The position numbers and the translations under genes were made by a program. Source: Solobacterium sp. (GTDB lineage Bacteria; Bacillota_I; Bacilli_A; Erysipelotrichales; Erysipelotrichaceae). From it: a stretch of DNA of 46,743 nt. The stretch is taken from assembly GCA_017469355.1 (NCBI GenBank), contig JAFUGM010000005.1, forward strand, positions 1-46,743, given 5' to 3'. Below are positions 1 to 46,743 of this stretch, piece after piece (the stretch's first letter is position 1; each line of letters opens with the position of its first letter). Under the pieces are notes generated by a model. The model made no database searches, was not told the DNA's origin, and saw nothing but the letters and a program-made list of their open reading frames with translations.

Positions 1-429
1 GAGTTATCGGGGCGATCCGTTGTACATACGACTTCTGCCGGAACCCAGGGTCTGACCGTCGCCAGTAACGCAGAGCGGATCTTTACTGGCGCACTTGTAA
101 ATGCGTCTGCGACCGCCAGGAAGATTCTTTTCCTTCATCCTGATCATGTATCGCTTGTCTGTATGGGATGGGAAGGGAAGCGGCCCACGGAAGAAGATAC
201 GCTTTGCGCGGAGTATCTACGTTCCTTACTGGAAGGACATCCGATGAAGGATATCCAGGAGAAGGCAGAAGAACTGAAATTTACGGAAGGGAAGAAATTC
301 TTCGACCCTGCTCAGGCAGAAGCCTTTCCTGCTTCGGATTTTCCGTGTTGTATCGATATAGATCGGTTTGATTTTGCGATTGAAGCCATCCGCAGTCAGG
401 ATGGATTTGTGATGAAGAAAGTGAGATAG
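1..429 (+). CDS. comB: 2-phosphosulfolactate phosphatase (ComB family), 3' part
   Basis: Open from the first base, so the 5' end lies outside the window; 142 codons and the stop are present. The frame contains VVHTTSAGTQG, then FTGALVNASATA, VSLVCMGWEG and EEDTLCAEYL, which match the conserved C-terminal blocks of the ComB family (asparagine of the LVNA block and the acidic EEDxxCAEY block). The family removes phosphate from 2-phosphosulfolactate in the coenzyme M/sulfolactate pathway of archaea; in Firmicutes the true substrate is often unknown. It is followed after 3 bases by the HAD hydrolase, so the two are probably co-transcribed. Family call is good, precise substrate is inference. Confidence 0.8.
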   Translation, partial: ELSGRSVVHTTSAGTQGLTVASNAERIFTGALVNASATARKILFLHPDHVSLVCMGWEGKRPTEEDTLCAEYLRSLLEGHPMKDIQEKAEELKFTEGKKFFDPAQAEAFPASDFPCCIDIDRFDFAIEAIRSQDGFVMKKVR

Positions 430-432
430 CCT

Positions 433-1233
433 ATGGATCGAAAGTATTTCTTTTTTGACATTGATGCCACACTGACAGATGATGCGACGCATAAGATTGT
501 CCCAAGTGCGGAATGGACGCTTCATGAACTGGAACGGAACGGACACTTCGTGTCGATCGCAACGGGACGGGCACACTATAAGACGGTCAGTTTTACCGAT
601 CCGATCGGGATTCGTAATATTGTGTGTTGTGGCGGGGCATGTATCGTAAGGGATGGTGTGACATTAGTAAATACGCCATTACCGATCGATCAGGCTCATT
701 CGTTGATACGCCATGCGGAAGAAGCTGGGATAGGGTATCTTCTGATGCTGGATGACAGCGATAAAGCCTATATGAAGGACTTCCGCTTCCTGGAACAGGC
801 AGGGCGAAGAACAGAACTTACTTCCTATATCTATGACCCAAATCTTGACCCTTATCAATTAACGGAGATCTTCAAGATCTATCTTGCGATATCGCGTGAG
901 GATGAAGAAAAGTATGACTGGGTTGATATGCATGGTCATCTTCGAATGGGAACGTATCTCAACTACCAGTATGATGCCAAAAAGGATGGCATCCTGCGGA
1001 TGATGGAATTACTTGAGGCACCGGTAAAGGATGTCGTGGTATTCGGGGATGCGGTCAATGACCTCGTGATGTTTGACCCGATGTGGACAAGTATTGCGAT
1101 GGGAAACGGTATGAAGGAATTAAAGGAAAAGGCGGATTATGTCGCCCCGGCGAATACCGATGACGGCATCATGCGGACATGTCTGCACTTTGGCTGGATT
1201 ACCCGGAACTACTACGATGTTGAAGAACAATAA
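433..1233 (+). CDS. Cof-type HAD-IIB sugar-phosphatase-like hydrolase
   Basis: 266 aa, the usual size for cytosolic Cof/YidA-type HAD phosphatases. Motif I is DIDAT at residues 9-13 (nucleophile Asp9, acid Asp11), and motif IV is GDAVND at about 205-210, which places the Mg2+. The cap in the middle of the chain is of the C2B type judging from length. These enzymes dephosphorylate sugar phosphates or nucleotides such as FMN; the substrate cannot be read from sequence. The start overlaps nothing but sits 3 bases after the comB stop with only a weak purine-rich stretch before it, so translation is probably coupled. A terminator follows at 1253. Confidence 0.88.
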   Translation: MDRKYFFFDIDATLTDDATHKIVPSAEWTLHELERNGHFVSIATGRAHYKTVSFTDPIGIRNIVCCGGACIVRDGVTLVNTPLPIDQAHSLIRHAEEAGIGYLLMLDDSDKAYMKDFRFLEQAGRRTELTSYIYDPNLDPYQLTEIFKIYLAISREDEEKYDWVDMHGHLRMGTYLNYQYDAKKDGILRMMELLEAPVKDVVVFGDAVNDLVMFDPMWTSIAMGNGMKELKEKADYVAPANTDDGIMRTCLHFGWITRNYYDVEEQ

Positions 1234-1252
1234 TATTGAATGAATGATATTG

Positions 1253-1280
1253 AGACAGGAGAGATAGCTTCTGTCTTTTA
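1253..1280 (+). terminator. Rho-independent terminator after comB-HAD unit
   Basis: AGACAGGAG pairs with CTTCTGTCT (nine pairs, one G-T) around a 6-base loop, followed by TTTTA. It lies 20 bases after the HAD stop codon and before the promoter of the GGDEF gene. Confidence 0.75.
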
Positions 1281-1315
1281 CAAAGGAAGAAATGGCTTCG
1301 TTTTGATCATACGCA

Positions 1316-1345
1316 TTGAAGAAATTTGACCTTTTTCTGTAAGAT
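1316..1345 (+). promoter_or_regulatory. Promoter of GGDEF gene, apparently leaderless
   Basis: TTGAAG, 18-base spacer, TAAGAT. The -10 ends only 6 bases before the ATG at 1352 and no Shine-Dalgarno sequence precedes that ATG, so transcription would begin at or next to the start codon. No later in-frame Met before the first membrane segment offers a better start. Confidence 0.55.
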
Positions 1346-1351
1346 GAAGAT

Positions 1352-3058
1352 ATGAACCGATTCTTTGGAAATTCCAATCAAAGAGTAGGACCTCTTCTGA
1401 CTCTCACAATTGTGCTAACAATTGTGATTTTTGGCGTGGGTTCACGGCTTCTGGTTTCCTGGCTTGGCATCAATGTCAATTACAAGGTGTTCCAGAATGA
1501 ACGGATGAGCGGAGAAATACGGCGTTCTGATGGCACAGTTGAGACCTTTGAGGGGTCTGAGTTTGCGCCGGTTCAGCTGGGGGATGAGCTGACAATATAT
1601 ATCAAAGAACCGATTGAAAACCCCTATAACACCGATGTGAATCTCTGCTTCTTTGGGTCTAATTCCTATGTGACGATTGATTGTGGGGAGGAAGTAATCT
1701 ACGCCCAGGATAAAGAACCGATTGAGCGGGGCTATATGCCGGCGGATCAGTTCTATACGGTTGCGCTGCCAGAAGATTATATCGAGCAGGGTATTACCGT
1801 TCGTATGACGCCGGTAGATCGGAATTCCGTTACCTCACTGTCCATTTGGACGGTTCCTACGGGTCACTCTATCAAAAGCATCCTGTCCGGGAAGGAAAAC
1901 AGCTTCCTGTTACTGGTCACCTTATTAGTCTGCTCTTCGCTGCTTTCTATCATGTTGGGACTGGCGTCTTTGATTCGAAAGCAGCTCAATTCTACATTTT
2001 TACTGGCGGTATTCTGTTTCTTTATTGTGCTATGGAATATCGGGTCACAGGGATTCCTGTATGTGGTTTCGGATACCTATCTTGCGCCAGTCGGCGAGTA
2101 CCTGGCATTATATGCCTCCTGTATCCCATTATCTTTTTATATAGCGAAGGAAATTCATCATAAGTTCATGAAAAAACTGATGTATGGCTTCGCTGTATTC
2201 TTCACCATTTTCTTTGTCTATATGACAATACTTACTTTCTCGATAATTCCAGCCGGATATAATACCTACCTCATGTGGTTACATGCGGCGATCCTGCTTA
2301 TGATTCTGGCTTATTTTGTCTCATTGTATCTGGATCGAGGACGAGAGCGGACGATGTCTCAGAAGATCAGCGGAATCGGCTTTCTGCTTTGTGTCAGTGT
2401 GGGGCTTGGGGAGTTTATCCGTTTCTATATCGTAAATAACTACGGAACATCCATTTCTCTGTTCCGCCAATCCTTTGGCCCGATGGCAATTTCCATCCTT
2501 GTGCTTACCGTCATCATGTCGGCCGGGTACAGCTATATCAATGACTATATGGAAAAACTGGAAAAGGAACACCTGCGGATTCTTGCCTATCAGGATTCCC
2601 TGACTGGCATTCCTAACCGCAGTGCCTGCTATCAGCGGTTAGAAGAAATCAAAGAACAGAAGGTCCCGTATACCATTCTGTTTCTGGATCTCAACTTCCT
2701 GAAGAAGGCCAATGATTACTATGGTCATGAGGTCGGAGACAAGATGTTGATATTAACCGGAGAAGCAATGCGTACCGCCTTTGAAGGAAACGGGTTCTTC
2801 GGTCGCTGGGGCGGAGATGAATTCATCGCCTGTATCCCCGGTCCAATGGAAACAGGGGATGCGGCGAGGCTTGCGTTTGAACAGGCAGTTCAGGCGATCA
2901 ATGAACGGGAAACCGATCTTCCGTTTGGGTTATCCATTGCGATTGGGCGGGCAGACAGCACAACAGATATGCCAATTGATCCGATTGACGCGATCAATCA
3001 GGCGGATGACTGTATGTATCTTGCGAAAAAGCAGATGAAGGCAGTACGGACCGAATAG
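1352..3058 (+). CDS. 7TM sensor diguanylate cyclase (GGDEF)
   Basis: 568 aa. An N-terminal membrane segment (about 10-35) is followed by an outside domain of about 145 residues rich in beta-type sequence, then about seven hydrophobic helices (185-395), a short coiled region EKLEKEHLRILAYQD and a GGDEF domain (about 405-565). This resembles 7TMR-DISM sensor architecture. The active loop is RWGGDEF with GGDEF at residues 487-491, so synthesis of cyclic di-GMP is likely. The position of the product-inhibition RxxD site reads EGNG, so the usual feedback site is absent. DSLTGIPNR before it is the conserved start of the domain. It appears to be transcribed alone. The ligand of the outer domain is unknown. 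Confidence 0.88.
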   Translation: MNRFFGNSNQRVGPLLTLTIVLTIVIFGVGSRLLVSWLGINVNYKVFQNERMSGEIRRSDGTVETFEGSEFAPVQLGDELTIYIKEPIENPYNTDVNLCFFGSNSYVTIDCGEEVIYAQDKEPIERGYMPADQFYTVALPEDYIEQGITVRMTPVDRNSVTSLSIWTVPTGHSIKSILSGKENSFLLLVTLLVCSSLLSIMLGLASLIRKQLNSTFLLAVFCFFIVLWNIGSQGFLYVVSDTYLAPVGEYLALYASCIPLSFYIAKEIHHKFMKKLMYGFAVFFTIFFVYMTILTFSIIPAGYNTYLMWLHAAILLMILAYFVSLYLDRGRERTMSQKISGIGFLLCVSVGLGEFIRFYIVNNYGTSISLFRQSFGPMAISILVLTVIMSAGYSYINDYMEKLEKEHLRILAYQDSLTGIPNRSACYQRLEEIKEQKVPYTILFLDLNFLKKANDYYGHEVGDKMLILTGEAMRTAFEGNGFFGRWGGDEFIACIPGPMETGDAARLAFEQAVQAINERETDLPFGLSIAIGRADSTTDMPIDPIDAINQADDCMYLAKKQMKAVRTE

Positions 3059-3079
3059 GGAACGGTTATGAATTTCAGG

Positions 3080-3108
3080 TTGTCAGGGGTGGCTCCTTGT
3101 GCTATATT
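3080..3108 (+). promoter_or_regulatory. rplS promoter
   Basis: TTGTCA, 17-base spacer, TATATT. Transcription would begin near 3115, leaving a leader of about 80 bases before rplS. Confidence 0.6.
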
Positions 3109-3114
3109 CTTTAT

Positions 3115-3190
3115 TGCGCGACTGCGCGTCACTGCTCCGCTAGCCGGTTTGGGACTATGAGCGGCTGATCAATCGAAGATAAGGAGAAAA
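3115..3190 (+). ncRNA. Candidate ribosomal protein L19 leader RNA
   Basis: The untranslated leader between the promoter and rplS contains a GC-rich block. CCGCT at 3137-3141 can pair with AGCGG at 3160-3164, and an unpaired GGTTTGGGACTATG segment lies between. Autoregulatory L19 leaders are known in Firmicutes, and position and size fit. I could not align this to the known covariance model, so the call rests on location and one stem. Confidence 0.4.
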
Positions 3191-3196
3191 GAAAAC

Positions 3197-3547
3197 ATGA
3201 GACTCGATTTAGTAGACAAGATCACAAAAGAACAGATCCGTACGGATGTCCCGACCTTCAAGCCGGGCGACACACTGAAGGTGTATGTACGTATCAAGGA
3301 AGGTGAAAAATCCCGTATTCAGCTGTTCGAAGGCGTATGCGTTTCCAGAAAGAACGGCGGTATTGGTGAAACATTCACAGTTCGTAAGATTTCCGGTGGT
3401 ATCGGTGTTCAGAGAACCTTCCCGGTAAACACACCGATCATTGACCACATTGAAGTCGTACGTCGTGGTAAGGTAAGACGTGCAAAGCTGACCTACCTCA
3501 AGGGCCTCTCCGCAAAGAACGCACGTATCAAGGAAGACCGTCGATAA
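3197..3547 (+). CDS. rplS: 50S ribosomal protein L19
   Basis: 116 aa, normal length. [68 protein letters not shown] and the basic tail [13 protein letters not shown] are textbook L19. It lies at the 30S-50S interface of the large subunit. A strong ribosome binding site AAGGAG lies 7 bases before the ATG. It is transcribed alone here, without the trmD/rimM genes with which it is often grouped. Confidence 0.98.
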
Positions 3548-3600
3548 GATTGAGGCTTCGCTTCCGGTGGGTTTGAAACAACCCCAAAGGAGACAATCTT
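3546..3600 (+). other. Inverted repeat downstream of rplS
   Basis: AAGATTG at 3546-3552 is complementary to CAATCTT at 3594-3600, and GGG/CCC pairing is possible inside (GGGTTTGAAACAACCC). It begins within the rplS stop codon region and precedes the terminator, so it may protect or structure the mRNA 3' end. Confidence 0.4.
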
Positions 3601-3609
3601 GTATTTCAA

Positions 3610-3645
3610 GGCTGTACAGTTCTGATGACTGTGCAGTCTTTTATT
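3610..3645 (+). terminator. Rho-independent terminator of rplS
   Basis: GGCTGTACAGT pairs with ACTGTGCAGTC (11 pairs with two G-T) around TCTGATG, followed by TTTTATTA. Confidence 0.85.
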
Positions 3646-3751
3646 ATGCGATTTATCTCTTCTTAAGAGCTTCGCATTACAAACGGAACCTCCGGTGATA
3701 TCGTCGTCTTACTCACCCAGGTGATATCCATTCCGGTTGGTTTAGAAAAAA

Positions 3752-3766
3752 TAAACAAATTGTTTA
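3752..3766. promoter_or_regulatory. Operator 1 of XRE-cupin/pot operon
   Basis: TAAACAAATTGTTTA is a perfect palindrome about one central base. It lies just upstream of the predicted -35 of the operon. Its TAAACAA half-site recurs in operator 2. Confidence 0.5.
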
Positions 3767-3774
3767 GATTTTTA

Positions 3775-3802
3775 TTGTGTTTATGCATGTTTTCTGTATA
3801 AT
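3775..3802 (+). promoter_or_regulatory. Promoter of XRE-cupin/pot operon
   Basis: TTGTGT, 16-base spacer, TATAAT, in a very AT-rich region. It is flanked by the two palindromic operators, one upstream and one downstream of the expected start near 3809. Confidence 0.5.
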
Positions 3803-3829
3803 AATTCTTGGTTTCGTAATTTCGAAAGT

Positions 3830-3852
3830 TTTGTTTAGTAAAAGTAAACAAA
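3830..3852. promoter_or_regulatory. Operator 2 of XRE-cupin/pot operon
   Basis: TTTGTTTA and TAAACAAA form an 8-base inverted repeat with a 7-base spacer. It overlaps the leader immediately before the Shine-Dalgarno sequence AAAGGAGG of the regulator, a position where a bound repressor would block elongation. It shares half-sites with operator 1, which points to one binding protein, most simply the XRE-cupin product. Confidence 0.5.
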
Positions 3853-3861
3853 GGAGGGCTT

Positions 3862-4401
3862 ATGGACATCGGAAAACGAATACGTCAGCTCAGGATTCAA
3901 AATGATCTTACGCTGGAAGAACTCGCTTCGAGAACGGAACTCACAAAAGGCTTCCTGTCTCAGCTGGAACGGAATCTCTCAAGTCCGTCCATCCAGACGC
4001 TGGAAGACATTACGGAAGCCCTTGGGACCACGATGGCGAAGTTCTTTGCGGAAGACACGGCGGAACAGATTGTGTTTACGCCAGAAGATGCCTTCATCGA
4101 CGAACGGGATCGTCATACGGTTCACTGGATTGTGCCTAATGCGCAGAAAAACGAAATGGAACCGATCTTAGTGGAACTGGAACCCGGAGGAAAGAGCGAG
4201 GTCATTGATCCGCATAACGGCGAAGAGTTTGGCTACGTACTTTCCGGAAAGGTGACACTGTTCCGGGATGGTACGAAAAAGGGGGTCGTTGTGCGCAAGG
4301 GCGAAAACTTCTACATTTCCGGCAAGTATGCACACTGGCTGGAAAACAACGGCACACATTCGGCTTCCGTGCTTTGGATCAGCACACCGCCGATATTCTG
4401 A
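3862..4401 (+). CDS. XRE-family regulator with C-terminal cupin (PuuR-like)
   Basis: 179 aa. Residues 6-60 form a helix-turn-helix of the XRE type ([32 protein letters not shown]). Residues 110-178 form a cupin barrel ([38 protein letters not shown]). The PuuR/SutR architecture commonly senses a small molecule through the cupin; next to potABCD the ligand is probably a polyamine. A strong AAAGGAGG lies 6 bases before the ATG. The stop is 19 bases before potA, so it leads the operon and likely regulates itself through the TAAACAAA palindromes upstream. Confidence 0.88.
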
Positions 4402-4420
4402 GAAAAGGGGGGAATGTGAA

Positions 4421-5989
4421 ATGGCTAAAAAATTGATTCAGGTACAGAATGTCGTCAAGACATTCGACAAACAGGTCGTTCTGAAGGGAATCTCACTCGA
4501 CATCATGGAAAACGAGTTCGTGACACTTCTTGGACCTTCGGGCTGTGGAAAGACCACACTGCTTCGCATTATTGCCGGGTTTCTTGAGCCTTCCGAAGGA
4601 AAGGTCATCATGGATGGAGAAGACATCGCAAATACGCCTGCCTATAAGCGGGACGTTAATACCGTATTCCAGCACTATGCGCTGTTTCCGCACCTGGATG
4701 TTTATGACAATATCGCTTTTGGACTGAATATCAAGAAGATGCCTAAGGACATCATCGACCAGAAAGTCATGCGTATGATCTCTCTTGTTGGACTGGAGGG
4801 ATTTGAACACCGTGATGTGAGTCTGATGTCCGGTGGTCAGCAGCAGCGGGTTGCGATCGCTAGAGCGTTAGTCAATGAGCCACGTGTTCTTCTGCTGGAT
4901 GAATCACTTTCCGCACTGGATAAGAACCTGCGGAAGGAAATGCAGCTGGAACTCAAGGAAATTCAGCGGGAAGTTGGAATCACCTTCATCTTCGTTACCC
5001 ATGATCAGGAAGAAGCTCTGACCATGTCCGATAAGATCGTTGTCATGAAGGATGGCGAGATTGAACAGATCGGTACGCCTGTGCAGATCTATAACGAGCC
5101 GATCAATGAATACTGCGCCCGGTTTATCGGAGACTCCAATATTATTGATGGAACGATGAAGCGTGACCGCCTGGTATCCTTCGATGACGCGGATTATGAA
5201 TGCGTGGACTATGGCTTTGAAGAAAACGAAGCGGTCGATATCATGATCCGTCCAGAGGATATCGATATCGTGGAGCGCAACCGCGGTCTGATCAATGGTG
5301 AAGTAAAATCCGTTCTCTTCAAGGGCGTTCACTACGAAGTGGTCGCAGAGACCAGCTCCGGTACCTCCAAGACAGTAACTATGCATGTGCAGAAGGACCG
5401 TGATGTGGTGAATGAAAGCGCAAAGGAAAAGATCAGTGCGACTTCCTTCGCGATGGATATCGAAGACGTTCCGAATCTGAGTGATGGTGAAGTTATTGCC
5501 CGTGCGCATGCCCAGGCATGGAACTTCGATGATGAAGATGTATCAATTTCCAAGGTCACCTATGACCTGAAAGAAGAGCCAGGGGTATACCCCTGTGTCT
5601 TCCGTACGGAAAACGGTACGGAAGTTACCATCGATATTCATGTCGTAACACCGAAGGCAGTAGAGGATGTCTCCAACGAAGAGAGCATTCAGGCATTTGA
5701 CTTCTATACCACTGTGACGGATATTCAGGAGTCGGTTGCGTTAGATACCGACCTGATCCGTTGGGCCGATGCGTATGCCTGGAGCACGGAAGACCAGTCC
5801 CGGGTAGAAATCTGGGATGTGAAATATGACTTCGATGACGAGACCATTACCGAAGGTGATTATGCGGTTACCTTCTCGACCCAGGGCCGTGAACTCAAGA
5901 TTGAGACCACGGATCGGATTGAAGAGGGGCAGCGGATCGGACTTCGCTGGAACCCGGATGACATTCATGTCATGCGGAAGATGGGGTAA
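4421..5989 (+). CDS. potA: Polyamine ABC transporter ATP-binding protein, with insert in TOBE
   Basis: 522 aa from the ATG at 4421, which follows AAAAGGGGGG; family members are usually 350-380 aa. Walker A GPSGCGKT at 38-45, signature SGGQQQ at 137, Walker B LLLDE with Asp160/Glu161, and H-loop His194 are all intact, so it should be an active ATPase. The TOBE region starts normally near 280-335 and its final strand [14 protein letters not shown] closes the protein, but about 160 residues (337-496) are inserted between. The insert holds two similar units, each with a motif like AxAxAW..(D/E)D followed by a YD strand. It powers uptake by PotB/PotC. The insert is the odd feature and may be regulatory. 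Confidence 0.93.
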
Positions 5990-5994
5990 GTGCC

Positions 5995-6783
5995 ATGAAA
6001 TCTTTTTCCAAGATGGTATATCCCTATGTGGTATGGGCCATCCTCATGATCATCCTGCCGATGCTGATGATTGTGCTGTATGCCTTTACCGTTCAGGGAA
6101 ACTCGGTACTGACCTTTCAGTTCACTCTGGAGAACTTCGCCCGTTTCTTCTCGGATGAAGTTCTGCCAGCGGTATTATGGCGCTCCTTGAAGATGGCCTT
6201 TGTGACAACGATCATCTGTATTCTCATTGGCTATCCAACCGCCTATGTCATGGCGAAAAACTCTCCCAACAAGCAGGCACTTATGGTGTTATTAATCACA
6301 CTTCCGATGTGGATCAACATGCTGGTGCGTACGTATGCCTGGAGAGGAATTCTCTCGCATATTCATATGAGTGGGGAAATCAAGGTTTATATCGGTATGG
6401 TATACAACTTTCTCCCATTCATGATCCTGCAGATCTATACCGCACTCTCCAAGATCGATCCGGCGTTGATTACCGCTGCCCATGACCTTGGGGCGGATAA
6501 CGTACAGACCTTCCGTCGGGTTATTCTGCCGCTGTCCTTATCCGGTATCGTTTCGGGTATTACTCTGGTATTTCTGCCAGCGGTATCTTCGTTCTTTATT
6601 CCCAAGTTCCTTGGGGGAGGGCGCTATGTCCTGATCGGTAACCTGATCGAGGATTACTTCATCTCTACCGGAGACTGGAATTTCGGCTCCGCAATCAGTC
6701 TGATCATGGCGATCATCATTCTGATCTCCATGTATATCACACGTAAGCTTGACCGCCAGCCGGCGGACCAGGAGGACAACTGA
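5995..6783 (+). CDS. potB: Spermidine/putrescine ABC transporter permease PotB
   Basis: 262 aa, six predicted membrane helices. The cytoplasmic coupling loop AAHDLGADNVQTFRRVILPLSLSG matches the EAA motif of binding-protein-dependent permeases of the spermidine/putrescine group. It starts 5 bases after the potA stop, and its TGA overlaps the potC ATG by one base, which indicates translational coupling. It forms the membrane channel with PotC. Confidence 0.95.
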   Translation: MKSFSKMVYPYVVWAILMIILPMLMIVLYAFTVQGNSVLTFQFTLENFARFFSDEVLPAVLWRSLKMAFVTTIICILIGYPTAYVMAKNSPNKQALMVLLITLPMWINMLVRTYAWRGILSHIHMSGEIKVYIGMVYNFLPFMILQIYTALSKIDPALITAAHDLGADNVQTFRRVILPLSLSGIVSGITLVFLPAVSSFFIPKFLGGGRYVLIGNLIEDYFISTGDWNFGSAISLIMAIIILISMYITRKLDRQPADQEDN

Positions 6784-7607
6784 TGGAAAAGAAAACAGGG
6801 TTATTTGAGAAGATCTGGTTCTGGGTAATCATTGCCTTCTTCTATCTTCCGATTGTCTATGTGGTATTTTTCAGCTTCAATAAGTCGAAGTCTTTGACGA
6901 ACTTCACCGGATTCTCGCTCCGTTGGTATCAGCGGATGTTTGAAAGCCGGCCGATTCTTGAGGCGATCGGATATACCGTTGCCTGTGCTGTGATCGCTAC
7001 AGCGGTATCCACCGTTGTCGGTACGATTACTGCGATCGGTATGTCGAAAAGCAGAAAGCTGTTACGGGAAGCGATCAACCAGGTGAATAACCTGCCGATG
7101 CTGAACCCGGATATTGTCACTGCGATTGGATTCATGCTGTTCTTCACATCCCTTCGGATCAAGACCAGTTTCTGGACCATGGTATTAGCACATATTGCCT
7201 TCTGTATTCCGTATGTGATTCTTTCGGTTATGCCTAAGCTCCGCAGTCTTGATCCGAATATGCCGGAAGCGGCTATGGATCTTGGCTGTACGCCATTACA
7301 GGCACTCTGGAAGGTCATTGTGCCGCAGATCAAGCCAGGCATTCTCTCTGGTGCACTCGTTGCCTTCTCTATGTCCTTTGATGACTTTGTCATCTCGTTA
7401 TTCACCACCGGGCCAGGGGTAACGAATATTTCGATCTATGTTTACGGAAATGTAAAGCGTGTCAATCCGACCATCAATGCACTTTCCGCAATTCTGGTAT
7501 TTGTGATTACCACAGTACTTGTCATTGTCAATGTTGTACCGATGATTCGGGAACGGAGGGAGGCAAAGCATGTATCTGCTTCAGAACTGGAAAAAGCTGT
7601 TCATTAG
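6783..7607 (+). CDS. potC: Spermidine/putrescine ABC transporter permease PotC
   Basis: 274 aa with six predicted membrane helices. The EAA loop is EAAMDLGCTPLQALWKVIVP, and SFDDFVISLF near residue 200 is characteristic of PotC. Its start overlaps the potB stop and its 3' end overlaps the potD start by 38 bases, so the operon is very compact. Confidence 0.95.
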   Translation: MEKKTGLFEKIWFWVIIAFFYLPIVYVVFFSFNKSKSLTNFTGFSLRWYQRMFESRPILEAIGYTVACAVIATAVSTVVGTITAIGMSKSRKLLREAINQVNNLPMLNPDIVTAIGFMLFFTSLRIKTSFWTMVLAHIAFCIPYVILSVMPKLRSLDPNMPEAAMDLGCTPLQALWKVIVPQIKPGILSGALVAFSMSFDDFVISLFTTGPGVTNISIYVYGNVKRVNPTINALSAILVFVITTVLVIVNVVPMIRERREAKHVSASELEKAVH

Positions 7608-8685
7608 TCTCAGCGCACTGGCACTTCTTGGCGGATGTTCCTCCAGCGAACTTCCTGAGGATGCGGTGATTATTGACTCCCTGGCAGAGTATGGCTGCAA
7701 TTCCATCAATGTATATAATGCCGGAGAGTATATTGCGGATGAAACGGTGCCGATGTTTGAAGAACTGTTTACTGCTCATGTGAACTATGTCACCTTTGAC
7801 TCCAACGAAATGCTTTATACCCGGCTGCTTGGGGGAAGTCAGTATGATGTCTTAGTTCCCAGTGATTACATGATTGAACGGCTGATGAATGAAGAAATGT
7901 TACAGCCGCTCGATAAATCCGTGCTGGAAAACCTGGATAACATCGATCCCGAGGTACTCGGTATGGTAGAAGTGTTTGACCCGGAGCTTGCCTATGCGGT
8001 GCCGTACTTCTATGGTTCGGTTGGACTGGTCTATAACAACCAGGTCATTGATGACAGTGAGATTCAGGAAAAAGGATGGGATATCCTTCACGATCCGCAG
8101 TATAAGGGAAGGGTATTTGCCTATGACAGCCAGCGTGACATGTTCATGATCGCGCTCAAAGCGCTTGGCTATTCGATGAATACCGATAAGAGTGATGAGA
8201 TTGAAGCGGCATATAACTGGCTGCTGGAAATGAATGAAGCAGTCGAACCTGCCTATGTGACGGATGAAGTCATTGATGGCATGGCAAATGGTGAAATGGA
8301 CATTGCGATCATGTATTCGGGAGATGCTGCATATGTCATCTCAGAAAACTATGATATGTCTTACATTGAACCAGCCCAGGGCACCAATGTCTGGGTGGAT
8401 GCGATGGTCATTCCTTCCAACAGTGCATGTCCCGCACTTGCCAATCAGTTCATCAACTTCATGACGGATAACGATATTGCGCAGAACAACAGTGAGTATG
8501 TCGGCTATACCAGCCCGAATACCGAAGTGCGTGATTATCTGGCGGGAGAAGAAGGGGACTTCTTTGAAAACAGTGCATATATGCCACGAAGCGGCTATGA
8601 AAAGGATGAAATCTTCCGATTCAACGAAAAGATGACCAAGCAGCTTAATGGCCTGTATACCAAGGTTAAGATGAGCATTAATTAA
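7570..8685 (+). CDS. potD: Polyamine-binding lipoprotein PotD
   Basis: 371 aa. The N-terminus has positive charges (NWKKL), a hydrophobic stretch and the lipobox LLGGC, so it is lipidated and held at the outer face of the membrane. The body (INVYNAGEYI, YDVLVPSDYMIERL, VPYFYGSVGLVYNN, GMANGEMDIAIMYSGDA) matches PotD/PotF substrate-binding proteins. The start at 7570 is chosen because it gives a complete lipoprotein signal even though it overlaps potC. It is the last gene of the operon and is followed by a terminator. Confidence 0.94.
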   Translation: MYLLQNWKKLFISLSALALLGGCSSSELPEDAVIIDSLAEYGCNSINVYNAGEYIADETVPMFEELFTAHVNYVTFDSNEMLYTRLLGGSQYDVLVPSDYMIERLMNEEMLQPLDKSVLENLDNIDPEVLGMVEVFDPELAYAVPYFYGSVGLVYNNQVIDDSEIQEKGWDILHDPQYKGRVFAYDSQRDMFMIALKALGYSMNTDKSDEIEAAYNWLLEMNEAVEPAYVTDEVIDGMANGEMDIAIMYSGDAAYVISENYDMSYIEPAQGTNVWVDAMVIPSNSACPALANQFINFMTDNDIAQNNSEYVGYTSPNTEVRDYLAGEEGDFFENSAYMPRSGYEKDEIFRFNEKMTKQLNGLYTKVKMSIN

Positions 8686-8690
8686 ACACG

Positions 8691-8726
8691 AAGGAAGTGT
8701 TTGGACGTGAGCACTTCCTTTTCTTA
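8691..8726 (+). terminator. Terminator of pot operon
   Basis: AAGGAAGTG and CACTTCCTT form a perfect 9-base stem with a 12-base loop, followed by TTCTT. Confidence 0.8.
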
Positions 8727-8759
8727 CGGTGTTTGAGGAGGAATGGAGTGTAATTTGAT

Positions 8760-9959
8760 TCAAAGATCACTGTCTGCTAACCATTGTCCGATATCAATGA
8801 TACGTATCCCTTCATATTGATACTCAGGGTGATGAGTTCTTGTGATCAGCAGTTTCGGATAGGCATTCTGGATCTTCAGCAGCGGAGCGACCTCTCGTTC
8901 AAAGGTCGTTTCTGAAAAAATGTCATCGGAAACCTGAATATAGAGCTCCTCGTTCCGTTTCTTCGCAACAAAATCAATCTCTTTCTGATATAGTTTTCCG
9001 ACGTATAATTCGTATCCCCGACGGAGCAATTCAATTGCGACCATATTTTCATATGCATGTCCATAATCCATGTTTACCGTACCCAGTTTTGCGTAACGGA
9101 ACACCGGATCACATACATAGTATTTGTCATTTGTTTCAAGATATCGTTTTCCTTTCAGGTCATAACGGCGCACTTTATAGAACAGAAAGGAATTACAGAT
9201 ATAGCTCATGTAATTGCCAATGGTCTTATTGTTGGTTGGAATGTTTTTCTTGATCAGGTTATCCGATATATTTTTTGACGAAGACAGGTTGGCAATATTA
9301 TCAAACATGAAATCAACGAGCTGATCGAACATGGCTTTATTGCGGATGTGGTATTTCTGCTGAATATCGCGGATGATCAATGTTTCATAAATTTCGTTGA
9401 TATAGTTGTATTTGTCTTCCTCATTCCTGTAAAGATAGGCTCCTGCCATACCACCCTCACGGAAATACTGATCAAATGCGGTTTCTGGATCATTAAGGTC
9501 ATAGTAGCGCATATATTCTCTCAAAGAGAACGGATAAACTTCAATTTCATATTGCCGCCCGACAAACAGGGTCGCAAGATCACTGCTGGATAAAAACGCA
9601 TTCGACCCAGTCAGGTAGATATCATAATTACCTGTCTCGTATAATCCATTGATTGCATCTTCAAAATTGTCACAACGCTGGATTTCGTCGATTAAAAGAA
9701 AATTCTGTTTGTCGTCAACCGTATGTTCTGCAACATATTCTTCCAGTTTCTCTGCTTCTCTGTAATTCCGGAATTCCTTCAGGTTGTAATTGATTTTGAT
9801 GATGGACGAGTCTTCGTGATTCTCCCTCAGATACTGCTCAAATGCATCAATCAGCTTTGATTTACCGCATCTTCGTACTCCGGTAATTATCTTAATATCT
9901 GGTGTACCGATTACATCGATTAGCTTCTGGAGGTAATAGTTTCGACTGATCAGCTTCAT
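8760..9959 (-). CDS. AAA ATPase with DUF4143 domain
   Basis: 399 aa from the ATG at 9959; this start follows AGAGGA at a good distance, while an upstream in-frame ATG overlaps the predicted -10 box and is unlikely. The AAA part has Walker A GVRRCGKSKL and Walker B LLIDEIQRC, then sensor-type LTGSNAFLSS. The C-terminal DUF4143 part ends with a restriction-endonuclease-like strand EIDFVAKKRNEELYIQV. These proteins are widespread, variably present and of uncertain role, often discussed with toxin-antitoxin or defence loci. It runs against the pot operon and shares only the short spacer with it. A second member lies at 28479. Confidence 0.85.
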   Translation of the reverse strand: MKLISRNYYLQKLIDVIGTPDIKIITGVRRCGKSKLIDAFEQYLRENHEDSSIIKINYNLKEFRNYREAEKLEEYVAEHTVDDKQNFLLIDEIQRCDNFEDAINGLYETGNYDIYLTGSNAFLSSSDLATLFVGRQYEIEVYPFSLREYMRYYDLNDPETAFDQYFREGGMAGAYLYRNEEDKYNYINEIYETLIIRDIQQKYHIRNKAMFDQLVDFMFDNIANLSSSKNISDNLIKKNIPTNNKTIGNYMSYICNSFLFYKVRRYDLKGKRYLETNDKYYVCDPVFRYAKLGTVNMDYGHAYENMVAIELLRRGYELYVGKLYQKEIDFVAKKRNEELYIQVSDDIFSETTFEREVAPLLKIQNAYPKLLITRTHHPEYQYEGIRIIDIGQWLADSDL

Positions 9960-9983
9960 TTTTGTATCGTCCTCTTTTTTCAA

Positions 9984-9989
9984 ATTATA
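9984..9989 (-). promoter_or_regulatory. -10 box of the DUF4143 gene
   Basis: TATAAT on the minus strand, 24 bases before the chosen ATG. The region where a -35 would lie is occupied by one arm of the long inverted repeat at 10006-10048 and has no clear TTGACA-like hexamer. Confidence 0.45.
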
Positions 9990-10005
9990 CATTGTGACTT
10001 GCGAT

Positions 10006-10048
10006 TCTACTTCTAACTTTTGAAAAATTTTTAAAAGTTAGAAGTAGA
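10006..10048. repeat. 16-bp perfect inverted repeat upstream of DUF4143 gene
   Basis: TCTACTTCTAACTTTT at 10006-10021 is perfectly complementary to AAAAGTTAGAAGTAGA at 10033-10048, with an AT-rich centre that can extend the pairing almost to closure. It overlaps the -35 area of the DUF4143 gene, so it could be an operator for a dimeric regulator, or a cruciform/hairpin. No T-run follows the right arm on either strand beyond ATT. Confidence 0.75.
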
Positions 10049-10159
10049 TTCATGATGAACACCTTGATTCATAGTGCGAAACAGGGAACGTTTCGGGCTG
10101 TGTAAACGATGTATGGATGCTTCACGGAGGACATTGGCAGTTAGATACACTTATAATGA

Positions 10160-10196
10160 TTGACAGTAAGCAGTTCTGACTTTAATTCTTAAGAAT
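10160..10196 (+). promoter_or_regulatory. Possible promoter and palindrome before the 116-aa gene
   Basis: TTGACA at 10160-10165 is followed at about 17 bases by a poor -10 (TAATTC) and by the perfect 12-base palindrome ATTCTTAAGAAT at 10185-10196. The palindrome would cover the transcription start if TTGACA is used. Confidence 0.35.
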
Positions 10197-10231
10197 AAAG
10201 CTAAGATAAAGCGTATAAAGCGGGGGTTCAT

Positions 10232-10582
10232 ATGGGATTATTTGACAAGTTTAAAAAGAAAGAATCAAGTCCATGGGATCGTGCTTACAAAGCAAATCCT
10301 CAATTTTATGCGAAAGATAATGGAACTCCGTTTGGGGCATTTGCGCTTAGAGAGGGAACAGATACTATTCTCCCAAAAGTACTGAATTATGCAGTAGATG
10401 GGAAAGCAATTTCCGATTATAGGCTTATGCTTGTAAGCACCACAAAAGATAATGTTCTCGGGGATTGTGAATACTTTGAGGCATTAAAACGATTAGAAAG
10501 CTATGTCATTGATTCAAATGATCATGAAGTGTTAGTAAGAGGTCTGTCATTAGAGGAACTGGAAACTATCGTTGGTAGATAA
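10232..10582 (+). CDS. Small protein of unknown function
   Basis: 116 aa, preceded by GCGGGGG 5 bases before the ATG and followed by a clear terminator, so it is a real single-gene unit. The N-terminus MGLFDKFKKKESS is a basic amphipathic start often seen in small soluble or membrane-surface proteins. The rest has alternating hydrophobic strands (GAFALREGTDTILPKVLNYAV, DYRLMLVSTT) and a helical C-terminus. I recognise no domain, signal peptide or metal motif. It is more AT-rich than the pot genes, so it may be acquired. Confidence 0.7.
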   Translation: MGLFDKFKKKESSPWDRAYKANPQFYAKDNGTPFGAFALREGTDTILPKVLNYAVDGKAISDYRLMLVSTTKDNVLGDCEYFEALKRLESYVIDSNDHEVLVRGLSLEELETIVGR

Positions 10583-10619
10583 GAGTTTTGATGAACATAT
10601 ATGGCCTTATAACTCATTC

Positions 10620-10650
10620 AGAGAAGATTCAAACGTCTTCTCTTTTTTTC
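10620..10650 (+). terminator. Terminator of the 116-aa gene
   Basis: AGAGAAGA and TCTTCTCT form an 8-base stem around TTCAAACG, followed by a run of seven T. Confidence 0.9.
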
Positions 10651-10751
10651 TGTGGAGAATACCGTCATTCGATGAATGAATTAAGAAACATTTTGAGCAG
10701 TACATAGAAACTATGAATGGTATCTTAAACGCAGGTTCATGTACTTTAAGA

Positions 10752-10757
10752 TATAAT
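10752..10757 (+). promoter_or_regulatory. -10 box of GH9 gene
   Basis: TATAAT lies 9 bases before the ATG at 10767. No good -35 is visible at 16-18 bases. No Shine-Dalgarno sequence is present between it and the ATG. Confidence 0.45.
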
Positions 10758-10766
10758 TCATTCGTT

Positions 10767-13064
10767 ATGAAACAGCGTCTTCGTAAACCAAACAGCCGTT
10801 ATGGTTGGAATGTGGCAGTAATGATTGTTGTGTTACTGCTCTTTGATATTGTCGTGCTTGCGGTAGGTCTGCATCGCACCCGGGGTGTGGCAGAGCCTGT
10901 CGAACCGGAACCCAGTAATGAACCGATCGTAATCACAGAACCCGAACCGATCGTTCCGGAGGAGCCGGTTGTAATTGAGATTCCGGAAGTGAATCCGATT
11001 CTTTCACTGAACTACCATCGGGAGCCATATGAAGCAGAAGATCCTTCTGAAGGATTTGTAAGTGAGTGGTATGTCACCTATGAAGCGCCTGCCTATGCGG
11101 AGGCACAGAATACGTATGAAACCATTCAGGCATCCATTCTGACTCCAGGAAGCTCAGCGAATGCAGTACAGATTTCCCGATGGGGAATTCCTCTGGAATC
11201 CGGGAAGACCTATACGGTGTTCTTTAATCTTTCTTCCTCAGTCAATGGCACAGTTGGCTTAAAAGCCTATAACGGAGATACTGGTGTGGAGTACAGTTCC
11301 TCCCAGTTTCCTGCTACGCAAGAGCCTTCCTACTATGAATACAGCTTCAGCGTGCCTGCAGGGAAAGGGGGGTATAATGGCGTACTTGCGTTCCAGGCCG
11401 GAACTCTTGGGGTAGCAGAAGGCAGTACGGTTACGATTCATGCGCTGCGCTTAGTAGGGCAGGATGATAATGCGGCGGTACGTACCAACCAGGTTGGATA
11501 TTATGCAGAGCAACAGAAGCGCTGCACGTTTATTTACAGCTGCGGGGACTTATTTGATGTGGTAAACGCAGAAACTGGTGCGATTGCCTATTCTGGGGCG
11601 ATCGTTCACCGCATGGAAGATAACGCAGTAAATGAAACAGATTATTATGGTGACTTCACCAATCTGAGAGTCCCCGGTACGTATTTCATCCGCTCACAGA
11701 ATGGACTTGTGTCCCATACTTTTACGATTGAAGCTGACCCATATGAAGACCTTCGAAATAAGGCGCTTTTGATGTTAAGTTACCAACGGTGCGGAAGTGA
11801 ATTAGGGGAATGGGCTGGGCAGTTAAGCCATGCGGAGTGCCATACGTCGCAAGCAACGCTCTTTCTTACCGATGTCGTAAAAGATGTTCATGGCGGCTGG
11901 CATGATGCGGGAGATTTTGGCCGGTATGTTTCTACCGGAGCTAAGGCAGTCAATGACCTGTTATTAGCGTATCTTTCTGCCCCGGAACTGTTTTCGGATG
12001 CGATTGAAGGACCGGACAGCGGGAATGGAATTCCCGATATCCTGGATGAAGCACGGTATGAACTGGAATGGATGATGCGGATGCAGGAAGAAGACGGGGG
12101 ACTCTTCTGTAAAGTGACCTCTCAGAGCTTTCCTTCTGATACGACATCCCCGGAAGCTGATAATTTGCCGTTGTATTTACTGGCATCGGATACAGTATCT
12201 ACTGCCGATGCGGCGGGGTCCTTTGCGATTGCCTATCTTGCGTTTCAGGAAGTAGATCCTGGGTTTGCGGAAACCTGTTTAGCATGCGCAGAGAAAGCGG
12301 AACGCTATCTTCATTCCAAGAAGAACTATGTTTTGACGGTTAACCCAATGGATTTCTCCACTGGACAATATCTGGATGACGGGGATCGGGATGGGCGGTT
12401 TACCGCATATCTTGCCTTATATGCCGCAACGGGAGAAACCAGATATCTTGATGAGGCGAAGGGAATCTATGAAGATGAGCCGTCCTGCGTGAATTTTGTC
12501 TCCTGGAATAATAACGGCATGTATGGTGTGTATCTCTTTTTGACGAATGCTGAGGCGAAGGATACAGACCCGGAGTTTTATGAAGCAATGGAAGATGCCT
12601 TGAAGGCATCTGCGGATCATCTGGTTTCTGCATCTGAGGGGTCTGGATATGAAAATGCCAATGCGATCTATGAGTGGGGCAGTAATGCCTATACCGCAAA
12701 TGATGGCATTGTGTTATCTATGGCATATCATGTCTTTGGAAAGCAGATATACCAGCAGACCGCAGTAGAGCAGATTAACTATCTGCTTGGTAGAAACAGC
12801 CTGGATCTCTGCTTTGTTTCGGGCTTTGGGAACCGCTCACCCAAACATCAGCATAATCGGCTTGCATCAGCTAAGGGGACCAGTATTCCAGGGGCTTTGT
12901 CCGGTGGCCCGGATGCGTCTAGAGAAGATGATGTGACTGAGGTGATGGACTGGAATACGCCTCCGGCAAGAATGTATGCGGATGAGTATGGAAGCTATTC
13001 CACCAATGAAATTGCGATCTACTATAACAGTGCCTTGTTATATCTGTTAGCTTCTGTATCATAA
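10767..13064 (+). CDS. Membrane-anchored glycoside hydrolase family 9 (endoglucanase-like)
   Basis: 765 aa from MKQRLRKPNSRY; an in-frame ATG 54 bases upstream lies before the -10 box and is unlikely. A single helix (about 17-38) anchors the N-terminus, then comes a Pro/Glu linker (EPVEPEPSNEP), a CBM4/9-like beta domain (about 80-235), a CelD_N Ig-like domain opening with RTNQVGYY, and the GH9 alpha-barrel. Catalytic signatures are present: GGWHDAGDFG with Asp380 and Asp383, HQHNR at 694-698, and NEIAIYYNSA with Glu748 as acid. It should cleave beta-glucan chains outside the cell while tethered to it. It lacks dockerin or SLH modules. Transcribed alone, just before the tRNA pair. Confidence 0.9.
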   Translation: MKQRLRKPNSRYGWNVAVMIVVLLLFDIVVLAVGLHRTRGVAEPVEPEPSNEPIVITEPEPIVPEEPVVIEIPEVNPILSLNYHREPYEAEDPSEGFVSEWYVTYEAPAYAEAQNTYETIQASILTPGSSANAVQISRWGIPLESGKTYTVFFNLSSSVNGTVGLKAYNGDTGVEYSSSQFPATQEPSYYEYSFSVPAGKGGYNGVLAFQAGTLGVAEGSTVTIHALRLVGQDDNAAVRTNQVGYYAEQQKRCTFIYSCGDLFDVVNAETGAIAYSGAIVHRMEDNAVNETDYYGDFTNLRVPGTYFIRSQNGLVSHTFTIEADPYEDLRNKALLMLSYQRCGSELGEWAGQLSHAECHTSQATLFLTDVVKDVHGGWHDAGDFGRYVSTGAKAVNDLLLAYLSAPELFSDAIEGPDSGNGIPDILDEARYELEWMMRMQEEDGGLFCKVTSQSFPSDTTSPEADNLPLYLLASDTVSTADAAGSFAIAYLAFQEVDPGFAETCLACAEKAERYLHSKKNYVLTVNPMDFSTGQYLDDGDRDGRFTAYLALYAATGETRYLDEAKGIYEDEPSCVNFVSWNNNGMYGVYLFLTNAEAKDTDPEFYEAMEDALKASADHLVSASEGSGYENANAIYEWGSNAYTANDGIVLSMAYHVFGKQIYQQTAVEQINYLLGRNSLDLCFVSGFGNRSPKHQHNRLASAKGTSIPGALSGGPDASREDDVTEVMDWNTPPARMYADEYGSYSTNEIAIYYNSALLYLLASVS

Positions 13065-13124
13065 GAGATATACTCGATATAGGAAAAATATCTAGGATTT
13101 TCGGTTTTTCCATCGGAGTTCTTA

Positions 13125-13153
13125 TTGAAAAGAAAGTTGGTCTGTTATAAAAT
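13125..13153 (+). promoter_or_regulatory. tRNA promoter
   Basis: TTGAAA, 17-base spacer, TAAAAT, starting transcription about 12 bases before tRNA-Cys. Both tRNAs probably come from this promoter. Confidence 0.6.
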
Positions 13154-13171
13154 GATTTGGCACTGAAGGAT

Positions 13172-13245
13172 GGTTCCTTAGCCAAGTGGTAAGGCAACAG
13201 ACTGCAACTCTGTGATCGCCGGTTCAAGTCCGGCAGGAACCTCCA
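13172..13245 (+). tRNA. tRNA-Cys (anticodon GCA)
   Basis: 74 bases including encoded CCA. Acceptor GGTTCCT/AGGAACC, D arm with AAGTGGTAAGGC, anticodon stem ACAGA/TCTGT with loop CTGCAAC (anticodon GCA), and T arm CCGG-TTCAAGT-CCGG. All stems pair. Confidence 0.97.
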
Positions 13246-13257
13246 TTTTTTTCTTCC

Positions 13258-13344
13258 GGGGACATGGCGGAATCGGCAGACGCAACGGACTTAAAATCCG
13301 TTGGTGGCAACACCGTGCGGGTTCAAGTCCCGCTGTCCCCACCA
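13258..13344 (+). tRNA. tRNA-Leu (anticodon TAA)
   Basis: 87 bases including CCA. Acceptor GGGGACA/TGTCCCC, anticodon stem ACGGA/TCCGT with loop CTTAAAA (anticodon TAA), and a long variable arm TGGTGGCAACACCG as in class II tRNAs. It lies 12 bases after tRNA-Cys. The accessory region starts just beyond it. Confidence 0.97.
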
Positions 13345-13353
13345 GTTGTAAGT

Positions 13354-13388
13354 AAAGCGCTGCTGTCTATCAGGATGGTGGCGCTTTT
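13354..13388 (+). terminator. Terminator after tRNA pair
   Basis: AAAGCGC and GCGCTTT form a 7-base stem around a 20-base loop and the 3' side ends in a T-run. Confidence 0.6.
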
Positions 13389-13621
13389 CGTATGTGCAGG
13401 TTTTATCCACATACGAGTAAAAGAGATTATGCATAAGGAATCCTGTGGGTGAAAGATCAAATGCATAGATGTATGACTTGGGCACTGCTGTTTTTCTCCA
13501 TTCCGAACCAAATAGCAACTTGAAAATATGATATTTGTAAAAAATATGCAAATAATTGATTTATGGATTTGAAATTCCAGCTGAATGGTAGTATCTTGTG
13601 TGTACGGTAAGGAGAACCATT

Positions 13622-14875
13622 ATGTTGTTACAGTTCAATGTGAAGAACTTCCTGTCGATCAAAGATGAAGTAACACTGACTGCGTTTGCTAATGCGAGTA
13701 AAGAACACGAAGATAATCTGATTGTTTCAGGAAGAGAACGAATCCTGCCAACTCTGGCACTCTATGGAGCTAATGCGGCGGGAAAGTCAAATATTTTCAA
13801 AGCACTCACTGCTGCTATTCTGCTGGTTAGAAGATCAAACACGCTTCAGATCAATATGTCTACGGGGGTTGAACCATTTCTATTCGATGAAAAGACACAG
13901 AATGAGAAGACAAAAATGGATTTCCTCTTTGTTCATAATGGAAAGAAATATGAATACGGATTTCTCGCAGATACCAACTATATTTATGAAGAGTATCTTT
14001 ATGAATATAAGTCTTCCCGACCGACAATGATATTTGAACGCTCCGAGGTGACGAATTACAAGTTCACTTCATCATACAGGCATCTTTCTGAATATCAGTC
14101 CAAGAACACTTCCAATAAACTCTTTCTTTGCACAGCCACCTCATGGAATTGCGAAGAAACACGCGATGCGTATTTATGGTTCGCTGAAGGCATTGATACC
14201 TATGATCAACTGGCAATTCAGAACAATCAGTTTCTGGAGTACCTGGATCGCAATAAAAACCGCCCTGAAGCAAAAGAATTTCTCCTTTCCATGCTTAAGC
14301 ATGCGGAGATTAATATTCAGGATTATGAGTTTGAATCAAATATAATTGATAACCCTGCGATTCCTTTTCCTCCAGGAATTCAGATCGATCGGGTAATGTT
14401 AGCGAATGTGAAACAGTATCGTCTGGACACGATTCATCAAATTGAGCAGAGTGATGGCAGTATTAAGAATTATAAGCTGTCATTTGATCATGAATCGGAC
14501 GGAACAATGTTGCTGTTTGCATACGGTCCGATCATTATGGAAGCTTTAGAAAAAGGAAGAACGATTATTATTGATGAACTGGATAATAGTCTGCATCCAA
14601 ATCTTTCGAAATACCTGATCGAGTTATTCAACGATAAAGAGGTGAATCGAAACGGAGCGCAGCTAATATTCAATTCCCATGATATCAGCCTTCTGGATTT
14701 ATCTTTATTCCGCAGAGATCAGATATATTTTGTTGAAAAAGATAATCGTACCGGAGTAACAGATCTTTATTCTCTGGCAGATTTTTCTCCCAGAAAATCT
14801 GAGAACATTCAAAAGGGTTATTTGCAGGGACGATATGGGGCGATTCCTTTCCCTGAAGGGGGAATTGAATGGTAA
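13622..14875 (+). CDS. AAA ATPase, RloA/AbiLi-like (AAA_15/21)
   Basis: 417 aa from MLLQFNVKNFLSIKD, which follows AAGGAGA; the family usually begins with exactly this LLxFxVxNFxSIKD strand. Walker A GANAAGKS is at 49-56, Walker B IIIDELDNSLHP with Asp318/Glu319, and a switch histidine in NSHDISLLD. The layout (SMC/ABC-type head with an intervening helical segment) is that of the DNA-sensing ATPases of OLD, PARIS and AbiL/RloAB-type defence systems. The next gene overlaps by 7 bases and encodes RloB, which fixes the assignment. Probable role: sensor ATPase that controls the RloB effector after phage infection. Confidence 0.85.
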   Translation: MLLQFNVKNFLSIKDEVTLTAFANASKEHEDNLIVSGRERILPTLALYGANAAGKSNIFKALTAAILLVRRSNTLQINMSTGVEPFLFDEKTQNEKTKMDFLFVHNGKKYEYGFLADTNYIYEEYLYEYKSSRPTMIFERSEVTNYKFTSSYRHLSEYQSKNTSNKLFLCTATSWNCEETRDAYLWFAEGIDTYDQLAIQNNQFLEYLDRNKNRPEAKEFLLSMLKHAEINIQDYEFESNIIDNPAIPFPPGIQIDRVMLANVKQYRLDTIHQIEQSDGSIKNYKLSFDHESDGTMLLFAYGPIIMEALEKGRTIIIDELDNSLHPNLSKYLIELFNDKEVNRNGAQLIFNSHDISLLDLSLFRRDQIYFVEKDNRTGVTDLYSLADFSPRKSENIQKGYLQGRYGAIPFPEGGIEW

Positions 14876-15510
14876 AGAGAATTAGAAAGGTGACTAAGAA
14901 CCACCCAACCAGAGAGAGAAAGAAAATCATAGTTGTCGGAACAGAAGGAAATAATAAAACGGAAACGCTGTATCTCCGTAATATTGAAAGTACACAATCA
15001 AGATTTCATTTCATATTTGCTTCTGGAAATGATACTGATCCAGTGAAAATTGTAAGGAATACGATTAAGAAAGCGAAAGAAGAAGAGATATCGGTACGAC
15101 GTGGGGATATGGCGATAAGTATTTTTGATCTGGATCTGGACAGTTCTAAGAGAGAACAGTTCACTCGGGCAAAAAACATTAGCGCTTCAAATAATGTGAT
15201 GATCATATCATCGAATCCCTGCTTTGAAGTGTGGTACTTAGAGCACTTTGGGTATACAAGCAGACAATTCAACTCCAATGCTGAATTAATTACGGAATTA
15301 AAGAGGCGTGACTCAAAATACGAAAAGAACTTCTGCAATTTTGAAGTGCTTTATCCTAATACTGACCAAGCAATCAAGAATTGTAAAAAGCTTGATGACT
15401 ATCATAGAAAGAATTCATCAGAAGAGTTGTTCGAGTTTAATCATCCCAGGACGGATATGTACAAAATTGTTGAATTGCTGATCGATGAAAGTGATAGGAA
15501 GAAGGCATAA
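14869..15510 (+). CDS. RloB family protein (TOPRIM-like effector)
   Basis: 213 aa. VVGTEGNNKTETLYL (Glu26, Glu32) is the conserved glutamate block, SIFDLDLD (Asp87-Asp91) the acidic pair, and SNPCFEVWYLEHF the signature of RloB proteins. The glutamate plus DxD pattern is that of TOPRIM-type metal-dependent nucleases. It overlaps the ATPase gene by 7 bases (ATG inside the end of the upstream frame), so both are made together. RloA/RloB pairs were first noted in restriction loci and the pair resembles AbiL; I infer that ATPase plus nuclease give abortive defence. Confidence 0.85.
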   Translation: MVKRIRKVTKNHPTRERKKIIVVGTEGNNKTETLYLRNIESTQSRFHFIFASGNDTDPVKIVRNTIKKAKEEEISVRRGDMAISIFDLDLDSSKREQFTRAKNISASNNVMIISSNPCFEVWYLEHFGYTSRQFNSNAELITELKRRDSKYEKNFCNFEVLYPNTDQAIKNCKKLDDYHRKNSSEELFEFNHPRTDMYKIVELLIDESDRKKA

Positions 15511-15565
15511 TTTCAAAAGTGCGTTAGCGATGTTTCGATTAACCACAATTATTTACAGCAGAAAA

Positions 15566-15787
15566 TATGTTTGTATCTTTGGATAAAGATATAATCGGAA
15601 TGATCGTATAGTCACAGAAAGCCAAAGTAGTTTTGGCTGTACAGCTGGACATAGTAAGGAATCGACGGTCTATGGCACTTATCAGCCCAATGAGTTGATC
15701 CATAATCTGATTAATACGCATAAGGAAGGGGGATGTATGCCTGCTGACCTGTATAACCTTAATTCCCTGAATGACCAATTAAGATGA
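15566..15787 (+). pseudogene. Decayed coding fragment
   Basis: In the 379-base gap after rloB a protein-like reading MFVSLDKDIIGMIV begins at the ATG 15566 and stops at TAG, but another frame takes over at the same point with VTESQSSFGCTAG, then VYGTYQPNELIHNLI and ends NSLNDQLR at 15787. Joined across a one-base shift near 15608 they give about 73 residues of plausible globular sequence. I do not recognise the family. It could also be chance, since no ribosome binding site is clear. Confidence 0.35.
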
Positions 15788-15889
15788 GGTATCACATCGA
15801 GTCAGCAGTGCAGATAACAAAATGTGATTGTAAATACAAAGAGTAAAATGGTCTTAAATACTCAATTCAAATCAGTATGAGGAGGTGCG

Positions 15890-16915
15890 ATGAAAGCGTT
15901 ATTTATTGGAGGTACTGGCACGATCAGTGCGGCAGTTGTCAGAAGACTGGTAGAAGAACTTAATTGGGAAGTATGGCTCATTAACCGTGGTAACCGCAGG
16001 ATTATTGAGTCAGACAGAGTACATACCATTATTGCGGATATCAATGATGAAGCCGATGTGGCCGAAAAGATTGAAGGTCTTTCCTTTGATAGCGTATGTG
16101 AGTTTATTGGCTTTACGGTAGAGCAGGTGGAACGTGATTATCGTCTTTTTCATGGCAAGACAAGACAGTATATCTATACGAGTTCTGCTTCTGCCTATCA
16201 TAAGCCGGCGGCGGATTATCGGATTACTGAAGGTACGACACTCGCAAATCCATACTGGCAGTATTCAAGAGACAAGATTGCCTGTGAAGAATTCCTGATG
16301 AAGAAATACCGGGAAGAAGGCTTCCCTGTAACAATCGTTCGTCCCAGCCATACCTATGATGAGCGGCATATTCCGCTTGGAGTTCATGGGAAGAATGGAT
16401 TCTGGCAGGTGATAAAGCGAATGCAGGAAGGAAAGCCTGTCATCATACAGGGAGATGGGACATCTCTCTGGCATCTTACGTTCAATTCGGATTTCGCCAT
16501 CGGCTATACCGGACTCATGGGAAATCGTCATGCGATTGGAGAAGCATTTCATATTACGGGGGATGAAGTGCTGACATGGAATCAGATCTATGCGACGATC
16601 GCGGATGCATTAGGAGTTGAACTTAAGGCATATCACGTCGCATCGGAATTCCTTGCGGCAGTAGGGGATAAGTACGGATATGATTTTACGGGCAGTCTTG
16701 TTGGAGATAAGTCTGTTTCCGTACACTTTGATACACAAAAGGTAAAGCGCCTTGCGCCTGATATGGGAACTCATGTTCCATTTCATCAGGGAGTCAGGAT
16801 CGCATTGGAGTATATCTGTTCTCATCCGGAAGAATGCCAGAAAGAAGATCCTGAATTTGACGCCTGGTGTGACAGGGTAATTGAAGCCCAGGAACATGCA
16901 AAAGAAGCGATCTGA
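15890..16915 (+). CDS. NAD-dependent epimerase/dehydratase (extended SDR)
   Basis: 341 aa. The Rossmann start KALFIGGTGTISAAVV has the dinucleotide-binding glycines, D49-type acidic residues follow (IIADINDEADV), the active-site serine block is YTSSASAYHKP, and YSRDK supplies a YxxxK pair. The overall pattern is that of isoflavone-reductase/CSP41-like extended SDRs acting on nucleotide sugars or similar. GAGGAGGTGCG gives a strong ribosome binding site. It is the only metabolic-looking gene of the island and has its own hairpin at the 3' end, so it is probably a separate transcript. Confidence 0.85.
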   Translation: MKALFIGGTGTISAAVVRRLVEELNWEVWLINRGNRRIIESDRVHTIIADINDEADVAEKIEGLSFDSVCEFIGFTVEQVERDYRLFHGKTRQYIYTSSASAYHKPAADYRITEGTTLANPYWQYSRDKIACEEFLMKKYREEGFPVTIVRPSHTYDERHIPLGVHGKNGFWQVIKRMQEGKPVIIQGDGTSLWHLTFNSDFAIGYTGLMGNRHAIGEAFHITGDEVLTWNQIYATIADALGVELKAYHVASEFLAAVGDKYGYDFTGSLVGDKSVSVHFDTQKVKRLAPDMGTHVPFHQGVRIALEYICSHPEECQKEDPEFDAWCDRVIEAQEHAKEAI

Positions 16916-16935
16916 GAACTTATGATAGAACCTAT

Positions 16936-16970
16936 ACTGCCGGAGGATAGTAAGCCAGTCCTCCGACAGT
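16936..16970 (+). terminator. Hairpin after SDR gene
   Basis: ACTGCCGGAGGA pairs with TCCTCCGACAGT (11 of 12 pairs) around an 11-base loop, followed by AATTTCTA. The weak T-run makes terminator function less certain. Confidence 0.6.
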
Positions 16971-17031
16971 AATTTCTATGGAACAATGTGTTATCATGCG
17001 CATCTTGTTTGCGATTCTGTTCGGCGTTTTC

Positions 17032-17108
17032 GGAAAAATGTGTAGGAACCAGGTCAAAAACCCCGGAAAAATGTGCAGAGAACAGGCAAAAAACCTTGGA
17101 AAAATGTG
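17032..17108. repeat. 33-bp tandem repeat, 2.3 copies
   Basis: GGAAAAATGTG recurs at 17032, 17065 and 17098, a period of exactly 33 bases. By hand count the first two full units match at 25 of 33 positions; the third is cut after the core. The period is a multiple of three and both strands stay open through it (minus strand reads HIFPxFxxxxL repeats), but I see no convincing gene with a ribosome binding site. Lies between the SDR and zinc-ribbon genes. Confidence 0.85.
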
Positions 17109-17205
17109 TTTTCCTTGATGAGAGAGATCATGTACATACATATTGGCAGTTTTTTTGCCAGGAGAGTTCATTACTCTATTTTCATAGGGAAAAGGAGTAT
17201 GTTTC

Positions 17206-17403
17206 ATGGGACTGTTTTCATCAAGCAGGAAGAAAGAAGTGACTGCTGTTCTTCCAGAGAATCCATGTTGCTGCAGGTGTGGGAAGAAGATAAAGGAGCA
17301 TTCCAGATTCATGATCATTGACGGCCAGGTGTATTGTGAGAAATGCGGCTATGCAAAACGGGATTGGGATCTGCTGGAACTTCATGCGTTAATTGATGAT
17401 TGA
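17206..17403 (+). CDS. Small zinc-ribbon protein
   Basis: 65 aa starting 7 bases after AAAGGAG. After a short basic start (MGLFSSSRKK) it has CCCRCGKKIKE, then DGQVYCEKCGY: two CxxC knuckles 22 residues apart, a zinc-ribbon or LIM-like single finger. The acidic end (DLLELHALIDD) lies outside the finger. Function unknown; such proteins bind nucleic acid or other proteins. It is transcribed into a spacer with only degenerate sequence. Confidence 0.75.
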   Translation: MGLFSSSRKKEVTAVLPENPCCCRCGKKIKEHSRFMIIDGQVYCEKCGYAKRDWDLLELHALIDD

Positions 17404-17526
17404 TAGACTAAGAACATGCGTCATAAGCATAAGGATCATATGAGAAAATCGGTAAAGGTGTAATACTGGCTGATTATTCTGTTTCAATTGATGATGGCAT
17501 CCTTTCATCAACTGGCGCTTCTGTGA

Positions 17527-17628
17527 GATGAATTGGTGAAGTTTAAGAGTGTGAAGCCTTTTGAGGATGGCCGTAACGTGACAGTTCGTTGTGCCATTGT
17601 TAACATAGAAACAGACATCGATAGGTAA
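17527..17628 (+). pseudogene. Possible decayed Fic-domain fragment
   Basis: In the 284-base gap before the DUF2075 gene, one frame reads DELVKFKSVKPFEDG followed by RNVTVRCAIVN and stops at 17628. The pattern resembles the Fic signature (helix, then HPFxDGNGRxxRLLxN), with the key histidine replaced by Lys and the GNGR block scrambled. No start codon or upstream domain is present. Weak but specific resemblance. Confidence 0.3.
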
Positions 17629-17687
17629 AATAAGTTCAATCGATCCGGTTATATATGTTCATGTGCATGGTTAAGGCAGGATAGAAA

Positions 17688-19562
17688 ATGATTGTATATA
17701 GTGCGACTAAAAATCAGTTCAATGATGATGTAATCATGAATCGGATCTCCGGCATTATTCTTGAAAATATTCGATCAAAACATGTTGGAGGAGGACAGGA
17801 TGCGGAATTTAACTCCTGGCAGAATTCTCTGCAATTCATGCGTAATGTGATTGAAGACAGGGAAATCTCGGATGATGTTAACATCGCCATCGAATATCAG
17901 ATTCCACGTACTTCGAAACGCGTTGATTTTATGATCGCCGGTGCTGATCAGGAAAACAGAAATAACGTGGTAGTCGTTGAATTGAAACAATGGGCTAAAG
18001 CAGAAAAGGTGGATGATATTATGCTGCACAGTGTGCGAACATTCACAGGTGGAGCCAATCGAATCGTGAATCATCCTTCTTACCAGGCATATGCCTATTC
18101 CACTTTCATAAAGAATTCTTCAGAACAGGTACAGGATGAAGATATTGGGATTTATCCATGTGCGTATCTCCATAATTATGATCCTGAATATGAAAACATC
18201 CTTTTAGACCCTATCTACCAGGTCTGGTATGATGAAGCACCGTTTTTCATCCGTGGGGAAGTCCAGGAAATTCGCAGCTTTATCAAACAGTACATTACAA
18301 AGAAGTCAACGAGCGATGACCTCTTATATAAGATTGATAATGGACGTATCAGGCCATCAAAGGCACTGCAGGATTGTCTTGTTTCTCTGATGAAAGGGAA
18401 TCAGGAGTTTATCCTTCTTGATGATCAGGCGGTTGCGTATGATATCTGCCGTCAGACAATGAAGCAATGCCAGAAGGATATGAAGAAGCGGACAATTATT
18501 ATCCAGGGAGGACCAGGAACAGGAAAGTCTGTTCTTGCGGTAAACCTTTTGAAAGAGTTCATTTCTGATGGGTTAAATGCATGCTACTGCACAAAAAACA
18601 GTGCGCCTAGAGAAGCGTATCAGAGATTGTTGACGAAGTCTGATCTGAAAGCTGAACTGAATATCAAGCAGTTATTCCGATCACCACATGGGTTGAATGC
18701 TGCTCCTTCAAACTACTACGACTGCATGATCATTGATGAGGCTCATCGGCTTGTAAAGCGAATCTTCAGTGACTGGAAGGGGAAAAATCAGGTAATGGAG
18801 TGTATCAATGCTTCACTTCTTTCAATTTTCCTGATTGACGAGAATCAACAGATTTCTACCAGCGATATCGGCTCGATTGATGAAATTGATAAATGGGCGA
18901 AGGAACTGGACTCAGAACTGATATGTGACGACAATACAATTCTTCATTCACAGTTTCGCTGTAATGGCAGTGACCAGTATATTCAGTTGTTGAATAATAT
19001 TTTACAGATCGGAGAAGTAACCGATGTTGATCTCAGTGAACTCAATTTTGAGATCAAAGTCTTTGATGACCCAAATGAAATGAGGGATGAATTAAGAGCC
19101 TTGAATAAAGTGAATAACAAAGCACGCATGGTCGCTGGCTATTGTTATGACTGGGATGTGAAGAACCATAGAGGTGATTACGATATTTACCTTGAAAATG
19201 ATTTTAAGGCAAAGTGGAATCTGGAAAATGATAAGCTTTGGGCAATCAATAAGAAGTCATTTGAGCAGGTAGGCTGTATTCATACTGCGCAGGGACTTGA
19301 GTTTGACTATGTAGGTGTAATTGTTGGACTTGATCTCAGATATAATCCGGAAACAGGTCAGATTATTACCGACAAAACAAAGATATCAAAAGATGATAAA
19401 TCCTCAGGAATACGATCTAAAAATGTTTCCGAAGCAGAAGCAGCCAGATTAATTAAAAACACTTACAAAACGCTGCTGTCTCGTGGGCAGAAAGGCTGCT
19501 ATATCTACTGTGAGGATGGAAATCTCAGAGATTATATTCGGTCATTCCTGAAAGTCGAATAA
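17688..19562 (+). CDS. DUF2075 (Schlafen-group-3) helicase with N-terminal nuclease-like domain
   Basis: 624 aa. Residues about 60-130 carry RVDFMIAG (Asp80) and VVVVELKQW (Glu98, Lys100), a PD-(D/E)xK nuclease pattern. Residues 265-620 are a DUF2075 helicase: Walker A GGPGTGKS at 274 with Lys280, Walker B MIIDEAHRL with Asp350, LSIFLIDENQQIS (motif III), HTAQGLEFDYVGVIVG and a final LLSRGQKGCYIY, typical of superfamily 1. A fused nuclease and helicase points to cutting or remodelling of foreign or damaged nucleic acid. The first ATG is preceded only by GGCAGGATAG. It stands alone between two degenerate stretches. Confidence 0.85.
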   Translation: MIVYSATKNQFNDDVIMNRISGIILENIRSKHVGGGQDAEFNSWQNSLQFMRNVIEDREISDDVNIAIEYQIPRTSKRVDFMIAGADQENRNNVVVVELKQWAKAEKVDDIMLHSVRTFTGGANRIVNHPSYQAYAYSTFIKNSSEQVQDEDIGIYPCAYLHNYDPEYENILLDPIYQVWYDEAPFFIRGEVQEIRSFIKQYITKKSTSDDLLYKIDNGRIRPSKALQDCLVSLMKGNQEFILLDDQAVAYDICRQTMKQCQKDMKKRTIIIQGGPGTGKSVLAVNLLKEFISDGLNACYCTKNSAPREAYQRLLTKSDLKAELNIKQLFRSPHGLNAAPSNYYDCMIIDEAHRLVKRIFSDWKGKNQVMECINASLLSIFLIDENQQISTSDIGSIDEIDKWAKELDSELICDDNTILHSQFRCNGSDQYIQLLNNILQIGEVTDVDLSELNFEIKVFDDPNEMRDELRALNKVNNKARMVAGYCYDWDVKNHRGDYDIYLENDFKAKWNLENDKLWAINKKSFEQVGCIHTAQGLEFDYVGVIVGLDLRYNPETGQIITDKTKISKDDKSSGIRSKNVSEAEAARLIKNTYKTLLSRGQKGCYIYCEDGNLRDYIRSFLKVE

Positions 19563-19596
19563 GACGAAATAGTGTTCTATAAGATAGGTGCTGTAA

Positions 19597-19860
19597 TTAA
19601 TTCGTCTTGGGACTGACAATCACTGCGTATTCATGCATATCGAAAATTACCTTTTTAAGTAATCTATGTGATTTTAGATCCTCGGGTGTTGGACATGCCA
19701 AGGGAAAGAACTACAAAAAGACATCTCAAAAATTTGATATGTAGGAGCTTCCACTACAGGATATTTTTGATAACATTCTGCAATCTACAGAGTCATATCT
19801 GATTTTATGATCGATAATTTCACGTAATACGGATTCAATAACATCTATACCATGAAGAAA
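19597..19860 (-). pseudogene. Decayed 3' end of a minus-strand gene
   Basis: The 311-base gap before the DUF6361 gene has protein-like sequence on the minus strand: HGIDVIESVLREII, then RYDSVDCRMLSKIS, a TGA at 19726, and after a further TAG the other part PLACPTPEDLKSHRLLKK, VIFDMHEYAVIVSPKTN and a TAA at 19597. The two parts are separated by stops in a frame shift, so it is dead. Family not recognised. Its upstream part has been replaced by the DUF6361 cassette. Confidence 0.4.
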
Positions 19861-19873
19861 GAAGTTGTGAGTT

Positions 19874-21082
19874 ATGCCACTTGGATGGATTGATTTTTCA
19901 AAAACTGAACGGAATAAAGTGTTGAGCGTGCTGGACATGTTATCAGATTCTGGCACGCTCGATGAGCTTGGCATAGCTCCGATCCGGGATGGTTTTGCTA
20001 ACCTGTTTTTCCCGGGCACTTCAACGATCCAGACACGAGCGAAGTATTTCATGATCGTTCCCTATGTGCTGAAAGACCTGGAATACAGCAGTGAAACAAA
20101 TCCAAACCGGATGCTTAGAACGCTTGATGAAATTGAACGTAGATGTGGTGAGATATTGATTGCTGGTGAAGATAAAGATGGCATTATTGGTAGCAGATCT
20201 CTGGCGCAGGGTAAATGGGTTAAGCGGACACCTGCTGATATTTATTGGGCTGGACTGCGAAATTACGGTATTTTTACAGGCGGAACACTATCCCTGTCGG
20301 AATATGTACGTGCTATTTGTGCTCTTAAGAATCAGAAAGCAACTGTCGCAAAGCTCGGCAATCGAAATGACAATGCAGATGCGGACAAAGGCGATGATAA
20401 GGATGCCGGAGAACTGTTCAGAAAGCAGTTCTGGAAGATCCCAACATACCAAGAAAAATGGATGGAGGATATCAGTATTAAGCTTTCCCTAGAGGAAGCC
20501 TCCTTCTTAAAAGGGCAGATAATCGCTTCCTATCCAGACTCCATGTTGGCATACATTCTGAAGAATGATGTTACTGATATATTTGCAGCGAAGACATTTC
20601 AGGATCTGGAAACTCTGATTTTATCCTTTCCGGAACAGATACGGGAAGATTATGCGTTGGCATTTGATTTCTCCAAATTTCTGTTTGTGCTGCGTGTCGT
20701 ATATAACATGATTGTCTCTGACAATCAGAACGAGGACGCAAACGACCTATGGGAAAAGCTACTACCGGATATTCCGGCCCTGGCAGATGTTGATTTGGAG
20801 CGGATCTTTTCAAGGCTCAATGTCTACGGAAATGTGTTCCTTCGCAATTTTCTCAAAGGATCTCAGACACTGATGAAGGAGTCAGATCTGGAAGGTTTGA
20901 AAATTGAGATAAAGAGGAGAGAACGGGAATTGAAACAGTCCAGGGCGAAGACGTTGCACCCTGGCGAGTTTGATCTGGATGGTTGGTTTGGCGGTGGTGA
21001 GCTGGATTATCGTTTCGATAATGCGAAGGTAATCATCAAAGATATTTTTGAAAGCGAGGGGATCTATGTTAAATCCAAATAA
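19874..21082 (+). CDS. DUF6361 family protein, first gene of PLD-helicase cassette
   Basis: 402 aa. It begins MPLGWIDFSKTERNKVLSVLDML and continues DELGIAPIRDGFANLFFPG with STIQTRAKYFMIVPY, which I recognise as the DUF6361 N-terminal block. No catalytic motif is evident; a charged linker of Asn/Asp/Lys near 165-180 divides two helical halves. Its 3' end overlaps the PLD gene by 17 bases, so the three genes are one unit. By analogy with helicase-nuclease defence cassettes it may be the specificity or regulatory subunit. Only a weak purine-rich site precedes the ATG. Confidence 0.75.
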   Translation: MPLGWIDFSKTERNKVLSVLDMLSDSGTLDELGIAPIRDGFANLFFPGTSTIQTRAKYFMIVPYVLKDLEYSSETNPNRMLRTLDEIERRCGEILIAGEDKDGIIGSRSLAQGKWVKRTPADIYWAGLRNYGIFTGGTLSLSEYVRAICALKNQKATVAKLGNRNDNADADKGDDKDAGELFRKQFWKIPTYQEKWMEDISIKLSLEEASFLKGQIIASYPDSMLAYILKNDVTDIFAAKTFQDLETLILSFPEQIREDYALAFDFSKFLFVLRVVYNMIVSDNQNEDANDLWEKLLPDIPALADVDLERIFSRLNVYGNVFLRNFLKGSQTLMKESDLEGLKIEIKRRERELKQSRAKTLHPGEFDLDGWFGGGELDYRFDNAKVIIKDIFESEGIYVKSK

Positions 21083-22898
21083 TGACAGACTGGATTATGG
21101 TCAGATCCTTACTCCACCTACCGGGTACTATCTCGACTTTGCTGTTGGAACGACTTATTCCCTGGATCTGGATGCGCTGGTGGGAGCCAGCCTTGCGCTT
21201 GGGCTTTCTGAGGAGACAGACAGCGAACTCATGAACAATCCGGTATGCCTGTTGGAAGCGCTGCGCAGTACTGGAGATAAGGTGGCGTTGTTCTGTGAGG
21301 GTGGTCAGATTCATATGCCGAACAGAGTGACACCGTTATATATTCTGCTGGAAAAGATGGTATTTTCTGTGAAGACTACCAAGAAGCACAGGATTACAGC
21401 ATATCCTTCCTTCCATCCTAAGTTCTGGCTGATTCGATACAAGAATTATGAGGGCAGCCTTAAATATCGTGTCATCATACTCAGCCGTAATTTGACCTTC
21501 GACCGTAGCTGGGATATCACTTACGTTATGGACGGTGAAGTTGTTAAAACAAGTTCCGATAAGAACGAACCAATCTGTGATTTTCTTGAATATCTAGTCA
21601 GTCAGACACCTTCCGATGAAAACGGAAAAGAGAAGGCAAAGGGTATCTGCACCTTGATTCGCGAGTTACCAAGTGTAGCCTTTATACCTGCAGAGAAGGA
21701 GTTTTACGATTTTGAATTCATTCCGAATGGGGTGAGGAAACAGGATGGTGGATTCTATCAGTTTGATGACACACAACTTTTTCAGGATACATTCCATGAG
21801 ATTATGATCATTTCGCCATTTCTTTCTGGTGGGATCATAAGAGGTTTCAATAACCGGAATACAAATTCTCTGATCAAAGATGCGCGGTATATGCTGATTA
21901 CACGGGAGATGTCTCTTGGGAAACTGAAGCCGGAAGACATCAGCAACTTCAAGATATATACCATGCGTGACGTCGTGATTGATGGAGAGACGGCGATATC
22001 CGATGAGTCACAGGAGATTCAGAAGCAGGACATCCATGCAAAGGTATACATGGTTCGGAAGTATTCCAGTTCTGATTTATATTTGGGATCACTAAATGCA
22101 TCTCACAATGCCGTTCATGGAAATGTGGAATTCATGATCTGTCTGAGATCAAAGAATCGATACATGAACATGGATAAATTGACGGCTGCTCTTTTTGGAA
22201 GTGAAAAAGACGGGTCCGACAATCCCTTCCAAGAAGTAACGCTGCAAAATGCCATCATTGATGTGGATGATGAAAAAACGAAGATACTGGATGTGATCGT
22301 GAAAGAAATTAATCGTAGTAATCCATCTGCCTGCATCCGGCCGGAAGAGGAAGACTTCTATTCCGTGAATGTCCATTTTAATACCTGCGACACGAAGGAT
22401 TTTCAGGTATCTGTCAGACCCTTGCTTTCCAAGAGGGAAGAAGAGTTTAGAGAAGATATCGTATTTACCGGATTGTCTGTGACGCAACTTTCGGAATTCT
22501 ATGTAATATCCGTGTCAGACGGAGAACGGACTGTAGAGCGCGTTTTGATCATTCCGACAGAAGGTCTACCGGAAGATCGCGAAAAGGCAGTGGTTTCCAG
22601 TGTTGTCAGCAACCGTGACTGCTTCTATCGCTATATTGCTTTTCTACTTGGCGATGACTCGATTCTTTCTATGTTGGAAGCTAATACAGCAGCTGGCGAG
22701 TCCAGCAGTACAGCGAATAGGCATGATTACCATGTTCCGGCTCTGTACGAGAAAATGCTTCAGACAGCAGCAGTTGCTCCGGAAAAGTTTAAAAGTATTG
22801 AATACCTGATGAAGACTATATCAGAAGACGGTATCATTCCGGTTGATTTTATAAAGCTGTATGAGACGTTTAAGAAGGCGGTGAGATTCAATGGCTAG
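21066..22898 (+). CDS. Phospholipase D-like nuclease, second gene of cassette
   Basis: 610 aa from MLNPNNDRLDYG, which follows GCGAGGGG. Two HKD half-sites are visible: HPKFWLIRY at 117 with SRNLT about 35 residues later, and HAKVYMV at 324 with GSLNASHNA at 341-349, the standard HxK(x)nGSxN order of the PLD superfamily. Both halves should form one active site. PLD proteins next to SNF2-like helicases act as nucleases rather than lipases in defence systems such as DISARM (DrmC). The remaining C-terminal 250 residues are of unknown fold. It overlaps both neighbours. Confidence 0.85.
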   Translation: MLNPNNDRLDYGQILTPPTGYYLDFAVGTTYSLDLDALVGASLALGLSEETDSELMNNPVCLLEALRSTGDKVALFCEGGQIHMPNRVTPLYILLEKMVFSVKTTKKHRITAYPSFHPKFWLIRYKNYEGSLKYRVIILSRNLTFDRSWDITYVMDGEVVKTSSDKNEPICDFLEYLVSQTPSDENGKEKAKGICTLIRELPSVAFIPAEKEFYDFEFIPNGVRKQDGGFYQFDDTQLFQDTFHEIMIISPFLSGGIIRGFNNRNTNSLIKDARYMLITREMSLGKLKPEDISNFKIYTMRDVVIDGETAISDESQEIQKQDIHAKVYMVRKYSSSDLYLGSLNASHNAVHGNVEFMICLRSKNRYMNMDKLTAALFGSEKDGSDNPFQEVTLQNAIIDVDDEKTKILDVIVKEINRSNPSACIRPEEEDFYSVNVHFNTCDTKDFQVSVRPLLSKREEEFREDIVFTGLSVTQLSEFYVISVSDGERTVERVLIIPTEGLPEDREKAVVSSVVSNRDCFYRYIAFLLGDDSILSMLEANTAAGESSSTANRHDYHVPALYEKMLQTAAVAPEKFKSIEYLMKTISEDGIIPVDFIKLYETFKKAVRFNG

Positions 22899-25800
22899 GG
22901 TCATGGACCATCTCGATGCAATTGAGCAGAAAATCATGAGCGGTCTCAAGGATTTTCAGGAGGCTACAGTTGAGCGTATTGATTATCTGTATCGTCATAA
23001 TCAGTACCGTATTCTTGTTTCAGATGAAGTAGGTTTGGGGAAGACTTTGATCGCCAGAGGAACAGTGGCTAAGCTCGCGAAACTGCGCCGTGAAGAAGGC
23101 GACAATCTCTTTAAAGTCGTCTATATCTGCTCGAATGCAGCAATTGCGGATCAGAATCTCAGTAAACTTCGCGTAACACATGAAACAAAGACTGAGAGTG
23201 CTTCCTCATCCAGACTATCAATGCAGCACTTGAACATTTTTAAACAGGAAAATGATGCGGAGCTTCTGGATCGATATATTCAATTGATCCCTCTGACACC
23301 GGACACATCTTTCCGCATGACGGCAGGAACCGGAATTGTGAGGGAGCGTGCGCTGATGTTTGTGCATCTGAAGCGAATGCCCGAATTGAATAACTATCAA
23401 AAAGAATTAGAAGTTGCCATGATGGATATTGCAAGATCTACATGGGAATCATGGTGCAAGGACTGGTATGAGAGAGAAGCTGTTAATTGCAATGATAAAT
23501 CTGGTGGACGGTATTTTGATTATATGCAGTACAGGCTACACAGCGAACTCTCCATGACCTGGCATGATGATGTTACCTATCTGGATGGCCTCGTAGAGCT
23601 TTGCGATGCAATCCGACGGAATGGAGGAAAGCGTGTAAGCGAGAATGCGATTATCGGTCAGCTTCGTGTTATCTTTGCCAAGATCAGTCTGGAGAAGCTG
23701 GAGCCAGATCTTGTTATCATGGATGAATTTCAGCGTTTCAAATACCTGCTGAATTCCGATCCTGAATCCGAGACCGGCATGCTGGCAAACAAGTTCTTCC
23801 ATGCCAGAGATGTACGTATGCTTCTCTTATCTGCGACGCCTTATAAGATGTATTCCACTTCCGAAGAGATTGATGAGACCAGGTTGGATGAACACTATAC
23901 GGAATTTCTCTCCGTGATGAATTTCCTGAATGAAGATTCGGAAGCGGGAAGCAGTTTTTTGACAGTATGGCGGGATTACTCCATCCGTTTGAAAGAACTG
24001 ACACTTGGTGGTACGACGATCCTGTCTGCTAAGAATGCTGCTGAAGATGCCATGTATCAGACAGTATGCAGGACAGAACGGATCTCTGCAGCAGAGAATG
24101 CTGATATCATCGATGACAGTGATGTTCACGAGCCACTGGAAGTCCTGGAGCAGGATATCCGTTCCTATGTTCAGGCACAGGAATTGTTGGATCAGATCGG
24201 AGCAAATTATCATGTCCCGGTGGACTATATCAAATCGACACCATATCTGATGTCATTTATGCGTGATTATCAGCTGAAACGGAATGTAGAAAAATACTTT
24301 AAGGAACATCCGCAGGAACTGAGGAAAATCAATAAAGACACCTTCTGGATCAACCGGAATACGATCGATCATTACGAGCGCGTTCCCAATAACAATGCAA
24401 GGCTGGAACGAGTCATGAACAGCGTGCTGCAGAGAGGAGTGGATAAGCTTCTTTGGATGCCGCCGTCCAAGCCATACTATGAGATGGAAGGTGCTTATAA
24501 GAACACAGAGTTTTCTACCAAAACACTAATCTTTTCTACGTGGGAAATGGTTCCGAGAATGCTGGCAAGCCTTCTATCCTATGAAGTTGAACGCAAAACA
24601 GTAGGAAAATTGGCCAGAGACTATCAGGATCGAGACGTTCACTATTTCTACAGTGGTGAAAAGAGATATCCTTCTGCACGAATGAACTTTTCTGTAAGAA
24701 ACGGTGTGCCGAGTGCGATGACTCTGTTCTGCTTGATCTATCCCTCGTGGTTCCTCGCTTCATGTTATGATCCTGTCTCTTGTATGAATGAACGGATGGG
24801 GATCCGTGAAATTCAAAGGCAAGCAAGAGAGAAAATTAGTGAGGAGTTGAAAAAACTTCCTTCGCCCGAACACGGCAATCAGGACCGCCGTTGGTATTAC
24901 ATTGTTCCACTCATTATGGATGGGAATGAATATGCCTCTTCCTGGATAGAGAGTGGATTAAAGAGTGCGGAAGAACAACCTGACTATGATGACGAAGAAG
25001 GAAAATCCAAGAGGCAGAAAGGCTTCATAGCCCATATGGAAGCGCTGAAAGAGCTCTTCGATGATACACATAAAGAACAGTATGACAATCTGGGCAGAAG
25101 ACCGGATGATCTTTTGGATGTCCTGACTGATATGGCAATCGCCTCTCCGGCAATATGTATTTATCGTACATATTTGAATTACACAGATGGGGAGAAGGGA
25201 CTTCCTGTGTATCTGCCAAGTCAGCTGGCAAGAGTGTTCATTAATAGAATGAATACAGTTGAATCGACTGCTGTTGTGGAGCTGGTTTGTGGCAGAAAAT
25301 CGGATGACGCGCATTGGCAGAACCTGCTGACATATTGCCGTCAGGGTAATCTGCAGGCTGTATTTGATGAATACGCGCATCTCATCTCAAATGGTATTGA
25401 CCATGATGAGGATCTGATCCATCAACTTCACACGCAGATGAAGGGTGCCATGGATATCCGCACAACCCAGTATAACGTGGATACCTATAAGAGCTTTCAG
25501 AAGAGATCTTTTGGGCAAAAGGACAGGCCGACCAATATCAGGACGCACTTTGCTGTAGCATTTACGAAGGGCGAGGGGAAAGACACAGACGGAGATCGTA
25601 AGAAGACGATTCGGGATGCCTTCAATTCCCCGTTTCGACCTTTTGTTCTCGCAACAACATCGATTGGACAGGAAGGATTGGATTTCCATAATTACTGTCG
25701 AAAAATCGTACATTGGAATTTGCCTTCCAATCCAATCGATTTGGAACAGAGAGAAGGGCGGATCAATCGCTTTGAGTGCCTTGCGATCCGCCAGAATGTG

Positions 25801-26163
25801 GCAAAGCGATATGGCAATATAGTTTTCAGCACAGATGTCTGGAAAGAGATGTTTGATGAAGCGACGATCGTTGAGAAGGCCGGAGGCTCTTCGGATTTGA
25901 TTCCTTTCTGGGGGCTCCGGGAGACAGAAGACATGGTAAAAATTGAGCGTATTGTACCGATGTATCCGTTCAGCCGAGATGGTCTGACGTATGAACGACT
26001 TATTAAGATTCTGTCTCTGTACAGATTGACGCTTGGGCAGGCACGACAAGAAGAGCTCCTGGAATATCTGTTCAAAAACTGCGATGATCCAGACCAATTG
26101 AAGGAACTATTTATCAATCTCAGTCCATTTTATAAAGAACAGAAGAGAAAGAAGGGTGGTTGA
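22891..26163 (+). CDS. SNF2-like superfamily 2 helicase, third gene of cassette
   Basis: 1090 aa. Motif I SDEVGLGKT with Lys51, motif II VIMDEFQRF with Asp278/Glu279, motif III LLLSATPYK at 311-319, motif V TTSIGQEGLDFHNY and motif VI QREGRINR at 953-960 are in order. The DEFQ box and long insert between the two RecA lobes resemble the helicase group found with PLD nucleases rather than typical chromatin remodellers. It should move on DNA using ATP. The start overlaps the PLD stop by 8 bases. No DUF1998 or methylase gene is nearby, so this is not DISARM. Confidence 0.88.
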   Translation: MARVMDHLDAIEQKIMSGLKDFQEATVERIDYLYRHNQYRILVSDEVGLGKTLIARGTVAKLAKLRREEGDNLFKVVYICSNAAIADQNLSKLRVTHETKTESASSSRLSMQHLNIFKQENDAELLDRYIQLIPLTPDTSFRMTAGTGIVRERALMFVHLKRMPELNNYQKELEVAMMDIARSTWESWCKDWYEREAVNCNDKSGGRYFDYMQYRLHSELSMTWHDDVTYLDGLVELCDAIRRNGGKRVSENAIIGQLRVIFAKISLEKLEPDLVIMDEFQRFKYLLNSDPESETGMLANKFFHARDVRMLLLSATPYKMYSTSEEIDETRLDEHYTEFLSVMNFLNEDSEAGSSFLTVWRDYSIRLKELTLGGTTILSAKNAAEDAMYQTVCRTERISAAENADIIDDSDVHEPLEVLEQDIRSYVQAQELLDQIGANYHVPVDYIKSTPYLMSFMRDYQLKRNVEKYFKEHPQELRKINKDTFWINRNTIDHYERVPNNNARLERVMNSVLQRGVDKLLWMPPSKPYYEMEGAYKNTEFSTKTLIFSTWEMVPRMLASLLSYEVERKTVGKLARDYQDRDVHYFYSGEKRYPSARMNFSVRNGVPSAMTLFCLIYPSWFLASCYDPVSCMNERMGIREIQRQAREKISEELKKLPSPEHGNQDRRWYYIVPLIMDGNEYASSWIESGLKSAEEQPDYDDEEGKSKRQKGFIAHMEALKELFDDTHKEQYDNLGRRPDDLLDVLTDMAIASPAICIYRTYLNYTDGEKGLPVYLPSQLARVFINRMNTVESTAVVELVCGRKSDDAHWQNLLTYCRQGNLQAVFDEYAHLISNGIDHDEDLIHQLHTQMKGAMDIRTTQYNVDTYKSFQKRSFGQKDRPTNIRTHFAVAFTKGEGKDTDGDRKKTIRDAFNSPFRPFVLATTSIGQEGLDFHNYCRKIVHWNLPSNPIDLEQREGRINRFECLAIRQNVAKRYGNIVFSTDVWKEMFDEATIVEKAGGSSDLIPFWGLRETEDMVKIERIVPMYPFSRDGLTYERLIKILSLYRLTLGQARQEELLEYLFKNCDDPDQLKELFINLSPFYKEQKRKKGG

Positions 26164-26165
26164 CA

Positions 26166-26348
26166 ATGACCACAGTACCAATGAGTGGCCTTGTGATATT
26201 CTTCGGATACTGGGTATTAAACTTCAATATGAATTTTTAGGGACATGATGGAAAGTTAAGACCGCTTCTTGAAGATATCATTCATCAGGTTTCGAACACG
26301 TTTAACTACAAAGCAGGAGAATGCGAGGTAAGTAAACATGCCATTTAA
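26166..26348 (+). pseudogene. Short frame with internal TAG after the helicase
   Basis: Two bases after the helicase stop, an ATG opens 24 codons (MTTVPMSGLVIFFGYWVLN) to a TAG at 26238. The same frame then continues without stop as GHDGKLRPLLEDIIHQVSN and ends at 26346, inside the macro-domain gene. The continuation looks like real protein, so this is either a decayed small gene or a remnant of a longer one. Readthrough of TAG is possible but unproven. Confidence 0.35.
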
Positions 26349-27432
26349 GATCATTCGAAATGACATAACGAAGGTTAAAGCAGATGCCATTGTTAATACT
26401 GCCAATCCAGAACCAAGATATGCCAGCGGTACGGATGCGGCGATCTATAAGGCGGCTGGGGCAGATGATCTTCTTGATGCACGGAAGAAAATCGGCAGGA
26501 TTGCGCCAGGTGAGGCAGCTGTCACTGCTGCGTTTCAGCTTCCGGCAACCTGTATCATTCATACGGTTGGGCCCGCATGGATCGACGGGAATCATGGAGA
26601 ATATGACATCCTTCGTTCCTGTTACCGTAAATCACTCTTACTGGCAGATCAGCTGGGCTGTAAAAGTATTGCCTTTCCACTTATCGCAACTGGAGTCTAT
26701 GGTTTTCCAAAAGATCAGGCACTGGAGATCGCATTATCTGTGATGCGTGAGCATCTGGAGTCTTCTGATCTGAATGTGATACTGGTTGTCTTTGAGCGTG
26801 ATTCGTATCAGATCGCATCTGGTCTTACAGAACAGATTAAAGAATATATCGATGAGAACTATGTCTTTGAACAAGCTTCAGAGGAATATGGAGAACCGAT
26901 AGAACATCTTTCCGAAACTGGACGCAGGCGAGGGCTATGGGAGCGTAATCATCTCTTTGGCTCAGCGCCCATAAGTTATGCGGCAATGGCTGAGCCTCTG
27001 ACAGAGGAAGAACTCCCTCAACTGGATGGGGAAGATAGTTTCAGCTATGCCGTAACAGAGAAGAAGGCTTCGCTTGAAGATATGGTGAAAAACCTAGGAG
27101 AAAGCTTTCAGGCAAGGCTTCTGCGTATGATTGATGAGCGGGGAATGACTGACCCTGAAGTTTATAAACGTGCAAATTTAGATCGGAAACTGTTCTCAAA
27201 GATTCGTTGTAATCAAGATTACATACCTAAGAAAAAGACGATCATCGCTCTGGCGATTGCGCTTGGATTAAACCTGGATGACACGAAAGACCTTCTGGCC
27301 AGTGCTGGACTGGTACTGACAAATAACAGTAAAGCAGATGTTATCGTCAGCTTCTGCATTGAAAACGGTATTTACGATATATATGAGGTAAATGCATTAC
27401 TGTTCAAATTCCATCAATCAACGATGGGTTGA
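26338..27432 (+). CDS. Macro-domain protein with C-terminal helix-turn-helix
   Basis: 364 aa. Residues 1-175 form a macro domain: FKIIRNDITKVKADAIVNTANP, the ADP-ribose-binding GTDAAIYKAAG, and FPLIATGVYGFPKDQAL. Such domains bind or remove ADP-ribose. After a linker, residues about 255-340 read like an XRE-type helical DNA- or protein-binding domain (DPEVYKRANLDRKLFSKI, IIALAIALGLNLDDTKDLL). GAGGTAAGTAAAC gives a ribosome binding site. It is followed after 78 bases by a vWA protein, and the two probably work together. Role is inference: ADP-ribose signalling or reversal of a modification. Confidence 0.85.
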   Translation: MPFKIIRNDITKVKADAIVNTANPEPRYASGTDAAIYKAAGADDLLDARKKIGRIAPGEAAVTAAFQLPATCIIHTVGPAWIDGNHGEYDILRSCYRKSLLLADQLGCKSIAFPLIATGVYGFPKDQALEIALSVMREHLESSDLNVILVVFERDSYQIASGLTEQIKEYIDENYVFEQASEEYGEPIEHLSETGRRRGLWERNHLFGSAPISYAAMAEPLTEEELPQLDGEDSFSYAVTEKKASLEDMVKNLGESFQARLLRMIDERGMTDPEVYKRANLDRKLFSKIRCNQDYIPKKKTIIALAIALGLNLDDTKDLLASAGLVLTNNSKADVIVSFCIENGIYDIYEVNALLFKFHQSTMG

Positions 27433-27510
27433 TCATTGTCGCTTTACAAGCGACCACTTCAGTTTGCTTAAAAGCCATACTTGAATCATCAAATAAAGGA
27501 GGCTTGCAAA

Positions 27511-28176
27511 ATGAAGAAGAACTTAACAGAATTGGTAATGATCTTAGACAGAAGTGGTTCCATGGGTGGATTAGAAACTGACACCATCGGTGGATACAAC
27601 AGTATGCTGAAAAAGCAGAGTAAAACTGAAGGTGAGGTACTGGTATCTACCGTACTGTTTGATGATTGCAGTGAGGTGCTTTATGACCGTGTTCCTTTAT
27701 CTAAGCTGCCACAGATGACAGAGAAGGAATACTATGTGCGTGGCTGCACCGCCTTACTGGATGCGGTTGGTGGTGCAATTCATCACATTGGTAACGTACA
27801 TAAGTATGCCCGTGAAGAAGACCGTCCAGAGAAGACGATCTTCGTCATCACTACAGATGGACTGGAAAATGCCAGTCGGGAGTATTCTTGCGACCGCGTG
27901 AAACAGATGGTCGAACGGCAGAAGGAGAAGTATGGCTGGGAATTCCTGTTTTTAGGGGCCAATATCGACGCGATCGAAACGGCAGGGCGCTTCGGTATTT
28001 CCGCTGATCGTGCCGCGAATTATAACAGCGACCACGAAGGTACAGCACTGAACTATGAAGTTCTGGCAGATACCGTCTGTGAAATGCGTGCATCTGCAGC
28101 ACCTATCAGTGCAGATTGGAAGAAGCGAATTGATGAGGATTATCAAAAGCGTGGTAAGAAAAGAACCAAGGCATAA
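27511..28176 (+). CDS. von Willebrand factor A domain protein
   Basis: 221 aa from MKKNLTELVMILDRSGSMGG, after AAAGGAGG; the first in-frame ATG-like start further up lacks such a site. The MIDAS metal site is complete: DRSGS at 13-17, Thr in GCTALLDAVGG and Asp in ITTDGLENAS. The domain occupies almost the whole protein. It lacks signal peptide and membrane segment, so it is cytosolic and likely a protein-interaction partner of the upstream macro-domain protein. Confidence 0.85.
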   Translation: MKKNLTELVMILDRSGSMGGLETDTIGGYNSMLKKQSKTEGEVLVSTVLFDDCSEVLYDRVPLSKLPQMTEKEYYVRGCTALLDAVGGAIHHIGNVHKYAREEDRPEKTIFVITTDGLENASREYSCDRVKQMVERQKEKYGWEFLFLGANIDAIETAGRFGISADRAANYNSDHEGTALNYEVLADTVCEMRASAAPISADWKKRIDEDYQKRGKKRTKA

Positions 28177-28309
28177 ATATATTTGGGTCAGAAAAGAGAA
28201 CTCATAACGAATTCAAAAAGCCAATCGTGAATCCAATATTGAGTAAGAAACTGACGAAACGATCAATGCTAGCAGACAAACTGACAGGATGATCTTGAGT
28301 TTTACAGCG

Positions 28310-28351
28310 AATATGCCGTAAAGCGCTTAGTTATGCGCTTATCGGCGTATT
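28310..28351. other. Long imperfect hairpin downstream of vWA gene
   Basis: Arms 28310-28326 and 28335-28351 pair over 17 positions with one G-T and a 2-base internal mismatch (ATATGCCG...AAGCGC with GCGCTT...CGGCGTAT). No T-run follows. It could be a transcript end that needs a factor, an RNA stabiliser or a recombination site. Confidence 0.55.
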
Positions 28352-28394
28352 GCCTGTCTAGCGCACCAAATACTTTATTATCAAAAAATAAAAT

Positions 28395-28467
28395 AAGTGG
28401 CATTTTCCTCCTATAAAATTCAAAAAAAGTGGCATTTTTCCTTCTAAAAAAGTTAAAATAGTGGCAT
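28395..28467 (+). repeat. Three GTGGCAT elements at 32-base spacing
   Basis: AAGTGGCAT at 28395, AAGTGGCAT at 28427 and TAGTGGCAT at 28459 are spaced exactly 32 bases, each of the first two followed by a T/C run and an A-rich stretch (TATAAAATTCAAAAA and CTAAAAAAGTTAAAA). The third ends 11 bases before the DUF4143 start. The spacing is near three helical turns, so a regulator could bind all three on one face. TAAAAT within the second unit could be the -10. Confidence 0.7.
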
Positions 28468-28478
28468 ACAGGTGCAAT

Positions 28479-29828
28479 ATGAAACGAAAAATCTATGATG
28501 ACTTACTGAGATGGAAATCTTCCAAAAAGAAAAAGTGTCTGTTTATTCAAGGTGCCAGGCAGGTAGGAAAAACTTATATCATTGATGAATTTGCGGCTGA
28601 AAACTATCCTGCCAATAAGATCATCAAAATGGATTTTATTATCCAAAAAGATATGAATCGTTTTTTTGAAGGGGACTTATCACCGGCTGCGGTAATGCGC
28701 AGGGTGTCCGGTGATATTCGCTTTCGCAATATTGATTTCAAAGATGATCCTGATAACCCTTACTTCATTTTTCTGGATGAATGCCAGGAATGTGAAAACG
28801 CCATTATTGCCTTGAAAGCTTTTTCCATGCAGAGCGAGTTATATCACGTGATTGCCAGCGGCTCACTTCTCGGGGTTGCCTTGAAACGGGAATTCTCCGG
28901 ATCTTATCCGGTTGGTTATGTTCAGCATCTTTCCATGTATCCCATGAATTTTGAAGAATTCCTATGGGCGTTTGGATATAACGATCGTTTCATTGAACAG
29001 TTACTTCAATCTGATTCCGTGACTGACTCTACACATGAGGTATTAGCCGATCTGTTTAGGAAATACATTGTGATTGGAGGTATGCCAGAAGCTGTCGAAA
29101 CCTTTATCGATACGCAGAACTATGATGCTGTGTATACCGTACAAAGTGATCTTAGAACTGGTTATATTCAGGATATCCGCAAGTATGGGGAATCAGAAAC
29201 GATGAAGATTAAGATTCAGAGATGTTTTGAATCAATTCCTGCGCATTTAAAGGAACAGAATAAGAGATTTATGTATAAGCGTGTTGAGAAAAACGGGAGA
29301 TCAAGAATGTTCGATCATGCGCTCGACTGGCTGTATGATGCAGGATTGGTGATTTATTGCGATAATCTCAAGACATTGAAACAGCCATTATCTTCTTATA
29401 CGGAAGAAGATAGTTTTAAACTGTTTCTTTTGGATCCAGGTGTTCTTATGAGCATGTTTCCACCGGAAAAGCGATATCACGTTTTAAGCGGAAGTGAGGA
29501 TATTGATATCGGTGGAATTTATGAAAATGCTGTTGCGTGTATTCTTGCGACTGCCAAAAAGAACAATAAACTCGCTTATATGAATATGGAACAACAGCTC
29601 GATCTCGACTTTGTAATGGAGTCGAATGACGTCATAACGATTCTGGAAGTAAAATCCGGAGATAGCCTGAAATCGTCTTCGTTAAAGAAGTTTCTGAAGA
29701 TGAATCCGGACTTTGACGGGAAAGTAATTAAGCTCTCAAACAAACTCGCCAGTGATGAAGCAGTCGTGAAAAACAAAACGTTCTATCGGTTTGCGCTGGA
29801 GCTTCAACATACAACCAGTGTGTATTGA
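28479..29828 (+). CDS. AAA ATPase with DUF4143 domain (second copy)
   Basis: 449 aa from MKRKIYDDLLRWK, preceded by AGGTG. Walker A QGARQVGKTYII, Walker B FIFLDECQECEN, sensor-like IASGSLLGVAL, the family block YPMNFEEFLWAFG, and a C-terminal nuclease-like strand LDFVMESNDVITILEVKSG (Asp, then ExK) that is more complete than in the copy at 8760. It is the last gene of the accessory region. Sequence similarity to the first copy is only by family, so it is not a recent duplication. Confidence 0.86.
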   Translation: MKRKIYDDLLRWKSSKKKKCLFIQGARQVGKTYIIDEFAAENYPANKIIKMDFIIQKDMNRFFEGDLSPAAVMRRVSGDIRFRNIDFKDDPDNPYFIFLDECQECENAIIALKAFSMQSELYHVIASGSLLGVALKREFSGSYPVGYVQHLSMYPMNFEEFLWAFGYNDRFIEQLLQSDSVTDSTHEVLADLFRKYIVIGGMPEAVETFIDTQNYDAVYTVQSDLRTGYIQDIRKYGESETMKIKIQRCFESIPAHLKEQNKRFMYKRVEKNGRSRMFDHALDWLYDAGLVIYCDNLKTLKQPLSSYTEEDSFKLFLLDPGVLMSMFPPEKRYHVLSGSEDIDIGGIYENAVACILATAKKNNKLAYMNMEQQLDLDFVMESNDVITILEVKSGDSLKSSSLKKFLKMNPDFDGKVIKLSNKLASDEAVVKNKTFYRFALELQHTTSVY

Positions 29829-29943
29829 TAACTTGAAGTGGTGTCACATTCGGAGAGGGTAGAAACTGTAATCAGAACTTCATGTGCTTTTCATGGGTAA
29901 ACGTGTCGACCCTGTTTCCTTCGTTTCTGATACTGAATTTGCG

Positions 29944-29949
29944 TATAAT
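29944..29949 (+). promoter_or_regulatory. -10 box of GtrA gene
   Basis: TATAAT preceded by TTTGCG; transcription would begin near 29956 and the message carries AGGTGA 4 bases before the ATG. No strong -35. Confidence 0.45.
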
Positions 29950-29969
29950 AGCAGGGAACAGGTGAATCT

Positions 29970-30392
29970 ATGTGGAATAAACTGAAAGAAAAGTTTCTGA
30001 ATAAAAAGTTTCTTACCTTCGGAGTGATTGGAGGGTTTAATACCGTCTTTGCTTTACTCGTTAACCGCGTCTGTATCAAACTTGGCATTGAAGTTGGCAT
30101 CGCATCCATCATCGCGGATATCATTGCGATGATTCCTTCCTATATTCTGAATATGAAGTTTACCTATCATGAAGAGATGTCATGGAAGAGTTTTGTGACG
30201 TTCCCGTTAAGTTATGTTCCAGGATGGATTATTTCCTTTCTGATTGTAGAGGTGCTTCATCGTGGACTTGGCGTACCGAACCAGTACGCAAAACTGGTTT
30301 CCGTACCGATCTATATCCCGGTGAATTTCCTCTGTATGAGTTTTATTGTTGGACGCTTTTCAAAGAAGAAACAGGAAACACTGAAGGCTTGA
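29970..30392 (+). CDS. GtrA-like small membrane protein
   Basis: 140 aa, four predicted helices, no signal peptide. FGVIGGFNTVFALLVNRVCI and SYILNMKFTYHEE are the GtrA signature. The family moves or presents undecaprenyl-linked sugars for surface polymer glycosylation. It starts the surface-polysaccharide cluster. A terminator follows, so it may be transcribed alone, though no glycosyltransferase partner gene lies next to it. Confidence 0.88.
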   Translation: MWNKLKEKFLNKKFLTFGVIGGFNTVFALLVNRVCIKLGIEVGIASIIADIIAMIPSYILNMKFTYHEEMSWKSFVTFPLSYVPGWIISFLIVEVLHRGLGVPNQYAKLVSVPIYIPVNFLCMSFIVGRFSKKKQETLKA

Positions 30393-30407
30393 TAAGCATG
30401 GGTTTCC

Positions 30408-30430
30408 AGTAGGAGCTGTCCTGCTTTTTC
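30408..30430 (+). terminator. Terminator after GtrA gene
   Basis: AGTAGGA pairs with TCCTGCT (7 pairs, one G-T) around GCTG, followed by TTTT. Confidence 0.65.
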
Positions 30431-30445
30431 TGATAACATAATCTC

Positions 30446-31834
30446 ATGAGTTATATTTCTCTTAACTTCTATCTTCTGACAGCACTTCTTGTGTTGCTCT
30501 ATTATGTGTTTCCCTTATCGAAGCGCTGGCTCGTACTGCTTGTCGGCAGCGCTGCGTTTTTCTTTTTTGCGGATCGCCAGGGTATCCCCGCATTATGCTG
30601 GATGATTGTCTCTGCCTTCCTGTTTGGTAAAGCGATACGTAATTCAAAACGCCTGTTACTTCCGGGAATCATTGTTTCGGTGCTTCCGTTCTGGATTCAT
30701 CTTGTAGGAGATACGCTAGGAAGGGAAGTGCCTTCCTTCTTTCTTCCCCTTGGGCTTTCCTATCTTTCGCTTCAGGCGATTGGATATCTTGTGGATGTTT
30801 CAAAGGGGAAGTGTGAGCCTGCAGGCAATGTTTTAAAGTTTGCGTTATTCCTGTCCTTTTTCCCACAGGTAGTACAGGGGCCAATCCCAAGATATGGGAA
30901 GCTTGCGCCGCAGTTAGTTAAAGGGCATAAGGCAGATGAAGAAAACTTCCAGAAGGGATTTGTACGTATTCTACTGGGCCTTGCATTAAAGTTTCTGATC
31001 GCAGATCGGGCAGGGATTCCTGCTAATACATTCTACGCGGAAGCAGGGGTATATACCGGCATCTATGCCTGGCTTGGCATGGTGATGTTCATGGTGCAGC
31101 TCTATGCGGACTTCCTTGGCTGTGTATTGTTATCCATCGGTACAGCACGTTTATTTGGCATTGAGCTGCAGAATAACTTCAACCATCCCTACAGTTCCCG
31201 CTCTACGGCGGAGATCTGGACCCGTTGGCATATCAGCCTTTCTCTCTGGTTACGGGATTATATCTACTTCCCATTAGGGGGTTCTCGAAAAGGAACATTC
31301 CGTAAGTATCTGAATCTTACAGCTGTATTTGTTGTATCGGCGATCTGGCATGGGGTGAGTCTTACATATCTTGCCTGGGGGTTATTAACCGCAGGGTATC
31401 AGATTATTGGTGAATTAACCTTCTCCTTCCGGGAGAAGCTGTATCAGTTCTGCCATATTCCGGATGGTATAAAAAGCAGGATTCGTCAGGCAGTGACCGC
31501 CCTGTTATTTGTATTAAGTTCTCTGTTATTCCGTTCCTATGGCTTTCGGGCTCTGCTAACGAATATGAGAAGTCTTATGCAGGGAAGTATGAGACCTGAA
31601 GAAACTGGATGCCTAGGCTTAACGGCAGCGGAGTGGGTATTGCTTGGAATAGCGGTAGTATGTTTTGGCCTTTTCCAGCATTTCTCCAATAAAAAGAATC
31701 TTGAAATCCCGTTTTTTGAAAAACCATGGGGCTTCCGCTATGCGGTATACCTCTGTTTGATGGTGGCGATTCTGATTTTTGGAACCTATGGGTTTGGCTT
31801 TGACGCCGGGGCGTTTATTTACGGAGGGTTCTGA
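30446..31834 (+). CDS. MBOAT family O-acyltransferase
   Basis: 462 aa with about ten membrane helices. LRDYIYFPLGGSRKG and IWHGVSLTYLAWG are the hallmark blocks of the AlgI/DltB-type MBOAT family, with His302 as catalytic residue. It should move acyl groups across the membrane to an extracellular polymer in partnership with the SGNH protein whose ATG overlaps its TGA. No Shine-Dalgarno sequence is visible before its ATG. Confidence 0.92.
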   Translation: MSYISLNFYLLTALLVLLYYVFPLSKRWLVLLVGSAAFFFFADRQGIPALCWMIVSAFLFGKAIRNSKRLLLPGIIVSVLPFWIHLVGDTLGREVPSFFLPLGLSYLSLQAIGYLVDVSKGKCEPAGNVLKFALFLSFFPQVVQGPIPRYGKLAPQLVKGHKADEENFQKGFVRILLGLALKFLIADRAGIPANTFYAEAGVYTGIYAWLGMVMFMVQLYADFLGCVLLSIGTARLFGIELQNNFNHPYSSRSTAEIWTRWHISLSLWLRDYIYFPLGGSRKGTFRKYLNLTAVFVVSAIWHGVSLTYLAWGLLTAGYQIIGELTFSFREKLYQFCHIPDGIKSRIRQAVTALLFVLSSLLFRSYGFRALLTNMRSLMQGSMRPEETGCLGLTAAEWVLLGIAVVCFGLFQHFSNKKNLEIPFFEKPWGFRYAVYLCLMVAILIFGTYGFGFDAGAFIYGGF

Positions 31835-33243
31835 TGAAACAGAAGAAACATGTCTTATCCCATTCCGTGGTATTGCTGGTGACACTGATCGTTGCGTCAG
31901 TGCTTTTCGGTGAGCTGTTCCGCCCCAAGTTCAATAATGATAACTACTGGCCGCTCGATGTGACGTATGAGAGCTTCTACGAGATGGAAGAGAATACAGT
32001 CGATGTACTTTTCCTTGGCAGTTCGCATGCGATCTCTGCCTTTTCTCCGCAGGAACTCTATGATGAAACCGGAATCCGAAGCTTTAATCTTTCTTCGGAG
32101 GAACAGAGCCTGTTAGTCAGCTACTACTGGCTGAGGGAAGCCCTCCGCTTCCAGAAACCTAAAGCAGTGGTACTGGATACGGTGGTCTGTTTCCCATATA
32201 CCGATACCCCATATAACTGTACGGAGCCTTCGATCCGTAAGGCACTGGAGCCAATGAAATGGTCTTCCGTCAAATGGGAGGCGATCTCTGCTATTTCTTC
32301 CTTAGACCCAAAGGAAACCTTTGCCAGTTATCTGTTTCCTATTATTCGCTATCACGCAAGATGGAATGATCTTACTTATGGAGATATTCATTTCTGGCCG
32401 CCTCAGAATACCAGCCTGAAAGGTTATGCGGTGCTTTCTGAAGACTATGGGAAGGAGGACTATGTGCCGTTAACCGAAGAACCTGCGGTACCCGCTGGTA
32501 CGCATCCATTAATGATGGAATATCTCGATCGCATTGTCTCGCTATGTAAGGAAGAGGGGATAGAACTGATTCTCGTTAGTACGCCATATATGGAAGCGAC
32601 CGGTGAAACCCATCAGGCTATGGCAGACTATGCGTCTAAGAATGCGTTAACCTATATCGACTTTAATCTGGAAGATGTGATTCAGGAAATGGATTTTGTG
32701 TTCCGTGATGATATGGCAGATGCCGGGCACGCGAATACCTCTGGGGCAGTGAAGCTGACAGATTATATTGGTGCGGTATGTGTTGAACACGGAATTCCTT
32801 CCAAAGCGGATGAGCAGTATGAACGGAGCCGGGCTTATGTTAACCGGCAGATAAAAAATGCCAATCTCTATCGGATTGACAATATGAAGGAGCTGATGGG
32901 TTCCATCAATTATGATCAGTATCTGATCTTTGTGAATGGCTCGGATTCCAGTAGTTTCTCCTCCCTTGAAATCGAACTAGAAGAGGCGTGGGACAGCCCG
33001 GTTGGCCTCATTATGGAAGATGGCATTGTGACAGACATTTCCGATCAGAAGATTCAGGGCTATCGCTTCTTCGATAATATTTCCTACAAGATCCTTCCAG
33101 GAGATAAGAGTTCTTCAATTACGATCAATGGTGTTACTTATACCAGAAATACCGAAGGTGTTCAGATCATTCTTCTGGATCGGGAGAAGGGATATGTGAT
33201 TGATCACTCCTGTTATGACCGGAATGGGCAGCGGGTTCAATGA
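31834..33243 (+). CDS. SGNH/GDSL-like protein, partner of MBOAT (DltD/AlgJ type)
   Basis: 469 aa. An N-terminal membrane segment (about 8-28) anchors it outside the cell. VDVLFLGSSHAISAFSPQEL holds the presumed nucleophile serine, and DAGHANTSGAVKLTDYI the Asp/His pair. Residues 330-469 form an extra C-terminal domain. ATG overlaps the MBOAT stop (TGATG). Together they should transfer acyl groups, probably acetyl, to a wall polysaccharide. The stop codon overlaps the convergent PHP gene. Confidence 0.88.
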   Translation: MKQKKHVLSHSVVLLVTLIVASVLFGELFRPKFNNDNYWPLDVTYESFYEMEENTVDVLFLGSSHAISAFSPQELYDETGIRSFNLSSEEQSLLVSYYWLREALRFQKPKAVVLDTVVCFPYTDTPYNCTEPSIRKALEPMKWSSVKWEAISAISSLDPKETFASYLFPIIRYHARWNDLTYGDIHFWPPQNTSLKGYAVLSEDYGKEDYVPLTEEPAVPAGTHPLMMEYLDRIVSLCKEEGIELILVSTPYMEATGETHQAMADYASKNALTYIDFNLEDVIQEMDFVFRDDMADAGHANTSGAVKLTDYIGAVCVEHGIPSKADEQYERSRAYVNRQIKNANLYRIDNMKELMGSINYDQYLIFVNGSDSSSFSSLEIELEEAWDSPVGLIMEDGIVTDISDQKIQGYRFFDNISYKILPGDKSSSITINGVTYTRNTEGVQIILLDREKGYVIDHSCYDRNGQRVQ

Positions 33244-34055
33244 ATCTCATTGATATCTACGGGGAGAAATTCCCCGTTTTTTAATACCATGACCTCATGG
33301 AATCCGATATCCTTACATAACTGAATGGTTTCTGTAAATGCACAATCTAAGTAGGCACGGTTATGACAATCGCTGTTAATCATGATGGAGGCACCCAGTT
33401 CCTTTAACATCGTTAAGATGATTTGGTGTGGATAGGGGCTGGTGCGATATCCCCGGGCAATGGCACCGGTATTGACTTCATAGATCTTTGAGGATCCAAG
33501 GCTATGAATACACTCGCTGACCTGGTTCAGGTAACGAGGATCGTCAAAGGAGAAGTAAGACTCCTGTTCATTGAATTTCGACACAAGATCGAGATGCCCA
33601 ATGATATCTACTTCCGCATAATCCTTCATCCTTGCGACATTGCGGTAATAGTCTTCTGTAAGCGCAAAGATGTCATTGTGGTAGCCTTCCTTAAGAAGTC
33701 GCTGGAACTTTTCTTCATCCCAGTCAATGGGGACTGGTGTTCCTTTATTTGGAAGAAAATGCACACTTCCAATCACAAAGTCATAGGGTGCCTTAGAGGG
33801 AATGCGGCAGGTCATATCTTCTTCGATGCCAAGATAGATCGTGATCGCATTCCTGTATTTTTCCTTGAGTTCCTGAATGGTCTGAATATAGGAGACAGTC
33901 GCTTCTAATGACATACATTCCGCATCATAGGGGCTGTAGCCATGACCAGAAAACCCAAGGATATCAAATCCTTTTTCAATGGCAGTCAGAACCATGTCTT
34001 CCGGATGGTCTTTGCCATCACAGAAGGTGCTGTGCGTATGCATATTAACTCTCAT
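33237..34055 (-). CDS. PHP-domain phosphatase (histidinol-phosphatase HisJ-like)
   Basis: 272 aa from MRVNMHTHSTFCDGKD, which follows GGAGGG 5 bases upstream on its strand. The HxH pair (His6, His8), GFSGHGYSPY, EEDMTCRIP, GHLDLVSKF and EVNTGAIARG give the metal-binding set of PHP hydrolases of the HisK/HisJ group. There are no other his genes nearby, so it may be a general phosphoesterase rather than the histidine enzyme. Its start overlaps the end of the methyltransferase-like gene by 11 bases, so the two are one operon. Confidence 0.85.
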   Translation of the reverse strand: MRVNMHTHSTFCDGKDHPEDMVLTAIEKGFDILGFSGHGYSPYDAECMSLEATVSYIQTIQELKEKYRNAITIYLGIEEDMTCRIPSKAPYDFVIGSVHFLPNKGTPVPIDWDEEKFQRLLKEGYHNDIFALTEDYYRNVARMKDYAEVDIIGHLDLVSKFNEQESYFSFDDPRYLNQVSECIHSLGSSKIYEVNTGAIARGYRTSPYPHQIILTMLKELGASIMINSDCHNRAYLDCAFTETIQLCKDIGFHEVMVLKNGEFLPVDINEIH

Positions 34056-35064
34056 AAATCCCTCCAAGAAGATTACGCAGAACTCGCCGGTCATAAAGCA
34101 GATCTTTACAGTCTTCTGGGGTAGAAAGGACCTTATCATAGCCCTGTAGCCAGGTTCTTGTGCGATCCATCAGTTCTTCATAGTCTTCGGTAACTTCACG
34201 ATGTGTATGATAATATTCTTCCTCCAGGCAGAGGAAGATCAGTGTTCGAAGGGAAACCATACAGCTCTCTTCAATCCAGAATTGCGTCGATTCATAGGGT
34301 GGAACATACTGTTGTAATAACTGAGCGATGGAAAACAGTCCATCACTTTCATTCTGCCAGATATCCGCATAAATAGAGTCATAGCCAGAAAGGAAGGATT
34401 CGTTCCAATAGTCATAGGCATCGCCTTCAATAATGGTTAATCGCTGATCAGGAAATAATGGATAGATGAGTTCGTTAAACACACGGATGACTTCCGGATC
34501 TGCTTCGACAACCGTCACCGAGTTCACCCTGGGATTGCGTAATGCCATAAACGCGAAGTACCCAAGTCCTAATCCAAAGGTTACTACATTCCCATAGACG
34601 TTTTCCGCAATCGGGTCATTGGTTGCGGATTCCGATGGCGCATCCAACATCCATTCCACGCCATCCCGGTTTAAGATCAGGCACTCTGCGTCCTGATCCA
34701 GTGCCAGTAATTTCATCCAGTCAAGCAGCTCCCGATTCGGATCTCTTTGAACTGCATCAGAATTGAATAAGCGATGGGAGAGAAACGTTTCCTTGGCAAA
34801 GGAATCTGGATAGGTATTCCTCAGTTTGTTGGTAATGGTGCTGTGATAGGGGGAGGTTTCCCAGTCCTTTACGGAAAGAAACAGGGAAGGAGAAGGGGAA
34901 TGATCAAATTCCCGTGCGCCGGCATCCCGTAACTCCTGTTTTAACCGTGCTTCATTTGCGGTTGTGACCTTGCGGTCAAGGAAGTCATTGAGACGGGTAT
35001 CACTGAGGTTATCCCGACAACGGGCCAGGAATTCCTGAATCGCTTTTGTATGTTCGAGTTTCAT
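34045..35064 (-). CDS. Methyltransferase-fold protein
   Basis: 339 aa. The central part NVVTFGLGLGYFAFMAL followed by VTVVEADPEVIRVF is a Rossmann-type SAM-binding region (glycine-rich loop plus acidic Glu/Asp after a strand), as in spermidine synthase-like and class I methyltransferases. The N-terminal 140 residues are helical and of unknown role. No catalytic motif points to a substrate. First gene of a two-gene minus-strand unit with the PHP phosphatase. The ATG is preceded by TTAAGCC, with no Shine-Dalgarno, and by TAAGAT 7 bases before. Confidence 0.8.
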   Translation of the reverse strand: MKLEHTKAIQEFLARCRDNLSDTRLNDFLDRKVTTANEARLKQELRDAGAREFDHSPSPSLFLSVKDWETSPYHSTITNKLRNTYPDSFAKETFLSHRLFNSDAVQRDPNRELLDWMKLLALDQDAECLILNRDGVEWMLDAPSESATNDPIAENVYGNVVTFGLGLGYFAFMALRNPRVNSVTVVEADPEVIRVFNELIYPLFPDQRLTIIEGDAYDYWNESFLSGYDSIYADIWQNESDGLFSIAQLLQQYVPPYESTQFWIEESCMVSLRTLIFLCLEEEYYHTHREVTEDYEELMDRTRTWLQGYDKVLSTPEDCKDLLYDRRVLRNLLGGIYES

Positions 35065-35071
35065 GGCTTAA

Positions 35072-35077
35072 ATCTTA
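35072..35077 (-). promoter_or_regulatory. Extended -10 promoter of methyltransferase-like gene
   Basis: TGATAAGAT on the minus strand is an extended -10 (TG, one base, TAAGAT), ending 7 bases before the ATG at 35064. No clear -35. The mRNA would be leaderless. Confidence 0.45.
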
Positions 35078-35208
35078 TCATGGATCACTGCAGGGAGTTG
35101 TCTGGAAGATAGTTTTAGCTTTCGGTATGTCCCACAAACGTTTTCAGAAGTGCTTATTTTTATCTTTCCGGTTTTCAATGCAAATTTTTGAAGAGTACGA
35201 ATTATCTT

Positions 35209-35262
35209 GAAGTGGAAGTTACGTTTTCACTTCAGACAATATGTAATGGCTCATTGAGCCAT
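35209..35262. other. Two palindromes in the divergent intergenic region
   Basis: GAAGTGGAA at 35209-35217 pairs with TTTCACTTC at 35225-35233 (one G-T). ATGGCTC at 35246-35252 pairs with GAGCCAT at 35256-35262, with loop ATT. Both lie between the two divergent promoters and neither has a T-run, so operator function is plausible. Confidence 0.5.
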
Positions 35263-35307
35263 ATGCCGAGAGTGTGCCTGAACATATGAGAAGGAATCCT
35301 TGGGAGT

Positions 35308-35337
35308 TTGTTAAAAGGTGTATGGTTGGCGTATAAT
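35308..35337 (+). promoter_or_regulatory. Promoter of acyltransferase 3 gene
   Basis: TTGTTA, 18-base spacer, TATAAT. The ATG at 35349 is 11 bases after the -10, so the leader would be about four bases. Confidence 0.65.
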
Positions 35338-35348
35338 TTGAAGCAGAA

Positions 35349-36341
35349 ATGACAACGTTGGAACATAGTAAACAGAATCGGATTCCCTGGGTAGATGCGG
35401 CCAAAGGACTGGCAATTCTTCTGGTCATTGTCGGCCATACCGTACCTACGGGAAGTTTTACCCGGAATATCATCTTTTCCTTTCATATTCCGCTGTTTTT
35501 TCTTTTGACTGGTTATACCTTTCATCCTTCTGCTTCCTGGTCAGAAGCATGGGAGCGCTGTAAGAAGGATGCCATGCGCTTATTGGTTCCTTATGTACTG
35601 GGCGGTGTGGTGATTGCGTTAGTTAAGATTGGTTACCGGCATCTTCCTGCTGGGGCAGTGCTGAAGGATACATTGATTGCCTTACTATGGGGGAGTGGAA
35701 CCGGGGATGGAATTCATGAACCGATTGGCGTGTTCTGGTTTCTGATTACCTTGTTTACAGCCCGTCAAATTGTCAATGTCGTCTCCGTATTATTCCATAA
35801 TGAACCCAAGGATACAATACCGGTGATTGGTATCATCAGCCTGCTTGGCTTTGGTATTGGCATGTTTGACTGGAACTGGCTGATCTTTAACTTTGACGTA
35901 TCGATGGCCGCCTCGGGATTTGTGCTTGCAGGTATGGAATTCCATAGACATGAGGACTGGTTTGAGGCTCATGATGTGCCGGTCTTTTTTGCGAGTTTAT
36001 TACTGACTATGTTTCTGATGTTTCACTTCGGTTATATTGAAATGTCGGGGCGTTGGTATCCGGAACTTTCACTTGGGGTATTCGAGAGTATCTGTGCTTC
36101 CTATTGTGTTGTGCGTTTTGTACAGTCAATCTCGAAATTGAAGCGGCCGGAGGCGGTATTGTCTCTTGTGGGGAAGCACAGTTTGATGTTGATGTGGGTT
36201 CATGCGGTGGAAGATGCCTGCTTCAGTTTCTGGAAGACGTTGCCTCCCTTTGCGGGAAGTGTGGCCCGCATTGGCGTGGATGTATGTATTGCGGGAGTGC
36301 TTGTCTTCCTGCTTGATAAGATGAAACGAAAGAACCAGTAA
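35349..36341 (+). CDS. Acyltransferase 3 family membrane protein
   Basis: 330 aa with about ten membrane helices. [20 protein letters not shown] is the OafA/Nec1-type signature with the catalytic-type histidine in VGHT, and [16 protein letters not shown] follows. It adds acetyl or similar groups to surface polysaccharide. No Shine-Dalgarno sequence precedes the ATG; its promoter is 11 bases away. The next gene begins within 15 bases. Confidence 0.9.
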
Positions 36342-36355
36342 TGGAGACTACAGTT

Positions 36356-37915
36356 ATGACAAAACAGAAGGTATTGATTATCGGTGCCGGGCCTGCAGGT
36401 CTTACGGCGGCTTATGAATTACTGAAGCGTGGCGATGAGTTTGACGTCACTGTGTTTGAAGAAACCGACCAGTTTGGCGGTATTTCCCGTACGGTGAATC
36501 ATAACGGAAACCGGATGGATATGGGTGGCCATCGTTTCTTTTCCAAGGTTCCTGAAGTCAATGCCTGGTGGGAAGAACTTCTTCCAAGCCAGGGCGCACC
36601 TGCCAAAGATGATAAACTGCTTGGACGGGAGGTATCGCTCAGCCCACAGGGCCCCGATCCGGAGGAAACCGATCGGGTCATGTTAAAGCGGGGAAGAGTA
36701 TCCCGTATCTTCTTTAATCAGAAGTTCTTTGATTATCCAATTACCTTAAAGGCAGACACCTTTAAAAACATGGGGTTATCCGATACGCTGTCGGCAGGCT
36801 TCTCCTATGTTGGTTCGATGGTACATAAGCGGAAGGAAGAGTCTCTGGAAGACTTCTATGTCAACCGCTTTGGTAAGAAGCTTTATTCCATGTTTTTTGA
36901 GCATTATACGGAAAACCTCTGGGGAAGACATCCTTCAGAGATTGATCCTTCCTGGGGTGCTCAGCGAGTTAAAGGCGTTTCGATTACCGCTGTACTAAAA
37001 CATGCGTTGGAAAAGCAGTTTGGGACAAAGGGCGGAACGGTAGAAACCTCTTTAATTGAGGAGTTCTCTTATCCTAAACTTGGCCCAGGTCAGCTTTGGG
37101 ACGTAACGGCGGAAGAAGTAAAAAAGATGGGCGGAACCATTCTGACAAATGCCCGCGTTATAGCACTTCATAAAAATGAAGAGAATGTACTGACATCCAT
37201 TACCTATGAACAGGATGGGAAGACATATGAAGTGGAAGGGGATATTGTGATTTCCTCCATGCCGATAAAGGATCTGGTGGAAGGAATGAATGACGTTCCG
37301 GAAACCCCGCTTCGGATTGCCCGCGGACTTCCATATCGGGATTATATGACCGTCGGAGTTCTCGTCAATCAACTGGAACTGAAGAATGAGACGACACAGA
37401 AGACCGTCGGGAATATCGTTCCCGATAACTGGGTCTATGTTCATGACCGCAGTGTAAAGATGGGCCGCTTCCAGATCTATAATAACTGGAGTCCCTATAT
37501 GGTGAAGGATCTCGAACATACCGTATGGATCGGATTGGAATACTTCTGTAATGAAGGAGATGAACTCTGGTCCATGAGTAATGAAGATTTTGCGAAGCTC
37601 GGTGTACGGGAAATGGTTAATCTGAATCTCATCTGCAGTAACAATAACGTCTTAGATACCCATGTGGAACGGGTAAAGAAGGCATATCCTGCCTACTTTG
37701 ATACGTATGCGGAGATGGATACCTTACGGGAATGGCTGGATACGATACCCAACCTCTATTGTGTTGGCCGGAATGGACAACATCGATACAACAACATCGA
37801 CCACAGTATGTGCACCAGCTTTGAGGCCGTCTCCAATATTCGAAGCGGGCGTACGGATAAGTCCAATGTATGGTCGGTAAACACAGAACAGGAATACCAC
37901 GAAGAAAAGAAATAA
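36356..37915 (+). CDS. FAD-dependent oxidoreductase, UDP-galactopyranose-mutase-like
   Basis: 519 aa from [15 protein letters not shown]. This ATG is preferred over one at 36341 because GGAG lies 9 bases before it. The N-terminal dinucleotide site [28 protein letters not shown] and [10 protein letters not shown] are typical of the amine-oxidase/UGM-like group, and the C-terminal [15 protein letters not shown] closes the FAD site. Such proteins accompany surface-glycan clusters. Likely substrate is a nucleotide sugar or polyprenyl-linked intermediate; not certain. Confidence 0.86.
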
Positions 37916-37918
37916 CTT

Positions 37919-39181
37919 ATGAAACGGATTCTCGGTATCTTAGAAACCATTGTGATAGCAGCGGTGGCAGGATGGCTCCTGATCATCGGTGTTTATGCAC
38001 TCCCAAGGGGACGTATGGTCAGTAATATCGAACGTTCCCGCAGTCTGCTGGAAACGGATGGAAGTTACAGTTTCTGGGCTTCGGAGCTTCTGAATACCCA
38101 ATCGGATAACTTTACGGACTGGCTGATGGCAGATACCGCAATCAATCCGGGTAGCGGGAATCTCATCAAAGATGCGATGCTGAACTGCTATGTCGGCTGG
38201 GGTGATACCGATAACAGTGCTGAATGGCTGTTACGAACCGCTGGGGGAGAACCGTTTTACGAAGGATATGAACAGGTGGTCTATGGCCGTTACTGGCATG
38301 GGTATCTGTTATGGCTGAAACCATTATTGCTGGTGCTGACATTACCGGAGATTCGTTTATTAAATATGGGCATTCAGCTGGCATTATTAGTGATTGCGAT
38401 GATTCTGCTGTATCAAGAAGCAGGTCCGCTTGCCTGTTTAGGGGTCGGGCTTGGCTTGATTGCGATGAATCCGGTATCGACGATTCTTTCCTTTGCGTTT
38501 TCTGATATTTATATCATTACCCTGGTTTCGATCATTGTGCTTTGTAAGAACCGCCGTCATCTGGAAGAGACAGACCATTGGTGGAAGGTATTTGTGGGAA
38601 TCGGTATCGCAGTCGCATTCTTTGATTTGATGAGTTATCCGCTTCCGTCTCTTGGCATTCCACTGATTGTTTATCTGTTATTGCATCGGCAGAAGTTTGT
38701 AAAGGGACTTATGGACATGACTCGGTTATGTCTGGACTGGCTTGTTGGATATGCGGGAATGTGGGTGCTGAAATGGCTCATTGGTTCTGCCTTTACCGGG
38801 GTGAATCTCATTGCGGATGGATTAGGAGCGGTAGGCTTACGAAGTTCAGGTGAAGTGACTAACCGCAATATGGATTACCTGAATGTGCTGAAGGAAAACT
38901 TCAGTGCCATCGCAACCAAACCACTGCTGCTATTAATCGGAGTCGCAGCCCTGATTGTGATCATCGGCCTCTTGACAAGGAAACTGAAGTTCCGGCGTTT
39001 GGACAGTACGGTGATTCTTGTGGCGGGAACGATCTTATTTCCGTTCATCTGGTATTTTGTCATTCGAAATCATTCGATTGTTCATGTGTGGTTTACTCAT
39101 CGGGTACTATCGATTGCGGTAACTGCGATCGGCGTTTTGCCGGCGTGTCTGTTAGAGGTTAGCCATCGGTCTCATGAGTAA
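37919..39181 (+). CDS. Polytopic membrane protein, GT-C-like
   Basis: 420 aa with about nine membrane helices. After the first helix is an outside loop of about 100 residues (LETDGSYSFWASELL, YGRYWHGYLLWLKP), and late loops carry RNHSIVHVWFTHR. The shape is like GT-C glycosyltransferases or sugar-moving proteins, but no clear DxD motif identifies it. It starts 3 bases after the oxidoreductase stop without a good ribosome binding site, so it is coupled, and overlaps the next gene by 8 bases. Confidence 0.7.
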   Translation: MKRILGILETIVIAAVAGWLLIIGVYALPRGRMVSNIERSRSLLETDGSYSFWASELLNTQSDNFTDWLMADTAINPGSGNLIKDAMLNCYVGWGDTDNSAEWLLRTAGGEPFYEGYEQVVYGRYWHGYLLWLKPLLLVLTLPEIRLLNMGIQLALLVIAMILLYQEAGPLACLGVGLGLIAMNPVSTILSFAFSDIYIITLVSIIVLCKNRRHLEETDHWWKVFVGIGIAVAFFDLMSYPLPSLGIPLIVYLLLHRQKFVKGLMDMTRLCLDWLVGYAGMWVLKWLIGSAFTGVNLIADGLGAVGLRSSGEVTNRNMDYLNVLKENFSAIATKPLLLLIGVAALIVIIGLLTRKLKFRRLDSTVILVAGTILFPFIWYFVIRNHSIVHVWFTHRVLSIAVTAIGVLPACLLEVSHRSHE

Positions 39182-40373
39182 ACAGGACCGGTTGTTTCTA
39201 AGTATTCTTGCGCTGTCGGTTCTCTTACCGCTCAGTGTCTATCTGGGGTTGTCTTTCTCCGTAGAGGCGACCTCCTTTATTAATGTTTATGGCGAGCCGC
39301 GTAATTCTTATCCCACCGCAGCCGCATCTTTATTTGGCTATGATCTTACCGATCGCATTACCTGGAACGATGAAACGGATTATACAACTCCCGGCACCTA
39401 TGAATTGATTGGGGAAGTAACGGTCTTTGGAATGAAGAAACAGGTTACACTTCCTTCCCTTGTGTTAGACATGGAAGCCCCAACGCTTACGGTAGACGAA
39501 GCGATCATCTTTACACGGGTTGGTGAGCCATGGACGTTGCCATCCTATGAAGTAACCGATAATTATGATCTGCCCGAGGCAATTACCGTCACGATGGGAA
39601 TGGAAGGAGAATCTGTACCGACAGCGGAAGGGTTAGCAGAAACCTTCTTACGGGCCTGTGATACCTCGGGGAATTGTACACAGCGTTCCGTCAGTGCAAT
39701 GGTAGGTTCTGCCAGAGAAGAAGACTTTCTTCCGGGTTCGTTTGATTTATATGCGTTGGATACGCATGAGGTGTTATTAAAACCAGGGGAGACACCGGTA
39801 AGCGATGCAATTTTTTCTGAGCTTTACTGGATTGGAGATTCCAATATTCTTAATCTTGGGCTTTATGGTGGTCTTCCTTCGTCCCGTGTCATCGCCCGGT
39901 ATGCGATGGGGCCGATGACCTTTGATCTTCCGATTTACTATCGGAATGTATTGCAGAATAAAACAACGGAAGAACTGATCAAAGAGATTCAGCCAGAACG
40001 TGTGATTTTGATGATGGGAGAAGCAGAGGCGGGAAGCGGAGATCCGCTTGCCTTAACCGAGGCGTATGGGCAATGTATTGACCGCCTTCATTCTGTGAGC
40101 CCGTCAACGGAGATCATCGTCGGTTCCATTCTTCCAATTCGTAAGGGCAGTACGGAAGCCGCTGCCAGCCAGGAAGAAATCAACCGGGTAAACTATTGTC
40201 TGTTGCGGATGTGTGAAGAGAAATATCTCCCGATGATCTGTACGAATGAATGGCTCATGGGGGAAGATGGCTATGGCATCTCAGACTATTACCTGGAAGA
40301 TGGCTTTCATCTTCAGGCATCTCACTTCCCCGCATTAACTGATTATGTTAGATATGCATTAGATGAAGAATGA
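39174..40373 (+). CDS. Membrane-anchored protein with SGNH-type C-terminus
   Basis: 399 aa. A signal-anchor helix (about 8-28) is followed by beta-rich segments (about 30-175) that look Ig-like or DUF5011-like (TPGTYELIGEVTVFG, DMEAPTLTVDEA, CDTSGNCTQ), then a SGNH-hydrolase-like domain: YWIGDSNILN with the presumed serine, RVILMMGEAEAG, and DGFHLQASHF with Asp/His near the end. It should act outside the cell on an acylated polymer. It is the second SGNH protein of the cluster and ends the operon. Confidence 0.78.
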   Translation: MSKQDRLFLSILALSVLLPLSVYLGLSFSVEATSFINVYGEPRNSYPTAAASLFGYDLTDRITWNDETDYTTPGTYELIGEVTVFGMKKQVTLPSLVLDMEAPTLTVDEAIIFTRVGEPWTLPSYEVTDNYDLPEAITVTMGMEGESVPTAEGLAETFLRACDTSGNCTQRSVSAMVGSAREEDFLPGSFDLYALDTHEVLLKPGETPVSDAIFSELYWIGDSNILNLGLYGGLPSSRVIARYAMGPMTFDLPIYYRNVLQNKTTEELIKEIQPERVILMMGEAEAGSGDPLALTEAYGQCIDRLHSVSPSTEIIVGSILPIRKGSTEAAASQEEINRVNYCLLRMCEEKYLPMICTNEWLMGEDGYGISDYYLEDGFHLQASHFPALTDYVRYALDEE

Positions 40374-40386
40374 TTGGAGTTAAGAA

Positions 40387-41127
40387 ATGAAAGAACCAAC
40401 GATGGAACCTGCCGTTCAGACACTGAAAGATCTCATTGATACCTATGGCCCGGATTATCTGAGTCGGGAGGCCTATTCGGTATATACACAGCTGCTTAAA
40501 ACAAGTTCTCTGGACCATAAAACAGCAGCTGCGTTCCTGCATGTGTTAGTCAGCGGCGTGCTGGAAGAAGTTAAATCAGAGGACGATGAGGCTCAGATTT
40601 CAGTCATGATACGTAATGAATGCAGTTTAAATAAGAAGATGGCAGATCGGCTTGCGAAGATACTCCATGAACTATATTCGAGAGAACATCAAACCGAATG
40701 GTCACGTAAGAAGAAGGCTGGATTCACTCAATTCTTGAACAACGAACTGATCGTTAACTGGAAGGGCTTTTCGGAATGGAATGACGGCAGTGTTTCCATG
40801 GACTGTCATTATGAGGCAGACATCGTATTAAAACCGACAAAACATGTTTCGAAAGATACGATACTGAAAGGCATGTTGAAGGAGAATCCGTTTCTGACAA
40901 AGGAAGCGATCACGAAGCTGTTCACGAATCGCTTAAATGAGTATCTGGATGAAGACTTTGACGAATATTGTGTCAGTGATTACTACCCGCCAGTCGTAGA
41001 GGATTATGGAATTAACCTGGAGGATAATCTGGAACACTGGTGCGAGAAAAATGGATTTCAGCTCGTATCCGTCGAGGGAGACGGAAGTGATGATGGCTAC
41101 GAACGTTCTTCGTTCCAAAGTTGGTAA
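40387..41127 (+). CDS. Acidic soluble protein of unknown function
   Basis: 246 aa; GGAG lies about 9 bases before the ATG. The first 115 residues are helical, the rest is rich in Asp/Glu (YLDEDFDEYCVSDYYPP, GDGSDDGYERS). No signal peptide, membrane segment or motif that I recognise. It lies 13 bases after the SGNH gene but its content does not resemble surface proteins. It may be transcribed with the cluster. Confidence 0.65.
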   Translation: MKEPTMEPAVQTLKDLIDTYGPDYLSREAYSVYTQLLKTSSLDHKTAAAFLHVLVSGVLEEVKSEDDEAQISVMIRNECSLNKKMADRLAKILHELYSREHQTEWSRKKKAGFTQFLNNELIVNWKGFSEWNDGSVSMDCHYEADIVLKPTKHVSKDTILKGMLKENPFLTKEAITKLFTNRLNEYLDEDFDEYCVSDYYPPVVEDYGINLEDNLEHWCEKNGFQLVSVEGDGSDDGYERSSFQSW

Positions 41128-41156
41128 TAAGAAAAAAGAAAAATTAGAACAATAAT

Positions 41157-41182
41157 TAGAGCGCGCTCTATACATCGCTCTA
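41157..41182. promoter_or_regulatory. TetR-type operator with three half-sites
   Basis: TAGAGCGCGCTCTA is a perfect 14-base palindrome at 41157-41170, and a further CGCTCTA half-site follows at 41176-41182, 12 bases after the previous CGCTCTA. It lies just before the flavoenzyme gene in the position of the -35 region, with TACGAT as possible -10 at 41191. The TetR regulator is encoded immediately downstream of that gene. Confidence 0.6.
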
Positions 41183-41240
41183 TTTTCGTGCTACGATTCT
41201 CCTAACAATAACAGTGACAGGAGTCACGGAAAGGGAGAAT

Positions 41241-43190
41241 ATGAGAGTTAAAGCACAGGAGAATGCCGCATTCCGTCCGGGGAAGATCGGCACACTCGAA
41301 TTGAAGAATCGTCTGGTAGTACCGGCAATGGTTACCAACACCTGCACCGCAGATGGTCTTCCTACCGAACGGTACATGCAGTATCACGAAGAGAAGGCAA
41401 AAGGTGGATGGGGTCTGATCATTACGGAAGACTACGCAATTACTCCAACCGCAGGCGGGTTCCGGGATCTTGCGGGATTATGGGATGATTCCCAGATCCC
41501 TGCCCATACGGAATTCGTAGAACGGATTCATCGTTACGGAGCGAAGATCTGCTGTCAGATCTATCACGCTGGACGACAGACTAACAGTGCGGTGAATGGA
41601 GTCCAATGTATGGCACCCTCGCCATATAAAGATCCGCCTTCCTTTGAAAATCCCCGTGAAATGACAGAGGACGATATTGAGACGGTCCAGCAGGCATATG
41701 CGGATGCGGCGGTACGCGCAAAGAAATGCGGATTTGACGCGGTGGAAATCCATGGGGCACATGGATATCTGATCAATCAGTTTAATTCACCATATTCCAA
41801 TAAGCGTACTGATGAATATGGCGGAACTACATGGAAGCGTACCCGCTTTGGCCGGGAAGTGATCCGACGGGTTCGTGAGGCAGTAGGAGAAGACTTCCCG
41901 ATTCTCTTCAAGCTGACAGTAAATGAATACGTGCAGGGTGGTCTTACCATTAATGAAGGAAGAGAACTCGCACGGATCTATTCTGAAGAGCCGATCGACG
42001 CCATTACCATCACACAGGGTGTCAACGCAACCGAGTGGGCAGTCATTGCGCCAGGTCACATTTCTCCAATTGGCTTTATTGATAATGTCAAGGCATGCCG
42101 GGAAGTGGTTGGCAATCTGCCGGTAATCGCGGTTGGAAGAATCATTAATTTTGATCTGGCAAATAATGTCATTCAGGATGGAACCTGTGACTTTGTGGCG
42201 ATGGGACGTGCTTCGCTTGCGGATCCGTTGGCCCCGAAGAAATACCAGGAGGGAAAGGAGGAAGACATTCTCACCTGTATCGGTTGTGTTCAGGGGTGCC
42301 TTGGAAATCTTCGGAAGAATATTCCGATACAGTGTCTTGTCAATCCGCGAACGGTAAAGGAATACCAGTGTGATCTCTGCGTGCTGCCGGAAGAGAAGCG
42401 GAAACGTGTTGTCGTGATCGGAGGCGGAGTCTCTGGTTGTGAGGCAGCAGTCGCTGCAGCGATGAAGGGTCATCAGGTAACGGTTTATGAACAGAAGGAC
42501 CATCTGGGAGGCCAATGGAAGCTTGCGGCGGTTCCTTCCGCAAAGCAGGACTTCACAACACTGCTGCAGTGGCAGCAGGCACAGTTTAAAACCTATGGCG
42601 TCAAAGTAGTTCTCAATACTGAATATACGGCTGAAATGGCGCGGGAAGAACACCCGGATGTCATTATTCTTGCGACAGGAAGTACGGAGAAAACTCTGCC
42701 GTTTGCGGGACTCGACCAGGAACATGTATACAAGGCACAGGAAATCCTGAGCGGTGCCAAGAACACATCTGGAGATCATGTTGTGGTGATTGGCGGTGGA
42801 AGTGTTGGCGTGGAAACTGCAGGACACCTGGCACAGGATTTCAAACAGGTCACAATCCTTGAAGTACGTGACCGCATCTCCATGGATGGCGAATTCTCTA
42901 ATAATTACTTCATGTTCAAGCTTCTTGATGAAAAGAAGGTGCAGTCATATGCGAATGCATATTATCAGAACTGGGAAGATGGAGTTGTAACCTTTAAACA
43001 ACATGATGAACTCCATAAGATCTATGGCGTAACCGATATTGTACTTTCTGTGGGATCTGCGCCGAATCAGGCATTAAAGGAAGAACTGGATGCACTGGGT
43101 ATTGAAACAAAAGTGATTGGCGATGCGCTTAATGTAAAACCAGGTCTTAAGAATATTGAGGAGTCATTCTATCTGGGACTTTCTCTTTAA
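41241..43190 (+). CDS. NADH:flavin oxidoreductase/2,4-dienoyl-CoA-reductase-like (OYE + FAD domains)
   Basis: 649 aa from MRVKAQENAAF, after AAAGGGAG; an ATG 27 bases upstream lacks such a site. Residues 1-340 form the Old-Yellow-Enzyme barrel (IGTLELKNRLVVPAM, ICCQIYHAGRQ, EIHGAHGYLINQFNSP). Then come iron-sulfur cysteines CIGCVQGC at 346-353 plus QCL near 366, and a FAD/NAD(P) domain starting VVVIGGGVSGCEAA with a second site VVVIGGGSVGVETA. This is the FadH/BaiCD/TMADH architecture, reducing C=C bonds of enoates or steroid-like compounds in anaerobes. Regulated by the TetR protein behind it. Confidence 0.9.
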   Translation: MRVKAQENAAFRPGKIGTLELKNRLVVPAMVTNTCTADGLPTERYMQYHEEKAKGGWGLIITEDYAITPTAGGFRDLAGLWDDSQIPAHTEFVERIHRYGAKICCQIYHAGRQTNSAVNGVQCMAPSPYKDPPSFENPREMTEDDIETVQQAYADAAVRAKKCGFDAVEIHGAHGYLINQFNSPYSNKRTDEYGGTTWKRTRFGREVIRRVREAVGEDFPILFKLTVNEYVQGGLTINEGRELARIYSEEPIDAITITQGVNATEWAVIAPGHISPIGFIDNVKACREVVGNLPVIAVGRIINFDLANNVIQDGTCDFVAMGRASLADPLAPKKYQEGKEEDILTCIGCVQGCLGNLRKNIPIQCLVNPRTVKEYQCDLCVLPEEKRKRVVVIGGGVSGCEAAVAAAMKGHQVTVYEQKDHLGGQWKLAAVPSAKQDFTTLLQWQQAQFKTYGVKVVLNTEYTAEMAREEHPDVIILATGSTEKTLPFAGLDQEHVYKAQEILSGAKNTSGDHVVVIGGGSVGVETAGHLAQDFKQVTILEVRDRISMDGEFSNNYFMFKLLDEKKVQSYANAYYQNWEDGVVTFKQHDELHKIYGVTDIVLSVGSAPNQALKEELDALGIETKVIGDALNVKPGLKNIEESFYLGLSL

Positions 43191-43224
43191 GAAGTGACTG
43201 CGGTCAGTTTGTTTTATCGATCCG

Positions 43225-43254
43225 AAGGCAGAGGGCATTATGTCCTCTGCTTTC
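43225..43254 (+). terminator. Terminator of flavoenzyme gene
   Basis: AAGGCAGAGGGCA pairs with TGTCCTCTGCTTT (13 pairs with G-T) around TTA, followed by CTAAC. The stem is strong, the T-run short. Confidence 0.75.
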
Positions 43255-43357
43255 TAACGGAGAGCAGACGATCAGAGTCCTTTCATTTCTTTTTTGACCT
43301 GTTGTGTGATAAAATCCGTGAAAACATACGGAAGGCAGTGTGAGGGCGGAATCAACC

Positions 43358-43948
43358 ATGATATATGAAGAGAAAAAACTGACAGAAAGCGGAAAAAAGA
43401 CCAGGGATCTGATCTTTGAGACTGCTGTACGGCTCTTAAAAGAAGAGGGGTATGATGCGTTAACAACCCGAAGGATCTGCGAAGCCTCCGGTACCAGTAA
43501 CGGCAGCTTTTATCATTTCTTCCGCAATAAGGATGAACTGCTTGCGTACTACTACCGTATTTCTGCTGAACAATTTCTATCCAGCCACCAGGAAGAACTG
43601 GAACAGAAGGACCTGTATGGTCAGCTGATGTTGTTATATCAGTGGTATATCCGCTATTCCGCAGAGTATGGCGTAGAATTCTGTATTAACTTCTTTAATG
43701 CGAAGAACCGGTCAATTGACCCGGCATATACACCAAACGCATATTATGAGATCTCCCGTCAATGTCTTCATCAGCACCATGAAGAGCTGAAGGAGGGAGA
43801 AGATCCTGAACAGGTCGCCAAGGAGCTGTGTATTATGGCAAAAGGAATTATTGTTTCCTGGGCAAATGAGCGTGGAGACTTTGCGATAGATCCGGTTGCG
43901 GAACATATGTTCAGTGCTTATCTTCGTAGTGTCATTCGTTCTGAGTGA
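43358..43948 (+). CDS. TetR/AcrR family transcriptional regulator
   Basis: 196 aa from the ATG at 43358, or 202 if the GTG at 43340 is used. Residues about 15-60 form the TetR helix-turn-helix (KTRDLIFETAVRLLKEEGYDALTTRRICEASGTSNGSFYHFFRNKDEL in the usual order, here cited by its parts). The C-terminal ligand domain carries CINFFNAKN and a TetR_C-type helical pattern. It has its own transcript and likely represses the OYE gene through the TAGAGCG half-sites. Confidence 0.9.
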   Translation: MIYEEKKLTESGKKTRDLIFETAVRLLKEEGYDALTTRRICEASGTSNGSFYHFFRNKDELLAYYYRISAEQFLSSHQEELEQKDLYGQLMLLYQWYIRYSAEYGVEFCINFFNAKNRSIDPAYTPNAYYEISRQCLHQHHEELKEGEDPEQVAKELCIMAKGIIVSWANERGDFAIDPVAEHMFSAYLRSVIRSE

Positions 43949-44256
43949 GTTTCAATTCACAAGTCATTGACGGCCTAAAAGGTGGCGTTTAATCTTCCCG
44001 GTTGTTATATTTACTTTCCCCAATGGGATATCTGCGATACGTGTACTTTCCCTGATAATTGGAGAAAAATTGGGGCAACGCAGGTCAGGCGTTTCAGAGG
44101 GGAATGTAGTCTGGGCAAATTTTGTTTATAATTTTCTCATATCCATCCATAGCATTAGAAATACAAGTCTCAGAAGCATCTACATAAATCTGTATCATCC
44201 TATTGATTTTGTAACAAATATCGTAAGCGTCCAACGAACCCCGTCTATTAAACGAA

Positions 44257-44298
44257 GCCAGATCCAATCATACTGATCATGTGATGAAAGGATCTGGC
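44257..44298 (+). promoter_or_regulatory. Hairpin sequestering the IS66 orf1 ribosome binding site
   Basis: GCCAGATCC at 44257-44265 pairs perfectly with GGATCTGGC at 44290-44298, with the AAAGGAT ribosome binding sequence of orf1 in the right arm. A transcript reading in from outside would fold and block translation, as in other IS elements. Confidence 0.6.
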
Positions 44299-44305
44299 AT
44301 TTAAT

Positions 44306-44623
44306 ATGAGAGAGCGAACAATCAGGAAGTGGAAACCTATCATTGATGGATATGATCCAGATAAAGGGACAATTGCCGAGTACTGCGCTTCTATTGGAAT
44401 CAATCGAAGGACTTATTACCACTATCGTCATCTTCTATATGGTGAGAAAACGGAAAAGGAAGAACAGACATTCGAATTACTTCCAGTGATTATCATTGAT
44501 AACCCAGAGCCTGTTCTTGAAGAAACCGATATTCATATCAATGGCGTTCCCCTTACATACCAACCTTCCAATGTAAGTGATAAGGAGCTCAGCCGAATCA
44601 TTCGGCTCTGTAGAGATTTATGA
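44306..44623 (+). CDS. tnpA: IS66 accessory protein TnpA
   Basis: 105 aa, small HTH-like protein (GTIAEYCASIGINRRTYYHY) typical of IS66 Orf1. The C-terminus holds SDKELSRIIRLCRDL, as in the family. It overlaps tnpB by 4 bases (ATGA). The start follows the AAAGGAT within the hairpin. Needed for transposition of IS66 but role unclear. Confidence 0.85.
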   Translation: MRERTIRKWKPIIDGYDPDKGTIAEYCASIGINRRTYYHYRHLLYGEKTEKEEQTFELLPVIIIDNPEPVLEETDIHINGVPLTYQPSNVSDKELSRIIRLCRDL

Positions 44624-44973
44624 TCCGGTTTGACGATATTAAAGAGGTATATCTGGTAAAAGGAGCTACAGATCTACGTAAGGGAATTGACGGATATGCC
44701 TCACTGATTAATACATTACCTGGTCACAGTCCAACCGATCACTCTCTCTATCTGTTCTGTAATCGAGATCGTACAAAGCTGAAATGTCTGTACTATGACG
44801 GAACCGGATTCTGGCTGCTCTATAAGAGATTAAACAGCGGTCACTTCAAGTGGATCAGAAGTGATACCACAGAGTCATTATCCATCACACACCAACAGCT
44901 GAACTGGCTGCTGGAAGGATTGAAAATTGAACAAAAGTACTCTTTTAAAAAGGAAGAAAAAGCCTTTATTTAA
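44620..44973 (+). CDS. tnpB: IS66 accessory protein TnpB
   Basis: 117 aa. VYLVKGATDLRKGIDGYASLI, LYLFCNRDRTKLKCLYYDGTGFWLLYKRL are the Orf2/TnpB signature. It overlaps the first gene and ends 47 bases before tnpC. Confidence 0.93.
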   Translation: MIRFDDIKEVYLVKGATDLRKGIDGYASLINTLPGHSPTDHSLYLFCNRDRTKLKCLYYDGTGFWLLYKRLNSGHFKWIRSDTTESLSITHQQLNWLLEGLKIEQKYSFKKEEKAFI

Positions 44974-44985
44974 GCCGTTTTAGTA

Positions 44986-45014
44986 TTGACAAACATGCAC
45001 GCATGGTGTATACT
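44986..45014 (+). promoter_or_regulatory. Internal promoter of tnpC
   Basis: TTGACA, 17-base spacer, TATACT. The -10 ends 6 bases before the ATG at 45021 and there is no ribosome binding sequence, so a leaderless message is indicated. Confidence 0.7.
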
Positions 45015-45020
45015 TTAAGT

Positions 45021-46673
45021 ATGAAAAACGAAGCGGATTTAAGAAAAGCCTTGAGCGGTCTCAGCCAGGATCAGCTGGTTGATATGATTTGCCAGTTGGA
45101 TCGCAGATACAATGACCTTCAGGCCAACTATGATGAGCTGCGAAGAAAGTACTATGGTGTTAAGAACCAGGATTCCATTGCGAAGGGTCAGCTGAGCCTG
45201 TTCAATGAAATCGAAGATACAGTTGATGAGTCTTCTTCCGAAGAACTTCAGGAGGAAGAAGAAATCGTTTCAAAGAAGAAAAAGAAGAAAAGCCCGAAGA
45301 ACTCAAAGCTTAAAAACGTAGAGGTCAAGACAGAAGACATCTATCCCGAAAACATAAATTGTCCAGAGTGCGGGAAGCCAATGAGTCAATTAAAACCAAC
45401 AATCATTGAATATCTGGAATTCCAGCCTGCGAAATATGTTTTAATGCGCTATGTCGTTCATAACTACACCTGTCATGACTGTAATGAAGAAAATCTTGGA
45501 TGTGAAGTATATACAGGTGATACTTCAAAGCTTCCGGCGAGATTGATTGAAGGATCGATCGTCACATCATCTGTGATCGCAAACATAGCAGCGAATAAGT
45601 TTCTTCTTGGATTACCGTTCTACCGGCAGTCCAAAGATCTGTCATACCGGGGAATCGATGTCAGCCGGCAGGTATTATGTCAATGGCTGATGCGCGTCGG
45701 AGATGACTATCTTGAAACGGTATTCGAGCGTATGAAACAGGATCTCCGCCAGCTTGATATTCTGAATATGGATGAGACAACGCTGGAATGTCTGGAAGAT
45801 ATCAAAGACGGACAGCGATCCAAGAGTTATACCTGGCTGGCAATGAGTGGAGTAAACGAGCAGAACCAGATGGCTCTGTACTTTTACAATACCAGCAGAG
45901 AACACAAGTTCATCTATGACATTCTTGGGGATTCATTCAACGGTATTATCCAGTCAGATGGATATGGAGCGTATGACGATTATACGCCTGCGAGCGGTCA
46001 TGCGGGATGTGCTGCACATTGTCAGCGGTATTACAAAGCAGCTGCACAGTCGTATACATCGCTGTATAAGACTTACACCAGAGAAAAGAATCCCAAGGCG
46101 CGGGCGGAGCTGCGTAAGAAGAACCCGTATTTTTCCAAAATTCTTCATATTCTGGATCAGTTCACTAAGATCTATAAGGTTGAAGATAAACTGAAGGCGA
46201 TGAATGCGGGTCCCGAAACGATCGTTAAAGTTCGAAATGAAGAAGAGCGTCCTTTATGGGAAGAGATTAAAACCGCCGCAGCTGAGATGAAGGGAAACTA
46301 CATGAACTCGGAGAAACTTCGCAAGGCGATCACTTACACCGAGAATCAATGGGAACACCTGATTTACTATCTAAATGAATGGCGGCTTACACCGGATAAT
46401 AATCTGGCAGAACGTGAAGGAATCAAGCCATATGTAATGGCACGAAAGAACTATCTGTTCGCTGATACCAGACATGGGGCCAAAATAAGCGCAATATACT
46501 TCTCTCTTCTGATATCAGCCAGGATGAATAATCTGAATCCAGAGAAGTATCTGGCATACCTGTTGGATCAGCTTTCATCCAAGGGATTACGGGATGAAGT
46601 AATCGAGCAGTGTCTGCCATATTCGAGTTCCCTTCCGGAAGAACTCAGGATATCAAAGAACCATTCCAGCTAA
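45021..46673 (+). CDS. tnpC: IS66 transposase TnpC
   Basis: 550 aa from MKNEADLRKALSG; an ATG 18 bases upstream falls inside the -10 box. An N-terminal leucine-rich coil (LVDMICQLDRRYNDLQANYDELRRKY in part), a zinc knuckle CPECGK and CHDC (about 112-155), then the DDE domain with Asp251 (NMDETTLE), Asp313 (QSDGYGAY) and Glu464 (NNLAEREG). RKNYLFADTRHGAKISAIYFS is the IS66 C-terminal block. All catalytic residues are present, so the element may be active. Confidence 0.95.
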   Translation: MKNEADLRKALSGLSQDQLVDMICQLDRRYNDLQANYDELRRKYYGVKNQDSIAKGQLSLFNEIEDTVDESSSEELQEEEEIVSKKKKKKSPKNSKLKNVEVKTEDIYPENINCPECGKPMSQLKPTIIEYLEFQPAKYVLMRYVVHNYTCHDCNEENLGCEVYTGDTSKLPARLIEGSIVTSSVIANIAANKFLLGLPFYRQSKDLSYRGIDVSRQVLCQWLMRVGDDYLETVFERMKQDLRQLDILNMDETTLECLEDIKDGQRSKSYTWLAMSGVNEQNQMALYFYNTSREHKFIYDILGDSFNGIIQSDGYGAYDDYTPASGHAGCAAHCQRYYKAAAQSYTSLYKTYTREKNPKARAELRKKNPYFSKILHILDQFTKIYKVEDKLKAMNAGPETIVKVRNEEERPLWEEIKTAAAEMKGNYMNSEKLRKAITYTENQWEHLIYYLNEWRLTPDNNLAEREGIKPYVMARKNYLFADTRHGAKISAIYFSLLISARMNNLNPEKYLAYLLDQLSSKGLRDEVIEQCLPYSSSLPEELRISKNHSS

Positions 46674-46712
46674 GTTACTGGTTACACAGTGATCATAGCC
46701 GGAATGGTTTTC
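46659..46712 (+). terminator. Terminator at the right end of IS66
   Basis: AACCATTCC at 46659 pairs with GGAATGGTT at 46701, and GCTA with TAGC inside, with TTCATTT following. The left arm overlaps the last codons of tnpC. Confidence 0.7.
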
Positions 46713-46743
46713 ATTTAAAACACGGGGTTCGTTGGACGCTTAC

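Follow-up and report, generated by a model that had tools for sequence, protein, structure and literature searches.

Azaca, a three-component anti-phage system made of ZacA, ZacB and ZacC, is credited by the papers that cite it to Millman et al. 2022, and both ZacC and Azaca appear in lists of defence helicases and PLD systems (PMC12278908; PMC10952713). In the literature searched, a mechanism for Azaca was not found, and one review gives the mechanism as unknown (PMC12926258); literature searches by the names DUF6361 or ZacA/B/C returned nothing useful.

Three other systems combine comparable components. SauUSI, an ATP-dependent restriction endonuclease (PDB 7clg), couples, like Azaca, a PLD nuclease to an SF2 ATPase, but it does so within one fused polypeptide, whereas Azaca has separate nuclease and helicase genes and, in addition, a DUF6361 protein. 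DISARM (DrmA/DrmB/DrmC/DrmD) shares with Azaca the presence of an SF2 helicase and a PLD nuclease in one operon; the Azaca trio, however, is devoid of both the DUF1998 protein and the methylase. For DISARM, DNA structure has been considered as a possible cue for self/non-self discrimination (PMC9142583). Hachiman (HamAB) likewise follows a logic of nuclease plus sensor helicase, in which the helicase HamB is the sensor and the nuclease HamA the effector (PMC12278908), but the nuclease is a different one and there is no third gene.

The cassette at 19874-26163 is most probably a complete Azaca operon

The DNA analysed here, hereafter the window, is a stretch of 46,743 nucleotides from Solobacterium sp. 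(contig JAFUGM010000005.1), whose relevant features are collected in Table 1. A sequence-only reading of the window had described, at positions 19874-26163, three genes overlapping by 17 and 8 bases, the first of which encodes a DUF6361 protein. The ORF coordinates agree exactly with this description, as zacA and zacB share 17 bases (21066-21082) and zacB and zacC share 8 bases (22891-22898). The start codon of zacB is the ATG at 21066, and an in-frame TTG is present upstream, at 21048. The assignment of the first gene also stands, given that ZacA matches Pfam PF19888 (DUF6361) with 89.9 bits (cut-off 25).

Table 1. Features of the window in and around the Azaca cassette.
Feature	Position	Strand	Evidence	Remark
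AAA_14/DUF4143 ATPase	8760-9992	-	Pfam scan only	
GH9 cellulase with CelD_N domain	10713-13064			
tRNA-Cys	13172-13245			
tRNA-Leu	13258-13344			
AAA_21 ATPase + RloB pair, AbiL-type	13598-15510	+	PADLOC AbiLi 302, AbiLii 65 bits; Pfam	outside Azaca
Schlafen-group-3-type helicase-domain protein, 624 aa	17688-19562	+	Pfam SLFN-g3_helicase 310 bits	outside Azaca
zacA, DUF6361 protein, 402 aa	19874-21082	+	ORF list, PADLOC, Pfam	
zacB, PLD-superfamily nuclease, 610 aa	21066-22898	+	PADLOC, invariant residues	two half-sites in one chain
zacC, SF2/SNF2-like helicase, 1090 aa	22891-26163	+	PADLOC, Pfam ResIII + Helicase_C	
Macro-domain protein, C-terminal HTH-like region	26338-27432			directly downstream of zacC
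VWA-type protein	27481-28176			after the Macro-domain gene
AAA_14/DUF4143 ATPase	28461-29828	+	PADLOC candidate PDC-S01, 402 bits	

Specifically, ZacA matched the PADLOC model PDLC03828 with 308 bits (residues 3-394, profile positions 5-393 of 396), ZacB matched PDLC03829 with 505 bits (residues 1-606, profile positions 1-581 of 586) and ZacC matched PDLC03830 with 1052 bits (residues 11-1080, profile positions 5-1017 of 1019). The three genes are adjacent and lie on one strand in the order A-B-C, and the residues of the PLD HxK..N motif, of Walker A and of the DEAD-like motif II are intact. Because the ZacA, ZacB and ZacC models all match nearly full length and the order is A-B-C, we conclude that, judging from sequence, the cassette is most probably (with a probability of roughly 0.93) a complete Azaca anti-phage operon, zacABC. 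The profile search that the sequence-only reading had proposed has therefore substantiated its suggestion that Azaca has this composition, and has refuted its fallback, namely that the cassette represents a new type. Azaca is already present in the defence catalogues, and finding the system here is not new. The window copy shares with the catalogued system all three components, their order, lengths and domains, and differs by sequence divergence only, with ~25-32% identity to the plasmid-borne copies of Pseudomonadota, Bacteroidota and an archaeon.

A defence type not yet described, distinct from DISARM but akin to it in having PLD and SNF2 genes, could be evoked by the weak similarity of ZacC to DrmD and DrmA over the C-terminal helicase motifs only (PADLOC, at most 47 bits). 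Nevertheless, this explanation is scarcely credible, since each of the three proteins is covered nearly end to end by its Azaca model, with scores of hundreds of bits, while the DrmD model reaches 57.5 bits on ZacC against a curated cut-off of 610. Membership in DISARM itself was rejected: no Drm model matched full length, those found matching only the C-terminal helicase motifs of ZacC; the trio lacks the DrmA/DrmB (DUF1998) core; and the window proteins that were scanned include neither a DUF1998 protein nor a DNA methyltransferase, in keeping with what had been noticed from the sequence alone. Membership in Hachiman was rejected as well, with no HamA or HamB model, and hence no matching full-length model, among the PADLOC matches listed (for ZacC, the best 25 of 26).

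Invariant residues and domains of ZacA, ZacB and ZacC

Each protein was aligned with homologues sharing 25-86% identity with the window proteins. In ZacA, the polar residues D30, E31, R38, D39, Q53, R55, E88, R118, E350, K354 and R380 were invariant across 12 homologues. The first four are among the invariant charged residues of an N-terminal part that also contains the stretch FPGT.TIQTR, while E350, K354 and R380 lie near the C-terminus. From this alignment, which spans bacteria and an archaeon, a small set of ZacA residues emerges as targets for mutation, which would help to find out what DUF6361 does.

As far as ZacB is concerned, the match to Pfam PLDc_2 was sub-threshold (22.1 bits, cut-off 27). 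In 14 proteins with 25-78% identity to the window protein, F116-H-P-K119, R124, N142 and D150 were invariant, as were, in the second half, H324-A-K326, G341-S342, N344 and E355. The two half-sites had been described as complete HKD sites on the basis of His117 and His324; both histidines are indeed invariant, but neither is followed by the aspartate of a classical HKD motif, since an arginine occupies position H+7 in both cases. A pattern of the HxK...N...E kind thus fits the ZacB half-sites better than HKD, and the missing aspartate counts against the best explanation of the cassette. When the second half-site was compared with PDB profiles, the best match was the PLD region of SauUSI (7clg, E 9e-4).

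The AlphaFold models of ZacA and ZacB, for which the alignments were shallow (7-8 close homologues), were poor, with pLDDT values of 48 and 60, respectively. A Foldseek search with the poor ZacB model gave no match at E <= 0.001; SauUSI and phosphatidylserine synthase, another PLD-superfamily protein, were found within the first seven, a result that is weakly suggestive.

ZacC matched Pfam ResIII and Helicase_C, both above cut-off. The helicase motifs recognised in the sequence-only reading were borne out, as the residues checked in motifs I, II, III, V and VI were invariant in 13 ZacC homologues: GKT 50-52 (a count that includes one sequence whose start is trimmed at that point), DEFQR 278-282, SAT 314-316, TS.GQ.G.D 923-931 and QR.GR..R 953-960.

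The trio is conserved and often lies close to restriction genes

Whether the three genes co-occur elsewhere, and whether they lie beside defence genes, were the two checks proposed together with the initial description of the cassette. With regard to the first, the trio was found in the order A-B-C and on one strand at 13 other loci, which belong to four phyla, an archaeal one among them, the groups represented being Lachnospiraceae, Oscillospiraceae, Pseudomonadota, Bacteroidota and Halobacteria. Seven of these loci come from bacterial genomes (including Lachnospiraceae, [Clostridium] aminophilum and an Oscillospiraceae MAG), five from plasmids (Halomarina, Caballeronia, Cronobacter, Haliscomenobacter and Shinella) and one from a scaffold deposited as 'Bacteriophage sp.'. 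The PADLOC ZacA, ZacB and ZacC models match nearly full length also in the distant relatives from Halomarina, an archaeon, and Haliscomenobacter, a member of the Bacteroidota. On the Caballeronia plasmid (6769-8007), zacA is split into three short annotated ORFs and zacB and zacC are open; at one locus (L004) the contig end falls within zacC. The plasmids were drawn from a collection in which 34 records match ZacB, 19 of them from Cronobacter; five of the 34 were examined for the trio. The 'Bacteriophage sp.' scaffold (L040, MT835621.1) is unannotated and carries type I RM genes together with Azaca. Despite its phage label, this scaffold may be a defence island of bacterial origin.

With regard to the second check, a restriction gene was located close to the trio at six of the nine other loci examined, a raw count from a non-random selection. 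In Haliscomenobacter, the trio is inserted between type I RM methylase/specificity (hsdM/hsdS-type) genes and hsdR, while in Shinella it is followed by a DNA methyltransferase and a restriction endonuclease. In the remaining four cases the trio comes after the restriction gene, which is an HNH endonuclease gene in Halomarina, an HsdR-type gene in L040 (directly adjacent) and in L002 (with one gene between), and Mrr-type and NgoFVII-type nucleases in L006. A clear restriction neighbour was not seen in Cronobacter, in Caballeronia or among the two neighbours scanned at L007. The flanks of L003 and L008 are outside this count, as are L004 and L005, whose contigs are too short.

Distribution and horizontal transfer

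When 60 genomes of the genus, the own genome among them, were searched with the ZacC protein, none of the 59 others had it in full length; three of them gave short helicase-motif matches. Similarly, of the 296 genomes searched in the class sample, the ZacA model matched the own genome and none of the 295 others. A search of the phylum with the ZacB model gave matches in 103 genomes; these were rejected as Azaca, since among the matches listed all but the own genome were partial PLD matches. On viral contigs, the ZacA, ZacB and ZacC queries gave no match.

Because full-length ZacC was not detected in the 59 other genomes of the genus, zacABC looks like a rare accessory gene set, made of horizontally moving defence genes. 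The relatives nearest by identity (59-86%) belong to Lachnospiraceae and other Clostridia, which suggests horizontal exchange. The known system thereby gains a well-preserved copy, whose close relatives are found in Bacillota of the rumen and gut. The possibility of a mis-binned contaminant contig was rejected: an ABC-transporter permease encoded in the flank shares 77-80% identity with genomes of the same genus, a value that drops with kinship. The contig fits its bin, and a contaminant is not obvious.

Helicases and PLD nucleases are also found in DNA repair, and a chance neighbourhood or a housekeeping repair operon, rather than a defence system, was therefore considered. The conserved trio order in 13 other loci excludes a chance grouping. 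Altogether, the patchy occurrence in genus and class, the order kept across phyla and plasmids and the restriction-gene neighbours make this explanation very improbable. Conversely, the PADLOC matches, the co-occurrence across phyla and the restriction-modification neighbours uphold the idea of a defence module put forward in the sequence-only reading.

A putative mechanism for Azaca

Since SauUSI pairs a PLD nuclease with an SF2 ATPase, we lean, by analogy, towards a cut-and-translocate mechanism, in which ZacA, ZacB and ZacC would form one ATP-driven restriction complex. Specifically, ZacC would load onto the invading DNA as an SF2 translocase and move along it, ZacB, whose two half-sites would face each other within the single chain, would cut the DNA delivered to it, and ZacA would act as a sensor/adaptor, either holding the complex together or gating it. 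With such gating, the complex might load only where DNA is foreign or abnormal, for instance at ends, overhangs or replication intermediates. Because the module has no methylase, self-protection would more likely be based on DNA structure or state than on a cognate methyl mark, and a structure-based cue like that considered for DISARM would fit a methylase-free module.

The main rival hypothesis is abortive infection, with ZacA and ZacC sensing the infection and ZacB destroying DNA indiscriminately, so that the infected cell dies. We regard it as possible but not probable. The pairing of a helicase with a nuclease is the arrangement of Hachiman (PMC12278908), in which the sensor helicase frees the nuclease, and a module without methylase does not encode direct discrimination by a sequence mark. 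On the other hand, ZacA and ZacB have no detected relation to HamA (PADLOC), and sequence does not separate host suicide from direct restriction.

A further reading, which we judge rather unlikely, is that ZacA is a sensor/adaptor with a fold new to defence systems, licensing both the nuclease and the translocase through a DNA-structure cue in the absence of a methyl mark. If this were true, the RM genes beside several copies would be partners, and not chance neighbours in an island.

Neighbours of zacABC within the window

The bacterium is of gut type, and the window Azaca copy belongs to a small defence island. Directly upstream of zacA lies the gene for the Schlafen-group-3-type protein, whose ~260 N-terminal residues have no Pfam match and which gives weak-to-moderate matches to the PADLOC PDC-S41, AbiO and Nhi models, and is thus defence-like. 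Further upstream, the AbiL-type pair directly follows the tRNA-Cys and tRNA-Leu genes; because its GC content is 38%, compared to 46% in the left flank, this region is possibly an inserted island. A macro domain, present in the product of the gene downstream of zacC, also occurs in the 1924-aa product of a neighbour gene (872-6643) at the L007 Azaca locus. Finally, the GH9 cellulase encoded in the window would suit a host that degrades fibre in the gut or rumen.
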